Origin: Shinella yambaruensis
GTDB lineage: Bacteria > Pseudomonadota > Alphaproteobacteria > Rhizobiales > Rhizobiaceae
Reading direction: 5' to 3'
Length of the DNA stretch: 64,000 bases
Assembly: GCF_022899355.1 (NCBI RefSeq)
Contig: NZ_JALJCK010000005.1
Span: forward strand, 434,001 to 498,000
Part shown: one piece after another, positions 1-64,000 of the stretch
How positions within the stretch are numbered: the first letter of the stretch is position 1
How the letters are laid out: each line of letters begins with the position of its first letter
Position numbers and translations under genes: made by a program
The notes under the pieces: model-generated
What the model was told of the DNA's origin: nothing
Database searches by the model: none
Seen by the model: the letters and a program-made list of their open reading frames with translations, nothing else

Positions 1-347
1 TTGTGAACCGTCGTGTTGACCTCTCCCCAGAACGCGCCGATGGCGGCGGCGCCGTCGAGGTCTTCGATGACCGTGACCGCCGGTCGCGGTCCCGCCGCCA
101 TGTAGCGGTAATAGTCCATCCGCCGGCGGCGGATCACGTCGGGAGCCTCGGTTGACGGATGAACCGCACGAATTCTCGCCGTCCTTGCATAGCCGAAAAA
201 TGCCTTGAGACGAGGCTGCGCCGTAAGAACGGTGCCCCGGGTGAACCCCTGGAAGCCGCGCCTGCCCTGCGCGACCTCGATCGCGTTGCAGACCGTGGGC
301 GTATCGACGGAGGCCAGCAGGCTTTGAAGTGAAGCATCGAGTGTCAT
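1..347 (-). CDS. RraA family protein (3' end outside window)
   Basis: The minus-strand frame opens with ATG at 347, preceded by a clear AAGGAGG ribosome site, and runs off the left edge. The first ~115 residues begin MTLDASLQSLLASVDTPTVC, typical of the N-terminus of RraA-like proteins (RNase E regulator fold, which includes class II pyruvate aldolases such as HMG/CHA aldolase). The diagnostic G-x20-R-D/E metal site lies beyond the edge, so enzyme or regulator cannot be decided. It is the last visible gene of the minus operon that starts near 9983, 38 nt after the alpha/beta hydrolase. In such catabolic operons RraA relatives usually cleave a 2-keto acid or decarboxylate; that role here is inference. 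Confidence 0.75.
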   Translation of the reverse strand, partial: MTLDASLQSLLASVDTPTVCNAIEVAQGRRGFQGFTRGTVLTAQPRLKAFFGYARTARIRAVHPSTEAPDVIRRRRMDYYRYMAAGPRPAVTVIEDLDGAAAIGAFWGEVNTTVH

Positions 348-385
348 GGATGAACCTCCTTGAGATCGCCGGGCGACGGGGACTG

Positions 386-1084
386 TCACCGGACGAGCCA
401 ATGCGCGAGCGCCGACGAAACGGCGCCGGGCTGTTCGATCGTGGTGAGGTGCCCGGCCTGCTCGACCACGACGAGCTCGGAACGGGGCAAGAGCCGCGCC
501 ATCTCCTCGTGCCGGCGCGGGGGACACAGCCGATCCTCCGCCCCGCAGAGAACAAGCGTCGGACCGGAGTAAGAGCGGAGCGTCTCGGTCTGGTCGCGTC
601 GGTCCCGCAGGGCGATCGACTGGCGCTCGAAGAGAGCCGGCCCGAGCGCCGTCGCCATGTCGAGGACCAATTCGAGCAGCGGTTGCTTGTCGGCATTGGC
701 GGCGGCGAAATAGGCGGGGCGCATCTCCTCGACGATGACGGCGGCCAGCCTGCCGTTGCGCGCATCGTCGATCTGCTGGTTCCGGATCGGCAAGCGCTCC
801 GGCAGATCCGCGTGATGGTTCGTGTCGAGCAGCGCCAGCCGCTCAATCCGTTCCGGTGCCTGCCGCACCATCTCCATCGCCACGATGCCGCCCATGGAAA
901 GCCCGGCGAGGCGAAGCGGCCCCGGATGCCGGTCGAGAAGCATGCGGGCAAGTCCCTCGATGCTCGGCGGCCCGTCGAGCCGGGCGCAGATCACCTCGGC
1001 CCCGCCGGCGAGCGCCGCAGCCTGATGTGCGAAAAGGCGCTCGTCGCACATCAGGCCGGGTATCAGGAGCAGCGGCGCGCTCAC
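386..1084 (-). CDS. alpha/beta hydrolase
   Basis: This 232-residue alpha/beta-fold hydrolase starts at a GTG that overlaps the stop of the cupin gene (GTGA, 4-bp overlap), so translation is probably coupled. The protein begins VSAPLLLIPGLMCDERLF. The nucleophile elbow is GLSMGG (Ser near residue 67), the acid is probably Asp in GAEDRLCPP and the base is His in QAGHLTT near the C-terminus, so the Ser-Asp-His triad is complete. The length and HG-like loop fit small esterases or lactonases rather than lipases. In this sugar-type operon a lactone or ester hydrolysis step is a reasonable guess, but the substrate cannot be read from sequence. Confidence 0.88.
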   Translation of the reverse strand: MSAPLLLIPGLMCDERLFAHQAAALAGGAEVICARLDGPPSIEGLARMLLDRHPGPLRLAGLSMGGIVAMEMVRQAPERIERLALLDTNHHADLPERLPIRNQQIDDARNGRLAAVIVEEMRPAYFAAANADKQPLLELVLDMATALGPALFERQSIALRDRRDQTETLRSYSGPTLVLCGAEDRLCPPRRHEEMARLLPRSELVVVEQAGHLTTIEQPGAVSSALAHWLVR

Positions 1085-2061
1085 GCGGCCAGCTTGTGCG
1101 TCGGGCCAGCGGGGTCGTCGGTGTTGCGGACGCGGTAGAGGCTGGCCTCCCCTGTCATGGACGGCACGAGCGCGTGCTCCAGTCCGGGCGGCACGGCGCA
1201 GGTGTCGCCGGGCGCAAGGACGGCTTCGCCGCCCTGCCACGACAGTTTCCAGTGACCGCGCATGACCATGAGAACCTCGTGCGAGGGGGTCGTGTAGGGC
1301 GTTTCGGGAATGGAACCGCGGCCGAGCAGCTCGACCTCGAAGCCCGGGCGGTCGCGCAGCATGCCCTCGGTGCCGATCACCCTGGCCGGCTGGCGATCCG
1401 CCAGCGCCATCATGTCCCAGTAGCGGCCGACATAGTGCGGCACGACATCGAGGGTCGTCGGCTCGGGGAAGGCCTTCAGCTCTTCATCCGTCAGGAGCGG
1501 CATGGGCGGCACGCCGTCCGGCAGGGACTGTCCCTTCTTGGAATCGTAGAGTTTGCCGTTCTTGCCGAGCACCAGGCCGTGGTCCCGCGCATCCTCGATG
1601 ACCTGCGGCGCCCAGATGACGCCGCCGCCGGCATCGTCACCGCCGAGTATGGCCATGATCATCCCGTAATCGGTGCCGATATTCTCGAAGCCGCGGAAGA
1701 TCCCGGTCGGAATGTTGAAGATGTCGCCTTCCTCGAGCACGACCTCGCCGGCCGTTCCATGGCGGCCCCAGAAGAAGCGCCAGCGCCCCTTGAGCACGAA
1801 GAAGACCTCGGCCGTGCGATGTGAATGCAGCGAGTTGCGGCATTTGGGCGGCTGGCCGGCCGCGCCGATGTTGAAGCCGGGCGTCTCGCGAATGTGGATA
1901 TGCTGGTCCGGGCTCTCCGACACGCCGGCGCCGATGATGGTGAAGTTCTCCTTCTGGTTCGAACCCGGCGTATGGGCGTCGATGAAGGCGGTCTTGCACG
2001 GTTTCAGCTCGCCATAGCGCACGATGCGCCGTTCCATTTCCTGAGGTGTCATATCTCTCAT
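1081..2061 (-). CDS. bicupin protein with incomplete metal sites
   Basis: The 326-residue protein has two cupin domains. Domain 1 (about residues 75-130) carries NSLHSHRTAEVFFVLKG, a good HxH...E first motif, but the second motif reads GDIFNIPTGIFRGFEN, with Arg where the third metal His is expected. Domain 2 (about 245-310) has lost the first HxH (only PSHEVLMV remains) but keeps PPGLEHAL in its second motif. Overall it resembles bicupins of the gentisate/quercetin dioxygenase type. The start ATG at 2061 overlaps the preceding stop (ATGA). Whether it binds a metal with one His fewer, or is a sugar-binding or isomerase-type cupin, is open. Confidence 0.88.
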   Translation of the reverse strand: MRDMTPQEMERRIVRYGELKPCKTAFIDAHTPGSNQKENFTIIGAGVSESPDQHIHIRETPGFNIGAAGQPPKCRNSLHSHRTAEVFFVLKGRWRFFWGRHGTAGEVVLEEGDIFNIPTGIFRGFENIGTDYGMIMAILGGDDAGGGVIWAPQVIEDARDHGLVLGKNGKLYDSKKGQSLPDGVPPMPLLTDEELKAFPEPTTLDVVPHYVGRYWDMMALADRQPARVIGTEGMLRDRPGFEVELLGRGSIPETPYTTPSHEVLMVMRGHWKLSWQGGEAVLAPGDTCAVPPGLEHALVPSMTGEASLYRVRNTDDPAGPTHKLAA

Positions 2062-3035
2062 CCCGTCTTGAGGGCGATCTGCTTCCAGATCGCGGTTTCG
2101 TCGAAGATCACGAATTCGCGCTTGAGGCCGTAGGGGCCGAATTCCGCATGCGACATGCCCATGATGTGGACCTCCGCCTTTGTCGGCGCGCCGAAGCCGC
2201 CCCAGCCGTCATGGGTGCCCGTCAGCGACCATCGGAGCGCCGCGCGCGGCGGCATTGCCGCATCGGTCCGGCCGATGACGTGGTGGATCTCGAAGCGGGC
2301 ATCGGGAAACGCCGCGCGCAACTCCATCCAGAAGCGATCCGCCGCGCCCCGGCCATGAGCGGTGACGCCGCCGGGCAGGTCGAGCTGGCAGGCGCGGTCG
2401 TAGACCTTCGAAATGACCCTGAAATCGGCCGCCATGATCGCGGAAAGGAAGTCCGCGTAGTCCTTGCCGACCGGATGGTCGTTGCCGCGGCCCTTGTAGT
2501 CGCCGGCGATGTCGATCTCGGGCGTGAACGGCTTGACGCAGGCTTCCGAGCCTCCCTCGCGCTCGATCAGGTCGATCGCGAACTGCTTGGGATCCCAGCC
2601 GAGCTGGCGCACGATCGCCCCCTGGTCCCGGATCAGCCATTCGTCGTAGATCATATTGTCGCGCGCGGCGCAGTCCGCGATGATCCGGTAGGTCAGGGAC
2701 TTGCCCGAGGCCCTGCCATAGACGCCGTCGCCGAGATGGGTGGCTATCGACAGCAGGCGGTGCGAGGACAGCAGCGTGCCGTCTTCGTCGCTGCCCGACC
2801 AGATGACGTCCTCGCCCAGGAGCTGGCGGTCCGGAAATTCCGCAAGCGTCGCCATGGTGGCGCCGATGACGTTCCGGTTGCCGCGAACCACCGAGGCCGG
2901 CGAGCGCACGACGATATCGGGCGCGTAATACTGGTGCAGGGTGGCAATGCCGCGATCTTCCCAGATCTCCTTGGTGACACCGAGGATGTAGTCGGGGAAA
3001 TCCCTGAATTTCTTGTCAAATCCCTTGAGGGGCAT
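2058..3035 (-). CDS. two-domain SnoaL/NTF2-like protein
   Basis: The protein has 325 residues starting MPLKGFDKKFRDFPDY. Two consecutive NTF2-like (SnoaL polyketide-cyclase/ester-cyclase) domains can be seen: residues ~15-150, with conserved aromatic positions around HQYYAPDIVVRSP and YDEWLIRDQGAIVRQLG, and ~175-320, with DFLSAIMAADFRVISKVYDR and the tail GLKREFVIFDETAIWKQI. It is one of three separate NTF2-like proteins encoded within 8 kb (with 5129-5659 and 10177-11253). NTF2-fold enzymes include isomerases, dehydratases and aldolase-like cyclases acting on hydroxy- or keto-substrates; no catalytic residue can be assigned. The stop overlaps the cupin start (ATGA); the SDR gene ends 8 nt upstream. 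Confidence 0.87.
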   Translation of the reverse strand: MPLKGFDKKFRDFPDYILGVTKEIWEDRGIATLHQYYAPDIVVRSPASVVRGNRNVIGATMATLAEFPDRQLLGEDVIWSGSDEDGTLLSSHRLLSIATHLGDGVYGRASGKSLTYRIIADCAARDNMIYDEWLIRDQGAIVRQLGWDPKQFAIDLIEREGGSEACVKPFTPEIDIAGDYKGRGNDHPVGKDYADFLSAIMAADFRVISKVYDRACQLDLPGGVTAHGRGAADRFWMELRAAFPDARFEIHHVIGRTDAAMPPRAALRWSLTGTHDGWGGFGAPTKAEVHIMGMSHAEFGPYGLKREFVIFDETAIWKQIALKTG

Positions 3036-3043
3036 GCGGTCTC

Positions 3044-3817
3044 CTAACCGGCGGTCCAGCCGCCATCGATAAGAAGGGAAGTTCCGGTGATGAGCGCCGC
3101 GGCGTCCGACGCCAGGAAGACGACGGCACCCATGATGTCTTCGATCTCGCCGACCCGGCCGAGCTTTATCTTCTCGGTGATCCATCGCGTCCGCTCGGGG
3201 TTGGCGAAGGTCTGCTCGGTCAGCGGCGTGCGGATGAAGGTCGGGCAGATCGTGTTGACCCGGATGGCGTGCGGCGCCCATTCGATCGCCATCGCCTTGG
3301 TCATGCCTTCGAGCGCATGTTTCGACGCCGCATAGACCGAGCGGTCGACCCCGCCGACATGGCCCATCTGGGACGAGATCGTGACGATCGATCCGCCGCG
3401 GCCGCGGGCGATCATGCCGCGCGCGACTTCAGCCGCCGAGAAATGCGCCGCCCGCCAGTTGATGGCCGAAACGCTGTCGAAATCGGCGACCTGCGTCTCC
3501 AGCGCGGGACCATGGCGCGCAGTCCCCGCGCTGTTGACATAGATGTCGAAGGGTTCGAGCCCGCCGATGGCGTCCCGCATCGCGGCGATATCCGCGATGT
3601 CGAACGCTATCGCTTCGGCCTTTCCGCCTTCCGCGCCGATCGCCCTCACCACGTCCGCAAGCCGCTCCCGGCCTCGGGCGGCACACACGACATGCGCGCC
3701 CGCCGCCGCCAGCGCCGCGGCAGCGCCGAGCCCGATCCCGGACGACGCCCCCGTGACCAGGGCGCGACGGCCATCCAGCCGGAACGACGGCGTGCGTGGC
3801 AGGGATGCGGGGGTCAT
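3044..3817 (-). CDS. SDR family NAD(P)-dependent oxidoreductase
   Basis: This classical short-chain dehydrogenase/reductase has 257 residues. The nucleotide-binding motif is GASSGIGLG near the N-terminus, followed by the NSAG motif (here VNSAGTA), the catalytic Ser in TISSQMG and [10 protein letters not shown] with the active-site Tyr and Lys. The C-terminus [13 protein letters not shown] is typical. The start ATG at 3817 overlaps the stop of the HisD-like gene (ATGA), so the two dehydrogenases are probably made together and may catalyse successive oxidations of one polyol or hydroxy compound. An SDR next to a HisD-like enzyme also occurs in dihydroxypropanesulfonate pathways (HpsO/HpsP with HpsN). 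Substrate unproven. Confidence 0.93.
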
Positions 3818-5124
3818 TCGGCGGCCGCTCCGTATGGCACGTTCCGGCCGCCATAACGGCGCACGCGCACATTGGCCTGCTCCGCATGGCCGACGAAACC
3901 TTCCAGCATGCACAGGCGCGAGCAATATTCGCCGATCGTCGCGGCCGCCTCGTCGGTCAGCACCTTCTGGTAGGAATGCGTCTTGAGGAACTTGCCGACC
4001 CACAGCCCGCCGGTATATCGGCCGGCTTTCTTGGTCGGCAGGGTGTGATTGGTGCCGATCACCTTGTCGCCATTGGCGACATTGGTGCGCGGTCCCAGGA
4101 ACAGCGCGCCATAGGCCGTCATGTTCTCCAGATACCAGTCGTCGCGGTCGGTCATCACCTGCACATGCTCGGAGGCGATGTCATTGGCGACGGCAAGCAT
4201 CTCCTCATGGCTGTCGCAAAGGACGACCTCGCCGTAATCGCGCCAGGAGGCGGATGCCGTCTCGGCGGTCGGAAGCAGCTTCAGCAGGCGTTCGACCTCG
4301 GCCATCGTCGCCTCGGCGAGCCGGCGCGAATTGGTCACCAGCACGGCGGGCGAATTGTAGCCATGCTCCGCCTGGCCCAGCAGGTCGGTGGCGCAGACCT
4401 CGGCGTCCACCGTCTCGTCGGCGATGACCATCGTCTCGGTCGGCCCTGCGAAGAGGTCGATGCCGACCCGCCCGAAAAGCTGGCGCTTGGCTTCGGCGAC
4501 ATAGGCGTTGCCGGGGCCGACGAGCATGTGCACCGGCTCGATCGTCTGCGTGCCGAGCGCCAGCGCGCCGACGGCCTGGATGCCGCCCAACACGTAGATC
4601 TCATGCGCGCCGCCGAGATGCATCGCCGCGATGACGGCCGGGTTCGGCGCACCCTTGAAGGGCGGTGTCGCCGCAGCGATCCGCGGCACGCCGGCCACGG
4701 ACGCGGTCAGCACCGACATATGCGCCGAAGCGACCATCGGGAATTTGCCGCCCGGAACGTAGCAGCCGACCGACTGGACCGGCAGGTTGCGATGCCCGAG
4801 GATGATGCCCGGGAGCGTCTCGATCTCGACATCCGTCATCGAGGCACGCTGCGCTTCGGCAAAGCGCCGGACCTGTGCCTGGGCGAAGCGGATATCCGCC
4901 ATGTCGCGGGCGGAGACCCGGTTCATCAGGGCCTCGATCTCGGACGCGGTCAGCCGGAAGGCCGGCGGATCGTAGCGGTCGAACTTGACGGACAGCGCGC
5001 GGACGGCGGCATCGCCGCGCGCCTCGATATCCGCCAGGATCGCCTCGACATTGGCGCGGACCGTGGCGTCGTCGCCCGACCGCTCCTCCGCGGACTTTCC
5101 CTTCTTCAGATACGTGACAGGCAT
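3814..5124 (-). CDS. histidinol-dehydrogenase-family enzyme (HisD/HpsN-like), catabolic paralogue
   Basis: The 436-residue protein belongs to the histidinol dehydrogenase superfamily. Hallmarks are [28 protein letters not shown], the Zn-ligand segment DLLGQAEHG (Gln and His), the catalytic EH pair in [24 protein letters not shown] and a late GHAEQ His. The metal and catalytic set of true HisD is therefore present. There are no histidine genes nearby; it sits between an SDR and a SnoaL-like gene in a LacI-regulated transporter operon, so a catabolic alcohol-to-acid oxidation is far likelier than biosynthesis. The N-terminus ([10 protein letters not shown]) resembles HpsN, sulfopropanediol 3-dehydrogenase. 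Without suyAB-type genes in view, sulfonate metabolism is only an option. Confidence 0.9.
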
Positions 5125-5128
5125 GGTC

Positions 5129-5659
5129 TCATCCCTGCTTCTTCGGCGGAACCTTCTCGCCGCTGTCATAGGCTTCCCAGCCATGGCCGTTGAACGGATC
5201 GACGCCGAGCTGGCGCATCACATGGGGGAAATCGACGGTGACCCAGTTGTCGACGATCTTGCCGTCGACGACCTTCCAGAAGTCCATGTAGCGGATCTCG
5301 ACGCGCTTGCCGGTCGGGGCGATGCCCATGAACTCGCCGGAATGGGTGGCTTCCTGGCGTCCGAAGGCAGCGCCCCACTCGCCGTCGAAGAGACGCGCCT
5401 CGTCGACGCAGACCTTGTCGGAGAAGGCGGCCTGGAACGGATGCTGCCAGTTCCGCTGGAACTCCTTGAGGCCCATCTTGGTGCCGCAGCCGGCATTGCC
5501 GAGCCAGCGGAAATTCTCGGCGAAGAACTCGCCGATATCGGAGATGCGATGGTCGTTGAGGCCATCGACCATGCCTTCGATCACCGCCTTGGTCTCGGCG
5601 GTCTTGCTGTGGTCGTTGTCCTTGGTGAGGACGCCCTGTTCCGGTCTTGAGCCTTTCAT
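5129..5659 (-). CDS. single-domain SnoaL/NTF2-like protein
   Basis: This 176-residue protein has one NTF2-like domain (about residues 25-150): [19 protein letters not shown] at the start of the fold, then [20 protein letters not shown], and the sheet ending [20 protein letters not shown], the usual SnoaL polyketide-cyclase pattern. The ATG at 5659 follows AGGAAAGGA. It lies 4 nt upstream of the HisD-like gene and 5 nt downstream of the transporter ATPase, in the middle of the operon, so it is probably an enzyme of the pathway rather than an accessory factor. Function unknown; it is the shortest of the three NTF2-like proteins of this locus. Confidence 0.9.
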
Positions 5660-5664
5660 GTCAA

Positions 5665-6729
5665 TCAATCCTTTCCTGGATGTTCGATGCGATGCCCGCT
5701 GCGGGCATCGAAGAAGTGGCAGATCGAGGCCGGCACGGTGATCCCCACCGGTGCGCCGATCGCGATGCGGAAATCCTTGGGTGTCTTGACCGCGGCGAGC
5801 GCCTTGCCGCACTGCACGGTCACCATCGAGGCATCGCCGAGCAGCTCCATGGAATAGACCGGCGCGCTTATCTGGCCGCCCCGGTCCGCCACGCCGGCAT
5901 CCTCGGCCCGGAAGCCCAGCGTCACCGGACCGTCCGGCATGCCGGCAAGGCCCTCGACCCGCATGTTGGTCGCGGTAAAAACGCCGGACCGGATGTCGCC
6001 TTCGATGAGGTTCATGGCCGGCGAGCCGATGAAGCCGGCAACGAAGGTGTTCGCCGGGCGGTCGTAGATCTGCATCGGCGTGCCGACCTGCTGCACGATC
6101 CCACGGTTCATGACGACCACGCGGTCGGCGAGCGTCATGGCCTCGATCTGGTCATGGGTGACGTAGATCGTGGTGGTCTTCAGTTCGTGGTGCAGGTTCT
6201 TGATCTGGGCGCGCGTCGAGACGCGCAGCTTGGCATCGAGATTGGACAGCGGCTCGTCCATCAGGAAGACGGTCGGCTGGCGCACGATGGCGCGGGCGAG
6301 CGCCACGCGCTGCCGTTGACCGCCGGACAGCGCCGCCGGCCGCCGCTCCAGGAAGTCGCCGAGCTCGACCATGGCGGCCGCCCGCATGACGCGTTCATGG
6401 TGGGTCTCGCGCGGAACCTTGCGCACCCTCAGCGGGAACCGGATGTTCTCGTAGACCGACATGGTCGGATAGAGGCCGTAGGACTGGAACACCATGGCGA
6501 TGTCGCGGTCCTTGGGCTCCAGCGTGTTGACCACGCGATCGCCGATCCAGATCTCGCCGTCGGAGATGGTTTCGAGACCGGCGATCATGCGCATGGTCGT
6601 GGTCTTGCCGCAGCCCGAGGGACCGAGCAGCACAAGGAACTCCCCGTCGGCAATGTCGAGGCTGAGCGCATCGACGCCGGTGAACCCCGCCCATTTCTTG
6701 CTTACATTCTTGAGGCTGATGGTCGCCAT
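5665..6729 (-). CDS. sugar-type (CUT1) ABC transporter ATPase, MalK/UgpC-like
   Basis: This 354-residue cytoplasmic ATPase has Walker A GPSGCGKTT (residues ~36-44), Q-loop VFQSYGLYP, signature LSGGQRQR (~134), Walker B VFLMDEP with the following LSNLDAKLR, and the H-loop YVTHDQ. A C-terminal TOBE/MalK regulatory domain (from ~245, YDRPANTFVAGFIGSPAMN) is diagnostic for the MalK/UgpC branch that energises carbohydrate importers. It lies 5 nt downstream of the second permease and completes a full importer with the permeases at 6735-7616 and 7627-8655 and the binding protein at 8739-9983. Confidence 0.96.
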   Translation of the reverse strand: MATISLKNVSKKWAGFTGVDALSLDIADGEFLVLLGPSGCGKTTTMRMIAGLETISDGEIWIGDRVVNTLEPKDRDIAMVFQSYGLYPTMSVYENIRFPLRVRKVPRETHHERVMRAAAMVELGDFLERRPAALSGGQRQRVALARAIVRQPTVFLMDEPLSNLDAKLRVSTRAQIKNLHHELKTTTIYVTHDQIEAMTLADRVVVMNRGIVQQVGTPMQIYDRPANTFVAGFIGSPAMNLIEGDIRSGVFTATNMRVEGLAGMPDGPVTLGFRAEDAGVADRGGQISAPVYSMELLGDASMVTVQCGKALAAVKTPKDFRIAIGAPVGITVPASICHFFDARSGHRIEHPGKD

Positions 6730-6734
6730 GCCGG

Positions 6735-7616
6735 TTAACCCTTGACTGCGCCGGCGGTGAGCCCGCTGACGATGTGGCGCTGGAAGAAAAGCACGAGGAT
6801 GAAGAGCGGCACCGTGGCCGAGACGACCGCCGAGACGGCGAACATCACATTGCCCTGCACCTGCGTGCTGCCCATGAAGCTCGCGATCTTCGGCACCATC
6901 GTCTGGTTCTCCTGCGAGAGCAGGACGGCGGTGACCGCAAAATCGTTGTAGGCGAGCAGGAAGGAGAACAGGCCGGTGGTGATCACGCCCGGCCACATGA
7001 CCGGGATGATGACCAGCCGGAACGCCTGGAAGCGTGAACAGCCGTCGACCATCGCGCTCTCGTCGAGGTCCTTCGGGATGGTCTGGAAGAAGGAATTGAG
7101 CATCCAGATGGTGAAGGGCTGGTTGATCGCCACGAGCACGATGATCGCCGTGGACAGATAGCCCCAGACACCGAGCTGGAAGAAGGGCAGCAGATAGCCC
7201 GACAGCAACGTGATATGCGGCATGGCGCGGAAGATCAGCGCCGCGATCAGGATCCAGAAGGCATAGCGGGCGGTCGAGCGCGACAGGGCGTAGCCACCCA
7301 GCGTGCCGAAGGTCAGCGAGATGACCACGACGAAGCCGGTCACGATGCCGGTATTGATGACCGAACGCCAGAACTCGCGTTCGACCCAGGCGCCGTAATA
7401 GCCTCGGCCGGTGAAGCTGCTGCCGGTCTCGGCGAGCGTCTGGACGCCGTAGAGCGCATTCAGCCAGTCCTGGCGCGAGAAGAAATCGCCCTGCACCTTG
7501 AACGATCCCCAGAGCGTCCAGACGAAGGGGAAGGCCGCCATCAGCAGCCAGAGCGTGATGAAGCCGATCGCGGCCCCGCGCATCCAGGGTGAGGTCTTTG
7601 CAGTCAGGACCGACAT
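6735..7616 (-). CDS. carbohydrate ABC transporter permease (MalG type)
   Basis: The integral membrane permease has 293 residues and about six transmembrane helices. The ATG at 7616 follows GAGGAG at good spacing; an upstream in-frame TTG was rejected. The EAA loop that contacts the ATPase reads LDESAMVDGCSRFQAFRLVIIP, near residue 195. The long N-terminal periplasmic loop and the terminal SGLTAGAVKG are typical of MalG/UgpE family members. It is 10 nt from the preceding permease gene, with which it forms a heterodimeric channel. Confidence 0.95.
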   Translation of the reverse strand: MSVLTAKTSPWMRGAAIGFITLWLLMAAFPFVWTLWGSFKVQGDFFSRQDWLNALYGVQTLAETGSSFTGRGYYGAWVEREFWRSVINTGIVTGFVVVISLTFGTLGGYALSRSTARYAFWILIAALIFRAMPHITLLSGYLLPFFQLGVWGYLSTAIIVLVAINQPFTIWMLNSFFQTIPKDLDESAMVDGCSRFQAFRLVIIPVMWPGVITTGLFSFLLAYNDFAVTAVLLSQENQTMVPKIASFMGSTQVQGNVMFAVSAVVSATVPLFILVLFFQRHIVSGLTAGAVKG

Positions 7617-7626
7617 GGCCAACTCC

Positions 7627-8655
7627 TCAGTGCCGACGCTTGAAATCGCGCCAGGTCCGCACGAGCACGGGCGCCATGAGAATGCAGATGCCGATGATGG
7701 TCAGCATCGAGGTCGCCGCCGCCGAGCCGAAGAGCGGCGCGCCGGTGCTGCGCAGATCGGTGTAGATCGCGTAGGAGAGCGATGTCGCGCTCGCGCCGGC
7801 ATTGAAGCCGACGATCGGTTCGAAGACGCGGAAATTATCCATCAGCTGGATCAGCCCGACGAAGATCGCAAGCGGCATCAGGTGCGGCAGGACCACGAAG
7901 CGAATGCGCTCGAAACGGTTGGCGCCGTCGATCATCGCGCTTTCGAGCGTGTCATGCGGCAGGGTCTGGAGACCGGCATAGAAGACGACGAAGGCGAAGG
8001 GGGCCGAGTGCCAGACGCCATAGACCATGAGCGTGATCCAGGTCAGCGTGGGTGACGCCTTGAGCGAGAGGTCCGGATCGTTGAACAGCGCCTGGAGCGA
8101 CGCTCCGATGATGCCGTTCGCATCGATCATCCAGAACAGGATCAGCGAGCCGATCAGCGGCGTGATGATCATCGGCAGGAGGGAGGCGAAGATCACCGGC
8201 CCCTTCACGAAATACGGGAGCGCGTTGACCGCGAGTGCGATCATGAAGCCGAGGATGAGCACCAGCGGCGTGACCACGAACGTATAGGCGAGCGTGAAGC
8301 CCAAGGCCTTGTACAGGGGCAGGCTGCCGACGCGCGTCAGGAAATCGATCGGCCCGCTGGCCTCGGCGAATGCCTCACGCACCTCCTTGGCCGCGAGATG
8401 CTTGCGGTCCAGATAGGTGCCGAGGCCGTTGAAGCGGCCGAGCGGCTGGTCGCGCCTGAGTTCGGCCGTCGCCGCCTCGTCGACATGGCTTTCCTTCTTG
8501 CAGCCGAAGGGGCCGCAATTCTCGGCGGTCACCATGACCCGCTCGTGCTCGATGAACAGCGACTGGACGACAACCGAGACGATCGGAAGGGCGATGAAGA
8601 TCAGCATCGCCAGGGCTGACGGCAGGATAAACGCAATGAATGTCCGATGCGGCAT
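7627..8655 (-). CDS. carbohydrate ABC transporter permease (MalF type)
   Basis: The 342-residue membrane protein has an N-terminal helix (AFILPSALAMLIFIALPIVS), then a ~90-residue periplasmic insertion containing two cysteines (ENCGPFGCKK), then five further helices. The insertion after the first helix is characteristic of MalF-type partners. The EAA loop is LESAMIDGANRFERIRFVVLP (residues ~240-260). The start ATG at 8655 follows a GAGGG ribosome site. It is separated from the binding-protein gene by an 83-nt gap holding a strong hairpin, which probably lowers permease relative to binding-protein expression. Confidence 0.95.
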   Translation of the reverse strand: MPHRTFIAFILPSALAMLIFIALPIVSVVVQSLFIEHERVMVTAENCGPFGCKKESHVDEAATAELRRDQPLGRFNGLGTYLDRKHLAAKEVREAFAEASGPIDFLTRVGSLPLYKALGFTLAYTFVVTPLVLILGFMIALAVNALPYFVKGPVIFASLLPMIITPLIGSLILFWMIDANGIIGASLQALFNDPDLSLKASPTLTWITLMVYGVWHSAPFAFVVFYAGLQTLPHDTLESAMIDGANRFERIRFVVLPHLMPLAIFVGLIQLMDNFRVFEPIVGFNAGASATSLSYAIYTDLRSTGAPLFGSAAATSMLTIIGICILMAPVLVRTWRDFKRRH

Positions 8656-8691
8656 CGAGCCCTCCCTTTGTGCCGGTTGTGGATCAGGTGT

Positions 8692-8717
8692 TCGCGGGCG
8701 AGGCAGCCTGCCCGCGA
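8692..8717 (-). terminator. intercistronic hairpin between binding protein and permease
   Basis: TCGCGGGC (8692-8699) and GCCCGCGA (8710-8717) form a perfect 8-bp GC-rich stem with a 10-nt loop, in the gap between the binding-protein stop (8739) and the MalF-type permease start (8655). No U-run follows, so it more likely acts as an mRNA-stabilising 3' end or a leaky attenuator, as in many binding-protein operons, than as a full terminator. Confidence 0.55.
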
Positions 8718-8738
8718 CGTGGCGGAGCCGGCGCGGCC

Positions 8739-9983
8739 CTATTTCAGGAAGCCGGCGGCCTGGGCCGCGGCGCTGTAGGTCGCCTCGACGTCGGAAAGCG
8801 CCTTGGCGGCGTCCTCCTTGCCCTGCATGAATTCCGCGAGCCCATTGCCAAGCGCGGTGTGCATCAGGCCCATATAGGGTTCCATCGGATAGGGAAGCGC
8901 ACCGGCATTCGCCGATTCGAGGGTGCCCTGCGCAAGCGGTCCCGGGTTGAAGCCGTCCGCCAGCCAGACCGCCTTGTCGGTATTGGCATTGGCGACCTCC
9001 TTGGTCACGCCCGATGCCAGTGCCTTGAAGGTCGCCGCAGCGTCGTCGTCGGAGATGTTGGTCGCCAGCGTGAAACCATCCCACCAGAGCGTCGTGGCGG
9101 GGATCGTGCCGCCGGCGACCGTCGGTGCGGCGGCGAACTTGATGTTGCCGGTGATCTCGGGCTTCGAGCCCTCCCCATCCGTCACCGCGCCGGCGCGCGA
9201 GCCCCAGAAGTTCGCCATGGCGACGTTTCCGGCCTCGAATTCGGCCTGGAGCGCGTTGGAATCGAAGGTCAGGTAGTCCGGGTTCATGTAGGCGCTCAGC
9301 GCCTTCATCATCTCCAGCGCCGCCACACCCTTCTCATTGTTGATCGCAGGCTCGGCCGAGCCTTCCTTGAAGAAAGTGCCGCCCATGCCGATGTACATGT
9401 TGACGAATTCCTCGCCGAGGTCCCAGCCGGCCTTGTAGGTGCCGCCGAAGGGATATTTCACGAGGCCCTTGTCCTTGATGGCCTTGGCCGCGGCAAGCAC
9501 CTCCTCATAGGTCTTCGGCGGCTCGACGCCGGCCGCCTTGAGAATGTCCTCGCGATAGAACAGGTGCTGCGCATTGGCCATGAAGGCGACGGCCATGACC
9601 TTGCCGTTGATGGTGATCAGCTGGGTCTTCTTGAGCCCGGCGCCATCCTTCGCGACGTAATCGTCGAGCGGCCGGATGAGGCCGTCGTTGAGGAGCGGCA
9701 GGATCGAGGAGCTGGCGACGATCTGGGACGTGTATTCGGCGGGATTCGCCTTCAGCGCGGCGACCGCGAGGCTCTCGTGATCCTGGGTCAGGTTCACCTT
9801 GAACTGCACCGTATCGCTCCGACAGGTCGCGGCCGCGGCCGTGACCGCCTGGATCGCCGGAAAATCATTGCCCAGAATGCGGATCGAGCCCTTCTCGATC
9901 CCGCATGCGGCCTGCGCCGTCGTCGCCAGCGCCATCAACATGGCTCCGGACAACAGCGCCTTCATCGTGACTGTCATTGTCAT
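8739..9983 (-). CDS. carbohydrate ABC transporter solute-binding protein (family 1)
   Basis: The 414-residue periplasmic binding protein has a Sec signal peptide (hydrophobic LLSGAMLMALATTAQA, cleavage expected before ACGIEKG). The mature part is a family 1 extracellular binding protein, with VAFMANAQHLFYREDILKAAGV (the usual ligand-pocket/hinge pattern) and PKTYEEVLAAAKAIKDKGL. Starts at 9983, 9977 or 9965 are all possible. It is the first gene of the operon and lies ~97 nt from the palindrome at 10080-10093, so it should be the most LacI-responsive gene of the locus. The ligand cannot be read from sequence; the pathway genes downstream suggest a polyol, sugar acid or related compound. Confidence 0.94.
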   Translation of the reverse strand: MTMTVTMKALLSGAMLMALATTAQAACGIEKGSIRILGNDFPAIQAVTAAAATCRSDTVQFKVNLTQDHESLAVAALKANPAEYTSQIVASSSILPLLNDGLIRPLDDYVAKDGAGLKKTQLITINGKVMAVAFMANAQHLFYREDILKAAGVEPPKTYEEVLAAAKAIKDKGLVKYPFGGTYKAGWDLGEEFVNMYIGMGGTFFKEGSAEPAINNEKGVAALEMMKALSAYMNPDYLTFDSNALQAEFEAGNVAMANFWGSRAGAVTDGEGSKPEITGNIKFAAAPTVAGGTIPATTLWWDGFTLATNISDDDAAATFKALASGVTKEVANANTDKAVWLADGFNPGPLAQGTLESANAGALPYPMEPYMGLMHTALGNGLAEFMQGKEDAAKALSDVEATYSAAAQAAGFLK

Positions 9984-10069
9984 CTGCGTTCTCCTTCTGG
10001 TCGGTTCTTCTTGTTTTCGGCGTCGATCGTCCGCCGTCCCAACCGGCGCCTGACCCGATGATTAAAGGC

Positions 10070-10098
10070 TTGCAAAAAATGACTACGTAGTCAATAAC
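10070..10098 (+). promoter_or_regulatory. candidate promoter for the divergent SnoaL-like gene, overlapped by the operator
   Basis: TTGCAA (10070-10075) and AATAAC (10093-10098) are 17 bp apart, an acceptable -35/-10 pair for the plus-strand gene at 10177. The whole operator palindrome lies in the spacer, so repressor binding would block RNA polymerase. The same palindrome begins the minus-strand element TTGACT, which could serve the binding-protein gene on the other side. Confidence 0.45.
10080..10093. promoter_or_regulatory. LacI-family operator TGACTACGTAGTCA
   Basis: This is a 14-bp perfect palindrome with the central CG usual for LacI-family operators, in the gap between the transporter operon (minus) and the SnoaL-like gene (plus). 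A related half-site lies upstream of the LacI gene at 12334-12349, which links regulator and target. Confidence 0.8.
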
Positions 10099-10176
10099 AA
10101 TTTTCAAGTTTGGCGACTAAGCCCTTTGCAGGACATTCGCCGCCGCGCCGCGACCACCGATATGGGAGGACAGGAA

Positions 10177-11253
10177 ATGCAGAATTCGGACCGGCATGTC
10201 GCCAACAAGCAAAGCCTGTACCGGGCGTTGCAGGAGATCGCCGAAGCGGCGGCGTCAGAGCTTCCGGCCCGCCTGGCCTCGGTGTCGACGGCAGATGCGC
10301 AGTGGCGAATGTCGCATCCCCTCAACGAAATGACAGGACGCGACCAGGCGCTCGAAACGGTCTGGCTGCCTCTCAAGCGCGCCCTCCCCGACCTCGAGCG
10401 GCGCGACCTGATCCTCATCGGCGGCGACTATCAGGGGCGGGATTATGTCGCTGCCGTCGGCCACTATTGCGGCACGTTCCGGCACGATTGGCTGTCGATC
10501 CCGGCCACGGGCCGGCCCGTCTTCCTGCGCTACGGCGAGGTCTACGAGGTCAAAGACGGCAAGATCGTCCAGGCCACCTGCCTCTGGGACATTCTCGACC
10601 TCATCAGGCAGGCGGGCTTCTGGCCCATCGCGCCGAGTCTGGGCACCGAAGGGCACTGGGCGGGGCCTATCACCGGCGACGGCATCGTCCTGACGGCGAC
10701 CGATCCCGGACAGTCCGCCGCCAGCATCGCGCAGACGCTGGCGATGCACAAGACGCTCGGCGACTACAACGATCTCGACGGCCGCGGAAGGCAGGGCCTT
10801 CTCGACATGCCGCAGAAAGAATATTGGCATCCGAAGATGATGTGGTACGGGCCGTCGGGGATCGGTACGACGAGGGGGCTCCAGGGCTTCGTCGATTACC
10901 ACCAGCTGCCTTTCAGGCTGGCCTTCCCCAATCGCAAGGGCGGCGGTCAGTGGACCGAGAAGGACGTGGCCGCGTCCGCCAAGAAGGGCGGCCATTACAT
11001 CCGCGTCGGCGACGGGCCCTATTCCGTGACGGGCGGATGGCCGAGCGTCATGGCCTATCACAGCGGCGGAAGCTTTCTCGGCGTCGGCGCCACCGACAGG
11101 CTCGTCACGATGCGCGTGATGGACTTCTATCTGCATCACGAGGGCCTGATCCGCGAGAACTGGGTGCCGCTCGATATTCTCGACCTGCTGACGCAGATGG
11201 GGGTCGATGTCATCGACCGGACGCAAAGCCACTTCAATCGGGGGCGGATGTGA
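10177..11253 (+). CDS. two-domain SnoaL/NTF2-like protein, divergent from the transporter operon
   Basis: The protein has 358 residues. The ATG at 10177 is chosen because GGGAGGACAGGAA immediately precedes it; an upstream in-frame ATG at 10162 and TTG at 10126 lack a ribosome site. Two NTF2-like domains can be inferred: ~15-150, ending VFLRYGEVYEVKDGKIVQAT, and ~185-350, containing FVDYHQLPFRLAFP and the closing VTMRVMDFYLHHEGLIRENWVP, both with the DGKI/W-type sheet endings of SnoaL folds. Long proteins of this kind are annotated as ester cyclases or NTF2-family proteins without known reactions. Its 3' end overlaps the LacI gene by 20 bp, tail to tail. A perfect operator lies in its probable promoter, so it belongs to the same regulon. 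Confidence 0.9.
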   Translation: MQNSDRHVANKQSLYRALQEIAEAAASELPARLASVSTADAQWRMSHPLNEMTGRDQALETVWLPLKRALPDLERRDLILIGGDYQGRDYVAAVGHYCGTFRHDWLSIPATGRPVFLRYGEVYEVKDGKIVQATCLWDILDLIRQAGFWPIAPSLGTEGHWAGPITGDGIVLTATDPGQSAASIAQTLAMHKTLGDYNDLDGRGRQGLLDMPQKEYWHPKMMWYGPSGIGTTRGLQGFVDYHQLPFRLAFPNRKGGGQWTEKDVAASAKKGGHYIRVGDGPYSVTGGWPSVMAYHSGGSFLGVGATDRLVTMRVMDFYLHHEGLIRENWVPLDILDLLTQMGVDVIDRTQSHFNRGRM

Positions 11254-12259
11254 CCGGAAGCTTCGCCGAGGCGCGAACGACGAGACGGCTCGGCAGCACC
11301 ACGCTCCGCCGGCGGACGACCTCCTCGTTGATCTGCGCGAGCAGGATCTCGATCGTGGCATCGATCATCGCCTCTCCCGGCTGCGCCACGGTGGTGAGCT
11401 TGTAGCCCTTCCAGGACGACTCGGGAACATCGTCATAGGCAACAATGGACACGTCGTCGGGAATCCGCAAATTCAGTTCGTCACGGATCACGTCCATGAC
11501 CGAAAAGGCCATGTGGTCGTTGGCGACGAAAATGGCGTCCGGACGCTCGCTTCCCCTGAAGAGCGCGCGCGTCGCCTCGGCCGCGCCTTCGAACGTATAG
11601 GCGCCGACCGCGCGAGCGAACACCGGTACGCCGCGCTCGGCCATTCCCTTGTTGAAGCCCGCCTCGCGGTCCCGGTTGGTCGAGGAGTCCTCGGCCCCGG
11701 CAATGAAGGCGATGCGCCGGTGGCCGCCGTCCACCAGGAAATGCGCGATCTGCCGACCGCCCTCCACATTGTCCGACGTCACGGAACTGGCAGGCGAAGA
11801 CGAAACATATCGATTGAACAGGACGACCGGCACGCCCGTCCGCGCGCATTCGCGCGCCAGCGACGACGACAGCGTGGCCGAGACCATGACGATCCCCTCG
11901 ACCTGGTATTGCATGATCTGCTCGACGACTTCGTCCTGCTTTCCCGGCTCCGTCATGAAGAGCAGGACGTGATAGCCATGCCTTTGGAGCTTTCGCGACA
12001 ATTGTTCGAGGACGATGGGATAGAACTGGTTGTCGAGATAGGCAACCAGAAGCGCGATCAGCCTGGACTTGCCGCTGTTCATCGCCCGCGCCAGCGCATT
12101 CGGCCTGTAGCCGAGCTCGGCGGCGGCCTTGAGCACCTTTTCGCGCATTTTTTTCGAGACGCTGGCTCCGGGTCGAAACACCCGGCTTACCGCCGATTGC
12201 GACACACCTGCCAGACGCGCAACTTCAATCGAGTTTGCCGGGTTCTTTGGAGATGACAT
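11234..12259 (-). CDS. LacI family transcriptional regulator of region 1
   Basis: This is a 341-residue LacI/GalR-type repressor. The N-terminal HTH (residues ~10-30, SIEVARLAGVSQSAVSRVF) is followed by the hinge helix region NALARAMNSGKSRLIALLV and a periplasmic-binding-like sensor domain with SVTSDNVEGGRQIAHFLVD and AIFVANDHMAFSVMDVI. It converges with the SnoaL-like gene and probably controls the transporter operon and that gene through TGACTACGTAGTCA at 10080, and itself through the imperfect copy at 12334. The effector is unknown. Confidence 0.95.
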   Translation of the reverse strand: MSSPKNPANSIEVARLAGVSQSAVSRVFRPGASVSKKMREKVLKAAAELGYRPNALARAMNSGKSRLIALLVAYLDNQFYPIVLEQLSRKLQRHGYHVLLFMTEPGKQDEVVEQIMQYQVEGIVMVSATLSSSLARECARTGVPVVLFNRYVSSSPASSVTSDNVEGGRQIAHFLVDGGHRRIAFIAGAEDSSTNRDREAGFNKGMAERGVPVFARAVGAYTFEGAAEATRALFRGSERPDAIFVANDHMAFSVMDVIRDELNLRIPDDVSIVAYDDVPESSWKGYKLTTVAQPGEAMIDATIEILLAQINEEVVRRRSVVLPSRLVVRASAKLPVTSAPD

Positions 12260-12333
12260 TGCCCATCGGTTCCTTGGAGGTAACTTCCATTAACCCATGG
12301 GGGCCGGTGCGGGCAACGGCCGACGCCGAAATT

Positions 12334-12349
12334 TTGACTACGTGAGCAA
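12334..12349. promoter_or_regulatory. imperfect copy of the region-1 LacI operator
   Basis: TTGACTACGTGAGCAA keeps one complete half-site (TTGACTACG) identical to the operator at 10080-10093 and a degenerate second half. It lies 75 bp upstream of the LacI start, where an autoregulatory site would be expected. The rest of the 195-nt gap (12260-12454) shows nothing further that I can support. Confidence 0.6.
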
Positions 12350-12454
12350 AGGTGGGCCGCAGAGACCCGGGCGGCTCCTTCCCCGTAGACGCTGAAAGCG
12401 ACGGTCCCGATCTCGATGATTTCGTCCTCGTCCCCTTCATGCCGGACAATTCGG

Positions 12455-13117
12455 TTATCCCTGTCCGTTGATGAGCGAGACGAGGTTCAAGAGGTTGCCT
12501 TCCCTTTGAACGCCGTCCGGGAACCTGTCCGGCACGCCGGGGGCGACGATCGCCAGGAATGGAATGCCGAGGTCCACTGCGGCGTGATATTCCATGAGGG
12601 AATCGCCGATGGCGAGAACCTCCCCCGCCTCGACGGCATCCTCGCCGAGTATCCGGCGAAATTCGGAGAGCTTGGATTTCGGCGCACCACCGATCGACTT
12701 GAACCGGTTGCAAATCCCGCGCTCGGCCAAAGCGCTCCGAAGCTCGTCTTCGGGGGCGGCGGAAACGACATGCTGGGCCGCAATGCCGTGAAGGCGCGTT
12801 ATCCCTTCCAGCGCGCCATCGATAAAGCGCGCCGATGCGACGGCAGCCTCCACGGCCGCGCGATATTGCGTGCAGAGCTCGCCGAGCCGGGCCTCCGAGA
12901 GCGGCCGGTGGAAAACAGAACCCTCGAAGTATCGGAACTTCTCGCAGCGTGACATGCCGCCATTGGCTTCGGCATAGGCCCTGATGGCGGCGATCTTCGC
13001 AGGTTCCTCGTCGCGGTAGACATGCGCGAACGCATCGACCTTGGCGGTCACCGTATCAAGGATGACGCCATCGAAATCGTAGATGATCGATCGGTATCTT
13101 GTCTTCACGTAAAACAT
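12455..13117 (-). CDS. HAD family hydrolase (phosphatase)
   Basis: The 220-residue HAD-superfamily protein has motif I YDFDGVILDTVTAK (nucleophile Asp and acid/base Asp), a small helical cap (~25-90), motif II VVSAAPEDEL, motif III Lys in GGAPKSKLSEF and motif IV EVLAIGDSLMEYHAA, so all four catalytic motifs are present. AGGAG touches the ATG at 13117; a GTG nine bases later (13108) has better spacing and may be the real start. It is the last gene of the minus operon that begins with the RraA-like aldolase, and could remove phosphate from a dead-end sugar phosphate or act on a C2/C3 phosphate such as phosphoglycolate. Substrate not determinable. Confidence 0.9.
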   Translation of the reverse strand: MFYVKTRYRSIIYDFDGVILDTVTAKVDAFAHVYRDEEPAKIAAIRAYAEANGGMSRCEKFRYFEGSVFHRPLSEARLGELCTQYRAAVEAAVASARFIDGALEGITRLHGIAAQHVVSAAPEDELRSALAERGICNRFKSIGGAPKSKLSEFRRILGEDAVEAGEVLAIGDSLMEYHAAVDLGIPFLAIVAPGVPDRFPDGVQREGNLLNLVSLINGQG

Positions 13118-13149
13118 CTCCTGCCAGCCGCCGCCAAGGCGCCTGCGGA

Positions 13150-13932
13150 TCAGATCCAGCCCGCATCGACGATGAAGGACTGCTTCGAGATCATCCGGCT
13201 GTCGTCGGAGGCCAGGAACAGGGCCATGCGTGCGATTTCCGGCGGATAGATCCGGCCGGGAAGAACCTGCCGCGCATCGATCTGCTTTTCGCCCTCGGGC
13301 GTGAGCCACAGGTCCACCTGCCGTTCGGTCATGATCCAGCCCGGAGCGATGGAGTTGACGCGGATATTGTCCGGGCCGAGCTCGCGCGCCAGTGCACGCG
13401 TCATTCCGTGCACCGCGGCCTTTGCCGTGACGTAGCACACGCCGTCGCCATCCGCCTCCATCCAGGTTATGGAGGAGAGATTGATGATCGAGCCGCCACC
13501 CAACCCTTTCATCTGCGAAACGACGGCCTTGGCCGCGAACACCTGGTGCCGCAGGTTCACCGCTATGCGATCGTCGAAATATTCCGACGTTACTTCGGAA
13601 AGCTGGTGACGGTCGTCGTTGCCCGCATTGTTGACAAGAACGCTGATCGGCCCGCGCTCGACCCCGCTCTTCGTGATGAAGGCCTCGAGCGCCTCGACAT
13701 TGCGCAGGTTGAGATACTGGTAGACCGGCGGACGGCCGCCGCGGGCGACGCAGCCCTTGATCACATCCGCCGCTGCATCGTCGTTCAAATCGACGAAGGT
13801 GACGACAGACCCCTGATCGACGAAATGCTCCACAAGCGACCTGCCGATGCCCGATGCACCGCCGGTGATGAAGACATGCTTGTCCTTGAGACTAGGGTAG
13901 CTTGCGCGCCCTTCCATGAGATCGTAGTTCAT
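13150..13932 (-). CDS. SDR aldose 1-dehydrogenase (XylB-like)
   Basis: The 260-residue SDR resembles Caulobacter XylB (D-xylose 1-dehydrogenase) along its length: YPSLKDKHVFITGGASGIG, then VLVNNAGNDDRHQLSEVT, NLRHQVFAAKAV, the catalytic Ser segment INLSSITW, YVTAKAAVHGMTRALARELG and the terminal VDAGWI. The NNAGNDDRH and TPEGE segments are characteristic of this aldose-dehydrogenase branch. Such enzymes oxidise an aldopyranose to the aldonolactone, the first step of the Weimberg/Dahms routes. The neighbouring mutarotase, aldonate dehydratase and RraA-type aldolase support that role; the exact sugar (xylose, arabinose, galactose or other) is not set by sequence. Confidence 0.93.
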   Translation of the reverse strand: MNYDLMEGRASYPSLKDKHVFITGGASGIGRSLVEHFVDQGSVVTFVDLNDDAAADVIKGCVARGGRPPVYQYLNLRNVEALEAFITKSGVERGPISVLVNNAGNDDRHQLSEVTSEYFDDRIAVNLRHQVFAAKAVVSQMKGLGGGSIINLSSITWMEADGDGVCYVTAKAAVHGMTRALARELGPDNIRVNSIAPGWIMTERQVDLWLTPEGEKQIDARQVLPGRIYPPEIARMALFLASDDSRMISKQSFIVDAGWI

Positions 13933-13981
13933 CTTGTGTCCTTTGTCTGATCGATACGATGGCGCCTTGGCGCCCCTGTTG

Positions 13982-15682
13982 TCATTTCGATTTGGCGAAG
14001 AGGCGCGTGACGCCGCGCAGAAGCTTGCTTTGGGCGACCTGGTAACCGAGATCCTTGCCGACGCCCGTTTCCAGGACACGATCCATCAGGCTCTTGCTGA
14101 GCTCCGTATGGCGCCGCACCGGGCCACGATCGCCGGACATGTCGGCGAGCACCCGCCTGGCCGCATTGTGGCCGGGAGCCCCCGTCACGCCACCACCCGG
14201 ATGCGCGCCGGAACCGCAGAGATAGAGGCCCTCCACCGCCGTGCGGTATCCGTCCCCGCCCGGCGCCTTGCGCTCCGAGAACAGGTTTTCGAGGCCCACG
14301 ATGGAACGCTGGAAGATGTTGCCGCCGGGCAGGCCGTAGGTACGCTCGAGATCGAGAGGCGACACCGTATTTCGGCCGATGACATGACCGCGAAGGTTCG
14401 GCGCAAACCGGTAGAAGGTCTCCATGACACGGTCGGTCCAGGCTTCCTTGTGGTCGTCCCAGTCGCCCTTCTCCAGATGGAACGGCAATTGCTGGACACC
14501 GAGCAGCAGCGTGTGCTGCCCCGGCTTGCAGACGCTGGGATCGGTCGCGGAATGGATGAGGCCTTCGATGACGAAATCATCAGGAAACCGCCCGCGCCGC
14601 TGGGCTTCCGCCGCGGCTTCGTAGTTCTCGGCTGATGCGTTGAGGATCGTGTGGCCGAGATGCTGCGGCCCGAGGCCGGGCTCGAAGCCGTTATAGTGCG
14701 GCAGCGTATCGAGCAGCACGTGGATGCGGGCCATGGAGCCCCGCACGTCGGTGCGGAGCGCTTCCCTGCGCCATTCCTCCTTCATCGCCCCGGCCGGGAC
14801 CAGCCTGCCGAGGGCGACCGTCGGCGCGGCGTTCGACATGACGATATCGGCGTTGACAACGTCGCCGCCGACAAGGCGAACGCCCGCCGCCCGGCCGCCA
14901 CGCACGAGGATTTCCGCGACGGGCGCGGAGGTGCGCACCACGGCCCCGAACGCTTCCGCACCCTTGCGGAGCGCGGCGGTGATCGAGCCCATGCCGCCGA
15001 CCGGAATGCCCCACCGCCCGAATACGTTCTCGAACTGTCCGAAGGCATGGTATCCGTAGACATGCGCCGTCGTCGGCGTCTGCGGCCCGCCCCAGGTCGA
15101 GACCATGGCAAGGAAGGTCATGTAGGCCTTGAGCCGGGGCGAGACGAAATACCGGTCGAGCAGATCCTGGGCCGACACGACCATGAACTCGTTGAGAAGC
15201 TCAGTTTCGCCCAGACGTTCGAAGCGCCCGAACACTTCCGAGCGGGTCGGCGGATCAGACAGCAGCCAGTCGCGTGAGATATCGGCAAATCGCTTCAGCT
15301 TCGAGCCGAACTCGAAGAACCGACGCGCGTCATCCGGCGAGTGCCGGCCGATCGACTTCAATGTCTCGTCGACATCATGGTGGAGCATGAAGTGGTCGCC
15401 GTCTTCCCAGAGCGCGACACCCTGGACTTCCGGTGAGAGCGATCGCAAGCCGAACCTTGCCAGTTCGAGATCGTCGATGACCTCCTGCCGCAGCATGCCC
15501 TGGATGAACGAGCAGGACGACCATGTCGCGCCCGGCACCAGTTCCTCGGAGACGCAGGCACCTCCAACCACATGGCGTGCCTCCAGCACGCAAACGGATT
15601 TTCCGGCCCGCGCGAGATAGTTGGCCGCAACGAGGCCGTTATGGCCTCCGCCAACAATGACGACATCATATCTCGTGGTCAT
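13982..15682 (-). CDS. phytoene-desaturase-like FAD oxidoreductase (PYROXD2-like)
   Basis: The 566-residue flavoprotein starts with a clean Rossmann motif, DVVIVGGGHNGLVAANYLARAGKSV, and has a second FAD-contact segment near the C-terminus (GLYLCGSGAHPGGGVTGAPGHNAARR). The family is related to phytoene desaturases and human PYROXD2 and has no firmly known substrate. Its start overlaps the GalM stop (ATGA), so it is translationally coupled to sugar genes, an unexpected partner. A paralogue lies at 26721-28331 in the next operon. It has no signal peptide, so it is cytoplasmic. It might oxidise a sugar-linked or glycosidic substrate; that is inference. Confidence 0.92.
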   Translation of the reverse strand: MTTRYDVVIVGGGHNGLVAANYLARAGKSVCVLEARHVVGGACVSEELVPGATWSSCSFIQGMLRQEVIDDLELARFGLRSLSPEVQGVALWEDGDHFMLHHDVDETLKSIGRHSPDDARRFFEFGSKLKRFADISRDWLLSDPPTRSEVFGRFERLGETELLNEFMVVSAQDLLDRYFVSPRLKAYMTFLAMVSTWGGPQTPTTAHVYGYHAFGQFENVFGRWGIPVGGMGSITAALRKGAEAFGAVVRTSAPVAEILVRGGRAAGVRLVGGDVVNADIVMSNAAPTVALGRLVPAGAMKEEWRREALRTDVRGSMARIHVLLDTLPHYNGFEPGLGPQHLGHTILNASAENYEAAAEAQRRGRFPDDFVIEGLIHSATDPSVCKPGQHTLLLGVQQLPFHLEKGDWDDHKEAWTDRVMETFYRFAPNLRGHVIGRNTVSPLDLERTYGLPGGNIFQRSIVGLENLFSERKAPGGDGYRTAVEGLYLCGSGAHPGGGVTGAPGHNAARRVLADMSGDRGPVRRHTELSKSLMDRVLETGVGKDLGYQVAQSKLLRGVTRLFAKSK

Positions 15683-16767
15683 GACGCAGCATCCGTTCCA
15701 AAGGAGAAGACCATTTCATGCCGGTACGTTTCGCCGGGATCGAGACGGCAGGACGGGAAGTGGGAGAAGTTCGGCGAGCCCGGATATTTCTGGGTCTCGA
15801 GGGTAAAGCCGCCATACTTGCACAGGCGCTTGCCCTTCTTGCCCATCACCTTGTCCGACAGGTAGCCGGCGGTGTAGAACTGCACGCCCGGCTCCGTCGT
15901 ATGCATGGTCATCCGCCGGCCGGAGACAGGCTCGTGCACGTCGATGCACTTGCGCAGACCCGGGCCACCGTCGAGGCACCAGTTGTGGTCATATCCGCCG
16001 CCAGCTTCGAAAATCGTCGCACCGACGGAGGGCAGCCTGTCGATATCGGCGCCGATGGCCTTGAATTCGGTGAAATCGAACGGCGTGCCCCTGACGCTCA
16101 GGATCTCCCCTGTCGCGAGAAGCTCGTCGTCGACCGGCGTATAGAAGCGGCTCGATATCCTGACGTCGTGGCGCAGCACGTCGCCGGAGCCCTGGCCGGC
16201 GAGGTTGAAATAGGAATGGTGCACCATGTTCATCAGCGTCGGCTTGGTCGTGTCGGCCTCCATGACGATGCGCAGCGTGTTGTCCGCTGCGAGTGTATAG
16301 GTCGCCCGCAGGTTCGACTTGCCAGGAAAGCCCATTTCGCCATCCTCGGATGTCGTCCTGAAGACGACGCTGTCCGCCGTGACTGTCTCGATGTCCCAGA
16401 CCTTGCGATCGAAGCCCTGGACGCCACCATGCAGGTGATTGGCGCCCTCGTTGACGTTGAGGTGATGCTCGACGCCGTCAAGCACGAACCGGCCGCCCTC
16501 GATCCGGTTGCCGTAGCGTCCGCAGGTCGCGCCGAAATAGGTGTCCGTCGCCGCATATTCCTCGATCGTGTCGAAGCCGAGGACCACGTCGGCGAGATCG
16601 CCGTTGCGATCGGGAACGTATAGCTCCGTCAGCCGGGCGCCGAAGGTGATCAGCTTCGCCCTGAGGCCGTTGCCGTTAGCGATGGTGACGGCGAGGATTT
16701 CCTGCCCTTCATAGGTGCCGAACACTTCGGCGGCATCGGCTTCTTGTTTCCTGGCGGTGGTGTTCAT
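15679..16767 (-). CDS. galM: aldose 1-epimerase (mutarotase)
   Basis: The 362-residue GalM-type protein interconverts alpha and beta anomers of aldoses. The GalM pattern includes GATCGRYGNRIEGGRF, the catalytic His in NEGANHLHGG, MNMVHHSYFNLAGQGSGD (second His), the sugar-binding YDHNWCL and the catalytic Glu in GFTLETQKYPGSPN. The start ATG at 16767 overlaps the preceding permease stop by 4 bp. The N-terminus is about 20 residues longer than typical. A mutarotase feeding the XylB-like dehydrogenase is logical because aldose dehydrogenases prefer one anomer. Confidence 0.95.
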   Translation of the reverse strand: MNTTARKQEADAAEVFGTYEGQEILAVTIANGNGLRAKLITFGARLTELYVPDRNGDLADVVLGFDTIEEYAATDTYFGATCGRYGNRIEGGRFVLDGVEHHLNVNEGANHLHGGVQGFDRKVWDIETVTADSVVFRTTSEDGEMGFPGKSNLRATYTLAADNTLRIVMEADTTKPTLMNMVHHSYFNLAGQGSGDVLRHDVRISSRFYTPVDDELLATGEILSVRGTPFDFTEFKAIGADIDRLPSVGATIFEAGGGYDHNWCLDGGPGLRKCIDVHEPVSGRRMTMHTTEPGVQFYTAGYLSDKVMGKKGKRLCKYGGFTLETQKYPGSPNFSHFPSCRLDPGETYRHEMVFSFGTDAAS

Positions 16768-18470
16768 GCTCGCAGCGTCCTTGCATTGGTGCGATTGATG
16801 ACCCAGAGCCCGCAGAGAACGAAGGCGACCGAGATCAATCCGATCAGGGTGAAAATGGCGTTGATGGAGGGCGTGAAGCCGAAGCGCATCTGGTTCCAGA
16901 CATAGACCGGAAGCGTCGGCTCGGTGCCCGTCAGGAACAGCGTCACGATGACCTCGTCGACGGAAAGCGTGAAGCCGAGCATGGCGCCGCCGATGATGGC
17001 CGAGCGGATCATCGGCAGCAGGACATGCAGCAACGTTTTCATCCGCGTGGCGCCGAGATCGAGCGATGCCTCGACGAAGCTCGGGTCGAGCGCCCTCAGG
17101 CGCGTCAGCACGATCAGCATGATGACCGGCATGACGAAGCTCAGATGCCCGACGATCACCCGCGGCAGCCCCTGCGGCAGGCCCGAGAACTGCGCCACGA
17201 TGGCCAGCGAAATCCCGAGCACGATGCCGGGTATCGCGACGGGGACCGCCAGGGCAAGCTGCAGCACGTTGCCGAAGGCCCGGACACGATAGGCGAGGAT
17301 GAGAGCGAAAGCGACGCCGATGACCGTGCCGGCCGCCGTCGACAGGACGGCCACGAAAAGCGTGCGCTGGAACGCCTCGATGAGGGCGGTGTTCGTCCAC
17401 AGTTCCCGATACCACTGGAGCGTGAAACCCGTCAGCGGGAATGTCTGGACACGGCTGTCGTTGAAGGAGAAGACGAGCGTGACCACCAGGGGCGCATAGA
17501 GGAACAGATAGGGCAGCGTGACGGCCAGCTTCAGCAGGATCTGGCCGATACGCCCCCGCAGCGTGGCCGCGCGCTTCAGCGTCGCACCCGCGCCCGAATC
17601 CACGGCCTGGATGATCCCCTTCGAGCGGCCGAGATAGCCGATGACGGCGAGGATGAGGGCGACCGCGAGCATGAGGATGACAGCCTGCGCGGCGCCCAGC
17701 GGCCAGTTCCCGGCCATGCCGAACTGCGATGCGATGACCATGCCGAGCATCGTGCCGTTGAGGCCGCCGACCATGGACGGGCTGACATAATCCCCGACGG
17801 CCAGCAGGAAGGCGAGGGAAAAGCCGATCGCAAGCCCCTGCCTGGAGAGCGGCCAGACGACGTTCGTGAACGTCTGGAACCGGTTCGCGCCCGCATCCCG
17901 GCTTGCTTCCAGCAGGCTTTCCGGAACACGCTCCAGGGCCGTGAAGGAGGAGACGAACACATAGGGAATGGCCATGTAGGCAAGCGTGAGGACGACGGCA
18001 AACCGCGTATAGAGGAACGCGTCGGACGGCTCGGACAGGATGCCGAGCGTGACGAGCAGCGAGTTGATCGCACCGTTCTCGCCAAGGATGACGCGCCAGG
18101 CGAACACGCGCATCAGCAGCGAGATCCAGAGCGGGATGACAACCAGCATGACGGCGACCTGCTTCATCCCGCGCATGTAGCGGCTGACGTAGAATGCCAG
18201 CGGATAGGCGACGAGCGAGGCGAGCGCGGCGGCGACGAAGGCGGTGACCAGCGTCCGCATCACGAGGACGAGCACGGTCCTCGACTGGAACACGGCCGCA
18301 TAGTTCCTCAGCGTCACCTCGTCCGTCACCAGACCCGCCGACGCCTTGAAGAAGCTGGTTCCGAAGAGGACGAGGTTGGGGGCGACGACGAGCGCCAGCA
18401 GCCAGAGGTAGATCAGCCCCGGCGAGGCGGAGGAGACCAGCTTGACGAGTTTTTCGGAGGACCTAGTCAT
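16764..18470 (-). CDS. fused ABC permease (PotB-PotC tandem)
   Basis: One 568-residue polypeptide holds two complete PotB/PotC-type permease domains. Half 1 (~1-290) has six helices and the EAA loop LLEASRDAGANRFQTF; a linker (GYLGRSKGIIQAVDSGAGA) follows; half 2 (~320-568) has six helices and the EAA loop FVEASLDLGATRMKTL. Separate genes are the norm for Pot systems, so this is a genuine fusion giving the pseudo-heterodimeric pore in one chain. The start ATG at 18470 overlaps the upstream ATPase gene by 8 bp. It works with the ATPase at 18463-19533 and the Tat-exported binding protein at 19545-20642. Confidence 0.95.
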   Translation of the reverse strand: MTRSSEKLVKLVSSASPGLIYLWLLALVVAPNLVLFGTSFFKASAGLVTDEVTLRNYAAVFQSRTVLVLVMRTLVTAFVAAALASLVAYPLAFYVSRYMRGMKQVAVMLVVIPLWISLLMRVFAWRVILGENGAINSLLVTLGILSEPSDAFLYTRFAVVLTLAYMAIPYVFVSSFTALERVPESLLEASRDAGANRFQTFTNVVWPLSRQGLAIGFSLAFLLAVGDYVSPSMVGGLNGTMLGMVIASQFGMAGNWPLGAAQAVILMLAVALILAVIGYLGRSKGIIQAVDSGAGATLKRAATLRGRIGQILLKLAVTLPYLFLYAPLVVTLVFSFNDSRVQTFPLTGFTLQWYRELWTNTALIEAFQRTLFVAVLSTAAGTVIGVAFALILAYRVRAFGNVLQLALAVPVAIPGIVLGISLAIVAQFSGLPQGLPRVIVGHLSFVMPVIMLIVLTRLRALDPSFVEASLDLGATRMKTLLHVLLPMIRSAIIGGAMLGFTLSVDEVIVTLFLTGTEPTLPVYVWNQMRFGFTPSINAIFTLIGLISVAFVLCGLWVINRTNARTLRA

Positions 18471-19533
18471 CGAGATACACCACGTCGTCGAAGAGCAGGC
18501 CCGCCGGCACGGTGTCACCGACCTTGAGAGCGAGCCCCTTGCGGGAGGGAACATGGCTCGTCAGCATCTGGCCGCCGCTTTCCATGACGACCTCGATGAC
18601 GCTGCCGAGGAACATGACCCGAGCGATCCTTGCGTCGAAGGTCACATCGCAGCGGCCTTCCGGCTGCACGTCGAGCGCTTCGAAGCGCAGGGCGACGGCG
18701 CTCGGCTGCGCCCTGCCGGCCACGCGGCTGCGGGGAATGTCGACCGGCCCGAACCGCAAGGATGCAGCATCCCCCGGATTCGGCGAAGCGGAAATCCTGT
18801 TCGACTTTCCGATGAAGTCGGCAACGAAGGCGTTGGCCGGCCTGTAGTAGATCTCCTCCGGCGTGCCGATCTGCTGGATCAGCCCGCCGCTCATCACGGC
18901 GATGCGGTCGGACATGGACAGGGCCTCGCCCTGGTCGTGGGTGACGTAGATGAAGGTGATGCCGAGCGACTTCTGCAGGTCGACGAGGACGTGCTGCATC
19001 TGTTCGCGCAGCTTGAGATCGAGCGCACCCAGCGGCTCATCCAGCAGCAGGATTTTCGGGCGGCCGACGATGGCCCGGGCGAGCGCGGCGCGCTGCCGCT
19101 GGCCACCGGACATCTCATGGGGCAGGCGCTCGGCAAAGGCGCCGAGATTGACCTTGGCGATCGCATCATCGACGCGCGTTGCGATCTCCGCCTTCGCAAC
19201 GCCCTTCATGCGGAGCGGATAGGCGACGTTCTCCCACACGGTCATGTGCGGGAAGAGGGCGTATGACTGGAAGACCGTGTTGGTATCCCGCAGGTTTGGC
19301 GGCAACGTCGTGATGTCGTCGCCTGCCAGCCATATGTTGCCCCGATCCGGCGCCTCGAAGCCCGCGATCAGCCGTAGCGTCGTCGTCTTGCCGCAGCCGG
19401 AGGGGCCGAGGAGGGAGAAGAACTCCCCCTCCCCGATGTCCAGGGACAAATCGTGCAGCGCCTTGTACGCACCGAACGACAATGACAGGCCTGAAAGCCG
19501 CAGGAACGGCCCGGAAGCGTTGACTGGGCTCAT
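18463..19533 (-). CDS. ABC transporter ATPase (PotA-like)
   Basis: The 356-residue ATPase has Walker A LLGPSGCGKTTTLRLIAG (~43-60), Q-loop FQSYALFPHM, signature MSGGQRQR, Walker B ILLLDEPLGALD and H-loop YVTHDQGEA, followed by a TOBE domain after VADFIGKSNRI. The overall pattern is that of the PotA/FbpC group that energises spermidine/putrescine- or 2-aminoethylphosphonate-type importers. The ATG at 19533 was chosen over an upstream in-frame codon because the protein then begins MSPVNASGPFLRLSGLS. It overlaps the fused permease gene by 8 bp. Confidence 0.95.
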   Translation of the reverse strand: MSPVNASGPFLRLSGLSLSFGAYKALHDLSLDIGEGEFFSLLGPSGCGKTTTLRLIAGFEAPDRGNIWLAGDDITTLPPNLRDTNTVFQSYALFPHMTVWENVAYPLRMKGVAKAEIATRVDDAIAKVNLGAFAERLPHEMSGGQRQRAALARAIVGRPKILLLDEPLGALDLKLREQMQHVLVDLQKSLGITFIYVTHDQGEALSMSDRIAVMSGGLIQQIGTPEEIYYRPANAFVADFIGKSNRISASPNPGDAASLRFGPVDIPRSRVAGRAQPSAVALRFEALDVQPEGRCDVTFDARIARVMFLGSVIEVVMESGGQMLTSHVPSRKGLALKVGDTVPAGLLFDDVVYLDD

Positions 19534-19544
19534 CGAACGTGTCC

Positions 19545-20642
19545 TCACAGGGTGCCGGCTTTGAAGTCGTTCCACATCGCCACACGGCGGTCGATGTCCT
19601 CCGGCAGCTTCGATATGACCATCTTGTTCCAGAAGCCGTCCTCCGTCTGGTCAAGAATGTTCGTATTCGCCAGGGCCTCCGGCGAGACGCCGGCCTTTGC
19701 GGCCGCCTCGGGGCTGAGAACGCCGTTGTTGCTGTTGGTGCTGATGAAGCGTGCCTGCCAGGTCGGCGTCAGCGTCTCGTTGATGAAATCGTACACCTCC
19801 TTCCTGCGGCCCCGCTCGGTCAGGACGGCGCAGTCGAGCCAGGTGGGCGTGCCTTCCTGCGGGAAGGTATAGGCGAAGTTCTTGCCGAGCGACTTCAGCT
19901 TGTTGACGATCGAGATGTTCTGGCAGTAGCCGATCACCGCGTCGCCCGCCGCATAGATCGTCAGGGCATCGTCGAAGCCGCGGGCGATGGTGTTGACCTG
20001 GGGCCGCAGGGTGCGCAGCGCATCCGCACACGCCTCGAACTCCTCGTCCGTCAGGTTGAACGGGTCGGCCGCCTTGATCTTGAGCGCGATCATCTGCATG
20101 ACGACGTAGCCGTCGTCGAACAGGTTGACCTTGCCGGCGTATTTCGGATCCCAGAGCGCGTCCCAGCTCTGCGGCTCGCCGCCGGTGGCATCGGCATCGT
20201 ACATCAGCGGCTGGTTGCCCCAGTTGTACGGCAGGGCGTAGAGGGTGCCGTCGATCGTGGCCTTCGCCTCCCAGTCCATCGACGAGGCGATGTTCGACCT
20301 GTTGGGAACCTGGGAGGCGTCGAAGGGCGCGATCAGGCCCGAGTTCTTGAAGCGATTGGCCGTGCCCGTGTCGAAATAGATGACATCGGGCGAAATGGCG
20401 CCCGATTGGACGGTCGCGAACATCTCGTCGATCGATCCGGAGCGGACGGCCTTGATTTTCACGCCGGTTTTTTCCGTGTACTCGGCAATCCACGGGTCGT
20501 CCTGATAGGTTTCCCACGTCAGAAGGGTGATCTCACCCTGGTCGGCGAAAGCCCGCTTCGCAAGGCCCGGCAGTGTCACCAGAGCGCCGAGACCCGCGGC
20601 GCTCTTCAGGAAGGTTCGGCGGTCAAATTGGTAGTTGCCCAT
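19545..20642 (-). CDS. ABC transporter substrate-binding protein (PotD-like, Tat-exported)
   Basis: The 365-residue binding protein has a twin-arginine signal (DRRTFLKSAAGLGALVTLPG), so it is exported folded. The mature domain has the PotD-family pattern LLTWETYQDDPWIAEYTEKTGV, PYNWGNQPLMYD and EVYDFINETLTPTWQARF. PotD-like proteins bind polyamines, but the family also serves other small polar ligands, and the surrounding genes are sugar-oxidation enzymes, so an amino sugar or aldonate-type ligand is possible. It lies 91 nt downstream of the RraA-like gene, across a structured gap. Confidence 0.94.
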   Translation of the reverse strand: MGNYQFDRRTFLKSAAGLGALVTLPGLAKRAFADQGEITLLTWETYQDDPWIAEYTEKTGVKIKAVRSGSIDEMFATVQSGAISPDVIYFDTGTANRFKNSGLIAPFDASQVPNRSNIASSMDWEAKATIDGTLYALPYNWGNQPLMYDADATGGEPQSWDALWDPKYAGKVNLFDDGYVVMQMIALKIKAADPFNLTDEEFEACADALRTLRPQVNTIARGFDDALTIYAAGDAVIGYCQNISIVNKLKSLGKNFAYTFPQEGTPTWLDCAVLTERGRRKEVYDFINETLTPTWQARFISTNSNNGVLSPEAAAKAGVSPEALANTNILDQTEDGFWNKMVISKLPEDIDRRVAMWNDFKAGTL

Positions 20643-20670
20643 GCTTTTAATCCTCTCTGGTCGGTTAGCG

Positions 20671-20723
20671 GGGGAGCAACTTCCGGCGACGGCTTCGCCT
20701 TCGGCTCTTTTCGGCCGCTCCCC
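20671..20723 (-). terminator. inverted repeat between RraA-like gene and binding protein
   Basis: GGGGAGC (20671-20677) and GCTCCCC (20717-20723) can pair across a 39-nt loop that itself contains short complementary segments, in the 91-nt gap before the binding-protein gene. It may stabilise or partially terminate the mRNA; there is no U-run. Confidence 0.35.
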
Positions 20724-20733
20724 TTTCGATGAC

Positions 20734-21387
20734 TTACAAAACGCCGTATTTTTCGTAGACTTCGCGCAGCAGCCTGCCCTCCAGGAGTTCGTTCCTGGAA
20801 TTGTTCTCGCTCGTGGCCTTGGTCATGGCGAGATCGAGCACCTGCTGCTCGATGTCCTGCGGAATGACAACGACACCATCGATGTCGGCGAACACGATGT
20901 CGCCGGAGCGGACGATCACACCCGCGCAGATGATTTCCGTGTCATGCTCGATCATCTTTGCGCGGCCGATGCTGTCGAGCGGGCCGATGCCGCCGTGGAA
21001 CACCGGAAATCCGAGGTGCTTGATGTGCTTGGTGTCGCGCACGAGACCATCCGTCACGCACCCGTTGGCGCCCCGCATCTTGGCCGCTGTCGACAGAAGC
21101 TCCCCCCAGGGAGCGATGCGCTCGGTCGGGCCATTGCAGGCGAGCACGGCGACATCGTCCTTCGTCAGGCTGTCCACAAGCTCCATTTCGAGTTCGTAGG
21201 GGTTGTCGTTGTCGCGCCTGCCGTAGACGGTCGCGTAAAGGCCGGTCCGCGCACGGCCCATCAGGACCGATGCATCGTCGACGGGGCGGATGAATGGCCG
21301 CATCGCCTGGCTGGTCTGGCCGAGACTGTCCATCACGTCGGACAGCACGCCGGTGTAGAGCTGCTTTGCGTAAGTTTCGAACTGCAT
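20734..21387 (-). CDS. RraA-like class II aldolase family protein
   Basis: The 217-residue protein has the RraA/HMG-aldolase fold. The substrate/metal segment reads WGELLSTAAKMRGANGCVTD, followed by GLVRD: the G-E/N-L-L-x-A-A-x-x-R-G and DG-x-x-R-D signature, with Arg and Asp for substrate and Mg binding, is complete, as in true 4-hydroxy-4-methyl-2-oxoglutarate/oxaloacetate-type aldolases. In this cluster it is the best candidate for retro-aldol cleavage of the 2-keto-3-deoxy sugar acid made by the IlvD/Edd enzyme (Dahms-like route, giving pyruvate plus an aldehyde). That use is inference; the family also contains RNase E inhibitors. It is the first gene after the operator at 21402. Confidence 0.9.
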   Translation of the reverse strand: MQFETYAKQLYTGVLSDVMDSLGQTSQAMRPFIRPVDDASVLMGRARTGLYATVYGRRDNDNPYELEMELVDSLTKDDVAVLACNGPTERIAPWGELLSTAAKMRGANGCVTDGLVRDTKHIKHLGFPVFHGGIGPLDSIGRAKMIEHDTEIICAGVIVRSGDIVFADIDGVVVIPQDIEQQVLDLAMTKATSENNSRNELLEGRLLREVYEKYGVL

Positions 21388-21401
21388 CGCTTGTTCCTTA
21401 C

Positions 21402-21413
21402 TTTAACGATAAA
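21402..21413. promoter_or_regulatory. LacI operator copy TTTAACGATAAA
   Basis: It is one base from the perfect palindrome at 23199-23210 (TTTAACGTTAAA) and lies 15 bp upstream of the RraA-like start, in the 63-nt gap after the dehydratase gene. It should place the downstream operon (RraA-like gene to HAD gene) under the LacI regulator at 23321. Confidence 0.72.
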
Positions 21414-21450
21414 CCTTGAAGCCGGAAATAGTGCCAAAAGGGGCGTACGG

Positions 21451-23166
21451 CTAATGCGCTTCCCTGACGACAGCGTCGCCGCTGGCGCCGACGAGAAAGT
21501 CCAGGTCGGCACCCGTATGGGCCTGCATCACATGATCCTGGTAGAGTTTCACAAAGCCGCGCGGGGTGACCGTTCGAGGCTGCACCCACGCCTTCGCGCG
21601 TTTCTCAAGCTCGTCTTGGGAGACCAGAAGCTCCAGCGTTCCTTCATAGGCATTCATCCGGATGCGGTCGCCGGTCTTCACCAGAGCGAGCGGTCCGCCC
21701 ACCGAGGTTTCCGGCGAGACATGCAGGACGACGGCACCGAAGGCGGTGCCCGACATGCGCGCGTCGGAAATTCTCAGCATGTCGCGCACGCCTTCGCGCA
21801 CCAGTCGCGCCGGGATCGGCATGTTCCCGACCTCAGCCATGCCGGGATATCCCCTCGGCCCGCAGCCCTGGAGCACCAGCACCGTATCGGCCGTGACCGG
21901 CAGGTCGGGATCGTCGATCTTCGTCTTCATCTCCTCGACGGAGGAAAACACATAGGCCTCCCCCTCGTGCACGAGAAGAGATTCCGTCGCCGCCGAAGGC
22001 TTGATGACCGCGCCATCGGGCGCGATGTTTCCCCGCAGCACGCGGATGCCGGCTTTTGGCCGAACCGGATTGTCCAGCGCGCGGATCACGTCGTCGTTGA
22101 AGCACTCGCCCTCGGCGGCGACCTCGACGACCGAGCGCCCCTCCACCGTCAGCGCATCGCGCAGCAAGCCCTTGATCTGCGCGAGAACCGCCGGCACGCC
22201 ACCGGCATTGCAGAACTCTTCCATCAAGTGCTTGCCCGACGGCAGGCAGTTGACGAGCAGCGGCACCTCGGAGCCGAGGTTGAAATCGTCCAGCTTCAGG
22301 TTGACGCCAATTCTTCCAGCAATTGCAAGCAGATGGACGATCGCGTTGGTCGAACCACCCAGCGCCGCATTCGCAAGGATCGCATTCTCGAAACTCGCCC
22401 TTGTCAGGATCTTCGAAAGCCGGAGATCCTCGCGCACCATCGCAACGATGCGGTTGCCGGTGAGATGCGCGAGCGCGAAGCGGCGCGCATCGACCGCGGG
22501 ATAGGCCGAATTCATCGGCAGTGCCACGCCCATAACCTCGACCAGCGAGGCCATTGTCGATGCCGTGCCCATAGTGTTGCAGACGCCGACGGAGCGGCTC
22601 ATTCCGCTTTCAGCTGCAACGAAGTCCTTCATGGACATCGTGCCTGCCCGCACCTCTTCGGAGAACTTCCAGACATCCGTGCCCGAGGCGATCGTCCTGC
22701 CCCGGAAATTGCCGCTGAGTGCCGGTCCGGCCGAGACCATGATGGTCGGCAGATCGACGCTGGCAGCCCCCATCAACTGGGCCGGCGTGGTCTTGTCGCA
22801 GCCGGCGAGCAGAACGACACCGTCCATTCCATGGGCGCGGATCGACTCCTCCACCTGCATGGCGAGCAGGTTGCGAAACAGCATGGCGGTCGGGCGCATC
22901 TGGTCCTCCCCGAGCGAGCCGACCGGAAATTCCAGCGGCAGGCCACCCGCCTCCCAGATGCCACGCTTGACGGCCTCAGCGAGGCCCTTCAGGCCCGCAT
23001 TGCACGGATTGAACTCCGACCAGGTATTGCAGATGCCGATGACCGGCCGGCCATCGAAGACATGATCGGGCAGTCCCTGCATCTTCATCGAGCTGCGATG
23101 GATGAAACCATCCTTCCCGCCGCTGCCGAACCAATCCTGGCTTCTCAGTCTCTGCTTGCGCTCCAC
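21451..23166 (-). CDS. IlvD/Edd family aldonate dehydratase
   Basis: The ~571-residue dehydratase belongs to the Fe-S IlvD/Edd family. Cluster cysteines appear in GICNTWSEFNPCNAGL, VLLAGCDKTTPAQLMGA and GVCNTMGTASTMA, and the C-terminal half has ISDARMSGTAFG and MNAYEGTLELLV. Motif wording (RSQDWFG...IHRSSMKMQG) matches the pentonate branch (L-arabinonate/D-xylonate dehydratases) rather than dihydroxyacid dehydratase. It would turn the aldonate into a 2-keto-3-deoxy acid. The GTG at 23166 has GGAGG eight bases upstream; an in-frame GTG at 23181 is the alternative start. A perfect LacI operator begins 33 bp upstream. Confidence 0.92.
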   Translation of the reverse strand: MERKQRLRSQDWFGSGGKDGFIHRSSMKMQGLPDHVFDGRPVIGICNTWSEFNPCNAGLKGLAEAVKRGIWEAGGLPLEFPVGSLGEDQMRPTAMLFRNLLAMQVEESIRAHGMDGVVLLAGCDKTTPAQLMGAASVDLPTIMVSAGPALSGNFRGRTIASGTDVWKFSEEVRAGTMSMKDFVAAESGMSRSVGVCNTMGTASTMASLVEVMGVALPMNSAYPAVDARRFALAHLTGNRIVAMVREDLRLSKILTRASFENAILANAALGGSTNAIVHLLAIAGRIGVNLKLDDFNLGSEVPLLVNCLPSGKHLMEEFCNAGGVPAVLAQIKGLLRDALTVEGRSVVEVAAEGECFNDDVIRALDNPVRPKAGIRVLRGNIAPDGAVIKPSAATESLLVHEGEAYVFSSVEEMKTKIDDPDLPVTADTVLVLQGCGPRGYPGMAEVGNMPIPARLVREGVRDMLRISDARMSGTAFGAVVLHVSPETSVGGPLALVKTGDRIRMNAYEGTLELLVSQDELEKRAKAWVQPRTVTPRGFVKLYQDHVMQAHTGADLDFLVGASGDAVVREAH

Positions 23167-23198
23167 GACATGCGCCTCCACGCCTCTGTTGGATTAGA

Positions 23199-23210
23199 TT
23201 TAACGTTAAA
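23199..23210. promoter_or_regulatory. LacI operator TTTAACGTTAAA
   Basis: This is a 12-bp perfect palindrome with a central CG, between the divergent dehydratase gene and the LacI gene, only ~33 bp from the dehydratase start. A near copy lies at 21402-21413. Confidence 0.82.
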
Positions 23211-23320
23211 CCTATTTCCTGTCAACAGGCCAGATTGTTCTCGTTCCGGCGGGCGAGATTGTAAACATCGAGTTGAGTTGTATTGTTGCCGCCAGCGATC
23301 GGACCGAATATGTGCAGGCG

Positions 23321-24355
23321 ATGATCATGAAGAAAAATCAACAGGGTCAGGGACGCGCAACCCTTCGGGACGTCGCCGACGCCGCCGGCGTTTCCATCAT
23401 GACCGTGTCCAACGTCGTGAACGGAAAGACCGCCCGCGTCAGCGATGAAATCCGGCTTCTCGTCAAGGAAAAGATCAAAGACCTGAAATATGTGCCGCAT
23501 CTGCGCGGCCGCGGCCTGCGGCTGGCGAAAGACTTTGCGATCGGCCTGGTCATGCTGCATCCGGAGCGGCGCTTCCTCAACGACCCCTTCAACACCGAGG
23601 TCGCGGCCGGCATGAGCAACAAGCTCGCACAGAACGGTTACGGCCTGCTGATCTTCGGAGCGCAAAATTCGAAGGATCTCGAAAACAAGCTGCCGCGCAT
23701 TTCGCAGCTGGATGCCCTTGCCGTCTACATCTTCGGCGACACCGCTCAGCGCGATGCTGTCTATACCAAGCTCGCCGCGCTCGGCCTGCCCATGCTCCTC
23801 ATCGGCGACGAGGCGAACGACAGCCTGGCGGATGCCAGTTTCGTACGCCAGACGAACGAGGAAGGCGCATTTCAGCTGGCCGAGCTTGGGCTTTCGAATG
23901 GCGCCCGCAAGATCCTGTTCATGCGCCCGGACCATTTCTGGCCGGCCATGGCGCAGCGCGAACTCGGGGCCCGCAAGGCAGCGGCCGGACGCGCCGATGT
24001 CGAAACCATGATCTGCACGGAAATCAACTTCCAGGCCGTCGTGAGCCAGGTGAAGACGCGGCTATCGGCCAACCCGCCGGATTTCGTCATGGGCGGCAAC
24101 GACCTGTTCGGCATTGCCGCCACACAGGCGGCGCTTCAGCTCGGCTTCTCCATCAAGAAGGATCTGATGATCACCGGCTTCAACGGATTTGCCTTCCGTG
24201 AATATTCGATGCCGCTCCTGACCTCCATGCGCTCGCCTGCCTATGAAATCGGCGAGGCGGCGGCGGCGGCGCTGTTGAAGCGGATCACCAAGGGAAGTTT
24301 CCCGGGTGGCAAAGTGCTGAACGTCGAGTTCCTGCCGGGCGATACCTGCGCCTGA
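23321..24355 (+). CDS. LacI family transcriptional regulator of region 2
   Basis: The 344-residue LacI-type regulator has the HTH ATLRDVADAAGVSIMTVSNV with the hinge region HLRGRGLRLAKDFAIGLVML, then a sensor domain with DFVMGGNDLFGIAATQAALQ and a late SMRSPAYEIGEAAAAALL. ATGs at 23321 and 23327 are both possible; neither has a strong ribosome site. It is divergent from the aldonate dehydratase gene and the inferred owner of the TTTAACGTTAAA operators at 23199 and 21402, so it probably governs the whole aldose-oxidation regulon (12455-23166). The inducer is probably a pathway sugar or aldonate. Confidence 0.93.
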   Translation: MIMKKNQQGQGRATLRDVADAAGVSIMTVSNVVNGKTARVSDEIRLLVKEKIKDLKYVPHLRGRGLRLAKDFAIGLVMLHPERRFLNDPFNTEVAAGMSNKLAQNGYGLLIFGAQNSKDLENKLPRISQLDALAVYIFGDTAQRDAVYTKLAALGLPMLLIGDEANDSLADASFVRQTNEEGAFQLAELGLSNGARKILFMRPDHFWPAMAQRELGARKAAAGRADVETMICTEINFQAVVSQVKTRLSANPPDFVMGGNDLFGIAATQAALQLGFSIKKDLMITGFNGFAFREYSMPLLTSMRSPAYEIGEAAAAALLKRITKGSFPGGKVLNVEFLPGDTCA

Positions 24356-24373
24356 CGGCAATCCCCGCAATGG

Positions 24374-24389
24374 CTGGCCTCGCGGCCAG
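24374..24389. terminator. short hairpin between convergent genes
   Basis: CTGGCC-tcgc-GGCCAG forms a 6-bp stem in the 167-nt gap where the LacI gene and the fused ATPase gene converge. Its position suits a bidirectional terminator, but there is no T-tract, so this is tentative. Confidence 0.35.
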
Positions 24390-24522
24390 GCAAGGCGGTT
24401 TCCATAGTCAGTTCCATGAGGCCGATGGTCGGCCGGCGCGATATCTTGCCTGCCGCCCAGGTTCGTCCAGCAGCATCCATCAGCAACTTGAAATCGCGGT
24501 TACGTGCATTCCCGCACCCGGA

Positions 24523-26343
<1,821 letters not shown>

Positions 26344-26415
26344 CCTGTTTTCCCTTCTGGAGCGGCCGAAGCCAAATCGCTTCGGCGGTCGGACAATGCG
26401 GCAAACTGAACTGCG

Positions 26416-26709
26416 CTAGGCGGCGGTGTGGATCGGATCGACCGGATGCTTGGCCAGCGGAAGCACGTCGATATCGTACATCCAGGGGTTGGCTGGCAGG
26501 CTGGTGATGATCTCGTGCAGCTGCGTTGCATCCGCTGCGCGCCACAGACCCCAGTTCTCGAAGCGGCAGGGCACACGCCACATGCGCACCAGGTGCCCCT
26601 CCTTGATCAGCTCGGCGGCATGAGCGCGCTCGTCGCGGATCACCTTCGCCTTCAATTCCGGATCCATGTCGTCAGACCAGCGCAGCTTGATGTTGACCAG
26701 AAATTCCAT
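26416..26709 (-). CDS. muconolactone delta-isomerase family protein
   Basis: The small 97-residue protein begins MEFLVNIKLRW and has the muconolactone isomerase/YCII-like ferredoxin fold pattern, with RDERAHAAELIKEGHLVRMW in the middle and LPANPWMYDIDVLPLAKHPV at the end. True CatC acts in beta-ketoadipate metabolism, but no other catechol-pathway gene is near. The ATG at 26709 follows GAGGG; an alternative ATG at 26724 overlaps the preceding stop (ATGA). It lies between the flavoprotein gene and the fused ATPase gene. Lactone or double-bond isomerisation is plausible but unproven. Confidence 0.88.
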   Translation of the reverse strand: MEFLVNIKLRWSDDMDPELKAKVIRDERAHAAELIKEGHLVRMWRVPCRFENWGLWRAADATQLHEIITSLPANPWMYDIDVLPLAKHPVDPIHTAA

Positions 26710-26720
26710 TGCATGTTCCC

Positions 26721-28331
26721 TCATGATGTGACGTCCAGATCCTTGATGATGGTGTTTGCGGCGTTGTAGCCGGGGATGCCGGTGACATAGCCACCCGGCC
26801 AGGTGCCGCCGCCCGAGAGGTAAAGCCCGGAAAGCGGCGTGCGGTAATCGTGCGCCTTGCGGTGCGGGCGCGCACCGAAAAGTGCATTCGGCAGCATGTC
26901 GCCATGCGTGATGTTCGACTGGACGAGACCCAGCTCGTCTTCGATTTCGACGGGATTGAAGTAGCGAAGCCCGATGAGGCGCCGGCGCAGGTCCGGCATG
27001 TAGTTGGCAAGCGCGTCTATGCAGATGTCGGCGAAGCGCTTGCCCGCCTCCGGCCAGCTGCCTTCCGCTAGCGCATAGGGCGCATGCCAGGCGTTGACGC
27101 TGAGGAGGTGGCAGCCCGCCGGCGCCATGTCCGGCGAGGTCACCGATGGAATGAGGCCCCACATGATCGGACGTTCCGCCAGCCTGCCGGCCAATCCGTC
27201 CGCAATTGCCCGCTCGATATAGTCCAGCGAGGGCGCGATGCGGAACTGCACCTGCGCCGCCTGCGCCGGGTCGACATCCGCCGGCAGGCCGGCATAGCGG
27301 GGCACCCCGTCGAGCGCCAGCACCAGCTTGAAAGCGGAGCCCCGCATCGGCACGGCGGCGATCTCGCGCCTGACGTCGGCGCCCACGGCCTCGTCGTCGA
27401 GCATCTTGCCGAAGAGGGTCCTGGGGTTGATCGCCGACAGCACGACCGGTGCCAGGAATTCATCGCCCTTGACAGTGACGACACCCCGGGCCCTGCCCCC
27501 GGCATGCAGGATCCGCTCGATCGGCGCATCCTTGAGGATGGTCGCACCATGCGCAAGGCAACAGGCTTCGAGCGCGTCGATGATGGCGCCCATGCCGCCG
27601 ACCGGAAGGCCGGTGGAGCCGCGAAGCGCTGCACGCCGTGGATCGTCGTCGTCCAGCGCCGCATAGGAGGCGAGCGAGATCGGCCGCATCATCAGGCCCA
27701 CGGCCGAGCCGGGCGCAGACGGCGGGGTCAGCGTCGCGTTGAGCGCCAGCATGCCGAGCAACGCCTTGGTTTCCTCCGATTTCAGCCGCTCGTCGAGCAG
27801 CTGGCGCAGGCTGCCGCACATCACGCGGTCGAAGAGGCCGGCGAGATGGCCTGGCACGTCGCGGGCGGCATGGACCAGATCGGGAGAGGGCGCGAACATC
27901 GACGCACCGAGATGCCGTCCGAGTTCCTCCAGATCGGATAGGAGGCCGAAATAGCGCTCCGCCTCGCCCGGCGCATAGGCGTCGAACTGCGCCGCCAGCC
28001 GGTCCCTGTCGCGCCAGCCGATGAAGGCACCGCGCGGAAACGGGTGGACGACGGTCGGGTCGGTGCGAATGAACTTCAGGCCGAAATGCTCCAGCTGCAG
28101 CTCGGCGATGAAGCGCGGCTCGAAACTGCCGGGCGAATTGGTGAAGGCGCAGCGGTAGCCCGGCAGGAACTCGAAGGTTCCGCAGGGGCCTCCGAGCGTC
28201 GGCCGCGCCTCGATCAGCAGCGGCCGCAGCCCGGCCTTGGCGAGATAGGCGGTCGCAACGAGACCGTTGTGCCCTCCCCCCACGACGATGGCGTCGTATG
28301 TGCCAGTCGATATATCGGCAATGTTCGACAT
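26721..28331 (-). CDS. phytoene-desaturase-like FAD oxidoreductase (PYROXD2-like paralogue)
   Basis: The 536-residue flavoprotein has the FAD motif DAIVVGGGHNGLVATAYLAKAG at its N-terminus and GLYLSGGGTWPGGYVTGIPGYNAANTI at its C-terminus. It shares the overall pattern of the protein at 13982-15682 (for example GLPVGGMGAIIDAL against GIPVGGMGSITAAL) but is clearly divergent. The substrate is unknown for the whole family. It follows the NMT1-type binding-protein gene by 60 nt, a gap containing a hairpin, and is followed by the small isomerase-like gene. Two paralogues in neighbouring but differently regulated operons suggest similar oxidations on different compounds. Confidence 0.92.
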   Translation of the reverse strand: MSNIADISTGTYDAIVVGGGHNGLVATAYLAKAGLRPLLIEARPTLGGPCGTFEFLPGYRCAFTNSPGSFEPRFIAELQLEHFGLKFIRTDPTVVHPFPRGAFIGWRDRDRLAAQFDAYAPGEAERYFGLLSDLEELGRHLGASMFAPSPDLVHAARDVPGHLAGLFDRVMCGSLRQLLDERLKSEETKALLGMLALNATLTPPSAPGSAVGLMMRPISLASYAALDDDDPRRAALRGSTGLPVGGMGAIIDALEACCLAHGATILKDAPIERILHAGGRARGVVTVKGDEFLAPVVLSAINPRTLFGKMLDDEAVGADVRREIAAVPMRGSAFKLVLALDGVPRYAGLPADVDPAQAAQVQFRIAPSLDYIERAIADGLAGRLAERPIMWGLIPSVTSPDMAPAGCHLLSVNAWHAPYALAEGSWPEAGKRFADICIDALANYMPDLRRRLIGLRYFNPVEIEDELGLVQSNITHGDMLPNALFGARPHRKAHDYRTPLSGLYLSGGGTWPGGYVTGIPGYNAANTIIKDLDVTS

Positions 28332-28359
28332 GCGATTTCCATTTTGCTTGCGAAAGTGG

Positions 28360-28376
28360 GGGCGGCCGAACCGCCC
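28360..28376 (-). terminator. intercistronic hairpin after the NMT1-type binding protein
   Basis: GGGCGG (28360-28365) and CCGCCC (28371-28376) form a 6-bp GC stem with a 5-nt loop in the gap between the binding-protein stop (28392) and the flavoprotein start (28331). There is no U-run; it may protect the 3' end of the binding-protein message. Confidence 0.4.
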
Positions 28377-28391
28377 GCGTACATGGCGGGG

Positions 28392-29366
28392 CTACTGCGG
28401 CAGCTGGTCGTTGGAGAAGTAGGCGGTCGCCTCCTTCTTGCCGAGCATCGAGCCGAATTCGGCGAGTGTCTCGTTCATCGCCTCCCAGTCCGCCTCGGCC
28501 ATCCAGCCGAGCGGCTTGCCCTCGCTGTGCCTGGTGTGGAGCGAGGCCTCGTAAGCCTCGAGCACGCTGCGGTGGAACTCGGCCGGCTGGGTGTTGCCGG
28601 AAACCTTGAGGAAGATCCCGACGGCTTCGTCCTTGTGGGCGAACGTATATTCCATGCCCTTCCGCGTCGCGGCGAGGAAGCGCTTCACGATGTCGGGATT
28701 CTGCGCCAGGTAATCGTTGTTGACAACGATGCCGAAGCCGAGATTGGTTACACCCCAATCGGCATATTTCAGGACCGAGACCTCCTTGCCCTGCGCCTTG
28801 AGCTGCGGGGCGTAGAAATAATCGTCGCCGCTGATGCAATCGAGCTGGCCGGAGGCGATGCCGGCGAACTTCGCGTCGCCGGGCATGTTGACAAGCGAGA
28901 TGTCGGTCAGTTCGAGGCCGTTGGCCTTGAGGAAGGCGGGCAGAATCTGGCCGTCGGAGCCGGTCGGCGTGGAGCCGATGCGCTTGCCCTTGACATCGGC
29001 CGGCGTCTTGATGGACGGGTCGGTGCAGATCAGCGAGATCGGGCCCTGCTGCCACCAGCCGGCGACGGCGGTGATCGGCACGCCCGCTGAAACCGACTGG
29101 GCGACGGTGGAAAGGTTGGCATGGCCGATCGGATCGGCATTTTCCCCGACCACCATGGTCGTGGTCTTCGATCCCTGCCCCTGCGCGATCTCCACGTCGA
29201 GATCGACCTCATCGTAGAACCCCTTCTCCTTGGCGAGGATCATCGGCGTCTGCCCGGCCCACCAGCTCCAGTCGAGGCGCAGGCGAATGCTGTCGGCAGC
29301 AAGGGCCGTCGTGCTCATCAGGGCAAGGGCAAGGAGCGTGCCGCCCGTCTGCTTGAAATGTCTCAT
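28392..29366 (-). CDS. ABC transporter substrate-binding protein (NMT1/TauA/SsuA type)
   Basis: The 323-residue periplasmic protein has the signal GGTLLALALMSTTALAAD, and the mature start SIRLRLDWSWWAGQTPMILA is typical of NMT1/THI5-like and nitrate/taurine/sulfonate binding proteins. Further family features are GKRIGSTPTGSDGQILPAFL and a C-terminal helical region. The ATG at 29366 follows GGAAAGGA. It completes a three-part importer with the ATPase (29389-30168) and permease (30179-30994). Ligands in this family range over sulfonates, nitrate, thiamin precursors and aromatics; none can be chosen from sequence. Confidence 0.94.
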   Translation of the reverse strand: MRHFKQTGGTLLALALMSTTALAADSIRLRLDWSWWAGQTPMILAKEKGFYDEVDLDVEIAQGQGSKTTTMVVGENADPIGHANLSTVAQSVSAGVPITAVAGWWQQGPISLICTDPSIKTPADVKGKRIGSTPTGSDGQILPAFLKANGLELTDISLVNMPGDAKFAGIASGQLDCISGDDYFYAPQLKAQGKEVSVLKYADWGVTNLGFGIVVNNDYLAQNPDIVKRFLAATRKGMEYTFAHKDEAVGIFLKVSGNTQPAEFHRSVLEAYEASLHTRHSEGKPLGWMAEADWEAMNETLAEFGSMLGKKEATAYFSNDQLPQ

Positions 29367-29388
29367 GTCCGGTTCCTTTCCAAGGATG

Positions 29389-30168
29389 TCAGGCTGCGTC
29401 TTCGGCGTCGTCACGGATGACGCCCATGCGTTCGAAATGAATGAGGATCTCGTCGACGATCGCGTTGAATTCCGGCGTGCCGCGCACGGAGAGCCGGCGA
29501 CGGCGCGGCAAGGCCACGTCGAGCACTGCCTCCACGCGCCCGGGGCGCGGCGCCATCACCACGATGCGGTCGGACAGGAACACGGCCTCCTGGATGGAGT
29601 GCGTGACGAAGACGACGGTCGGCCGCGAGCGCAGCCAGAGCGACTGGAGGTCGACCATCATCTGGTCGCGGGTGAGCGCATCCAGTGCGCCGAACGGCTC
29701 GTCCATCAGCAGCAGCGACGGATCGTGCACGAGGGCACGGCAGACGCTGACGCGCTGGCTCATGCCGCCCGAAAGCTGGTGCGGATAGGCATTCTCGAAG
29801 CCGGCCAGACCAGCTGCGGCCAGGAGGTCCTTCGCCTTCGCGCGGTATTCGGCATCCGGCAGCCCGCGCGCTTCCGCCTGCAGGAGGATATTGTCGATGA
29901 CGCTGCGCCATTCCAGGAGGACCGGCGACTGGAAGACGAAACCGAGGTCCGTTTCCGCCTTGCTGACCGGCCGGCCGCCGATGCGAAGCGTGCCCGAAGT
30001 CGGGAAATCGAGACCGGCGATGATGCGCAGCAGCGTGCTCTTGCCGCATCCGCTCGGCCCGACGATGGAGAGAAACTCGCCCGGCTGGATATCGATGGAG
30101 GTCGGCACCAGCGCCTCCAGACCGGCGTAGGACCGCGAGACCTTGTCGATGGTGATGGATTTGCCCAT
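29389..30168 (-). CDS. ABC transporter ATPase (TauB/SsuB type)
   Basis: The 259-residue ATPase has Walker A IVGPSGCGKSTLLRIIAG, Q-loop VFQSPVLLEWRSV, signature LSGGMSQRVSVCRAL, Walker B LLLMDEPFGALDALTR and H-loop FVTHSIQEAVFLSDR. The short length without a TOBE domain and the FVTHSIQEA wording are hallmarks of the taurine/sulfonate/nitrate branch. It sits 10 nt after the permease gene and 22 nt before the binding-protein gene. Confidence 0.95.
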   Translation of the reverse strand: MGKSITIDKVSRSYAGLEALVPTSIDIQPGEFLSIVGPSGCGKSTLLRIIAGLDFPTSGTLRIGGRPVSKAETDLGFVFQSPVLLEWRSVIDNILLQAEARGLPDAEYRAKAKDLLAAAGLAGFENAYPHQLSGGMSQRVSVCRALVHDPSLLLMDEPFGALDALTRDQMMVDLQSLWLRSRPTVVFVTHSIQEAVFLSDRIVVMAPRPGRVEAVLDVALPRRRRLSVRGTPEFNAIVDEILIHFERMGVIRDDAEDAA

Positions 30169-30178
30169 GGCGCGCTCC

Positions 30179-30994
30179 TCAATGTCCGTCGCTGCGCTGC
30201 GAGCGATGCCACGGCATCACGCGCGCCTCGACGAATTGCACGATGGCGAAGCTGACGACCCCGATCAGGACCAGAAGGATGAGGGCGGCGAACATCAGCG
30301 CCGTCTGCAACTGTCCGCTGGAGAGCAGGATCAGATAGCCGAGGCCGCGATCCGAGCCGACGAACTCGCCAACCACGGCCCCGACCACGGCGAGCGTCAC
30401 GCAGACCTTCAGGCCGCCGAAGAGGCTCGGCAGCGCATGGGGCAGATAGATCTTGCGGAACATCTGCGCCTGCGAAAGCCCCATCGTCCTGCCGAGGAAG
30501 ATCATGTCCTGCGGCACGCTCTTCAGCCCCACCACGCCGCTGATGACGACCGGGAAGAAGGCCATCAGCACGCCGACGACGATGTTGGTGTGCAGGCCGA
30601 AGCCGAGCCAGACAAGGATGAGGGGCGCCAGTGCGACCTTCGGCACGGCCTGGCTGGTGACGAGCAGCGGATAGACCGCATCCTCGAACCAGCGAAACCG
30701 CGCGATCAACACCGCCAGCGGCAGCGCGATGACGATGCTGAGCAGGAAGGCGATCAGAGTCTCGAACGCTGTGATGCCCGAATGATAGATCAGCATGGGG
30801 AACTGCGAGATCAGCGTGGAGGCCACGGAACCGGGCGACGGCAGGAGATAGGGCGCCGGCTTTGCGACCGAAACGACGACCTGCCACAGCACGATGATCA
30901 CGATCAGCGACAGGAGCGGGTAGACCACGCGGGATATCCTCATGGGAAATCCCGTGCCTCCGCTCGCCTGCATTGTCATATCCGTCTGGCTCAT
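30179..30994 (-). CDS. ABC transporter permease (TauC/SsuC type)
   Basis: The 271-residue permease has about six helices. It begins with a short cytoplasmic segment (MSQTDMTMQASGGTG) and its first helix is VVYPLLSLIVIIVLWQVVVS. The conserved loop reads FPVVISGVVGLKSVPQDMIFLGRTMG followed by FRKIYLPHALPSLFGGLKV, the typical TauC/SsuC/ThiX coupling region. It presumably homodimerises. It lies between the dipeptidase-like gene (68 nt upstream) and its ATPase. Confidence 0.94.
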   Translation of the reverse strand: MSQTDMTMQASGGTGFPMRISRVVYPLLSLIVIIVLWQVVVSVAKPAPYLLPSPGSVASTLISQFPMLIYHSGITAFETLIAFLLSIVIALPLAVLIARFRWFEDAVYPLLVTSQAVPKVALAPLILVWLGFGLHTNIVVGVLMAFFPVVISGVVGLKSVPQDMIFLGRTMGLSQAQMFRKIYLPHALPSLFGGLKVCVTLAVVGAVVGEFVGSDRGLGYLILLSSGQLQTALMFAALILLVLIGVVSFAIVQFVEARVMPWHRSQRSDGH

Positions 30995-31062
30995 CGTGCT
31001 CTCCGGGTCGATCCTGATGGGTGATGGCGGGACGACAGGTGCCTCCCGCCATCACCGCCTTT

Positions 31063-32088
31063 TCAAGCGGCGTTTGCCGTTCTCGCCGAGGCGGCTGGAA
31101 CGAAGCCTTCGCGGAAGAGCTTCAGCCAGTTTCCGCCGGCGATCCTGGCGATCTCCTCGCCGGAAAAGCCGCGCTTTTCGAGACCTTCCAGGATGTTCGG
31201 GAAGTCGACGGGGGACTGGAACCAGGACGGCCACTTGGAAAAGCCCTTGATCGGGATGGCGCTCTCGCGCGCCCAGCGGCCGGCGCGCCACCACTTGATC
31301 TGGCTTTCCGGCCAGCCGTCATAGAAGTCCGTGCCGAGGCCGACATGATCGGTACCGACGAGATCGACCGTCCAGGAGACCATGTCCAGGAAGGTGTCGA
31401 GCGTGCAGTCCGACCCGTTCTTCATGATCTTCGGATAGTTGCTGAGGCCGATGACGCCGCCGGTTTCGGCGAGGCGCTTGATCAGCGCCGTCGACTTGTT
31501 GCGCCGGTTCAGTTCGATGTCCGTGCCGACGAATTCCTGCGGATTGGCGTGGGTGACGGCAATCGGGCGCGAAGAATATTCGATCGCGTCGAAGCAGGTG
31601 CGCTCTGTGCAATGCGAGACGTCCACCACCATGCCGACGCGGTTCATCTCCGCGATGACGTTGCGGCCGAAGAATTTCGAAACGCCGGCCTCGTCGGGCT
31701 CCCAGCATCCCGAGGCGACGCGGTTCTGGACGTTGTAGGTGAGCTGCGCGATGCGCACGCCGAGCTGGTAGAAGATTTCGATCAGCTCGATGTCGTCTTC
31801 GAAGGGCGAGGTATCCTGGAAACCGTAGACAACGGCGGTGCGCCCGGAGGCGGCGATGCGCTCGATGTCCTCGCCCGTCGTCGCAAGCGCGATCAGGTCG
31901 TCGTTCTGCTCGAGAAGGCGGTTCCATTCGCCGATCACGGTCAGCGTTTCGCGCGCATTCTCCCAGATCGACAGCGTGACATGCACGCAGCCGACGCCGC
32001 CGCGCTTCCACTCCTCGAAGCGGGCGCGCTCAGGCTTGTTGTATTGCAGGGCGTCGATCAACAGGGGCTTTCTTGCCGATAGTGTCAT
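31063..32088 (-). CDS. membrane-dipeptidase (M19) family protein lacking part of the zinc site
   Basis: The 341-residue protein is of the renal/membrane dipeptidase family: VVDVSHCTERT and IAVTHANPQEF carry the two late metal His residues, and GTDHVGLGTDFYDG and IAGGNWLKLFREGF are family signatures. The canonical N-terminal HxD metal motif is absent (here LLIDALQYNK), and the bridging Glu region reads YGFQDTSPFE, so three of five classical zinc ligands seem changed. A divergent M19 branch of this kind exists beside betaine/dimethylglycine catabolic genes in Pseudomonas. It is probably not an ordinary dipeptidase. It sits 23 nt after the aldehyde dehydrogenase gene. Confidence 0.88.
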   Translation of the reverse strand: MTLSARKPLLIDALQYNKPERARFEEWKRGGVGCVHVTLSIWENARETLTVIGEWNRLLEQNDDLIALATTGEDIERIAASGRTAVVYGFQDTSPFEDDIELIEIFYQLGVRIAQLTYNVQNRVASGCWEPDEAGVSKFFGRNVIAEMNRVGMVVDVSHCTERTCFDAIEYSSRPIAVTHANPQEFVGTDIELNRRNKSTALIKRLAETGGVIGLSNYPKIMKNGSDCTLDTFLDMVSWTVDLVGTDHVGLGTDFYDGWPESQIKWWRAGRWARESAIPIKGFSKWPSWFQSPVDFPNILEGLEKRGFSGEEIARIAGGNWLKLFREGFVPAASARTANAA

Positions 32089-32111
32089 CGGATTTCCTTT
32101 CCGTTCGAATG

Positions 32112-33632
32112 TCAGTTTGCGAAGGGGTCGGCCGCCGGGCCGTATTCGACGACGATCGCCTTGACCTGAGAGAACTCGTCCATGGCCTCGACGCCGTTCT
32201 CGCGGCCGATGCCGGATTGCTTGTAGCCGCCGAAGGGGACACGCAGGTTGATCGCCCGATAGGTATTCACCCAGACGGTCCCGGCCTGCAATTGCCGCGA
32301 GACGCGGCGCACGCGGCCGACGTCGCGGGTCCAGAAGCCGGCGGCAAGGCCGTATTCCACGCCGTTCGCCATGGAAATCGCCTCCTCTTCCGTCTCGAAG
32401 CGCTGCACGGTGACGACGGGCCCGAAGATCTCCTCACGGCAGATCCGCATGTCGCTCGAAACATCGAGAACGATCGTCGGCGCGATCCAGTAGCCATCGA
32501 TGAATTCCGGTCCGAGATCGGGCTTTAGGCCACCGGAGGCAAGGCGCGCACCCGCCGCCACGGCCTCGTTCACGAAGCCGTTGATGCGCTCGTATTGCCG
32601 CCTGTTCGCGACCGGGCCGATATGTGCCTTCGGCGAGGCGGGATGGCCGAGGCGGATGCGGCTCACGGAGGCGATGTAGCGTTCGACGAAGCTGTCGTAG
32701 ATTTCGGCCTGCACGAGGATGCGCGAACCGGCGACGCAGGTCTGGCCGCTGCCGGAAAAGGCCCCTTGCGTCGCGGCAATCACGGCGCTGTCGACATCGC
32801 CATCGGCAAAGACGATATGGGCCGACTTGCCGCCCGCCTCGCAGACGAAACGCTTCATGCCGGCGGCGACCTTCGCGCCCAGGACCTTGGCCGTCGCCGT
32901 GCTGCCGGTGAAGCTCACCATCTGCACGCCGGGATGGGTCGCGAGCGCCTCGCTGGCCACCGCATCGCCGATCACCACATTGACGATGCCGGCCGGGAAA
33001 CCCGCTTCCATCGCCAGTTCCGCAAGCGCGATGCTGGAGCCCGGCGCTTCCGCCGGCGGCTTCAGGATGACCGCGTTGCCCATGGCGAGCGCCGGCGCCA
33101 GCTTCCAGGAGCCGAGCGAGAGCGCGCCGTTGAACGGCGTGATGGCGACGACGACGCCGAGCGGCTCGCGAACGATGCGGGCATCCGCGGTGCGCGAAAC
33201 GGTGCGGAAGACATCGTCATGGGTGTCGAGGGCGCTCGCATAATAGTCGTACCAGGCGGCGGTCGCCTTCATTTCGGCAGCGGTGGCGGCATGGCTCTTG
33301 CCGTTGGCGAGGCTTTCCAGCGCGCCGAGGCGATCGGCATTGGCGGCGATCAGGGCACCTAGCCGGCGCAGGAGCGATGCGCGCTCATATCCCGTCATCG
33401 ACGCCCACGGCGCCGAGGCGAAGGCTTTGGCGGCGCTGGCGACGGCAAGTTCCACGGCTTCGTCGGAAACGAAGGCACTTGCCCAGACCGCACCGGTCGA
33501 GGGGTCATGAAGCGGGGTCTTCCGGCCGGTGGGCGCGATCGCGGCGCCGCTGACATAGGAGGTGAAAAGGTCCTGTTGGGCGGATGTGGGCATTGTCGGG
33601 GTCGGGTCCGTTTGCAGCGCGAGGAGAGACAT
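32112..33632 (-). CDS. NAD(P)-dependent aldehyde dehydrogenase
   Basis: This is a 506-residue ALDH-superfamily enzyme. Conserved landmarks are ITPFNGALSLGSWKLAPALAMGNAVILKP (cofactor and oxyanion Asn region), VSFTGSTATAKV, the general-base Glu in FVCEAGGKSAHIVF, the nucleophile Cys in GQTCVAGSR, EEIFGPVVTV and the C-terminal PFGGYKQSGIGRENG. All catalytic residues are present. The ATG at 33632 is preceded by AAGGAG at six bases. It lies between transporter permeases and the M19-like gene and should oxidise the aldehyde released in this pathway to an acid; the specific aldehyde is unknown. Confidence 0.95.
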   Translation of the reverse strand: MSLLALQTDPTPTMPTSAQQDLFTSYVSGAAIAPTGRKTPLHDPSTGAVWASAFVSDEAVELAVASAAKAFASAPWASMTGYERASLLRRLGALIAANADRLGALESLANGKSHAATAAEMKATAAWYDYYASALDTHDDVFRTVSRTADARIVREPLGVVVAITPFNGALSLGSWKLAPALAMGNAVILKPPAEAPGSSIALAELAMEAGFPAGIVNVVIGDAVASEALATHPGVQMVSFTGSTATAKVLGAKVAAGMKRFVCEAGGKSAHIVFADGDVDSAVIAATQGAFSGSGQTCVAGSRILVQAEIYDSFVERYIASVSRIRLGHPASPKAHIGPVANRRQYERINGFVNEAVAAGARLASGGLKPDLGPEFIDGYWIAPTIVLDVSSDMRICREEIFGPVVTVQRFETEEEAISMANGVEYGLAAGFWTRDVGRVRRVSRQLQAGTVWVNTYRAINLRVPFGGYKQSGIGRENGVEAMDEFSQVKAIVVEYGPAADPFAN

Positions 33633-33643
33633 GGCCGGCTCCT

Positions 33644-34591
33644 TCACAGTTTGATTTTCGGGTTGAAGTACGAGTAGAGGACGTCGACGGCGAAGTTGAT
33701 CAGCACGAAGGCCAGAGCGAGGATCAGGATGCCGCCCTGGATCAGCGGAATGTCGCGGGTCGAAATCGCCTGGTACATGGCAAGGCCGATGCCGGGCCAG
33801 GAGAAGATCGTCTCGGTCAGCACGGCGCCGCTGAGCAGGAAGCCCATCTGCATGCCGATCACCGTGATGATCTGCGGCATGGCGTTCGGCAGCGCATGGC
33901 GCAGCACCACGCGGGACTCCCGCATGCCCTTCGCCCTCGCCGTGCGGACGTAATCGCTGTTGATGACCTCCAAAAGCGAGGAGCGGGTCATGCGGGCGAT
34001 CGTGGCCAGCGACCAGGCGGCAAGGGTGATCGACGGCAGGATCATGTGGGCTATGAGGCTGAGCACGCCATCGCCGCCGCCGACGCTCTGCATGCCGGCG
34101 ACCGGCAGGAGGCGCAGATGGAGGCCGAAGATCATGATGAGCACGAGACCGAGCCAGAAGGACGGCATGGAGTTGAAGAACAGGACGACGACCGAAAGCG
34201 ACTGGTCGCGCAGCGAACCCGGTTTCAGCGCAGCCCAGGTGCCCGCCGCAACGCCGACGATGGCGGCGAGGATGATGGCGGCGACGGCGAGAAGAGCCGT
34301 GTTGCCGAGGCGATCGAGGATGACGGTCGCGACAGGCTGCGCGAAGGTGAAGGACTGCCCGAGATCGCCCTGCAGCAGGTTGCCGACATAGATCAGATAC
34401 TGGACATAGGCCGGTTCATGCAGCCCCATGCTGAGCCGCAGAGCTTCCTTTGCCTCTTCGGAGGCCGTGGCGCCGAGCAGCATGTCGGCCGGATCACCGG
34501 GAATGATCTTGGCGAGCAGGAAGGTCGCGATCGTGACCCCGATGATCACGGGAACGATCTGGAACGCGCGTCTGAGGGCGAACACGAGCAT
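33644..34591 (-). CDS. peptide-type ABC transporter permease (DppB-like)
   Basis: The 315-residue inner-membrane permease starts MLVFALRRAFQIVPVIIGVT, the standard DppB/OppB opening, followed by LAKIIPGDPADMLLG (periplasmic loop) and the coupling segment DYVRTARAKGMRESRVVLRHALPNA. The C-terminus has FSWPGIGLAMYQAI and RDIPLIQGGILILAL, all typical. It is 4 nt downstream of its partner permease gene. Its ATPase is the fused protein encoded at the distal end of the operon. Confidence 0.95.
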   Translation of the reverse strand: MLVFALRRAFQIVPVIIGVTIATFLLAKIIPGDPADMLLGATASEEAKEALRLSMGLHEPAYVQYLIYVGNLLQGDLGQSFTFAQPVATVILDRLGNTALLAVAAIILAAIVGVAAGTWAALKPGSLRDQSLSVVVLFFNSMPSFWLGLVLIMIFGLHLRLLPVAGMQSVGGGDGVLSLIAHMILPSITLAAWSLATIARMTRSSLLEVINSDYVRTARAKGMRESRVVLRHALPNAMPQIITVIGMQMGFLLSGAVLTETIFSWPGIGLAMYQAISTRDIPLIQGGILILALAFVLINFAVDVLYSYFNPKIKL

Positions 34592-34595
34592 CGTT

Positions 34596-35480
34596 TCAGT
34601 CCCGCTGCTTGTTGAAACGTGGATCGAGATAGTCGCGGGCACCATCACCAATCAGGTTGAAGGCGACGGCGAGGACGACGATGGCAAGACCCGGAATGGT
34701 CGCGACATGGGCGGCGGTCGCCAGCGCGGTGCGGCCGCTCGACAGCATCTGGCCCCATTCGGGAGCGGGCGGCTGCGGGCCGAGGCCGAGAAAGCTGAGG
34801 CTCGACGACAGGATGACGTTCCGCCCGGTCTGCAGCGTGCCGTAGACGATGGCCGGCCCGAGGATGTTCGGCAGGATGTGCCGGAGCGCGATGCGCCGGG
34901 CACGGAAGCCGAGGGCATGGGACGCCTCGATGAACACCTCTTCCTTGACCTGCAGCACCGCGCCGCGAACGATGCGGCCGAAGGCGGGCACGGTGACGAC
35001 GACCATCGCGATGATCATCGACGACAGGCCCGGCCCGAGCGCCGCGCTGATGCCGAGCGCCAGCAGGATGCCCGGAAAGGCGAACATGATGTCGAAGAAC
35101 CGCATGATCACGGTATCGACGAACCCGCCGATGTAACCGGCAATCATCCCGAGCAGGCCGCCGATGCCGAGTGCAATGACCGTCGGGACGATCGCCACCA
35201 GCAGCGCATAGCGCGTGCCGTGGATGAGGCGGCTCAGGATATCGCGCCCGAGTTCGTCCGTGCCGAGGAGGTTCCATCCGGAGAACACACCCTTGTAGCG
35301 GGCGAGCGGATTGGCTCTCAACGGGTCGAACGGCGATATCCAGTCGGCAAAGACGGCGGCGAAGACGATGACGGCCAGGATGCCAAGTCCAATGGCCAGC
35401 GCGGGATTGTCCAGGATGCCGCCAAGGGCTCTTCGCCATCTGCGTGCGGGCCTGACTGTCTGTTCGATCACGGTCGTCAT
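34596..35480 (-). CDS. peptide-type ABC transporter permease (DppC-like)
   Basis: The 294-residue permease has the DppC/OppC N-terminal pattern (ILDNPALAIGLGILAVIVF, ADWISPFDPLRANPLAR), GTDELGRDILSRLIHGTRYALLVAI, and the coupling loop EVFIEASHALGFRARRIALRHILPN. The closing FNLIGDGARDYLDPRF is diagnostic. The ATG at 35480 follows a purine-rich segment. It pairs with the DppB-like permease just downstream. Confidence 0.95.
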   Translation of the reverse strand: MTTVIEQTVRPARRWRRALGGILDNPALAIGLGILAVIVFAAVFADWISPFDPLRANPLARYKGVFSGWNLLGTDELGRDILSRLIHGTRYALLVAIVPTVIALGIGGLLGMIAGYIGGFVDTVIMRFFDIMFAFPGILLALGISAALGPGLSSMIIAMVVVTVPAFGRIVRGAVLQVKEEVFIEASHALGFRARRIALRHILPNILGPAIVYGTLQTGRNVILSSSLSFLGLGPQPPAPEWGQMLSSGRTALATAAHVATIPGLAIVVLAVAFNLIGDGARDYLDPRFNKQRD

Positions 35481-35506
35481 CGTTCTCTTCCGTCGCGGTT
35501 CTGCGA

Positions 35507-36229
35507 TCAGGCGGCGTACCAGAGCTTGCCGAGGTTCGGGATCTGGTCCTTCAGGCCGACAGCGCGCAGCGCCCGCCAGAGCGTCGCCTGGTTGCTCGAC
35601 ACGACGGCCGCACCCGTATCCATTTCGAGATAGGGGAGGATCGGGAAGGTGCGGTAGGTGCCGCAGGAAATCAGGATCGCGTCGCACGTGCCGGCGGCCT
35701 TGAAAGCCTCTTTGCCCAGCTTGTAGGCGCTGTCGGCGTCATGCACGCTGGCATCGAAGGGATCGGTGATCTGGAGGCCCAGCATGGAGGCGATCTTGAA
35801 GCCCTTGGCCTCCATGAAGGCGCCCATCTTCTCGTTGACCTCGTCGGAATAGATCGTCGCGACGGCGATCGAGGTCGCACCCAGCGCCTTCAGCGCATCC
35901 ATCTGCGCCGCCATCATCGTGATGGCCGGAATGCCGGTTTCCGCCTCGATCTGGGCGCAGACCTCCTCGTCGTGGCCGACGCCGCGCAGGAACGTGCCCG
36001 GCGCGCCGCACTGGACGATGAGATCCACCTTGGCGGTCGCCAGCTGGCGCGAGGCCTCCAGCACCTGCGACATCATCACCTTGAGGCCGTCCTCGTCGAC
36101 CCGCGGCACGATGGTCCGGGCATCGGCGAAGGCGACGCCGACGGGCGCCACCGACCGCCATTCCTCGGCTCCCTCGATCGCCGTCGCCGGCCTCATCTGC
36201 CCGATACGCGCGCGCCAACCTAACATCAT
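35507..36229 (-). CDS. Asp/Glu racemase-superfamily protein (maleate isomerase / arylmalonate decarboxylase-like)
   Basis: The protein has 240 residues, with GAGGAG nine bases before the ATG. The two catalytic cysteines expected for the superfamily appear in LIVQCGAPGTF (first half) and ILISCGTYRT (second half). The N-terminus LGWRARIGQMRPAT and the middle IPAITMMAAQMDALKALGATSIAVATIY fit the maleate cis-trans isomerase/arylmalonate decarboxylase group rather than true amino-acid racemases. It is the second gene of the operon, between the peptide-type binding protein and its permeases. The reaction could be cis-trans isomerisation of a dicarboxylate, racemisation or decarboxylation; sequence alone does not choose. 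Confidence 0.88.
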   Translation of the reverse strand: MMLGWRARIGQMRPATAIEGAEEWRSVAPVGVAFADARTIVPRVDEDGLKVMMSQVLEASRQLATAKVDLIVQCGAPGTFLRGVGHDEEVCAQIEAETGIPAITMMAAQMDALKALGATSIAVATIYSDEVNEKMGAFMEAKGFKIASMLGLQITDPFDASVHDADSAYKLGKEAFKAAGTCDAILISCGTYRTFPILPYLEMDTGAAVVSSNQATLWRALRAVGLKDQIPNLGKLWYAA

Positions 36230-36270
36230 CTGTGTATTCTCCTCTTTCAAATCCTAATTAAAACAGCAGG

Positions 36271-37860
36271 TTACTTTACCTGGATGCGGGGGTAGTCGAT
36301 GAAGACGGACCTTGCCGGCAGGACGCCGCCGACACGGGCGCTCAGCACGCGCGGCAGGCGATCCTGGTAGAGGAAGATCCACGGGCTATCGTCGGCAATG
36401 CGTTCGGCCGCCTGCCGATAGAGGTCGAGGCGCCTGGCCTCGTCGCTTTCGCCGCGCGCCTCGGTGAAGAGCCGGTCGGCCTCGGCATTGGTGAACCAGC
36501 CGCGATTGACGCCGCGTGGCGGCTGCTGGTCGCCGGCGAACATGCGCTCCAGCCAGTAGGCGCTGTCGGCACCGGTCGTCCAGCCGTTGAACGAGCCCTG
36601 GACGTCATCCTTGTAACCAGGCCCCTCGGTCGAGACGAGCGTCGCGAATTCCAGGAACTGCGGCTCCAGCGTGATGCCGACCTCGCCGAGATCCTGCTGC
36701 AGGAGAGCGATGACTTCGGAGGCCTGGCCGAAACCGGGGCCGCTGTTCGGCGCCATCAGCTTGATGGTGACGCCGGTCGAGAAACCGGCCTCGGCCAGCA
36801 GCGCCTTCGCCTTCGCCGGATCATAGGCATAGGTCGATCCGGTCGTGCCCGGCAGCTCGTTGCCCGAAGGCACCGGACCGCCGAGCGGCGTGACCTGCCC
36901 GTTGAGCAGGGCCGCCAGGTTGTCGCGGTTGACCGCGTAGTTCAGCGCCTGGCGAAACAGCTTGTTGTCCGTGTACTGCGCCTTGGTGTTGAGCCGCACG
37001 AAATACTGGTTCGCCGGCTCGGGATACTGGACCTGCAGGCTGGGATCGACGGACAGCTGGGCGATCTGCTGCGAGCTTGCGCTCGGGATGATGTCGACCT
37101 GGCCGGTCTGCATGGCGATCGCCATGGCGGTCGGGTCGGTCACGGGCCGAAAGATGAGGGTATCGACGGCGGCCGCGCCACCCCAATAGGCGTCGTTCCG
37201 CTTCAGGTCGAGCTGCTGCCCCTGCCGGAAGGCCTCCAGCCGGAAGGGGCCGGTTCCGACGGGGTTCAACCCCATCGCGTCCCCCTTGTGGGCGGCCATC
37301 GCCGTCGGGCTGATGATGCCGGAGCGCCGGTCGCTGAGAAGGCGCAGCAGACCCGAAAACGGCTCCTTCACCTTGATCTCGAAGGTCTGCGCATCGATCG
37401 CCGCCGTACCGGCTATCCAGCGGGTCAGGAAGGTCATGTTGCCGGCGGCGCGCTCGTCATAGAGCGGCGAGGCCTTGTCCATGATCCTGGCAAAATTCGC
37501 CTGAACGGCTTCCGCGTTGAAATCCGTGCCGTCATGGAACTTGACGCCGGAGCGCAGCGTGAAGCGGTAGACGAGGCCGTCATCGCTCACCGTCCAGCTT
37601 TCGGCGAGGCTGCCCTTCAGCGCAGGCGCCGTGTCGGTCACAACCGAAAGATCCTCGCGGACGAGCGGATCGTAGATCGCGTCGATCACCCGAAGACCCG
37701 GCGTGCCGGTCATGCGGTGCGGATCCAGCGGCGGTATGGCGCCTTCCGAACCGATGACGACAGTCTGCGCCAGCGCGGAAACCGGCGCCACGAGGGCGGA
37801 ACTGGCGACAAGGCAAGCGAGGGCCGTCGCCAGGCGGCGTTTCGTCAACATATTCAACAT
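36271..37860 (-). CDS. peptide-type ABC transporter substrate-binding protein (family 5, DppA-like)
   Basis: The 529-residue periplasmic protein has the signal KRRLATALACLVASSALVAPVSALAQ. The mature domain shows the family 5 pattern LAESWTVSDDGLVYRFTLRSGVKFHDGT, NPVGTGPFRLEAFRQGQQLDL, KLFRQALNYAVNRDNL and the C-terminal AERIADDSPWIFLYQ. Family members carry di- and oligopeptides, nickel, glutathione, opines and glycosides. It is the first gene of the long minus operon and faces the LysR gene across a 153-nt regulatory gap, so it should be strongly induced by the pathway substrate. Confidence 0.95.
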   Translation of the reverse strand: MLNMLTKRRLATALACLVASSALVAPVSALAQTVVIGSEGAIPPLDPHRMTGTPGLRVIDAIYDPLVREDLSVVTDTAPALKGSLAESWTVSDDGLVYRFTLRSGVKFHDGTDFNAEAVQANFARIMDKASPLYDERAAGNMTFLTRWIAGTAAIDAQTFEIKVKEPFSGLLRLLSDRRSGIISPTAMAAHKGDAMGLNPVGTGPFRLEAFRQGQQLDLKRNDAYWGGAAAVDTLIFRPVTDPTAMAIAMQTGQVDIIPSASSQQIAQLSVDPSLQVQYPEPANQYFVRLNTKAQYTDNKLFRQALNYAVNRDNLAALLNGQVTPLGGPVPSGNELPGTTGSTYAYDPAKAKALLAEAGFSTGVTIKLMAPNSGPGFGQASEVIALLQQDLGEVGITLEPQFLEFATLVSTEGPGYKDDVQGSFNGWTTGADSAYWLERMFAGDQQPPRGVNRGWFTNAEADRLFTEARGESDEARRLDLYRQAAERIADDSPWIFLYQDRLPRVLSARVGGVLPARSVFIDYPRIQVK

Positions 37861-38013
37861 CCTGTTCCCCTTGTTGGTTGGGTTTCTTCCGCGCCGAGGA
37901 TGAGTGGCTGCGACCCGTGGCCATCATTAAAGGTGCCAGGGTTCAATAAATCAAATTGAAAAACTTTCCGGATTGATCACAATGATCTATAAATAAACGT
38001 CTGGAGATACTCG
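37861..38013. promoter_or_regulatory. divergent regulatory region with two LysR-type binding-site candidates
   Basis: This AT-rich gap separates the transporter operon from the LysR gene. TTCAAT-N7-ATTGAA (37942-37960) is an inverted repeat that also fits the T-N11-A LysR box, and GATCA-caa-TGATC (37975-37987) is a second dyad closer to the lysR start. Two sites spaced about three helical turns apart would suit the usual recognition/activation site pair. Confidence 0.6.
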
Positions 38014-39009
38014 ATGGCCGGCCCACAACCACAGGCTCTGCCCTCCCCGTCCTACACCGCGACCATCCGCCACCTGCGGGCGTTCCTCAGCGTCGCGAAA
38101 CATCGTAGTTTCACGCGCGCGGCCACGGAGCTGCATCTGTCGCAGCCTTCGCTGACCATGACGATCCAGCAGCTGGAGGACATCGTCGGGGGAACGCTGT
38201 TCGACCGGACGACGCGCAACGTGATCCTGACGCAGGAGGGAACCGATCTCTTCCCGGTCGCCGAACGCGTCGTCGACGATTTCGACCTGGCGATCCGCAA
38301 CATCCGGCTGACGGCCTCGAGCCGCAACAGCTGCATCCGCGTCGGCGTCGTCAGCTCGATCGCGACCAAGATCATGCCCCGCATCCTGGAAGGCTTCCTC
38401 GCCTCCCGGCCGGGCCTACGCGTCCAGCTGCGCGAGGGAAACTCGAACGACGTGCGCCGGCTCGTGCGGCGCAACGAGGTGGACATCGGCTTTGCCAGCA
38501 TGGACGGTCCCGATGCCGAGCTCGTGTTCAAGCCGCTGTTCAGGGACCAGCTCGGCCTTTTCCTTCGCCACACGCATCCCCTGCACGCCGCCGCGAAGGA
38601 TGGCGTGCTGCGCTGGGCCGACCTTGCCAACCACAATTTCGTCGGCCTGACGCTGGACACGGCGACCGGCCCGATCCTCTCGCAGATGGAGCACCTTCCC
38701 GAATCCATCCGCGTGCCGAAATACGAGGTGTCGACCTATCCGACGCTCTGGGCACTCATCGAAAACGGCCTCGGCATCACCACCGCGCCGGCGCTGGCGG
38801 CGGAGTTCCTTCCAGACAACCGCATCGCCTTCCTCGGGCTCACCGATCCGGTCGCGTGGCGCAGCGTTTATATTGTCAGCCGGCTCGGGCGCGCCTTCCC
38901 TCCGATGGTAACTGCCCTCGTGAAAACGGTCGAGGCGGAACTTGCCGCGATTTCCAACGGCCATTCAAGGATCACGACGTCCGGAATACCGGTTTCCGAA
39001 GAATGGTAA
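38014..39009 (+). CDS. LysR family transcriptional regulator
   Basis: The 331-residue LysR-type regulator has a winged HTH at residues ~18-78 (IRHLRAFLSVAKHRSFTRAA, then LHLSQPSLTMTIQQLE and FDRTTRNVILT), followed by a periplasmic-binding-like effector domain with RVGVVSSIATKIMPRILEGF and VDIGFASMDGP. The ATG at 38014 follows GGAG. It is divergent from the 12-gene operon 24523-37860 and is its likely activator. It ends 6 bp from the stop of the convergent flavoprotein gene. Confidence 0.94.
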   Translation: MAGPQPQALPSPSYTATIRHLRAFLSVAKHRSFTRAATELHLSQPSLTMTIQQLEDIVGGTLFDRTTRNVILTQEGTDLFPVAERVVDDFDLAIRNIRLTASSRNSCIRVGVVSSIATKIMPRILEGFLASRPGLRVQLREGNSNDVRRLVRRNEVDIGFASMDGPDAELVFKPLFRDQLGLFLRHTHPLHAAAKDGVLRWADLANHNFVGLTLDTATGPILSQMEHLPESIRVPKYEVSTYPTLWALIENGLGITTAPALAAEFLPDNRIAFLGLTDPVAWRSVYIVSRLGRAFPPMVTALVKTVEAELAAISNGHSRITTSGIPVSEEW

Positions 39010-39015
39010 CCGCAG

Positions 39016-40140
39016 CTATGAAAAACGCTCCGGCCTGAAAGTCGCGAGCATCGGATGCTCGGCACCCGTCGCAACCTCGTAGGCGAGCAGTTCACCGACG
39101 ATGAGGCCGAGCGTTGCGCCGCTATGGCTGAAGGCAACATAATAGCCGGGAATGGCCTTGAGCGCGCCGATCACCGGCTCGCCATCGCCGGGGATCGGCT
39201 TGCCGCCAACGCCGATGGAGGCGACTTCGAGCTTTGGGTTGCCGTCCATCACCTTCGCGGCCTCGGCAAGCAGGGCGTCCACCACGGCTTCGTCAATGTC
39301 ATACCCGCCGTCAGGACGCAGCCTGAGGCCTTCGTCCGCCGCCCAGTCGGCATCCAGCGAGAAGGTGCCGCCCGGCGCCGGGCGCACGGCGACGCGCGGC
39401 GTGTTGAGGACGGCGCGCAGCGGATGGGCGAGCGGCTTCGTCTGCACGAGGAGGGCGATCGGGGTATCGTCGCCAATCAGCTGGCCGCTTTCCGCCGCCA
39501 TTCGCGGCACGGCGGGTCCTGTTGCGAGCACGACGGCATCGGCCTTGAAACGGCCACCTGTCGCCGTCTCCGCCCCGACGGCGCAGCCGCCTTCGACCGT
39601 CACCCGCGCAGCCCCCTGATCCGTCACCAGCGTGCCGCCGAGCAGCGAAAACTCCTCGAGAAGCACGCCGATCAGCGCCGGCAGATCGACCCAGCCTTCG
39701 CCCGGATTGAAGATCGCACCCTGGGGCGCGATCGCGCGCGCATCGACGCCCGGTGTGAGGCGGGCGATCTCGCCGGCGGCAAGCCGCTGCGCGTCATAGG
39801 CCAGCGATACTTCGTGGCGATAGGCCGCGTCGATCTCGTTGCGCTCGTCGTCAGCATCCCAGGTCAGGCCACCGTCGAAACGAAGCCAGTCCGTATCGGG
39901 GCGTTGCGCGAAAAGGGTGCGGTAGCGGTCGATGCCAGCCATGCGCAGGCGGTGATAGGGCTCCGAGCGCATGCGCGCCGAGTTCAGCCAGGAGAGCGAG
40001 CGGCCGGAGGCGCCATTGGCCGGCGGACCATCGTTGAGGATCGTCACGCGGATGCCGCGGCGGGCGAGCTGGACGCCGGTGGAAACGCCGAAGATGCCGG
40101 CGCCGATGATGACTGCCGAGGAGATGGTGTTGTCTGTCAT
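39016..40140 (-). CDS. FAD-dependent oxidoreductase (D-amino-acid-oxidase family)
   Basis: The ~374-residue DAO-family flavoenzyme has the N-terminal AVIIGAGIFGVSTGVQLARRGIRVT Rossmann motif, then GASGRSLSWLNSARM and the C-terminal FAD-contact VAFSHSGATLGLIVGELLAYEV. Family members oxidise C-N bonds of amino acids, sarcosine, glycine or fructosyl-amino acids. No flavin-binding SGGC/SFCC motif is obvious, so flavin attachment is uncertain. The start is ambiguous (40140 or 40167). It is the last gene of the minus operon below the GAGACCGGTCTC operators, with an amino-acid transporter. Given the Frl-like genes next door, an Amadori- or opine-type secondary amine is an attractive but unproven substrate. 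Confidence 0.9.
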   Translation of the reverse strand: MTDNTISSAVIIGAGIFGVSTGVQLARRGIRVTILNDGPPANGASGRSLSWLNSARMRSEPYHRLRMAGIDRYRTLFAQRPDTDWLRFDGGLTWDADDERNEIDAAYRHEVSLAYDAQRLAAGEIARLTPGVDARAIAPQGAIFNPGEGWVDLPALIGVLLEEFSLLGGTLVTDQGAARVTVEGGCAVGAETATGGRFKADAVVLATGPAVPRMAAESGQLIGDDTPIALLVQTKPLAHPLRAVLNTPRVAVRPAPGGTFSLDADWAADEGLRLRPDGGYDIDEAVVDALLAEAAKVMDGNPKLEVASIGVGGKPIPGDGEPVIGALKAIPGYYVAFSHSGATLGLIVGELLAYEVATGAEHPMLATFRPERFS

Positions 40141-40185
40141 GGGGGTGTCTTTCAATCGGTTGGTCATGCAGATGGAGCGAGCGGT

Positions 40186-41193
40186 TCAGGGCGCTTCCCA
40201 GCGGCCGTGGGCGGCAGAGCGGAACAGTGCGTCGATGGCCCTCATGTTGGCGATCGCATCGTCCAGCCCCGTTTCGAGCGGCTTGCCGGAGAGAACGGCT
40301 TCGGCGAAAGCGTCGGCCTGCTCGCGGTACTGGTCGACCGGCCCGATGGCGATCTCCTCGCGCCCGCCGCCGGCAAGGTCGCGCCCATCGTCGAGGACGA
40401 GCACAGTCGGCTCGTCGGCTGGTGCATTAAAGGGGACGGGGATGTCCAGGCGTCCGCGCGTTCCGAGCACCGTCACCTTCTGCGTGAGGGCAAGCTGCGT
40501 GGAGCAGGTGAAGGCGAGCTGCCGCCCTCCGGGAAACGCCAGCAGCCCGCTCGTCAGCCGGTCCGTGCCGAAGACCGGATCGCGCTCCATGAGTGCGATC
40601 GCCCGCAACGGTTCGGCATCGAACAGGAAACGGGCCGTGTTGATGGCGTAGCATCCGACATCGAACAGGCCGCCCCCGCCGATATCTGCCTGGTTGCGCA
40701 CATTCTGCGGGTCGTCGAGATAGTAGGAGAAGATCGTCTGAATGGCCCTGACCTCGCCGAGTCGCCCCTCGGCAATCAGCGCGCGCGCCTTTTTCCATTG
40801 CGGGTGATGGCGCACCATGAATGCCTCGGCGACGGGCAGGCCGACGGCTTCCTGCACGGCCGCAAGCTTCATGGCCTGCGCAGCATCGAGTGCGATGGGC
40901 TTTTCGCACAGCACCGGCTTGCCCTGCTCCAGCGCCCTGATCGTCATGGGCACATGCAGGTGATTGGGCAGCGGATTGTAGATCGCGTCGATGTCCGGAT
41001 CGGCCAGCATGGCCTCATAGTCGCCGTAGGCCTTGGCGATGCCGAAGCGCGCCGCCATCGCCGTCGCCCTGTCCGGATCGCGCGAGGCGATCGCCTCGAC
41101 CCGCCCCAGGCGGCTCGACTGAATGGCGGGAATGACCGCCTTGGCGGCAATGCCCGCGCAGCCGAGGATGCCCCATCGTATCGTTCGTGTCAT
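40186..41193 (-). CDS. Gfo/Idh/MocA family oxidoreductase
   Basis: The 335-residue NAD(P)-binding protein has the N-terminal WGILGCAGIAAKAVIPAIQSS and NPLPNHLHVPMTIRALEQGKPVLCEKPIA, which contains the family EKP Lys, then GGGLFDVGCYAINTARFLF at the start of the second domain with the conserved D..CY..N pattern. Such enzymes oxidise sugars, inositols, rhizopine (MocA) or related polyols. It lies between the transporter gene and the DAO-family gene, in an operon controlled by the LacI at 43834. The substrate is unknown; a sugar moiety freed from a glycated or opine-like compound would fit. Confidence 0.94.
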   Translation of the reverse strand: MTRTIRWGILGCAGIAAKAVIPAIQSSRLGRVEAIASRDPDRATAMAARFGIAKAYGDYEAMLADPDIDAIYNPLPNHLHVPMTIRALEQGKPVLCEKPIALDAAQAMKLAAVQEAVGLPVAEAFMVRHHPQWKKARALIAEGRLGEVRAIQTIFSYYLDDPQNVRNQADIGGGGLFDVGCYAINTARFLFDAEPLRAIALMERDPVFGTDRLTSGLLAFPGGRQLAFTCSTQLALTQKVTVLGTRGRLDIPVPFNAPADEPTVLVLDDGRDLAGGGREEIAIGPVDQYREQADAFAEAVLSGKPLETGLDDAIANMRAIDALFRSAAHGRWEAP

Positions 41194-41206
41194 CGTGTCT
41201 CCTCGT

Positions 41207-42715
41207 TCAAAGGACTTCCGCGAGGAAACGCCGCAGGCGTGGGCTCTCAGGGTTGTCGAAGATCGCCTCGGGCGTGCCTGCCTCCACCACGCGCCCCTCA
41301 TCCATGAAGACGACCTGGTCGGCAACGCGGCGGGCGAAGCCCATCTCGTGCGTGACGACGACCATGGTCATGCCGCGCTTGCCGAGGTCGGCCATCAGGT
41401 TGAGCACGCCCTTGACCAGTTCCGGATCGAGTGCGCTCGTCACCTCGTCGAAGAGTATGACCTCCGGCTCCATGGCGAGCGCGCGGGCGATGGCGACGCG
41501 CTGCTGCTGGCCGCCGGAAAGCCCGCCGGGGCGATGATGCTGGCGGCCCGCAAGGCCGACATCGGCAAGCCGCGCCTTGGCGATCCGCTCCGCTTCCGCC
41601 TTCGGCAGGCCCTTGATCTTCGTCAGCGACAGCATGACGTTTTCCAGCGCCGTGTGATCCGGGAAGAGGTTGAAGTGCTGGAAGACCATGCCGACACGCC
41701 GGCGGAGCCGCTCGGGCTTCATGGCGAGGATGCTGTCGCCGTCGAGAAGGATATCACCGCTCTTCGGCTCGACCAGCCGGTTCAGGCAGCGCAGCAGGGT
41801 GGACTTGCCGGAGCCGGACGGGCCGATAACGCAGGTGACGCTACCCGGCTTGACCGAAAGGTCCACGCCCTTCAGCACGTCGAGCTCACCATAGGCCATG
41901 CCGAGGTTGCGCACGTCGAGACTGCCGCCCTTGAAAGACGCTTCGGAAGCGCGGCCGGCGCCATCGAGTTCGCTGACCTCCTCAAGCCCGCTGGTGACGG
42001 CTGCCGGGCGCTGCTTGCCGAGCCGCAGGCGGTTGTCGATCGCGTTGACGACGTGGGTAAGCGGCACGGTCACGACGAGATAGAAGACGCCGGCAAGAAG
42101 GAGCGGCGAAAGATTGCCGGTCACCACCGCCTGGTCCTGGCCGACGCGAAAGATCTCGCGCTCGGAGGCGAGCAAGCCGAGGAAGTAGACGAGACTCGAA
42201 TCCTTCACGTTGCCGATGAACTGGTTGACGAGGGCCGGCAGCACGCGCCGCACGCCCTGCGGCACGACGATGAGCCGCATGCCTTGCCCGTAGCTCATCG
42301 ACAGCGCCCGGCAGGCCTCCATCTGGCCCCGGTCGACGCTCTGGATCCCCGAGCGAAAGATCTCGCCGATATAGGCGCCGGCGATCAGGCTGAGCGCCAG
42401 GATGCCAAGCGGATAGGGCGAGGGGCCGAACAGCTCGCGGCCGATGCGCGCAAAACCCTGCCCGATCAACAGGATGGTAACGATAGCCGGCAGACCGCGA
42501 AAGACATCCGTGTAGATTCGGGCGGGGATGCGCAGCCACGGCGAGCGGGAAATGCCCATGATGGCGAGCACCATGCCGATGATGATGCCGAGCACCGTCG
42601 AGGCCGCAGCAAGGATCAGCGTGTTCTTGAGACCGACCGTGATCATGGTCGGCAGCACTTCGGCCATCGCGTTCCAGTCGAGGAAGCTGCGGCGCAGGTT
42701 TTCAAGCCAGTTCAT
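41207..42715 (-). CDS. amino-acid ABC transporter: permease fused to ATPase
   Basis: One 502-residue chain joins a HisM/GlnP-type permease (~1-235, with [20 protein letters not shown], the coupling loop [25 protein letters not shown] and about five helices) to a HisP/GlnQ-type ATPase (~260-502, with [51 protein letters not shown] and [16 protein letters not shown]). Walker B reads DEV rather than DEP. Natural permease-ATPase fusions of polar amino-acid importers are known but uncommon. The ATG at 42715 was chosen over upstream in-frame TTG codons. It works with the binding protein encoded 56 nt upstream. Confidence 0.94.
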
Positions 42716-42771
42716 CAACAAGGCCCTTCAGGGAAAGGCCACCCCGGCCGCAGCCGGGGCGGCAGCCGGCG

Positions 42772-43608
42772 TCACGTCTTGGGGAGGTATTCAGCCGGCA
42801 TCGGCGTGCCGGGGAACCACTTCTCGTGGATCTTCTTCCAGGTTCCGTCCTGCATGGCGTCATGCAGCGCCTTGTTCAGCGCCTCGCGCAGCTTGTCGTT
42901 GCCCTTGCGCACGACGAAGCCGGCCGGTGCGTCGAAGCTCGGGATGTTGACCGCGATCGTCAACTCGGGATAGCGGCCCGAATAGTCCTTCGCCGCCTCG
43001 TAATCGAGGAAATGCGCGTCCACGGTGCCGTTGTTGAGCGCGGCGACGGCCGAATTGTTGTCGGGGAACTTGACGAGATCGGCGCCCGCGAAATTCTTCT
43101 CGGCGTAAATCTCCTGCAGCGTGCCCTGCACGACGCCGAGACGCTTGCCCTGCAGGCTGGCGGCGTCCTTGATCGCGGCGTCCGGCGTCAGGATCGATAG
43201 ATAGCCTGCGAGATATCCGTCGGTGAAATCGACCGTCTCCTTGCGCTTGTCCGTCGTGCCGATCGCGGCCGCCGCGACGTCGAAGCGGCTGTTGGCGACC
43301 GACGGCATCAGCGCGGCGAATTCCTGGCCGGTGAAGATCACCTGTTCCTTCTTGAAGCCGATACGCTCGGCGACGTTGAGGAAGAGCTCTATGTCGAAGC
43401 CGGTGAAGTTGCCGTCGGAGGTGGTGAAGGCATAGGGCTTGGCATCGCCCATCGTGCCAACGCTGATGACGGCAGGATCGATCAGGCCAAGCGGATTGTC
43501 GGCGGCGGCAGCCGGCATCGCGGCGCCGGCCAGGACGCCGAGGGCGAGCGCGACGGCGGCGGCGCGCATTCGGGAAAGGGGGGAAGTGATGGCTTTGGAA
43601 AATCGCAT
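42772..43608 (-). CDS. amino-acid ABC transporter substrate-binding protein (family 3)
   Basis: The 278-residue periplasmic protein has the signal [22 protein letters not shown], with cleavage before ADNPLG. The family 3 pattern is seen in [42 protein letters not shown] (ligand-contact Arg/Asp region), [16 protein letters not shown] and the tail [17 protein letters not shown]. The ATG at 43608 follows AGAGGAGA. As first gene after the double GAGACCGGTCTC operator it should be tightly repressed without inducer. The ligand is likely a polar amino acid or amino-acid conjugate. Confidence 0.94.
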
Positions 43609-43732
43609 TGGTCTCGTCTCCTCTGGTGGTGGTGTCTGCAATGACTTCAAGGCGCACGGGTCCCACCCGGGCAGCGGCAACCCGCTGTCCGGCCCATGCC
43701 ATCTGCATGCCGGGATTCTGCTCTTCTCATTT

Positions 43733-43769
43733 TGAGACCGGTCTCATATTAAAAGAGACCGGTCTCTTT
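43733..43769. promoter_or_regulatory. tandem LacI operators GAGACCGGTCTC
   Basis: Two perfect palindromes lie 21 bp apart centre to centre: TGAGACCGGTCTCA (43733-43746) and AAAGAGACCGGTCTCTTT (43752-43769). Two helical turns place both repressors on the same DNA face. They lie between the divergent binding-protein gene (43608) and LacI gene (43834), and the TAATAT between them is a possible -10 for the minus operon. Confidence 0.88.
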
Positions 43770-43833
43770 GACGTTTCGCAATTGTTATCTTCGCATTTGC
43801 CAGTCGTCAATATCTCTTGTAAGGCTAGCGCCC

Positions 43834-44904
43834 ATGGACCAGAGCCCGCCCCGTTCCCCCTCCGTCACGGTTGCCGACGTCGCGCGCAAGGCAGGCGTCT
43901 CGAAGGCCACCGCCGCGCGCGTTCTGGGTGGCTACGGCACCGTGAGCGACCGGGTGCGCGATGCCGTGACCGCCGCCGCGCGCGCCCTTGACTACCAGCC
44001 GAACGAGCTCGCCCGCAGCATGACGACGGGCCGCTCCGGCACGATCGGCGTCGTGGTGGGCGACATCGAGAACCCGTTCTTCAGCCTCGCCATGCGGGGG
44101 ATCACCGATGTCGCCCGGCAGGCCGGCTTCACCGTCGTCCTCATCAATTCCGGCGAGGACGCCGAGGCGGAGAAGGCCGCGATCCGCACCCTGCTTGCCA
44201 AGCGGGTGGACGGCCTGATCGTCTCGCCGGCCAAGGAGAGCGATGTCGGCCATCTCAGGGAAGCCGCCCGCGCCGGCCGGCCGCTCGTCCTGCTCGACCG
44301 CGGCAGCGAAATGCTCGACGTCGACATGGTGATCGCCGACGACCGGCATGCCGCCGAGGGCATCACGCGCCGGCTCATCGCGCTCGGCCACCGGCGCATC
44401 GCCTATCTGACAGCCTGCGACACGCCGGACCACCGCTTTCGCACGCCGTCCGACATCAATACCGGCTCGGTGCGGCGGCGCATCCAGGGCTTTCTCGGCG
44501 TCTGTCGTGAGGCGGGCCTCGACGGAATGGAAGACCGGGTGCATGTTGGCGCCGTCACGCCGGAGCATACGCATCGCATCGTCACGGGGATGCTCCAGTC
44601 CTCGCAGCGCCCGACGGCGATCATCGCGTCGGACAGCGTGATCGGGCTCGAAGTGTTCAAGGTGTGCCGCGCGCTCGGCCTCAGCATACCGGACGACCTG
44701 TCGCTGGTGTCGTTCCACGATGCGGACTGGACGTCCGTCACCACACCACCCGTCACGGTGGTGCGCCAGCCCGTCTACCGTCTCGGCGAGACGGCGGCGA
44801 AGCTGCTGGTCGAGCGCTTGAACGGCAACCACGCGGAGGCGAGCCGCGTCGTCCTGCAGACGAAAGTCATCGAGCGCGCCTCCGTTGCCGAGGCGCCCGT
44901 CTAG
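43834..44904 (+). CDS. LacI family transcriptional regulator (GAGACCGGTCTC type)
   Basis: The 356-residue LacI-type repressor has the HTH TVADVARKAGVSKATAARVL (about residues 13-32), the hinge ELARSMTTGRSGTIGVVVGD and a sensor domain with MVIADDRHAAEGITRRLIALGHRRIAYL and AIIASDSVIGLEVFKV. The ATG at 43834 follows AAGG. It is similar over its N-terminal half to the LacI protein encoded at 53374-54462. The double operator just upstream implies autoregulation and control of the divergent transporter/oxidoreductase operon (39016-43608). Its TAG stop is part of the repeat at 44904. Confidence 0.95.
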   Translation: MDQSPPRSPSVTVADVARKAGVSKATAARVLGGYGTVSDRVRDAVTAAARALDYQPNELARSMTTGRSGTIGVVVGDIENPFFSLAMRGITDVARQAGFTVVLINSGEDAEAEKAAIRTLLAKRVDGLIVSPAKESDVGHLREAARAGRPLVLLDRGSEMLDVDMVIADDRHAAEGITRRLIALGHRRIAYLTACDTPDHRFRTPSDINTGSVRRRIQGFLGVCREAGLDGMEDRVHVGAVTPEHTHRIVTGMLQSSQRPTAIIASDSVIGLEVFKVCRALGLSIPDDLSLVSFHDADWTSVTTPPVTVVRQPVYRLGETAAKLLVERLNGNHAEASRVVLQTKVIERASVAEAPV

Positions 44905-44964
44905 AGCATTTCCGGTACGGCATTATCCGATGCCGAAGCGACTTCGCTTCGGCTGGAAATGCTC
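44904..44964. repeat. palindromic intergenic repeat, type A (copy 1)
   Basis: The outer arms GAGCATTTCC (44904-44913) and GGAAATGCTC (44955-44964) flank an inner hairpin GCCGAAGCG-actt-CGCTTCGGC (44932-44953). The same architecture and near-identical sequence recur at 60275-60335. The element touches the TAG stop of the LacI gene and can fold on either strand, so it could also end transcription. Similar short palindromes are widespread between genes in rhizobial genomes. Confidence 0.85.
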
Positions 44965-45100
44965 CAGGCATTCCGCGCGGGCCAAGTACGCCCGCCAAGC
45001 CACAGGACACCCAGCACCGCGGCCTGGGCAATGGGCGCAGCAGCGGATTCCTGTCTCTTCGGCGCTGCGGCGGCGGGCTTCCGTTCCTTCCCTTCGCTTC

Positions 45101-45940
45101 TCAAGCCGGGCCGAGGGCCTTGCGCATGGCCTCGACGCATTGCCTTAGCGGCGGGGTGGGATCGACATTGTATTTCCAGTTGGTCAGCTCGACCGTCAGC
45201 GAGCCCTCGTAATTCTGGCTGCGGAGATAGGCGACCAGCGTGTCGAGATCGACGATGCCCTCGCCCCACGCCAGATGGCTGCCGCCGGCATCCGCGTCGG
45301 TGAAATGCACATGCGCGACGCGGCCTGCAAGGTGGGTGAAATAATCCTCAGGCCTTTCTCGCGTCATCACGGCGCCCGCGACATCGTAGACCGCATGGAG
45401 CACGGGACTTGCGAGCATGTCCATCAGTGCGCGGATCTCCTTTGCCGAGCGAACGATGTTGGCGAAGGAATCCGGCAGCGCCTCCATCCAGAGGTCAAGG
45501 CCGAGTTTCTGCGCACGATCGCACAGGATGCCCATGGAATCGACGCAGCGCTCCAGCGCTTCCGCGGCCGGTTCGTCGCGATAGCCGCCGCCGGCCGTCA
45601 CCAGCAGGGCGGGCGCGCCGCATTCGACGGCGAATTCCATCGATTCCAGGAAATAGCGCACCGAACGGTCGCGCAGCTCCGGCTCCCTCGCCGAGATGTT
45701 GATGGGATAGATGCACTGTTCCGGCGTGAAGGCGACGATGTCGAGGCCCATTCCCCGCACGGTCCGCCCCAGCGCCCGCGCATCGGCCAGCGTCTTGTCG
45801 CCGATGTAGAAATGCGGGGCAGCCGCCCACAGCTCGATGCGCGAGACCCCGGCCTCGCGCACATCGGCCAGAAACCGATCCAGCGTATGCCGCACATAGT
45901 GGAAGTTCATCACGCTGATATTGCGTTCGTCGAGTGCCAT
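45101..45940 (-). CDS. frlC: sugar phosphate isomerase/epimerase family protein (FrlC-like)
   Basis: The 279-residue TIM-barrel protein is of the xylose-isomerase-like AP-endonuclease family 2 fold. Candidate metal ligands follow the usual Glu-Asp-His-Glu order: LWMEALPDSF, AVYDVAGAVM, HVHFTDADAGG and SLTVELTNWKYN. Length and layout match fructoselysine 3-epimerase FrlC (psicoselysine to fructoselysine), and the context (FrlB-like deglycase, FrlD-like kinase, amino-acid transporters) supports that, but other 3-epimerases of this fold are possible. A perfect GAGAACGTTCTC operator lies 50 bp upstream, inside the end of the preceding gene. Confidence 0.75.
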   Translation of the reverse strand: MALDERNISVMNFHYVRHTLDRFLADVREAGVSRIELWAAAPHFYIGDKTLADARALGRTVRGMGLDIVAFTPEQCIYPINISAREPELRDRSVRYFLESMEFAVECGAPALLVTAGGGYRDEPAAEALERCVDSMGILCDRAQKLGLDLWMEALPDSFANIVRSAKEIRALMDMLASPVLHAVYDVAGAVMTRERPEDYFTHLAGRVAHVHFTDADAGGSHLAWGEGIVDLDTLVAYLRSQNYEGSLTVELTNWKYNVDPTPPLRQCVEAMRKALGPA

Positions 45941-45981
45941 CGCATGTCCTCCGCCGGTGGTCGCCGAAGCGACGATTTCAT

Positions 45982-47508
45982 TTATTTCATGAGAACGTTC
46001 TCATTTCGGCATGCCAAATCGGGAGATGGCCAACGAAGGCCGAATTCGGTGACGGTTTCGTCGATGAAGCAGGCGATCTGGGCCGCCGTCTCCTCCGAAG
46101 TCCAACCGAGATGCGGGGCGGCGAACCTTGCGGCGGCCTCTGCATGGCGCAGGCCGAGATCCGGCTCCCACCCGACGGAAAGACGGCGGCGCAGGATATC
46201 CGACAGCGTGCGGGCCTGCTCGTTCAGCACCGCATGGGCGACGGAGGCTTGCGTGACGCGGTCCATGTCCTCGACGGGCGGCGATGCCGTGTCGAGCGGC
46301 CGCGGCGGGCCGGACGGCTTCAGCCGGCGGGCGACCGCACGCCTCAGCCGCCGCCCCGCGTCGCGATGGGTCATCAGCAGCCCGCCGGTGAAGGTGAAAA
46401 GGTTCGGCAGGCCCTCATCGGTCAGGTCGTGCTCGCGGACGGCGGGCGCAGGCCCCTTGCCGTCCCGGGCGAGGCTGCGCGGCCGCACGCCCGCCCAGGA
46501 ATAGAGCACGTCCTCGCGCCGCAGCCCGAAACCGGGAAACAATCGCCCCAGCTGGTCGAGGATGGCGGCGATCTCCGCCTCGCTCGCCCGGAAGCCTTCG
46601 GGCCGGCCGTCCGAGGCGGAATCCCACGGGCCGGCATAGTGAAGCGCGCCCCACGGGATCAGGTAGAAGGGCGCGCCCGCCGCGGTGACGGTCTCGAAGC
46701 CGATGCCACGAAGACTTTCCGGCAGGCGCACGACGATGTTCGTACCCTTCTCGCCGGTGTTCCTGCGGATATGCGGCGCGCCGGCAAGCGCGGTGATCTC
46801 GTCAACCCAGACGCCCGCGCAGTTGACTACCGCACGCGCCAGCACATCGCGCGATCCCCCCGCCGCCGTCAGCGTGACCCGCCACAGGTCGCCATCACGC
46901 GCAAGCGCCGTCACCGCGGTGTGGTTCAGCGCCTCCATGCCGATCGCCCGCGCCTTCATGACCGTGTCGACCACGATGCGCTCCGGCCAGCAATACTGAT
47001 ATTCCGTGAAGGTCATCGCGCCGTGAATGCCGTCGAGCCCTGCCATACCTTGCAGCGCCGGATGCGCCCGCGCCTCCCCGGCGGAAAGGATCTGCAGGTC
47101 CAGCGGGACACGACCGCCGTCGCTCGCCGCCATCAGGCGGAAGGCGAGCCGCGCCTTCCAGCGGGGAATGGCGTTTTCCCGCGTCAGCGGAACGACGAAG
47201 GTGACGGGTTTCACCCGCTCGGGCGCGGTCCGCACGAATTCCGCCCGCCCCCGCATCGCCCGGCGCATGAGGCTGAAACATTCGATTGCGCTGCGCGGGC
47301 GGGCGAGAAAGGCCGCGATCGATCCGCTGGCAGCGGACAGATAACCGAGCCCGCAATGCTGAAGGCGCGAGGTCCTGCTGGAGGTGCCGGAGCCATAATC
47401 GTCACGCTCGACGAGCAGCGTGCCATAGCCCGCCGCCGCCAGATGCTGCCCTGCCGCCGCGGCGATGATGCCGCCGCCGACAACCACGGTGTCGTAAGTC
47501 TGGGTCAC
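45982..47508 (-). CDS. GlpD-like FAD-dependent oxidoreductase with variant Rossmann motif
   Basis: The ~508-residue flavoprotein resembles aerobic glycerol-3-phosphate dehydrogenases: YDTVVVGGGIIAAAAGQHLA at the N-terminus, GSGTSSRTSRLQHCGLGYL (GlpD-like RSTK/HGG region, altered), VVNCAGVWVDEITALAG, KGTNIVVRLP, and a C-terminal helical domain after GGLLMTHRDAGRRLR. The third Gly of the dinucleotide motif is Ala (GGGIIA). GTG 47508 is the chosen start; the frame remains open to a TTG at 47574, but that would put the operator at 47560 inside the gene. The last codons (ENVLMK) are formed by the operator at 45990. It is unlikely to be a true GlpD; a sugar-amine or polyol oxidase is possible. Confidence 0.85.
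   Translation of the reverse strand: MTQTYDTVVVGGGIIAAAAGQHLAAAGYGTLLVERDDYGSGTSSRTSRLQHCGLGYLSAASGSIAAFLARPRSAIECFSLMRRAMRGRAEFVRTAPERVKPVTFVVPLTRENAIPRWKARLAFRLMAASDGGRVPLDLQILSAGEARAHPALQGMAGLDGIHGAMTFTEYQYCWPERIVVDTVMKARAIGMEALNHTAVTALARDGDLWRVTLTAAGGSRDVLARAVVNCAGVWVDEITALAGAPHIRRNTGEKGTNIVVRLPESLRGIGFETVTAAGAPFYLIPWGALHYAGPWDSASDGRPEGFRASEAEIAAILDQLGRLFPGFGLRREDVLYSWAGVRPRSLARDGKGPAPAVREHDLTDEGLPNLFTFTGGLLMTHRDAGRRLRRAVARRLKPSGPPRPLDTASPPVEDMDRVTQASVAHAVLNEQARTLSDILRRRLSVGWEPDLGLRHAEAAARFAAPHLGWTSEETAAQIACFIDETVTEFGLRWPSPDLACRNENVLMK
45990..46003. promoter_or_regulatory. LacI operator TGAGAACGTTCTCA embedded in a coding end
   Basis: This perfect 14-bp palindrome lies in the last codons of the GlpD-like gene and 50 bp upstream of the FrlC-like start. 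It is one of four GAGAACGTTC-type sites of the regulon of the LacI at 53374. Confidence 0.85.
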
Positions 47509-47559
47509 GGTCCATCCCCGCCCTGCCGCCCCATGAGGCGATGCGCTCAACGTTTGATG

Positions 47560-47573
47560 TGAGAACGTTCGCA
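47560..47573. promoter_or_regulatory. LacI operator copy TGAGAACGTTCGCA
   Basis: It has one mismatch from the perfect palindrome. It lies between the GlpD-like gene (start 47508, minus) and the FrlB-like gene (start 47660, plus) and could repress both directions. Confidence 0.78.
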
Positions 47574-47618
47574 AAATTCTGGCGACGGTGTCAAGTCCGC
47601 TTGACGCGCGCGGAAAGA

Positions 47619-47636
47619 TTATAATACGTATTATAA
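47619..47636. promoter_or_regulatory. GntR-type operator, 18-bp palindrome
   Basis: TTATAATACGTATTATAA is a perfect 18-bp palindrome, 24 bp before the deglycase start. Its AT-rich sequence stands out from the GC-rich surroundings, and it has the GTAT/ATAC-type core seen in HutC/FrlR-type GntR operators. The GntR gene is the next gene of the same operon, so autoregulation is likely. TATAAT-like elements inside the palindrome may also be the -10. Confidence 0.78.
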
Positions 47637-47659
47637 CGTCATATCAGAAAGGTCCATTC

Positions 47660-48661
47660 ATGCCCTTCCCCTCCGCCTTCGACGCCGGCGTCGTCGCCGC
47701 GCTCTCCGCCCTCGATGCGAAATCGGTAAAACATGTATTCTTCATCGCCTGCGGCGGCTCGCTGTCGATCATGCATCCGGCCAAGTTCCTCCTCGACCAG
47801 CACTCGCCGCTGCCGTCGGATGTCTACAACGCCGCCGAATTCGTCGCCCGCGCGCCGCGGTCGCTGGACGATAAATCGCTGGTCGTCCTTTGCTCGATGA
47901 CGGGCACCACGAAGGAAACCACCGCCGCGGCCGAATTCGCCCGCTCCAGGGGCGCGACGACCATCGGCCTGACGGTCGAGCCCGCCTCCCCGCTCGGCAA
48001 GGCGGTCGACCATGTCGTCGGCTTCGAGGCGCCCTATACGACCGGTGTGCCGATCGATGCGAAGAACAGCAACTATTCGCGGATCTACCAGATCGTCATG
48101 GGTCTCGTTGCCCTCACCGGCGGCGAGGACCTGACCGAGGCGCTGATCGAAAGCCTTTTCGCCCTGCAGCCGGCCATCGACCGCGCGCAGGCCGCCTTCG
48201 CGCCGATGTTCGAGGACTATGCGCCGCGCTTCGCCAAGGAAGACGTGGTCTATACGGTCGCGAGCGGCGCGAGCTACGGCGCGGCCTATTCCTTCGCCAT
48301 CTGCGTGCTCATGGAGATGCAGTGGATCAACAGCCAGGCGATCCATGCCAACGAGTTCTTCCACGGCCCCTTCGAGGTGCTCGACAAGGACCGCGCCTTC
48401 ATCCTCATGAAGGGCCTCGACAGCACGCGGCCGCTGGAGGAGCGCGCCGACGCATTCCTGCACCGGTTCGGCGCGGCGGAGAACATCCTCGTTCTCGATG
48501 CCGAAAAGCTCGACCTCTCCGGCATCGCCCCCCAGTTCCGCGGCAATGTCGTGCCGCTGATCTTCTTCGACACGCTCTGGCGTTTCGCCTATAAGATCGC
48601 CGACCTGCGCAAGCACGAGATGCTCGAGGCACGGCGCTACATGAAGAAGATCGCCTACTGA
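47660..48661 (+). CDS. frlB: SIS-domain deglycase, FrlB-like (fructoselysine-6-phosphate deglycase family)
   Basis: The 333-residue protein has two SIS domains: residues ~20-150, with FFIACGGSLSIMHPAKFLL and LCSMTGTTKETTAAAEFAR, and ~195-320, with TVASGASYGAAYSFAICVLMEM. In HANEFFHGPFEV the His (H235) lies 16 residues after Glu219, matching the spacing of the catalytic Glu/His pair I recall for FraB and FrlB. These enzymes split 6-phospho-fructosyl-amino acids into glucose-6-phosphate and the amino acid. It lacks the glutaminase domain of GlmS, so it is not glucosamine synthase. The ATG follows AGAAAGG. It leads an operon with the GntR and cyclodeaminase-family genes. Confidence 0.85.
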   Translation: MPFPSAFDAGVVAALSALDAKSVKHVFFIACGGSLSIMHPAKFLLDQHSPLPSDVYNAAEFVARAPRSLDDKSLVVLCSMTGTTKETTAAAEFARSRGATTIGLTVEPASPLGKAVDHVVGFEAPYTTGVPIDAKNSNYSRIYQIVMGLVALTGGEDLTEALIESLFALQPAIDRAQAAFAPMFEDYAPRFAKEDVVYTVASGASYGAAYSFAICVLMEMQWINSQAIHANEFFHGPFEVLDKDRAFILMKGLDSTRPLEERADAFLHRFGAAENILVLDAEKLDLSGIAPQFRGNVVPLIFFDTLWRFAYKIADLRKHEMLEARRYMKKIAY

Positions 48662-48679
48662 CCGGGGCTGGAAGGGCGG

Positions 48680-49390
48680 ATGGACGACCAAGCAAATCTC
48701 TTGCCGCTCTATGAACAGGTCCGGCGCTCGATCCTGGCCGGCATCGAGTCCGGCCGGTTCGCCGAAGGCAGCTTCCTGCCCGCCGAACCGGAACTGATGG
48801 CACTCTACGGCGTCAGCCGGATCACGCTGCGGCGCGCGATCGGCGAGCTTTGCGCCGGTGGCCGCCTGCAAAGGCAACAGGGGCGCGGCACCGTGATCAT
48901 GCCGGGCAAGGTGCGCCAGACGCTCGTCTCGCTGTCGGGCTTTTCCGAAACCATGGACGGTCTCGGCCGAAAGGCCGGTCATCGCATCCTCGCCCGCGAC
49001 GACAATCCCGACGCGCCGGCCATCCGCGAGCGCCTCGAGGCCGGGGCGCTGATCCGCTTCGACCGGCTGCTGGAGGACGACGGCCGGCCGATGACGCTCG
49101 AAACGCTCTGGTTCGACGGCTCACGTTTTCCCGAGGTGATCGCGCCGGTCGCCGCCGGCGGCTCCTTTTTCGCCGCGCTGCGCGACAGGGCGGGCATCGT
49201 GCCGGCCCATGCGGAGCGGCAGATCGATGTCGGCCTCGCCTCGGCCGCCGAGCGCACCATCCTGGCCGTGACCGCCGCCCAGCCGGTCTACCGGATCGAA
49301 AAGATCGTCACCGACGCCGAAGGGCGCCCGCTCGCCCTGTCGCAGCTCGTCACCCCAAGCCATCTGGTCACCTACACGATCAAGACCTGA
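48680..49390 (+). CDS. GntR family transcriptional regulator (HutC/FrlR type)
   Basis: The 236-residue regulator has an N-terminal winged HTH (YEQVRRSILAGIESGRFAEG, then LPAEPELMALYGVSRITLRRAI and the wing LQRQQGRGTVI) and a C-terminal UTRA effector domain (~90-236, with DRLLEDDGRPMTLETLW and QPVYRIEKIVTDAEGRPLALSQ). HutC-type regulators sense small metabolites, often sugar phosphates. It follows the deglycase gene by 18 nt, and the palindrome at 47619 is its probable site. It is analogous in position and type to E. coli FrlR. Confidence 0.94.
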   Translation: MDDQANLLPLYEQVRRSILAGIESGRFAEGSFLPAEPELMALYGVSRITLRRAIGELCAGGRLQRQQGRGTVIMPGKVRQTLVSLSGFSETMDGLGRKAGHRILARDDNPDAPAIRERLEAGALIRFDRLLEDDGRPMTLETLWFDGSRFPEVIAPVAAGGSFFAALRDRAGIVPAHAERQIDVGLASAAERTILAVTAAQPVYRIEKIVTDAEGRPLALSQLVTPSHLVTYTIKT

Positions 49391-49400
49391 AAGGTTCGCC

Positions 49401-50339
49401 ATGCACGTTTTCGATGCGCCCGCCGTTCACGCGGCGCTCCCGTGGACTTTTCTGATCGAGGCCTTGCGCAAGGCGCATCTCGGGCCGATGCCCGCCTCCG
49501 ACGTCGTGGTGCAGTCCGATCCCATGGGCGGCGAAGCGCAGTTCGTCACCCTGCCCGGCTGGGCGCCCGGCGGCCCGATCGTCGTGAAGATGGTCGGCGT
49601 CTTTCCGCAGAACGCGGCCCTCCAGCCGCCGCAACCCGCTGTCCAGGGGCTGGTGGCGCTGTTCGACGGCACGACCGGCGGGCCGCTCCTTGCGGCGGAC
49701 GGCGCGGCGATGACGGCACGCAAGACCGCCGCCGATTCCGCCCTCGGCGCGGCCATCCTCGCGCGGGAAGACGTGGAGGACCTGCTGATCGTCGGTGCCG
49801 GCGCGCTCGCCCCGCATTTCGCCGAGGCGCATCTGGCGGCGCGGCCCTCGCTGCGCCGGGTCACGATCTGGAACCGCACCGCGCCCCGGGCCGCGGCGGT
49901 GGCCGCGCACCTTCGCGAAAAGGGCATCGACGCTACGGTCAGCGAAGACCTCGACGGCTCGGTCGCCCGCGCCGACGTGGTGTCCTGCGTCACCATGTCG
50001 GACAGGGCGCTGGTCAAGGGCGCGCGCCTGCGGCCGGGCGCCCATCTCGATCTCGTCGGTGCCTATCTGCCCACCCTCCGCGAAGCCGACGACGCGGCGC
50101 TCACCCGCGGCACGATCTTCGTCGACAGCCGCAACAACATGGCGGGCGGCGGAGATCTCTCGCAGGCCGTCGCATCCGGCGCGATCACCTGGGATGCCGT
50201 GAAGGCCGACCTCTTCGAGCTCGTCCAGGGCAAAAGGGAAGGCCGCACCGGCGCCGATCAGATCACCGTGTTCAAGAACAACGGCGGCGCGCATCTCGAC
50301 CTCTTCACCGCCGCCGCACTGTCGCAGACGCTCGGCTAG
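49401..50339 (+). CDS. ornithine cyclodeaminase / mu-crystallin family protein
   Basis: The 312-residue NAD(P)-binding protein has the family segments GGEAQFVTLPGWAPGGPIVVKMVG, QGLVALFDGTTGGPLLAADGAAMTARKTAADSALGA, the Rossmann motif LLIVGAGALAPHFAEAHLAAR, GAHLDLVGAY and FKNNGGAHLDL. Members deaminate or reduce imino acids, ornithine, lysine, alanine or opine-like compounds. It is the third gene of the deglycase operon (10 nt after the GntR gene), so it may process the amino acid released by deglycation, or reduce or open an imine intermediate. Confidence 0.92.
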   Translation: MHVFDAPAVHAALPWTFLIEALRKAHLGPMPASDVVVQSDPMGGEAQFVTLPGWAPGGPIVVKMVGVFPQNAALQPPQPAVQGLVALFDGTTGGPLLAADGAAMTARKTAADSALGAAILAREDVEDLLIVGAGALAPHFAEAHLAARPSLRRVTIWNRTAPRAAAVAAHLREKGIDATVSEDLDGSVARADVVSCVTMSDRALVKGARLRPGAHLDLVGAYLPTLREADDAALTRGTIFVDSRNNMAGGGDLSQAVASGAITWDAVKADLFELVQGKREGRTGADQITVFKNNGGAHLDLFTAAALSQTLG

Positions 50340-50431
50340 AGCAATACCAGCAAAAGGGCGAAGCGGTTTTGCGTCCGGAATTGCGTCAGGGCATTTCCGC
50401 GATTCGGAGAAAAGCGGAAATGCCCTGACGC
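50337..50431. repeat. intergenic repeat type B with a strong terminator hairpin
   Basis: The first part (tagagcaatacc...ggttttgcg) resembles the start of the element at 52209-52267. The second part is a perfect 18-bp stem, GCGTCAGGGCATTTCCGC (50383-50400) with GCGGAAATGCCCTGACGC (50414-50431) and a 13-nt loop, lying exactly between the convergent cyclodeaminase-family and ATPase genes. It should stop transcription from both sides. The cyclodeaminase-family TAG stop is part of the element. Confidence 0.8.
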
Positions 50432-50432
50432 G

Positions 50433-51218
50433 TCACGCGTCCGCCAGAACACGCGCCAGAAAAGCCCGCGTACGGTCGTGCTGCGGGCGCGTCAGCACGT
50501 CGACCGGCCGCCCCTGCTCCACGATCACCCCGCCATCCATGAAGATCAGGTGGTCGGCGACATCGCGCGCAAAGCCCATTTCATGCGTGACGACGACCAT
50601 GGTCATGCCGTCGTCGGCAAGCTTGCGCATCACGGCAAGGACCTCGCCGACGAGTTCCGGGTCGAGGGCCGAGGTCGGCTCGTCGAACAGCATGACGTCG
50701 GGCTTCATCGCCAGCGAGCGTGCGATGGCCGCGCGCTGCTGCTGGCCGCCGGAAAGCTGGGCCGGATAATAGTGCGCCCGCTCCTTCATGCCGACGCGCT
50801 CCAGAAGCACCATCGCCTCCTCGATCGCCGTGGCGCGCGGCACGCGCTTGACGAGGATCGGCGCCTCGATGACGTTTTCGAGCGCGGTCTTGTGCGGGAA
50901 GAGATGGAAACCCTGGAACACCATGCCCATGCGCTGGCGCTGGCGGGAGAGCTCGTTGAAGCTCATCTCGTAGAGCTTGTCGCCCTTCCAGCGCACGCCG
51001 ACGGGTTCGCCATGCAGGAAGATTGCGCCGCCGGTGGGCTTTTCGAGATAGTTGAGGCACCGCAGGAACGTGCTCTTGCCAGAGCCCGAGGGCCCGACGA
51101 TGCAGGTCACGTCGCCGCGCATCACCGCGACATCGATGCCGCGCAGCACCTCGTGCGCGCCAAAGCTCTTGCGCAGGCGCTCGACCTTCAGCAGCGGCTC
51201 GCCGTTCGTCTGGCTCAT
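50433..51218 (-). CDS. amino-acid ABC transporter ATPase (HisP/GlnQ type)
   Basis: The 261-residue ATPase has Walker [20 protein letters not shown], an insertion typical of histidine/opine transporters ([18 protein letters not shown]), Q-loop [17 protein letters not shown], signature [17 protein letters not shown], Walker [17 protein letters not shown] and H-loop [14 protein letters not shown]. The ATG at 51218 overlaps the permease stop (ATGA). It is the last gene of the three-gene importer 50433-53112. Confidence 0.95.
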
Positions 51219-52141
51219 CACACGGCCTCCTGCTGGCGCGCGAACAGGCGGAAGGGGAAGATCCCGCCCGCTTTCGTCGCGCCGGCCCGGTGCTCGGATT
51301 TCAATCGGTGCTCGACGGCATGTTCGACGACCGTCAGGATCGTGGTGAGAACGAGATACCAGATGGTTGCGACGAGCAGCAGCGGCACCGTCTGGTAGGT
51401 GCGCGCATAGACCATCTGCGCCGAATAGAGCAGATCGGGCAATGCCAGCACGGAGACGAGCGAGGTGAATTTCAGCATCGAGATCGTGTCGTTGCCGATG
51501 GGCGGAATGACGATGCGCAGCGCCTGCGGCAAGACGATGCGACGAAGCATCTGGGCGCGCGTCATGCCGAGCGTGGCGGCTGCTTCCGTCTGGCCGACAT
51601 TCACGGCCTGGATGCCGGCGCGGATCATTTCGGCGGCATAGGCGCTTTCGGTGAAGGCAAGGCCCATGATGGCCGCGCTGAAGGGGGTGATGAGCTGGTT
51701 GGTATTCCAGGAGAGGAGCTTCGGCCCGCCGAACGGGATGCCGATCGATATTTCTGGCAGGAGAAGCGCCAGATTGTACCAGAAGATCATCTGCACCAGC
51801 GGCGGCACACCGCGGAAGAACCAGATCCAGCCCCAGCTGACGGACTGGAAGACGCGGCTGGCCGACAGGCGCATGATGGCCAGCACGACACCGATTGCAA
51901 GGCCGAGCACCATGGCGAGGAATGTCAGCAGCAGCGTCATGCCGAGACCCGACAGGATGGCCCGGTTGAACATGTATTCGGCAACGACGGCCCACTGCAT
52001 GTTCTTGTTGGTGACGAGCACCTGCAGGAAGACGACCGCAAGGACGGCAAGAACCACGCCGCCGATCCAGTGGCCTATCTTCGGCACCGCGATGGGCTTG
52101 AGATCGTGGATCGAGGGGCGGTGTGGCGGTTCTTCAGACAT
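51218..52141 (-). CDS. amino-acid ABC transporter permease
   Basis: The 307-residue permease has a ~25-residue cytoplasmic N-terminus ([20 protein letters not shown]), a first helix [20 protein letters not shown], and a HisMQ-type core with [36 protein letters not shown] and the coupling segment [27 protein letters not shown]. The extra N-terminal helix is usual for longer polar amino-acid permeases of proteobacteria. A single permease gene implies a homodimer. It is coupled to the ATPase gene by a 4-bp overlap. Confidence 0.95.
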
Positions 52142-52208
52142 CGTTGTTCCTTGTGCCGGTCGCGGACCTCGCCCCGGCCCGAGGCAAGCCCCGGGCCGGG
52201 AAAGCGGC

Positions 52209-52267
52209 GCTGGAGCAATCCAGCAAGCGTGCGCAGTTTTGGCGTTTCGAAGAAAAGCGCAAACGCC
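52209..52267. repeat. intergenic repeat type B (second copy, divergent)
   Basis: The element (tggagcaatccagcaag...) starts with the hairpin CTGGA-gcaa-TCCAG (52210-52223) and ends with GGCGTTT (52241-52247) paired to AAACGCC (52261-52267), the last touching the TAG stop of the binding-protein gene. The opening is clearly related to the element at 50337. It sits between binding-protein and permease genes, where it could shape relative expression. Confidence 0.65.
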
Positions 52268-53112
52268 TAGAGGTCCGCCGGATTTTCTTCCGTGATCAGA
52301 AGCGCCTTGCTCAGCATGCCGGAATCGTTCAGGCCCCACTTGGCCATGATCTTCTCATAGGTACCGTCGTCGATCATCGACTGGATCGCATCCGTCATGA
52401 CCTGGCCGAGCGGATCGCCCTTGCGCACGCCGATGCAGCTGTTGACGGGCGACAGAACCAGTTCCGACACCTTCAGGTCGCCGGTCTGCTTGGCCATGTA
52501 GGCAAGCTTGACGGAGCCGGCCACGGTCGCCTCGGCGCGCTGCGAGCGCACGGCCAGTTCCGCCTGGGCCTGCGTGCCGTGCGTCTGCATGATCACCGGC
52601 TTGTCCTTGCATTCGTTGGCGTTCAGCTTCTCCAAGAGGCCGAGGTCCCAGGAGCCGTTCAGCACGGCGACCGTCAGGCCGCAGGCGTCGGAGGCCGTCT
52701 TGATGTCGAGCTTGCTGTCCGCCGGATAGGCGAACGAGGTGCCGATCTTGCGCTGGGAGACGAAATCCAGCGTTTTCAGGCGTTCCGCGGTGGTGCCGAA
52801 GGACGAGAAGCCCGCGTCGAAACGCTTCGACTGGAGGCCCGGAATGATGGCGTCGAAACTGGTGCCCTCGAAGGTGAAGGTCACGCCGAGGCGATCTTCC
52901 ATCTCCTTGGCGATATCGACGCTCCAGCCCTTGAGCTGACCATCGGAATCGAGGAATTCGTCGGGCGCCCAGTCGTTGAAGACCGCGGCCTTGATACCGT
53001 TGTCCTTGTATTCCTGCGGCAGGGCATCGTGCAGGGCGGGAATGACATCGGCAAGCGCCGGCATTGCCAGCGCCGCGCTCAGGGCACATCCGGCGAGAAT
53101 GGATTTGAACAT
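52267..53112 (-). CDS. amino-acid ABC transporter substrate-binding protein (family 3)
   Basis: The 281-residue periplasmic protein has the signal MFKSILAGCALSAALAMPALA, with cleavage before DVIPALH. Family 3 features include LKGWSVDIAKEMEDRLGVTF, FDAGFSSFGTTAERLKTLDFV, AELAVRSQRAEATVAG and the tail DDGTYEKIMAKWGL. Cysteines in SDACGLTVAV and ANECKDKP may form a disulfide. It is the first gene of the importer; the operator at 53183-53196 lies 71 bp upstream. In this locus it is the best candidate receptor for a glycated amino acid. Confidence 0.94.
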   Translation of the reverse strand: MFKSILAGCALSAALAMPALADVIPALHDALPQEYKDNGIKAAVFNDWAPDEFLDSDGQLKGWSVDIAKEMEDRLGVTFTFEGTSFDAIIPGLQSKRFDAGFSSFGTTAERLKTLDFVSQRKIGTSFAYPADSKLDIKTASDACGLTVAVLNGSWDLGLLEKLNANECKDKPVIMQTHGTQAQAELAVRSQRAEATVAGSVKLAYMAKQTGDLKVSELVLSPVNSCIGVRKGDPLGQVMTDAIQSMIDDGTYEKIMAKWGLNDSGMLSKALLITEENPADL

Positions 53113-53182
53113 GACAACCTCCTTGTCGTGGCGAACCGGCGGGTCCGCGATTGCGTTCTCTGGTTCCCCTTGCAGATAATGG

Positions 53183-53196
53183 CGAGAACGTTCTCA
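53183..53196. promoter_or_regulatory. LacI operator CGAGAACGTTCTCA
   Basis: The core GAGAACGTTCTC is a perfect palindrome, upstream of the binding-protein gene (minus) and the LacI gene at 53374 (plus). It is the third site of the regulon and probably autoregulatory. The rest of the 261-nt gap shows no further gene. Confidence 0.86.
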
Positions 53197-53373
53197 CATA
53201 TGAGACACGGAGATGGCCCATCCGTCAAGCGCCTCCCGCACCGATCGAGGGCGTAAAGACGTTGAAAACGGCCATCGATCTGGTAACACCTGAAAAAGCC
53301 TGTCGTCTTCTACCGGAATACGCATGATCGGATTCTCAGTCGGCAGGCCCGAAATGTGAGAGGGAAGTGCCAC

Positions 53374-54462
53374 GTGACCCCGAAAAGCAAGGCAACCATC
53401 GCGGATGTAGCGCGCGCAGCAGGCGTTTCCACGGCAACGGCGGGGCGCGTGCTCGGCGGCTATGGCTATACCAGCGAGGAGAAGAAGGAGCACGTTCTCA
53501 AGGCCGCCCAGGACCTCGGCTACCGGCCCAACGCGCTCGCCCGCAGCCTCATCACGGGCAAGACCCGCACGCTCGGCGTGGTGGCCGGCGATATCCAGAA
53601 TCCGTTCTATGCTTCTGTCCTGCGCGGCATTTCCAACGTCGCCGAGGCCAACGGATTCGGTCTTTTGATCACCAATAGCGACGAGGCCCGGGCAAAGGAG
53701 GTCCACTCCGTCGAGCTTCTCGCCCAGAAGCAGGTGGACGGCCTGATCGTTACCCCCAGCGACACGCGCAAGGCGCGGCACCTGCACAATCTCAAGGCCA
53801 TGGGCATGCCCTTGGTGCTGATCGACCGCGCCGTCGCCGGCCTGATGGTCGACCGGGTGGCGACCGACAACATCGCCGCCGCCGAACAGGCCGTCCGCCA
53901 CCTCATCGCGGCCGGACACCGCCGGATCGGCATCGTGGCGGAGCTCGTCGACGAGGAGAGCGGCAAGCTGGACGCATTCCTGGCGCGCGCCGTGGCGGGC
54001 GATCCGATCGAGAGCGAAACGCTCTATCCGAGCTGGCAGCGCCTTCTCGGCTATATCCGGGCGCATCGGATCGAGGGCCTGCCCGTGGATCCGCGCCTGA
54101 CCCTTCGGGCGGGAAGCTATTCCGCCCTTGCCGCGCAGGCGGTCGTGTCCCGCTTGATGACGACACCCGGCCAGCCGACGGCGCTGTTCACCACGGACGG
54201 CACCATGTCCGAAGGCGCCATGCGGGCTCTCACCGAGTTGAAGCTCTCGATCCCGCAGGATCTCTCGCTCATCTGCTTCGACGATCTCGACTGGATGAGC
54301 TTCCACCGCCCCGGCATCACGACCGTGGCGCAGCCGCGCCTTGCCATGGGCGAGGCCGCCGCGCGAATGCTGCTGGAGCGCATTCGCGGCGAAGCCTTTC
54401 CGCCGCGCACGGTACTGATGCCCGCCGAACTGGTCGAGCGCGGTTCCGTCGCCCGGCTCTGA
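53374..54462 (+). CDS. LacI family transcriptional regulator (GAGAACGTTCTC type)
   Basis: The 362-residue LacI-type regulator has the HTH TIADVARAAGVSTATAGRVL near the N-terminus, the hinge ALARSLITGKTRTLGVVAGD, and a sensor domain with VDRVATDNIAAAEQAVRHLIAAGHRRIGIV and ALFTTDGTMSEGAMRAL. The GTG at 53374 has AGAGGGAA upstream; an earlier in-frame GTG at 53356 is less likely. Four operator copies in 8.6 kb (45990, 47560, 53183, 54547) place the FrlC-like, GlpD-like, transporter and kinase genes under it. Recognition-helix residues differ from its neighbour at 43834 in few positions, matching the one-base operator change. Confidence 0.95.
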   Translation: MTPKSKATIADVARAAGVSTATAGRVLGGYGYTSEEKKEHVLKAAQDLGYRPNALARSLITGKTRTLGVVAGDIQNPFYASVLRGISNVAEANGFGLLITNSDEARAKEVHSVELLAQKQVDGLIVTPSDTRKARHLHNLKAMGMPLVLIDRAVAGLMVDRVATDNIAAAEQAVRHLIAAGHRRIGIVAELVDEESGKLDAFLARAVAGDPIESETLYPSWQRLLGYIRAHRIEGLPVDPRLTLRAGSYSALAAQAVVSRLMTTPGQPTALFTTDGTMSEGAMRALTELKLSIPQDLSLICFDDLDWMSFHRPGITTVAQPRLAMGEAAARMLLERIRGEAFPPRTVLMPAELVERGSVARL

Positions 54463-54546
54463 TCCCCCCGCAAAACGGTCCGGGGCGCCGTTTCAGCCGC
54501 ACCGGCCGGAGGAAACCATTTGCCATTCCGGGGGCGGTCCTATAAA

Positions 54547-54560
54547 TGAGAACGTTCTCA
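54547..54560. promoter_or_regulatory. LacI operator TGAGAACGTTCTCA before the kinase gene
   Basis: This perfect 14-bp palindrome lies 27 bp upstream of the PfkB-type kinase start, identical to the site at 45990-46003. Confidence 0.88.
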
Positions 54561-54586
54561 GTTCCTTATCAGGAGACGCCTGCCCG

Positions 54587-55474
54587 ATGTCGCGCCGCAC
54601 CAGAATCCTCGCCTTCGGAGACAATGTGGTCGATTGCTACCGCGACCAGAACCTGATGTTCCCCGGCGGGAACTGCGTCAACCATGCCGTCTTCGCGCGC
54701 CGCGCCGGCGCCGAGACGGCTTATGCGGGCGCAGTCTGCGACGACGACGCCGGGCGGCTGATCCGCCAGGCGCTGATCGAGGAAGGCGTCGATGTTTCCT
54801 CGCTGCGGATGGAACCGGGACAGACGGCCTATTGCGTGATCGAGACGCAGGAGGGCGAGCGGGTGTTCATCGGCGCCAATCTCGGCGTGTCGATCATCGC
54901 GCCTTTGCGGGCGGACCTCGCGCGGCTTTCGGATTTCGATGCCGTCCATACCGGCCGGTCGAGCCATGTCGATGCCTGGCTGCCGCGCTTTGCGGCGGCG
55001 ACGAAGGTTTCCTACGATCTTGCAACCGTCCACGACTCCGAGCGCATCGCCCAGGTCGCGCCCCATTGCTTCCTCCTCGCCTTTTCCGCGGGAGGCACGC
55101 GCCATGAGGAGGCCCTTGCGCTGGCGCTGGCCGCGCGAGCGGCCGGTGCGCACTGGAGCCTCGTCACCAGGGGTATCGACGGAGCCGTCCTTGCCGGCGA
55201 AGCCGGTGTGTTCGAGGCGCCGGCCCAACCGGTCGACGCCATCGACACGCTCGGCGCCGGCGACACCTATATCGCCAACGTCCTCGTCGGCCTGCTCGGC
55301 AAGCGGGATTCCGAAACGATCCTGAAGGATGCGGCAGAAGCGGCGGCCCGGACCTGCCTGATACGCGGCGCCTTCGGCCATGCCGCCACCATGAGCGTCG
55401 ACCTCTCGAACATGATGAGCCTCGAGGAGATCTACCGCACCACCCGTCCCGCAAAAGTGCCCGAAGACGCCTGA
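54587..55474 (+). CDS. frlD: PfkB family carbohydrate kinase (FrlD-like)
   Basis: The 295-residue ribokinase-fold enzyme has the N-terminal substrate region FPGGNCVNHAVFARRAGAETAY, with the GGN motif used by fructosamine and fructose kinases, then IGANLGVSIIAP, and the C-terminal anion hole and catalytic base DTLGAGDTYIANVLVGLL. FrlD phosphorylates fructoselysine at C6 to make the substrate of the deglycase, and the PGGNxxNxAVFA wording is characteristic of FrlD. The FrlB-like gene 6 kb away and a shared operator family support this role; it is ~35 residues longer than E. coli FrlD. Another fructosamine or ketose could be the substrate. Confidence 0.82.
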   Translation: MSRRTRILAFGDNVVDCYRDQNLMFPGGNCVNHAVFARRAGAETAYAGAVCDDDAGRLIRQALIEEGVDVSSLRMEPGQTAYCVIETQEGERVFIGANLGVSIIAPLRADLARLSDFDAVHTGRSSHVDAWLPRFAAATKVSYDLATVHDSERIAQVAPHCFLLAFSAGGTRHEEALALALAARAAGAHWSLVTRGIDGAVLAGEAGVFEAPAQPVDAIDTLGAGDTYIANVLVGLLGKRDSETILKDAAEAAARTCLIRGAFGHAATMSVDLSNMMSLEEIYRTTRPAKVPEDA

Positions 55475-55969
55475 CGGACGTGGTTCCATGCTGATCCGGC
55501 CGGAGCTCTCTACCCGTGTGCTCCGTTTCAAGGCATTCCGTTTGCACGCCGGTTTCGCAATCGGCGATGCCCGCGCTTTCGCCTTGCCCGTCTCGGCGCC
55601 GATGGTCCGCGCCCCTCGGGCCTGCGCTTCTGCCACGAGGCGAGCGGCAGGCATATGGCTGCAACGCCTGGCACGATCCGACAGTCGATTGGCGCACCTT
55701 GCCACTGTGCACGAAGACGCAGGCCGATACCTTTGCGTTCATCGACACGAAGGGTGCGAAAGCCACCCGCCCGCTTCCCACCAAATCTCAGCCCTTTCCG
55801 GTCGCGACGCGAGCCGCGATTCGGTGAATTTGGCAGGAGCCGGCCTCAAGGCAACCTTGCAACCGCTTCTGCCTGTCACCATTCATCCATCTTCCCACCA
55901 ACGCGCCGGATATTGGAACGGGTCGGGGATCGCCACCGCGCGGCAACCGAGGCCGGCCGTGGGTCATGC
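55475..55969. other. gene-free stretch, no recognisable product
   Basis: Between the kinase and the AttH-like gene are 495 nt. Open frames exist on both strands (for example plus 55488-55985), but none has a ribosome site, a recognisable motif or normal codon use, and they disagree with each other. The stretch is less GC-biased at third positions than neighbouring genes and may be decayed coding DNA. No repeat or operator was found in it. Confidence 0.5.
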
Positions 55970-57016
55970 TTATCGCTGCCCATAGCCCGTCATCTCCAGA
56001 TAGCCCTTGCCGGGATGGCTGCCGGCCACGCGCACGGGGCCTTCCCAGTAGGAAATGCCGAGATCCATCCAGGCCTGCGTGTTGAGCGCGCCGACAGTGA
56101 CGTCGAGCCGACGGTCGGGCAGGGTGAGCCGCCAGCGCGTCGGGATGTCTTGCCCCTTCACCCGGCTCGTCTCCACCGGGGTCGCGACGAGCCTGCCGTT
56201 TCCATAGGGCGTCGCCGTACCGTCCGCCGCGATCCACGTGGCGGAGGTGAAGTCGCCGCCAGCAGCATCGCGCAGGCGGAAACCCATCAGCTTCTCGCCT
56301 GTGTCGAAGGAGAGCGAGAACCAGTCCCAGCCGGACTGTTCCTCCGCCAGTGGCTGCGACGACCATTCGCGATCGAGCCACGCGGTGCCGCGCACCGGGA
56401 TTTCGCCTTCCGGCAGGGTGATCGTTCCCTCCACGGCAAAGAAAGGCTGGGAATAGTAGTGGCTCGCCTGCCCTTTCGCCGATTTCACCGAATAGCCCTG
56501 CTCGCCGTGCAGCACGATCGGGCCTTCCGCGCGCATGGCGACATCGTAGGCGAAATCCTTGCCCGTCGCCGTGAGCCGCAGGCGGTCCAGGCTGTCGCCC
56601 GCCATCTGCCAGTCGTCGATCCAGGCCGCGAAGGGCTCGGCCGTCACGCCCGCCTGGCCTGTGCCGCCGCGCGCGAAACGCTCCGTGGCGCGGTGCACGG
56701 CGGCGCTTGTGACGGCGGCATGGCCGAACCACACCTGCGGGCTTTCCCATGCCGCGCCCTCGCCCGGCGCGAGCGCCGAGCGGAAAAGCGTCCATTGCAG
56801 GCCGTAGTCCGCACCGTCCGGCCCGGTGAGGTTCGCGGTGACGTACCACCACTCGATCCGGTAGTCCGGATGGGCTCCGTGATCCTGCGGGAACGCGAGA
56901 TGCCTGCCCCGCTCCGGCACGGCGAAGCCCTTGGCGTCGGTGCCGAGCCCGGCAAAACCCTGGGCGAAGGCGTTGCCGACACCCAGCAGCAGAAAGAGCA
57001 GGGCCCTAACGTTCAT
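55970..57016 (-). CDS. AttH/CrtC-like lipocalin-fold protein
   Basis: The 348-residue exported protein has an N-terminal signal ([16 protein letters not shown]). It has the paired lipocalin-like domains of the AttH/CrtC family: HPDYRIEWWYVTANLTGPDG, WFGHAAVTSAA, the conserved GTAWLDREWSSQPL followed by GWDWFSLSFDTGEKLMGFRL, and the late GYLEMTGYG. Agrobacterium AttH and carotenoid hydratase CrtC belong here. The start overlaps the permease stop by 11 bp, so it is coupled to the ABC genes; this trio (ATPase, FtsX-like permease, AttH) recurs in many proteobacteria. A role in moving or shaping a lipid-like compound at the envelope is inferred. Confidence 0.9.
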   Translation of the reverse strand: MNVRALLFLLLGVGNAFAQGFAGLGTDAKGFAVPERGRHLAFPQDHGAHPDYRIEWWYVTANLTGPDGADYGLQWTLFRSALAPGEGAAWESPQVWFGHAAVTSAAVHRATERFARGGTGQAGVTAEPFAAWIDDWQMAGDSLDRLRLTATGKDFAYDVAMRAEGPIVLHGEQGYSVKSAKGQASHYYSQPFFAVEGTITLPEGEIPVRGTAWLDREWSSQPLAEEQSGWDWFSLSFDTGEKLMGFRLRDAAGGDFTSATWIAADGTATPYGNGRLVATPVETSRVKGQDIPTRWRLTLPDRRLDVTVGALNTQAWMDLGISYWEGPVRVAGSHPGKGYLEMTGYGQR

Positions 57017-59405
57017 TGGCGAAGATCCTCAGCAGCGCGGCAGGCTCCATGCGCGCCAGCCGCCAGGCCGGCCAGAGCGCGGCGGAAAGCGCGGCGCCGA
57101 GCGCGAAGAGCATCAGGCGGGTGTATTCGGCTGGAAACAGGTACATCGGCAGGCGCCAGCCGAACGCCTCGACATTGACGATGGCGAGCAGCACCCAGGC
57201 GAGCGCCAGGCCCAGCGGCAAGGCCAGCACCGCGGTGAGCGCGGCGAGCAGCACCGTGCGCAGGATCTCCATGCCGGCGAGACGGCGCTGGGTCGTTCCC
57301 ATCGCCCAGACGGGCGCCATCTGCGGCAGCCGCATCGCCGCCAGCGTGAGCAGGCTCATCAGGATCGCGAACGCCGCAACCGCCAGCGTCAGCACGTTCA
57401 GCGCCCCGGTCACCGAGAAGGTGCGCTCGAAGACCGACAGCGAGAACGCCTTGAGCGCCGCCTGGTCGACGAGGCGCGCCGGGGGAAAGTCGAACGCCTC
57501 CACGAGCGCCTGGCGCAGGCCCTGCGGGTCGTCGGTGCGCACACCGTAGCGCCGCGGCACGACGCCGGGGAAGGCCTGGCGGAACAGCGCCTCGCCGACG
57601 ATGGCCTGGCCGATCGGGTTTCCGTAGTCGCCGACGATGCCCGCGACCGGCATCGAAAGTCCGGGGCCAAGTGCGAGCGCATCGCCCACGCTCAGCCCGG
57701 CGCGGCGGGCAAGCTGCTCGTTGATGATGACGGCCCCGCCCGCTTCGACCTCGTCCCAGACGGCCGGGACGGCGTCAAGGAAGCGCCAGTTCTCACGATA
57801 GGTGTAGCCGATGCGCGCGCCGAAGATCTCCGCCCGCAACCCTGCGAGCGTCGCATCGACGGACATGATCGGCAACACCGCGTCGGAGCGCGTCTCGAGG
57901 AAACGCTCCAGGCCTGCCCGGTCCGCCACAGCCTCCGCATCGACGTAGAGTTCGGCGGACAGGCGCTGGTCGAGGAAGCCGACGAAGGTCAGGCGAAAGC
58001 TCGAGACCATGGTTGAAACGCCGACATTCGCGGCCATGGCGAGCAGCAGCGCCATCAGCGCAAGCCCGAGACCGGGCAGTTGCTGGCGGGTGTCCGCCCA
58101 GAACCATTGCGCCATGGCGCGGGCTGCCCGTGCTTCGCCAAGGCGCAGGATCGCCCCCAGGCACGGCGCCAGCGCAAGGGCCGCGCCGAGCATCAGGCAG
58201 GCGAGCAGCGCGAAGCCGGCGGCGAGCCCGGTCCCGGTGACGGCCAGCACCCCTGCCGCCGCGAGCAGCAGGGCTGCCGCCGCGGCCTGCAGCTTGCGCG
58301 TCCGCCCCGTGGCCAGCGCCCAGGCGCGTCCGCCGGCACTCGCCAGGACCGGCATCCGCGCCAGCCGCCACAACGCGCTCGCCGAGGCGAGCAAGGCGCC
58401 GCCGAGCGCCATGGCCATTCCCGAAAGCCACCATGCCGGACGGATCTGCAGCGTGCCGGCGACGTCGGCGCTGTAAAGGCCCCGTATCGTGGCGGCAACG
58501 TCCGGCAGCAGGAGCGCCGCGATGAGATAGCCGAGCACGATGCCGAGCGCGCCCGCAATCGTCGCCAGCACGACAAGCTCCAGCACCATCATGACAATCA
58601 GGCGGCGCAGCGGCACGCCGAGCGCGCGCAGGGTGCGGACCATGCCTCGCCGCTGCTCGAATGCGAGGCCGATCGCCCCGTGGACGATGAAGATGCCGAC
58701 CGCAAAGCTGAGCAAGCCGAAGGCCGTGAGATTGAGGTGGAAGCTGTCGGTGAGCCGGCCGACATCGGTCGCACCGTCGGCGCGCTGGAGCAGCAGGTTC
58801 GGCGCGATCTCGGCCAACGGCCGTTGCCGCAGCGGCTGGTCCGGCAGGACGATGAGGCGGCTGATGCGCCCCGCGCGGCCGAGCAGCTTCTGGGCAACGC
58901 CGATGTCGGCAAGCACGGTGCCTGGTGCGACCGCCTGATCGACCAGGACCGGGTTGGACAGGTTCGCCGCAAGGAGCGCGGCCGTCTGCGGCCCGGCGAC
59001 CAGCGTGTCGGCGCGCACGAGACGGTCGAGGTCGGCGCGCGCCAGTGCCGCGCGCGCCGCCGAACCCGGCGGCGCGGTCAGCGGATCGACGCCGACCAGC
59101 CGCACGGCCGTCCCGCCCACGCGCAACCTGCCCTCCACCACCGGGCTGACCAGCCAGCCGGCGCGGCGCAGCGCGACGAAAAGCGCCTGCGGCATGGCAT
59201 CCCCCTCGGGCGGCATGAGCTGGTCGAACCGGCCTTCGGCCAGCGTGGCGGCGGCCGCGTCGTAGCTCGCGCGCGCCTCGGCGTTGATCGCCTGGACGCC
59301 GGACCACAGCGCCGTCGCCAGCGCGAGGCCGAGCACCAGCGTCAGCAACTGGAGCCGGTTGCGTCGCCAGTGCGACGCCAGTGCCGAAAGGATCGCGCCG
59401 GTCAC
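57006..59405 (-). CDS. ABC transporter permease, FtsX/MacB-like (AttFG type)
   Basis: This large 799-residue membrane protein has a first helix near [19 protein letters not shown], a ~220-residue periplasmic domain, an FtsX block of helices at ~255-370 ([26 protein letters not shown], then [20 protein letters not shown]), a middle helix pair, a second periplasmic domain and a C-terminal FtsX block ([25 protein letters not shown]). Two FtsX units in one chain resemble LolC/E-type or AttFG-like exporters rather than importers. The GTG start at 59405 overlaps the ATPase stop (GTGA). It probably extracts a lipophilic compound toward the periplasmic AttH-like protein. Confidence 0.92.
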
Positions 59406-60058
59406 AGGAGGCGGCCCTGGCTGAGATGCGCCTGCCGTCCGAGCCGCGCGGCAAGGCGCGGGGAGTGCGTGACCATCAGGAGCGCAGCGCCGGTCTCCGC
59501 CACGAGCGCGAGGAACTGCTCCATCACCTCGTCCGCGGTCGCCTCGTCGAGGTTGCCGGTCGGTTCGTCCGCCAGGATCAGCTTCGGCCGCGCCGCGAGC
59601 GCCCGGGCGATCGCCACGCGCTGCTGCTGACCGCCGGACAGTTGTTCCGGATATTTCCGCAGGTGCGGCTCCAGGCCCAGCGCGCCGGCCAGCCGGGAAA
59701 GCGCCCGCGGTTCCGGCGTGTCGTTCAGGCGCGCCTGGAAGGCGATATTGGCGGCGACGTCCAGAGAGGGGATGAGGTTGAACTGCTGGAAGACGATGCC
59801 CACCGCGCTTCGCCTCAGTCGCGCGCGCCCGCTGTCGTCGAGCCTCGTGACCTCCTGCCCGTCGAGCAGAACGTGCCCGCCGTCTGCGGCGTCCAGCCCC
59901 GCCACGAGGTGCAACAGCGTGCTTTTGCCCGAACCGGATTCGCCGGTCAGCGCCAGCGTCTCGCCGGCCTGGAGCGAGAGCGTCACGCCGCGCAGCACGG
60001 GCACCGGGCCTTCCGGGCCTAAATACGATTTCCGCAGGTCCTCGATCGAAAGCAGCAT
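59402..60058 (-). CDS. LolD/AttE-type ABC ATPase
   Basis: The 218-residue ATPase has Walker [20 protein letters not shown]-loop [17 protein letters not shown], signature [15 protein letters not shown], Walker [19 protein letters not shown] and H-loop [21 protein letters not shown] is the hallmark of the LolD/MacB/FtsE group, which mechanically transmits energy to FtsX-type permeases. It is the first gene of the three-gene operon with the permease and AttH-like genes. Confidence 0.95.
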
Positions 60059-60274
60059 GCAACACAGCTATCGCATGCGGCGGAAAGTAAAAAGGCCAAG
60101 TCGCAAGATCCGTCGACAAGGCACACAAACGACGGCCGGCCGCATCGCGTCGGATCGTTGGCCGCAACGATCCGAATTTCGAGCGACAGGCATATTCCTC
60201 AAGGACCCGGCGCCAATCATGGCTCTTTCCCGCCGAGCTTCCGGACCGCCGGAAGCACCCTGCCGGCCGGCCCG

Positions 60275-60335
60275 CTAGAGCATTTCCGCATTATCCAACG
60301 CCGAAGCGGCTTCGCTTCGGCTTGAAATGCTCTAG
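60275..60335. repeat. palindromic intergenic repeat, type A (copy 2)
   Basis: CTAGAGCATTTC (60275-60286) and GAAATGCTCTAG (60324-60335) form perfect outer arms around GCCGAAGCG-gctt-CGCTTCGGC (60300-60321). The inner stem is identical to that of copy 1 at 44904. It provides the TAG stop of the VWA gene (60332). The rest of the 273-nt gap (60059-60331) shows no gene. Confidence 0.88.
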
Positions 60336-62521
60336 GCCCGCAGCCTCAGGTAGATCGCGGGCAGCAGCGTGTCGAGCCGGTCGATTGAATCGATGCATAT
60401 CGCGCCGCGCGGCCCGAAAATGCGCTGCGGATAGGAATCCGCGTCCGAATCCAGTGCCACGCAGAAGGTGTCTATCCCCTCGCGGCCGAGTTCGTGCACC
60501 GCCATGCGGGCATCTTCCACCAGATAGCGCCGGTCGTCGACGTCGATGTCGGAGGGTTCGCCGTCCGTGACGATGAGGAGCAGCCTGCGGTAGCTGCGCT
60601 GCCGGCGAAGATCGCTGCCGGCGTGGCGGATGACCGTGCCGAGCCGGGTCGAATAGTCGCCCGTGAGCCCTGCGAGGCGGGCGATGGCGAAGCGGTCGAA
60701 GGGTCGGCCGAAATCCTTGATGCGCATGTAGCGCACGTCCTCCCGCCCATTGGAGCAGAAGGCGGCGATGGCGAAGGGATCGCCGACATCCGTCATCGCG
60801 CGGGCGAGCAGCGCCGTCGAAAGCCGCTCCATCTCCAGCACGGAGCCTTGCGAACCGCGCACCCTCTCCGTCGTGGAGCGAGATGAATCGATCAGCACGA
60901 GCACCGACATATCGCGCGAACGCCGCTCGTAGCGGCCGTAGACCCGCGTATCCGGCACCTCGCCCGCCCGCCGCGCGATCATGGCGGCGATGCTCGCGTC
61001 CATGTCGAGGAATTCCCCTTCGGTCTGGCCGCGGACCCGCTGCTGGCGGCTGATCCGCGAGGCCTTGATGAGCGTCGAAAGCCGGTCGACGAGGTCGGAC
61101 CGCGCCTCGCTCAAGGTCGACGCGACACGGGGCGGGCCGATCTGGCCCGGCATTTCGCGCACCCGGCACCATTCGGGCCGGTAGCGGCCGGTGACATGGT
61201 CGTATTCCGGGTAGCGGGCAACGAGCAGGCCGTCCTCGTCCTGCGCCTCGGCCAGCCGCCCGGCCGCGGTCTCGCCATCCTCGCCCTCCTCGCGGCGGCC
61301 ATCATCGCCGGCCTGCTGCTCGATCCGCGCGCCTTCGAGCATGGCCTCGATCTCGACCGGCGCCTGGCTGTCGTCCGGGCCGAAATCCCAGATGCCGATA
61401 TTGTCGTCGCGATAGGCCGGCTGAACCACATAGGTCCTGGCGTCGAACTGCAGGCGCATCTGGCCGATATCGTTGCCGAGCAGCCCGCCGATGCGTCGGC
61501 TGAGCTGCTGGTCGCCGATATTTTCGCGGACGGCCTCGGCGAAGAGTGTCCGCCCCTTCTCCACCCAGCCATGCGGATCGGCATAGTCCGGGTCCGCCAG
61601 CGCCCGCGCAAGCCGCGCCATCAGGGCGATCGCGATGGGCGGGCCTTCCGGCCGGGCGACATGGAAACGCCGCCAGAGGGCGGCAAGGCCGGGCATCGTC
61701 CGGGCGGCGAGCCTTTCGACACGCGCGTCCTCGACGAGGGAAACGAGGGCGATCTGCAGCGGCTTCAGCCCGGCGGCGGGAAATTTTGTCCGCGTGAAGC
61801 GATGGTGCGCGCCGATATGCGCGACGGCGGCGCGGTAGAGCAGCTTCGCCTCGCCACCCTCGAAGCCGGCGAAGGCGACCGGCAGACGCACACCGCCGCC
61901 GCCGAAGCCGGGCCTGCGCCGCATCTGCTCCGGCGCATCCGACGGCGCTTCGGCAATCGGCGGCGCCATGCCCCAGAGAGCCTTGAGGTAAAGGCCGAGG
62001 CCATGGCGCCATTCGGCAAGGCCGCCTCCCGCCCCGCGCCCCTCGACCAGGCGGATCGCTTCGCCGCTTTCCAATGCGAAGAAAGCGCGCCGGCGCGCCA
62101 CGTCCTTGGCGCCGATATGCAGGCCCATGCGCACGAAGGCGACGAAATCCGGCGCGTCCAATGCCTCAAGGAGCCGGCCGGTGTTTTCCAGAAGGGGAAA
62201 CGCGGCCTCCGGCGCCCGGCGCGCGACATCCTCAATCGCCGCCGCCCAGGCGTTCATCCCCGACTCATCGAAATGGCGCGATGCGACAAGCGCCGCCTGC
62301 GGCACGCGGCTTGCGGCCAGCCGGCCCGAGCGGATCGCGACCTGCGATACCGCCGAGGCGAGCCGAACGGCAAAAGCCGGGCCGGCAAGCGCCGCAAGGG
62401 CGGGGCCGGCGCGGCGATAGGCATCGGCGACGAGGTCGCCGTAACCGGCCCGGTCGATGCGGCCATGCGCGACATGCCAGCGCTCCCGCCATTCGGGCGG
62501 AAATCCATCGGGCGCATTCAT
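60332..62521 (-). CDS. cbbO: VWA-domain protein, CbbO/NorD-like
   Basis: The 729-residue protein has a C-terminal von Willebrand A domain (~525-729) whose MIDAS reads VLVLIDSSRSTTERVRGSQG (DxSxS), followed by LLLIVTDGEPSDIDVDD. The long N-terminal alpha-helical part (~1-450) is typical of CbbO/NorD proteins, which pair with CbbQ/NorQ AAA+ rings to remodel enzymes such as RuBisCO or nitric oxide reductase. An acidic stretch near 400-440 is probably disordered. The ATG at 62521 follows GCAGGAGG at eight bases, 25 nt after the AAA+ gene. Neither RuBisCO nor nor genes are in view, so the client is unknown. Confidence 0.88.
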   Translation of the reverse strand: MNAPDGFPPEWRERWHVAHGRIDRAGYGDLVADAYRRAGPALAALAGPAFAVRLASAVSQVAIRSGRLAASRVPQAALVASRHFDESGMNAWAAAIEDVARRAPEAAFPLLENTGRLLEALDAPDFVAFVRMGLHIGAKDVARRRAFFALESGEAIRLVEGRGAGGGLAEWRHGLGLYLKALWGMAPPIAEAPSDAPEQMRRRPGFGGGGVRLPVAFAGFEGGEAKLLYRAAVAHIGAHHRFTRTKFPAAGLKPLQIALVSLVEDARVERLAARTMPGLAALWRRFHVARPEGPPIAIALMARLARALADPDYADPHGWVEKGRTLFAEAVRENIGDQQLSRRIGGLLGNDIGQMRLQFDARTYVVQPAYRDDNIGIWDFGPDDSQAPVEIEAMLEGARIEQQAGDDGRREEGEDGETAAGRLAEAQDEDGLLVARYPEYDHVTGRYRPEWCRVREMPGQIGPPRVASTLSEARSDLVDRLSTLIKASRISRQQRVRGQTEGEFLDMDASIAAMIARRAGEVPDTRVYGRYERRSRDMSVLVLIDSSRSTTERVRGSQGSVLEMERLSTALLARAMTDVGDPFAIAAFCSNGREDVRYMRIKDFGRPFDRFAIARLAGLTGDYSTRLGTVIRHAGSDLRRQRSYRRLLLIVTDGEPSDIDVDDRRYLVEDARMAVHELGREGIDTFCVALDSDADSYPQRIFGPRGAICIDSIDRLDTLLPAIYLRLRA

Positions 62522-62546
62522 GATTGCCGCCTCCTGCATGAAACGT

Positions 62547-63359
62547 TCAAAGGCAGGCGGCGATGGCGCCGGAGAGCGCATCGCGCAGATCAGGATCATC
62601 GGTGATCGGCACGACCATCGCCACCTGGCAGGCCGCCTCGATGGCAATGCCGGCGGCAACGAGCAGCCCGGCATTGATGAGCATGCGCGTGGAGGCTCCC
62701 TCTTCGAGGCCCTGCCCCTTGAGGTTGCGCGACCGCTCGGCGATGCGCACCAGGGTCTCCGCCGTGCGCCGGTCGATGCCCGCCTCCCGGGCGACGATCT
62801 CCGCCTCGATATCCGGCGACGGATAGCCGAAGGCAATGGCGCCGAAGCGCTGCTTGGTCGATTCCTTCAGGTCCTTGAGCACGCTCTGGTAACCGGGATT
62901 GTAGGAAATGACGACCTGGAAATCCGGATGCGCCTGCACCACCTCGTTCTTCTTCTCGAGCGGCAGGATACGCCGGTCGTCGGTCAGGGAATGGATGACG
63001 ACGGTCGTGTCCTGCCGCGCCTCGACGATCTCGTCGAGATAGCAGATGGCCCCCTCGCGCACGGCAAGGGTCAGCGGTCCGTCGTGCCAGACCGTGCCGT
63101 CCGTATCGAGCAGGTAGCGGCCGACGAGGTCGGAGGCGGTCATGTCCTCATGGCAGGAGACGGTGATCAGCGGCTTGCCCAGCCGCCAGGCCATGTGCTC
63201 GACGAAGCGCGTCTTGCCGCAGCCGGTCGGCCCCTTCAGCATGACGGGCATGCGGCTCTTGTGGGCGGCCGTAAACAGCGAGATCTCGCTTTCGACCGGC
63301 CGATAGAAGGGTTCGCTGGAAATGCGATAGGCATCCAGGTTCGTCACGATAGACCTCAT
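62547..63359 (-). CDS. cbbQ: AAA+ ATPase, CbbQ/NorQ family
   Basis: The 270-residue MoxR-branch AAA+ ATPase has Walker [21 protein letters not shown] (~42-58), the CbbQ segment [20 protein letters not shown], Walker [21 protein letters not shown], sensor 1 [20 protein letters not shown] and the arginine-finger region KQRFGAIAF. This wording is nearly that of CbbQ RuBisCO activases and NorQ. ATG 63359 is assumed; GTG 63347, with TGAGG upstream, is an alternative. It forms a hexameric ring acting with the VWA partner encoded just downstream. Confidence 0.93.
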
Positions 63360-63404
63360 GGAGTTGGCGCCGCGATGCTCCCGGCCATCGCGGCGCGGGG
63401 GATT

Positions 63405-64000
63405 TCAGGACGCCAGCAGTTCCTTCAGCTTGTCGTCCAGGAACTTGACGTCGACGGGGTTGGTGCCTGGCCCGCCGGCAAAGTGCCCCCAGATCGAGGG
63501 GATCGGCACGTAGGTCGCATTCAGCATGTTCGCGACCTCGTTCTCGCTGTCCTCCGGTGGAAAATAGAGGTCGGTTCTGCCGGGCATGACATAGGCCTTC
63601 GCCTTGATGGCGTTGAGCGCGGCCTTGTAGTCGCCGTTGTAAAGCGTATTTGCCGAGATGTCGCCGTTCTGCCAGGTCCAGAGCATGGCAAGCAGGTTGT
63701 TCGGATCCTTCGGCAGGAAGAAGCCTTCCCAGAAGGAGACGAGGAAATCCTCCAGCGAGGCGTAGCCCAGCGTCTTCAAGTCGAGCTCCTCGCGGTAGAA
63801 GGATTGCGAGAAGCCCCAGCCGGCATAGACGCGGGCGGCGGCGCGCAGGCCCTTGTGCGGCTTCTCCTTGTACCAGCCGTCCTGGAAAGCACCGTCCGCC
63901 GTCAGGGCCGCCTTGACGCCTTCGAGGAAGACGAAGTTGTGGCGCGAGCATTTCGCCGAGCCGCAGAAGGGCGCGAGCAGGTCCATCATGCCGGGGTACA
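63405..64000 (-). CDS. MetX-like alpha/beta hydrolase, C-terminal part (5' end outside window)
   Basis: The minus-strand frame is open to the right edge (198 residues visible, entering with YPGMMDLLAPFCGSAKCSRH). The segments RHNFVFLEGVKAALTADGAF and, near the end, AKAYVMPGRTDLYFPPEDSENEV then IPSIWGHFAGGPGTNPVDV match the C-terminal half of homoserine O-acetyltransferase-type (MetX) hydrolases, with the catalytic Asp (GRTDLYFPP) and His (IWGHFAGG). The nucleophile Ser lies beyond the edge. It precedes cbbQ by 45 nt, so the three may form one operon and the hydrolase could be a client of the AAA+/VWA pair. Confidence 0.85.
   Translation of the reverse strand, partial: YPGMMDLLAPFCGSAKCSRHNFVFLEGVKAALTADGAFQDGWYKEKPHKGLRAAARVYAGWGFSQSFYREELDLKTLGYASLEDFLVSFWEGFFLPKDPNNLLAMLWTWQNGDISANTLYNGDYKAALNAIKAKAYVMPGRTDLYFPPEDSENEVANMLNATYVPIPSIWGHFAGGPGTNPVDVKFLDDKLKELLAS

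Follow-up and report, generated by a model that had tools for sequence, protein, structure and literature searches.

Decaying plant matter contains Amadori compounds, which also occur as opines of crown galls, and socR and socABCD have been reported as a deoxyfructosyl-glutamine system (both PMC4231840). The soc route is the known oxidative route for this Amadori compound. E. coli frlABCD-frlR has a single transporter, FrlA. For B. subtilis frlBONMD-frlP and FrlR, the accessible portion of PMC12632257 gives alpha-glycated amino acids as reported substrates and names FrlR and CodY as regulators; it mentions no LacI regulator, soc operon, flavoprotein or ornithine cyclodeaminase (OCD)-family gene. 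In addition, the Ti plasmids pTiBo542 and pTi1D1609 carry genes for a SIS protein and an annotated 'fructoselysine 6-kinase' beside that of a LacI regulator.

We analysed a 64,000-nt stretch of Shinella yambaruensis DNA (GCF_022899355.1, contig NZ_JALJCK010000005.1, positions 434,001 to 498,000 of the forward strand), referred to as the window; all coordinates are window positions, position 1 being its first letter. Judged from its sequence, the region from 39016 to 55474 very probably constitutes one catabolic region for Amadori compounds with two routes, soc and frl-type. Its gene content, soc orthology, gene linkage and operator positions were observed directly, and the ORFs assigned between 44904 and 55474 are open at the coordinates given below. 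The frl-type part is a little-described relative of the gut-bacterial pathway, and among the matches listed in the open-licence literature there was no report of a phosphorylating route beside soc in rhizobia.

As far as the available description of B. subtilis frl goes, the window likewise has a deglycase (of the 3eua kind), a FrlD kinase, ABC import and a GntR-type FrlR. Homologues of E. coli FrlB (24% identity), FrlC (27%), FrlD (34%) and FrlR (29%) are present, but they are distributed over several divergent gene rows with two regulators. The SIS protein and kinase are 34% and 38.5% identical to those of pTiBo542 and also stand beside a LacI gene; the Ti-plasmid loci, however, contain polyamine-type ABC genes and aldo/keto and SDR reductases and, in the stretches examined, lack an annotated GntR or OCD-family gene. 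A second frl set, comprising a SIS protein (about 28-32% identical to that of the window) and a LacI regulator, lies in the same region in Shinella PSBB067 and in loci L016, L060 and L064. It includes an epimerase in PSBB067, L016 and L064 and, unlike the window, sugar-type ABC genes in PSBB067 and L016; in PSBB067 SocD (83%) stands between the two sets. The SIS proteins of L016, L060 and L064 group with a Klebsiella protein that we take to be GfrF-like, in a tree that excludes the own-genome SIS loci L001, L002 and L004-L008.

The soc operon and the frl-type enzymes

A complete socRABCD operon is located at positions 39016 to 44904. The minus strand encodes SocD (39016-40140, FAD-binding oxidoreductase, 85.6% identical to pAtC58 SocD), SocC (40186-41193, Gfo/Idh/MocA oxidoreductase, 88%), SocB (41207-42715, fused permease/ATPase, 94%) and SocA (42772-43608, periplasmic binding protein, 83%), and the divergent socR gene (43834-44904, plus strand) encodes a LacI family regulator (82%). 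Two SocR-type operator motifs, TGAGACCGGTCTCA and AGAGACCGGTCTCT, are present at 43733-43767. All five proteins are 82-94% identical to their pAtC58 orthologues over nearly their full length, and the gene order is the same. The preliminary description had started the locus at 44904, which is in fact the last base of this operon, and had omitted the operon itself. Whereas soc adjoins the frl-type locus in the window, the annotation of the 12 kb of pAtC58 examined lists neither a SIS nor a PfkB gene.

Homologues of the three soluble Frl enzymes, claimed in the preliminary description, were recovered as best NCBIfam matches, all well under the curated cut-offs: FrlB for 47660-48661 (98.1 bits, cut-off 430), FrlC for 45101-45940 (126.6 bits, cut-off 305) and FrlD for 54587-55474 (150.6 bits, cut-off 247). 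As none of the deglycase, epimerase and kinase reaches its fructoselysine equivalog cut-off, specificity for epsilon-fructoselysine should not be assumed. The epimerase, encoded on the minus strand, keeps the E, D, H, E columns, presumably the metal/catalytic residues of FrlC-type epimerases, as do four relatives and E. coli FrlC in the alignment.

Profile, structure-database match and alignment indicate that the SIS protein (47660-48661, plus strand) is of the FrlB type. The closest solved deglycase is 3eua rather than E. coli FrlB; this structure (283 bits), deposited as a putative fructose-aminoacid-6-phosphate deglycase, is the nearest one to the SIS protein, and we take it to be B. subtilis FrlB. 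Glu219 and His235, to which the preliminary description had drawn attention, are kept in all six aligned deglycase-type proteins, E. coli FrlB included, in a table of sequences chosen by us. His235 we take, following that description, to be the partner histidine. Glu219 is the putative counterpart of the catalytic Glu of FraB, which is inactive as the E214A variant (PMC12755824).

A GlmS or amino-sugar reading of the SIS protein was rejected on scores: GlmS reached at most 44 bits, against 283 for 3eua, and amino-sugar deaminases scored far lower. The GlmS-like clade named in the preliminary description is disfavoured by the scores, whereas the tree is no independent test, since it was rooted on GlmS by us and cannot by itself show GlmS to lie outside. 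The GlmS branch of this tree is very long and attaches next to E. coli FrlB, at a distance from the window family (support 73/49), and a clade of the window family with 3eua is not supported (p-AU 0.063). Two very long rows (Kp_GfrE_like and Rsp_SRDI_phosphosugar) had been removed and two own-genome rows added, among them L002, which we assigned to GlmS by its start and its length.

The PfkB protein (54587-55474, plus strand) contains a GAGD motif and is, by sequence, a FrlD-type kinase. Its linkage to the deglycase was analysed in the best 80 of 90 confirmed loci (126 candidates), which were picked by likeness to the window deglycase rather than at random and have flanks of up to 10 kb. A family was called at 60% coverage or more and above an identity floor that we set for each family. 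In 76/80 loci the deglycase has a linked kinase, more than expected by chance. Of the other four, L030 and L038 stop close to the gene; L024 and L081 contain no member of the kinase family in the available DNA and count against reading the locus as a frl-type pathway.

Importer and linkage of soc to frl-type genes

The importer is a family-3 binding-protein ABC system encoded on the minus strand by an amino-acid-type ATPase gene (50433-51218, domain match), a permease gene (about 51218-52141, start inferred from homologue length) and the gene of the solute-binding protein SBP1 (52267-53112). The preliminary description was right about its family but not in treating ABC import as distinguishing, since Amadori compounds are known to be imported by ABC systems in soc (PMC4231840), FrlONM (PMC12632257) and Intestinimonas (PMC4697335), as far as the accessible portions of these sources go. 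FrlONM differs in that, in the available description, it is powered by the sugar-importer ATPases FrlP and MsmX. SBP1, at 27% identity, is not a SocA orthologue; it keeps the HisJ R77 column and has lost the Asp161 column, which SocA keeps, so that its ligand need not be that of SocA. The best Foldseek matches of the SBP1 model (pLDDT 90) are ordinary amino-acid binders. Both binding proteins are missing from 26/80 loci, three of which contain TRAP genes (L040 and L068 by Pfam, L042 by protein inspection), indicating that the ligand is not determined by the kind of importer.

SocA is present without SBP1 in 14/80 loci, and 12 of these are hybrid soc/frl loci with the order LacI2-SocB-SocA-kinase / deglycase-SocD, which places SocA, SocB and SocD among the kinase and deglycase genes. 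Counting against a tie between soc and frl, both SocA and SocD are missing from the flanks (up to 10 kb) of 54/80 loci. Among 199 genomes of the family, the deglycase was found in at least 15, SocA in at least 14 and both in at least 8 (one-sided Fisher p 3e-7), and by genus (n=109) the numbers were 13, 12 and 7 (p 3.5e-5); carriers may be undercounted here because not all first-look candidates were scored in the searches (for instance 7/41, 10/18 and 12/44 for the own genome). Deglycase and SocA are on different contigs in 4/8 genomes carrying both, which does not prove distance, the assemblies being drafts and the deglycase of genome G086 lying at a contig end.

An Amadori compound is the likely substrate of the locus, above all because of the neighbouring soc operon, the hybrid loci and the genome-level co-occurrence with SocA. 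The fructosamine locus of the preliminary description therefore gains support from enzyme family, kinase-deglycase linkage, the soc neighbour, hybrid loci and SocA co-occurrence, its substrate keeping the status of a probable assignment. If shown, the presence of both routes in a single region, with importers that can replace each other, would explain how plant-associated bacteria divide these nutrients among themselves.

Operators and regulators

The regulator LacI2 (53374-54462, plus strand, ORF open from 53356) is 40% identical to SocR. Its candidate operator occurs exactly at 45990-46003, within the 3' end of the flavoprotein gene and 50 bp upstream of the epimerase gene, and at 54547-54560, directly downstream of the likely kinase -10. 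Copies with one mismatch lie at 47560-47573, between the flavoprotein and deglycase genes and over the likely -10 of the flavoprotein-directed promoter, and at 53183-53196, between SBP1 and LacI2. These are the only copies with at most one mismatch in the 6.87 Mb, 34-contig genome, and they bear out the claim that kinase and epimerase share one LacI operator family. The promoters are consensus matches only, with 8/12 -35/-10 positions for deglycase, flavoprotein and kinase and 9/12 for SBP1.

In the comparison loci the operator is present near the epimerase start in 17 of the 22 loci bearing that gene. Counts skip genes less than 300 bp from a locus end, and in divergent loci a single operator was assigned to the kinase as well as to the deglycase. 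A LacI2-type site was scored at 15 SocA promoters; 12 of these sites read as that type, and three (L011, L015 and L060) are SocR-type sites two mismatches off. In 20 of the 80 loci the real operator gave 54 matches, against 0 to 5 for each of 12 shuffled palindromes (11 distinct).

The plus-strand gene at 48680-49390 encodes a regulator that is FrlR-like in having GntR and UTRA domains, adjoining the deglycase gene and having a candidate operator of its own. This palindrome, TTATAATACGTATTATAA, lies at 47619-47636 over the likely deglycase -10, bearing out the earlier report of a GntR site at this gene, and the promoters of kinase, importer and flavoprotein/epimerase carry LacI2-type sites. 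The palindrome is on the deglycase promoter in 31/44 loci with a GntR gene and in 0/36 without one. For E. coli FrlR, fructoselysine-6P is the signal proposed in PMC12632257.

Redox enzymes, proposed pathway and alternatives

The minus-strand gene at 45982-47508, upstream of the epimerase gene, encodes an FAD dehydrogenase that is GlpD-like in fold and sequence (model pLDDT 76.6), as described before. A reading as glycerol-3-phosphate dehydrogenase was rejected: of the three GlpD phosphate ligands, the R54 and K354 columns are G and L in all six members aligned with GlpD, and the R317 column is Arg in five (Gln in L019). A tRNA-Ala called by ARAGORN at 47072-47168, inside this gene, was taken as spurious. 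The protein encoded at 49401-50339 (plus strand) does belong to the OCD/mu-crystallin family, its nearest relatives being pyrroline/piperideine-2-carboxylate reductases, but the cyclodeaminase label was rejected. Motif GGDCPGKTE of own-genome homologue L097, in which OCD Asp228 presumably falls, reads GAYLPTLRE here, without the Asp. Asp228 of ornithine cyclodeaminase is named in the accessible portion of PMC3840593. As defining residues are absent from both proteins, the labels glycerol-phosphate dehydrogenase and ornithine cyclodeaminase should be avoided, and the two may be imine/amine redox enzymes.

In the soc route, known from Agrobacterium, deoxyfructosyl amino acids enter through SocA and SocB and are oxidised by SocD. 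In the second route, all of whose reactions, substrates and effectors we infer, the SBP1 importer would bring in a deoxyfructosyl amino acid, the kinase would phosphorylate the sugar at O6 and the deglycase would release glucose 6-phosphate and the amino acid, while the epimerase would feed in C3 epimers. The flavoprotein, as amine/imino-acid dehydrogenase, and the OCD-family protein, as imine reductase, would both act on the amino-acid half. Alternatively, the substrate of the flavoprotein might be a mannopine-like N-glycityl amino acid, a reduced form of an Amadori compound, which it would convert into the ketosamine by oxidation at C2; this is MocC's job, and the epimerase would then correct C3. 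GlpD itself makes a ketone from a secondary alcohol, the loss of the R54 and K354 columns would suit a polyol without phosphate, and 17 of the 19 flavoprotein-bearing loci have the epimerase; a mocC mutant is unable to turn mannopine into deoxyfructosyl-glutamine (PMC6341043, accessible portion). We nevertheless regard this as unlikely, though far from negligible, because several distant flavoprotein homologues occur in amine/imino-acid settings: the homologue in L106 has an OCD-family gene as its neighbour, that in L107 adjoins a proC-like gene within a hydroxyproline-betaine cluster, that in L108 has both a proC-like gene and an NADH:flavin oxidoreductase nearby, and those in L136-L139 are flanked by amino-acid ABC genes and an NADH:flavin oxidoreductase. 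It is much more improbable that the frl-type half acts on another ketosamine or amino-sugar conjugate (e.g. tagatosyl, psicosyl or glucosamine-type), soc being nearby as part of a general opine/rhizosphere-nutrient island. Catabolic genes often cluster on such replicons, the epimerase is merely 27% identical to FrlC and the SBP1 pocket is unlike that of SocA; yet SocA/SocB stand in the kinase row and SocD in the deglycase row of the 12 hybrid loci, SocA and deglycase co-occur across genomes, and amino-sugar deaminases and GlmS score far lower.

As to control, LacI2 would repress importer, kinase and flavoprotein/epimerase, and the GntR regulator would repress the deglycase operon until the 6-phospho intermediate accumulates. 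The preliminary idea of separate control of deglycase and kinase has to accommodate the LacI-type site at 47560 in the deglycase/flavoprotein intergenic region, and so rests on promoter geometry rather than on site absence. In 74/79 loci there is a LacI2-type site (at most two mismatches) no more than 300 bp upstream of the deglycase, as expected if LacI2 governed all genes, the deglycase included via 47560, and GntR merely regulated itself. This arrangement appears improbable, if still worth considering, in view of the geometry: in GntR-bearing loci the LacI2-type site is ~100 bp upstream of the deglycase, and a deglycase-directed TTGAC follows downstream of it in 34/39 of them against 1/35 GntR-less loci, whereas a TTGAC of this direction is just 5' of the site in 1/39 and 21/35, respectively (related genomes are not independent in these counts). 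Separate control of deglycase and kinase is thus supported by promoter geometry. More speculatively, and in our view doubtful, the region may be an intermediate-buffering catabolon whose control was re-wired: with the gain of the FrlR-like GntR, or before its loss, the deglycase promoter would have left the LacI operator for a sensor of the toxic 6-phospho-intermediate, and an unreported flavoprotein/OCD branch would oxidise and re-reduce the amino-acid half, making Amadori compounds formed from imino or D-amino acids accessible to the pathway. With the regulator pair it could be tested cleanly whether direct sensing of a toxic phosphorylated intermediate is how cells keep it in check.

A putative kinase/deglycase route beside a soc operon

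The region is a real, conserved locus, very probably for Amadori compounds, with operators of its own. Directly upstream of the genes singled out in the preliminary description, and overlooked there, lies a complete soc operon (39016-44904). Its products SocD, SocC, SocB, SocA and SocR are 85.6%, 88%, 94%, 83% and 82% identical, respectively, to those of pAtC58, where the soc genes (4153-10044) have the identical order. In the window, SocR-type sites TGAGACCGGTCTCA and AGAGACCGGTCTCT are present at 43733 and 43754. Passages of published work assign socR and socABCD to the catabolism of deoxyfructosyl-glutamine, an Amadori compound (PMC4231840), and also link santhopine to soc genes (PMC8262997); soc-type genes are widely dispersed in Rhizobiaceae according to the title of a paper cited in PMC4992315. 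The putative frl-type kinase/deglycase route (route 2) adjoins a true soc operon.

The open reading frames described for this route were recovered at their coordinates. The epimerase (45101-45940), the SIS-family deglycase (47660-48661) and the PfkB kinase (54587-55474) have FrlC, FrlB and FrlD, respectively, as their best NCBIfam matches, in line with the homology proposed for them, but all three fall well below the curated cut-offs for fructoselysine enzymes. Identity of the window proteins to those of E. coli K-12 frl is 24% for FrlB, 27% for FrlC, 34% for FrlD and 29% for FrlR. The SIS protein scored 283 bits against Protein Data Bank entry 3eua, which was deposited as a putative fructose-aminoacid-6-phosphate deglycase and which we take to be the B. 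subtilis FrlB protein, versus at most 44 bits against GlmS. In trees rooted on GlmS, a root of our choosing, the window SIS family is placed near the 3eua group, with its sister group unsettled. The four FrlC columns E, D, H and E, presumably functional, are retained in the window epimerase. Deglycase residues Glu219 and His235, to which attention had been drawn before, are kept in all six aligned deglycase-type proteins, and a FraB E214A mutant is stated to be catalytically inactive in a passage of PMC12755824. Route 2 is predicted to work like the FrlB/FrlD pathways. No paper on this alphaproteobacterial kinase/deglycase locus was present among the matches listed from the open-licence literature; one sentence of PMC6629968 notes an Agrobacterium gene cluster that includes frlB and is up-regulated.

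Linkage and importers in related loci

Scanning 84,980 species genomes with the window deglycase yielded 90 confirmed places, of which the best 80 were kept; all 80 are alphaproteobacterial by record titles. The kinase gene is present in 76 of these loci, the regulator gene lacI2 (53374-54462 in the window) in 70, the gene of the ornithine-cyclodeaminase (OCD) family (49401-50339) in 59, the FrlR-like GntR gene (48680-49390) in 44, that for the family-3 solute-binding protein SBP1 (52267-53112) in 40, the epimerase gene in 22 and that for the GlpD-like flavoprotein (45982-47508) in 19. The OCD-family gene accompanies SBP1 in 39/40 loci. SocA and SocD each occur in 21 loci, and one or the other in 26. 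SocA is found without SBP1 in 14 loci. In 12 of them, one strand carries LacI2, SocB, SocA and the kinase in that order, and the opposite strand carries the deglycase followed by SocD.

In the family to which the window belongs, 199 genomes were compared: 15 have the deglycase (E ≤1e-90), 14 have SocA (E ≤1e-80) and 8 have both, versus about 1 expected by chance. The one-sided Fisher p is 3e-7 when genomes are counted; among 109 genera, 13 have the deglycase, 12 SocA and 7 both (p 3.5e-5). Counting by genus removes relatedness within genera only, and part of the candidates were scored per genome. In G002, G009, G086 and G092, four of the eight genomes, SocA and the deglycase are on separate contigs, but these are draft assemblies and the deglycase of G086 is at a contig end.

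Importers vary among loci, being of the SBP1-ABC, SocAB or TRAP type. TRAP genes are located near the kinase and deglycase in loci L040 (6040-7404) and L068 (11000-12088), as identified by Pfam, and in L042 (4612-7538), by our reading of the proteins; neither SBP1 nor SocA was found in these three loci. In L091 (13006-15828) TRAP genes adjoin an SBP1-type ABC, again near kinase and deglycase. SBP1 retains the HisJ Arg77 column (carboxylate), whereas the Asp161 column, retained in SocA and HisJ, is Gly or Ala in the four aligned SBP1 proteins; the roles of both HisJ residues are as we assume them. A ligand whose amine is blocked or tertiary might be compatible with the absence of Asp161. ABC import had been set against the single permease FrlA of E. 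coli; ABC uptake of Amadori compounds is already known for soc, for FrlONM (in a passage of PMC12632257) and for Intestinimonas, in which it was modelled (in a passage of PMC4697335).

Several other gene arrangements were observed. On an Enterobacter plasmid (L104, 3185-6764), genes for a GntR regulator, an ABC substrate-binding protein, a SIS protein and a PfkB kinase lie in series, flanked by transposase genes, and read as a compact frl-like cassette. In Allorhizobium ampelinum S4 (L092, 8995-14876) hydantoinase/oxoprolinase genes come after those for the SIS protein and kinase, a gene content that would match an Amadori compound of the pyroglutamate type. A second, distant frl-type set, made up of genes for a SIS protein (about 30%), a LacI regulator and in most cases an epimerase, adjoins window-type loci in L111 (1-8358), L016 (about 100-7238), L060 (17336-19619) and L064 (about 13800-20000), with sugar-type ABC genes in L111 and L016; in L111, SocD (83%) lies between the two sets.

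Operators and probable split control

The LacI2-type operator TGAGAACGTTCTCA is present as exact copies at 45990, inside the flavoprotein gene, and at 54547, and with one mismatch at 47560 and 53183. These are the only four sites at ≤1 mismatch in the 6.87 Mb genome, in which a reversed control pattern had 0 copies at the same threshold. Scanned against 20 of the loci, 12 shuffled palindromes (11 distinct) gave 0 to 5 matches each and the true operator 54. When up to 2 mismatches and up to 300 bp upstream of the gene were allowed, sites preceded SBP1 in 40/40, the kinase in 71/74, the deglycase in 74/79, the flavoprotein in 18/19, LacI2 itself in 44/72 and SocA in 15/21 cases, three of these 15 being SocR-type. 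A site also lies upstream of the epimerase in 17 of the 22 epimerase-bearing loci (compare 45990).

In the window, a GntR palindrome at 47619 overlies the likely -10 of the deglycase, the 47560 site overlies that of a flavoprotein-directed promoter and the 54547 site is just downstream of that of the kinase, these promoters being 8-of-12 consensus matches only. Allowing ≤5 of 18 mismatches within 200 bp of the deglycase, the palindrome was found in 31/44 loci that have the GntR gene and in 0/36 that lack it. The same scan placed it upstream of the kinase in 8/77 cases (the kinase often shares the deglycase upstream region), of LacI2 in 1/72 and of the OCD-family gene in 0/59. Among GntR-bearing loci with a LacI site (n = 39), 34 have a deglycase-directed TTGAC downstream of that site and 1 has it just 5' of the site; for GntR-less loci (n = 35) the numbers are 1 and 21. 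Fisher values for this comparison overstate certainty because of the relatedness among the loci. An opposite-direction TTGAC flanks the LacI site in 38/39 and 35/35 loci, respectively. Because the position of TTGAC relative to the LacI site differs with GntR, the deglycase promoter appears to be detached from that site where GntR is present.

Fructoselysine-6P is proposed as the ligand sensed by E. coli FrlR in a passage of PMC12632257, and the phosphorylated fructosamine is described as toxic to fraB mutants in PMC12755824. Most likely, LacI2 would sense the substrate and GntR the phosphorylated intermediate, both effectors being those that we infer.

The OCD-family protein and the flavoprotein

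The label ornithine cyclodeaminase does not hold beyond family membership, the protein lacking the Asp taken as Asp228, which in a passage of PMC3840593 contacts the leaving amino group. Its nearest relatives are pyrroline/piperideine-2-carboxylate reductases (301.8 bits, cut-off 322) and 7rbp. The flavoprotein is GlpD-like by sequence and fold, as proposed, but the R54 and K354 columns, to which we ascribe functional roles in GlpD, are gone. It is uncommon, being present in 12/199 family genomes (E ≤1e-40). The legume symbiont Sinorhizobium medicae WSM419 has it together with the kinase and the deglycase.

Among distant flavoprotein homologues, that of L106 lies immediately 5' of an OCD-family gene (41% to the OCD-family gene of the window), that of L107 is part of a hydroxyproline-betaine cluster and has a proC-like gene next to it, and that of L108 is near proC-like, NADH:flavin oxidoreductase and electron-transfer flavoprotein genes. 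In L136-L139, homologues (31-35%) recur near amino-acid ABC and NADH:flavin oxidoreductase genes, a set that is perhaps amine-catabolic. These neighbourhoods weakly favour amine/imino-acid redox chemistry. Our probes detected no OCD-family, proC-like, amino-acid ABC or NADH:flavin gene in L109, L110, L130-L135 and L140, the sole exception being a weak match (27%) to the OCD family in L135; L129 is a window-type locus. A 97-base tRNA-Ala called by ARAGORN within the flavoprotein gene (47072-47168) is probably spurious.
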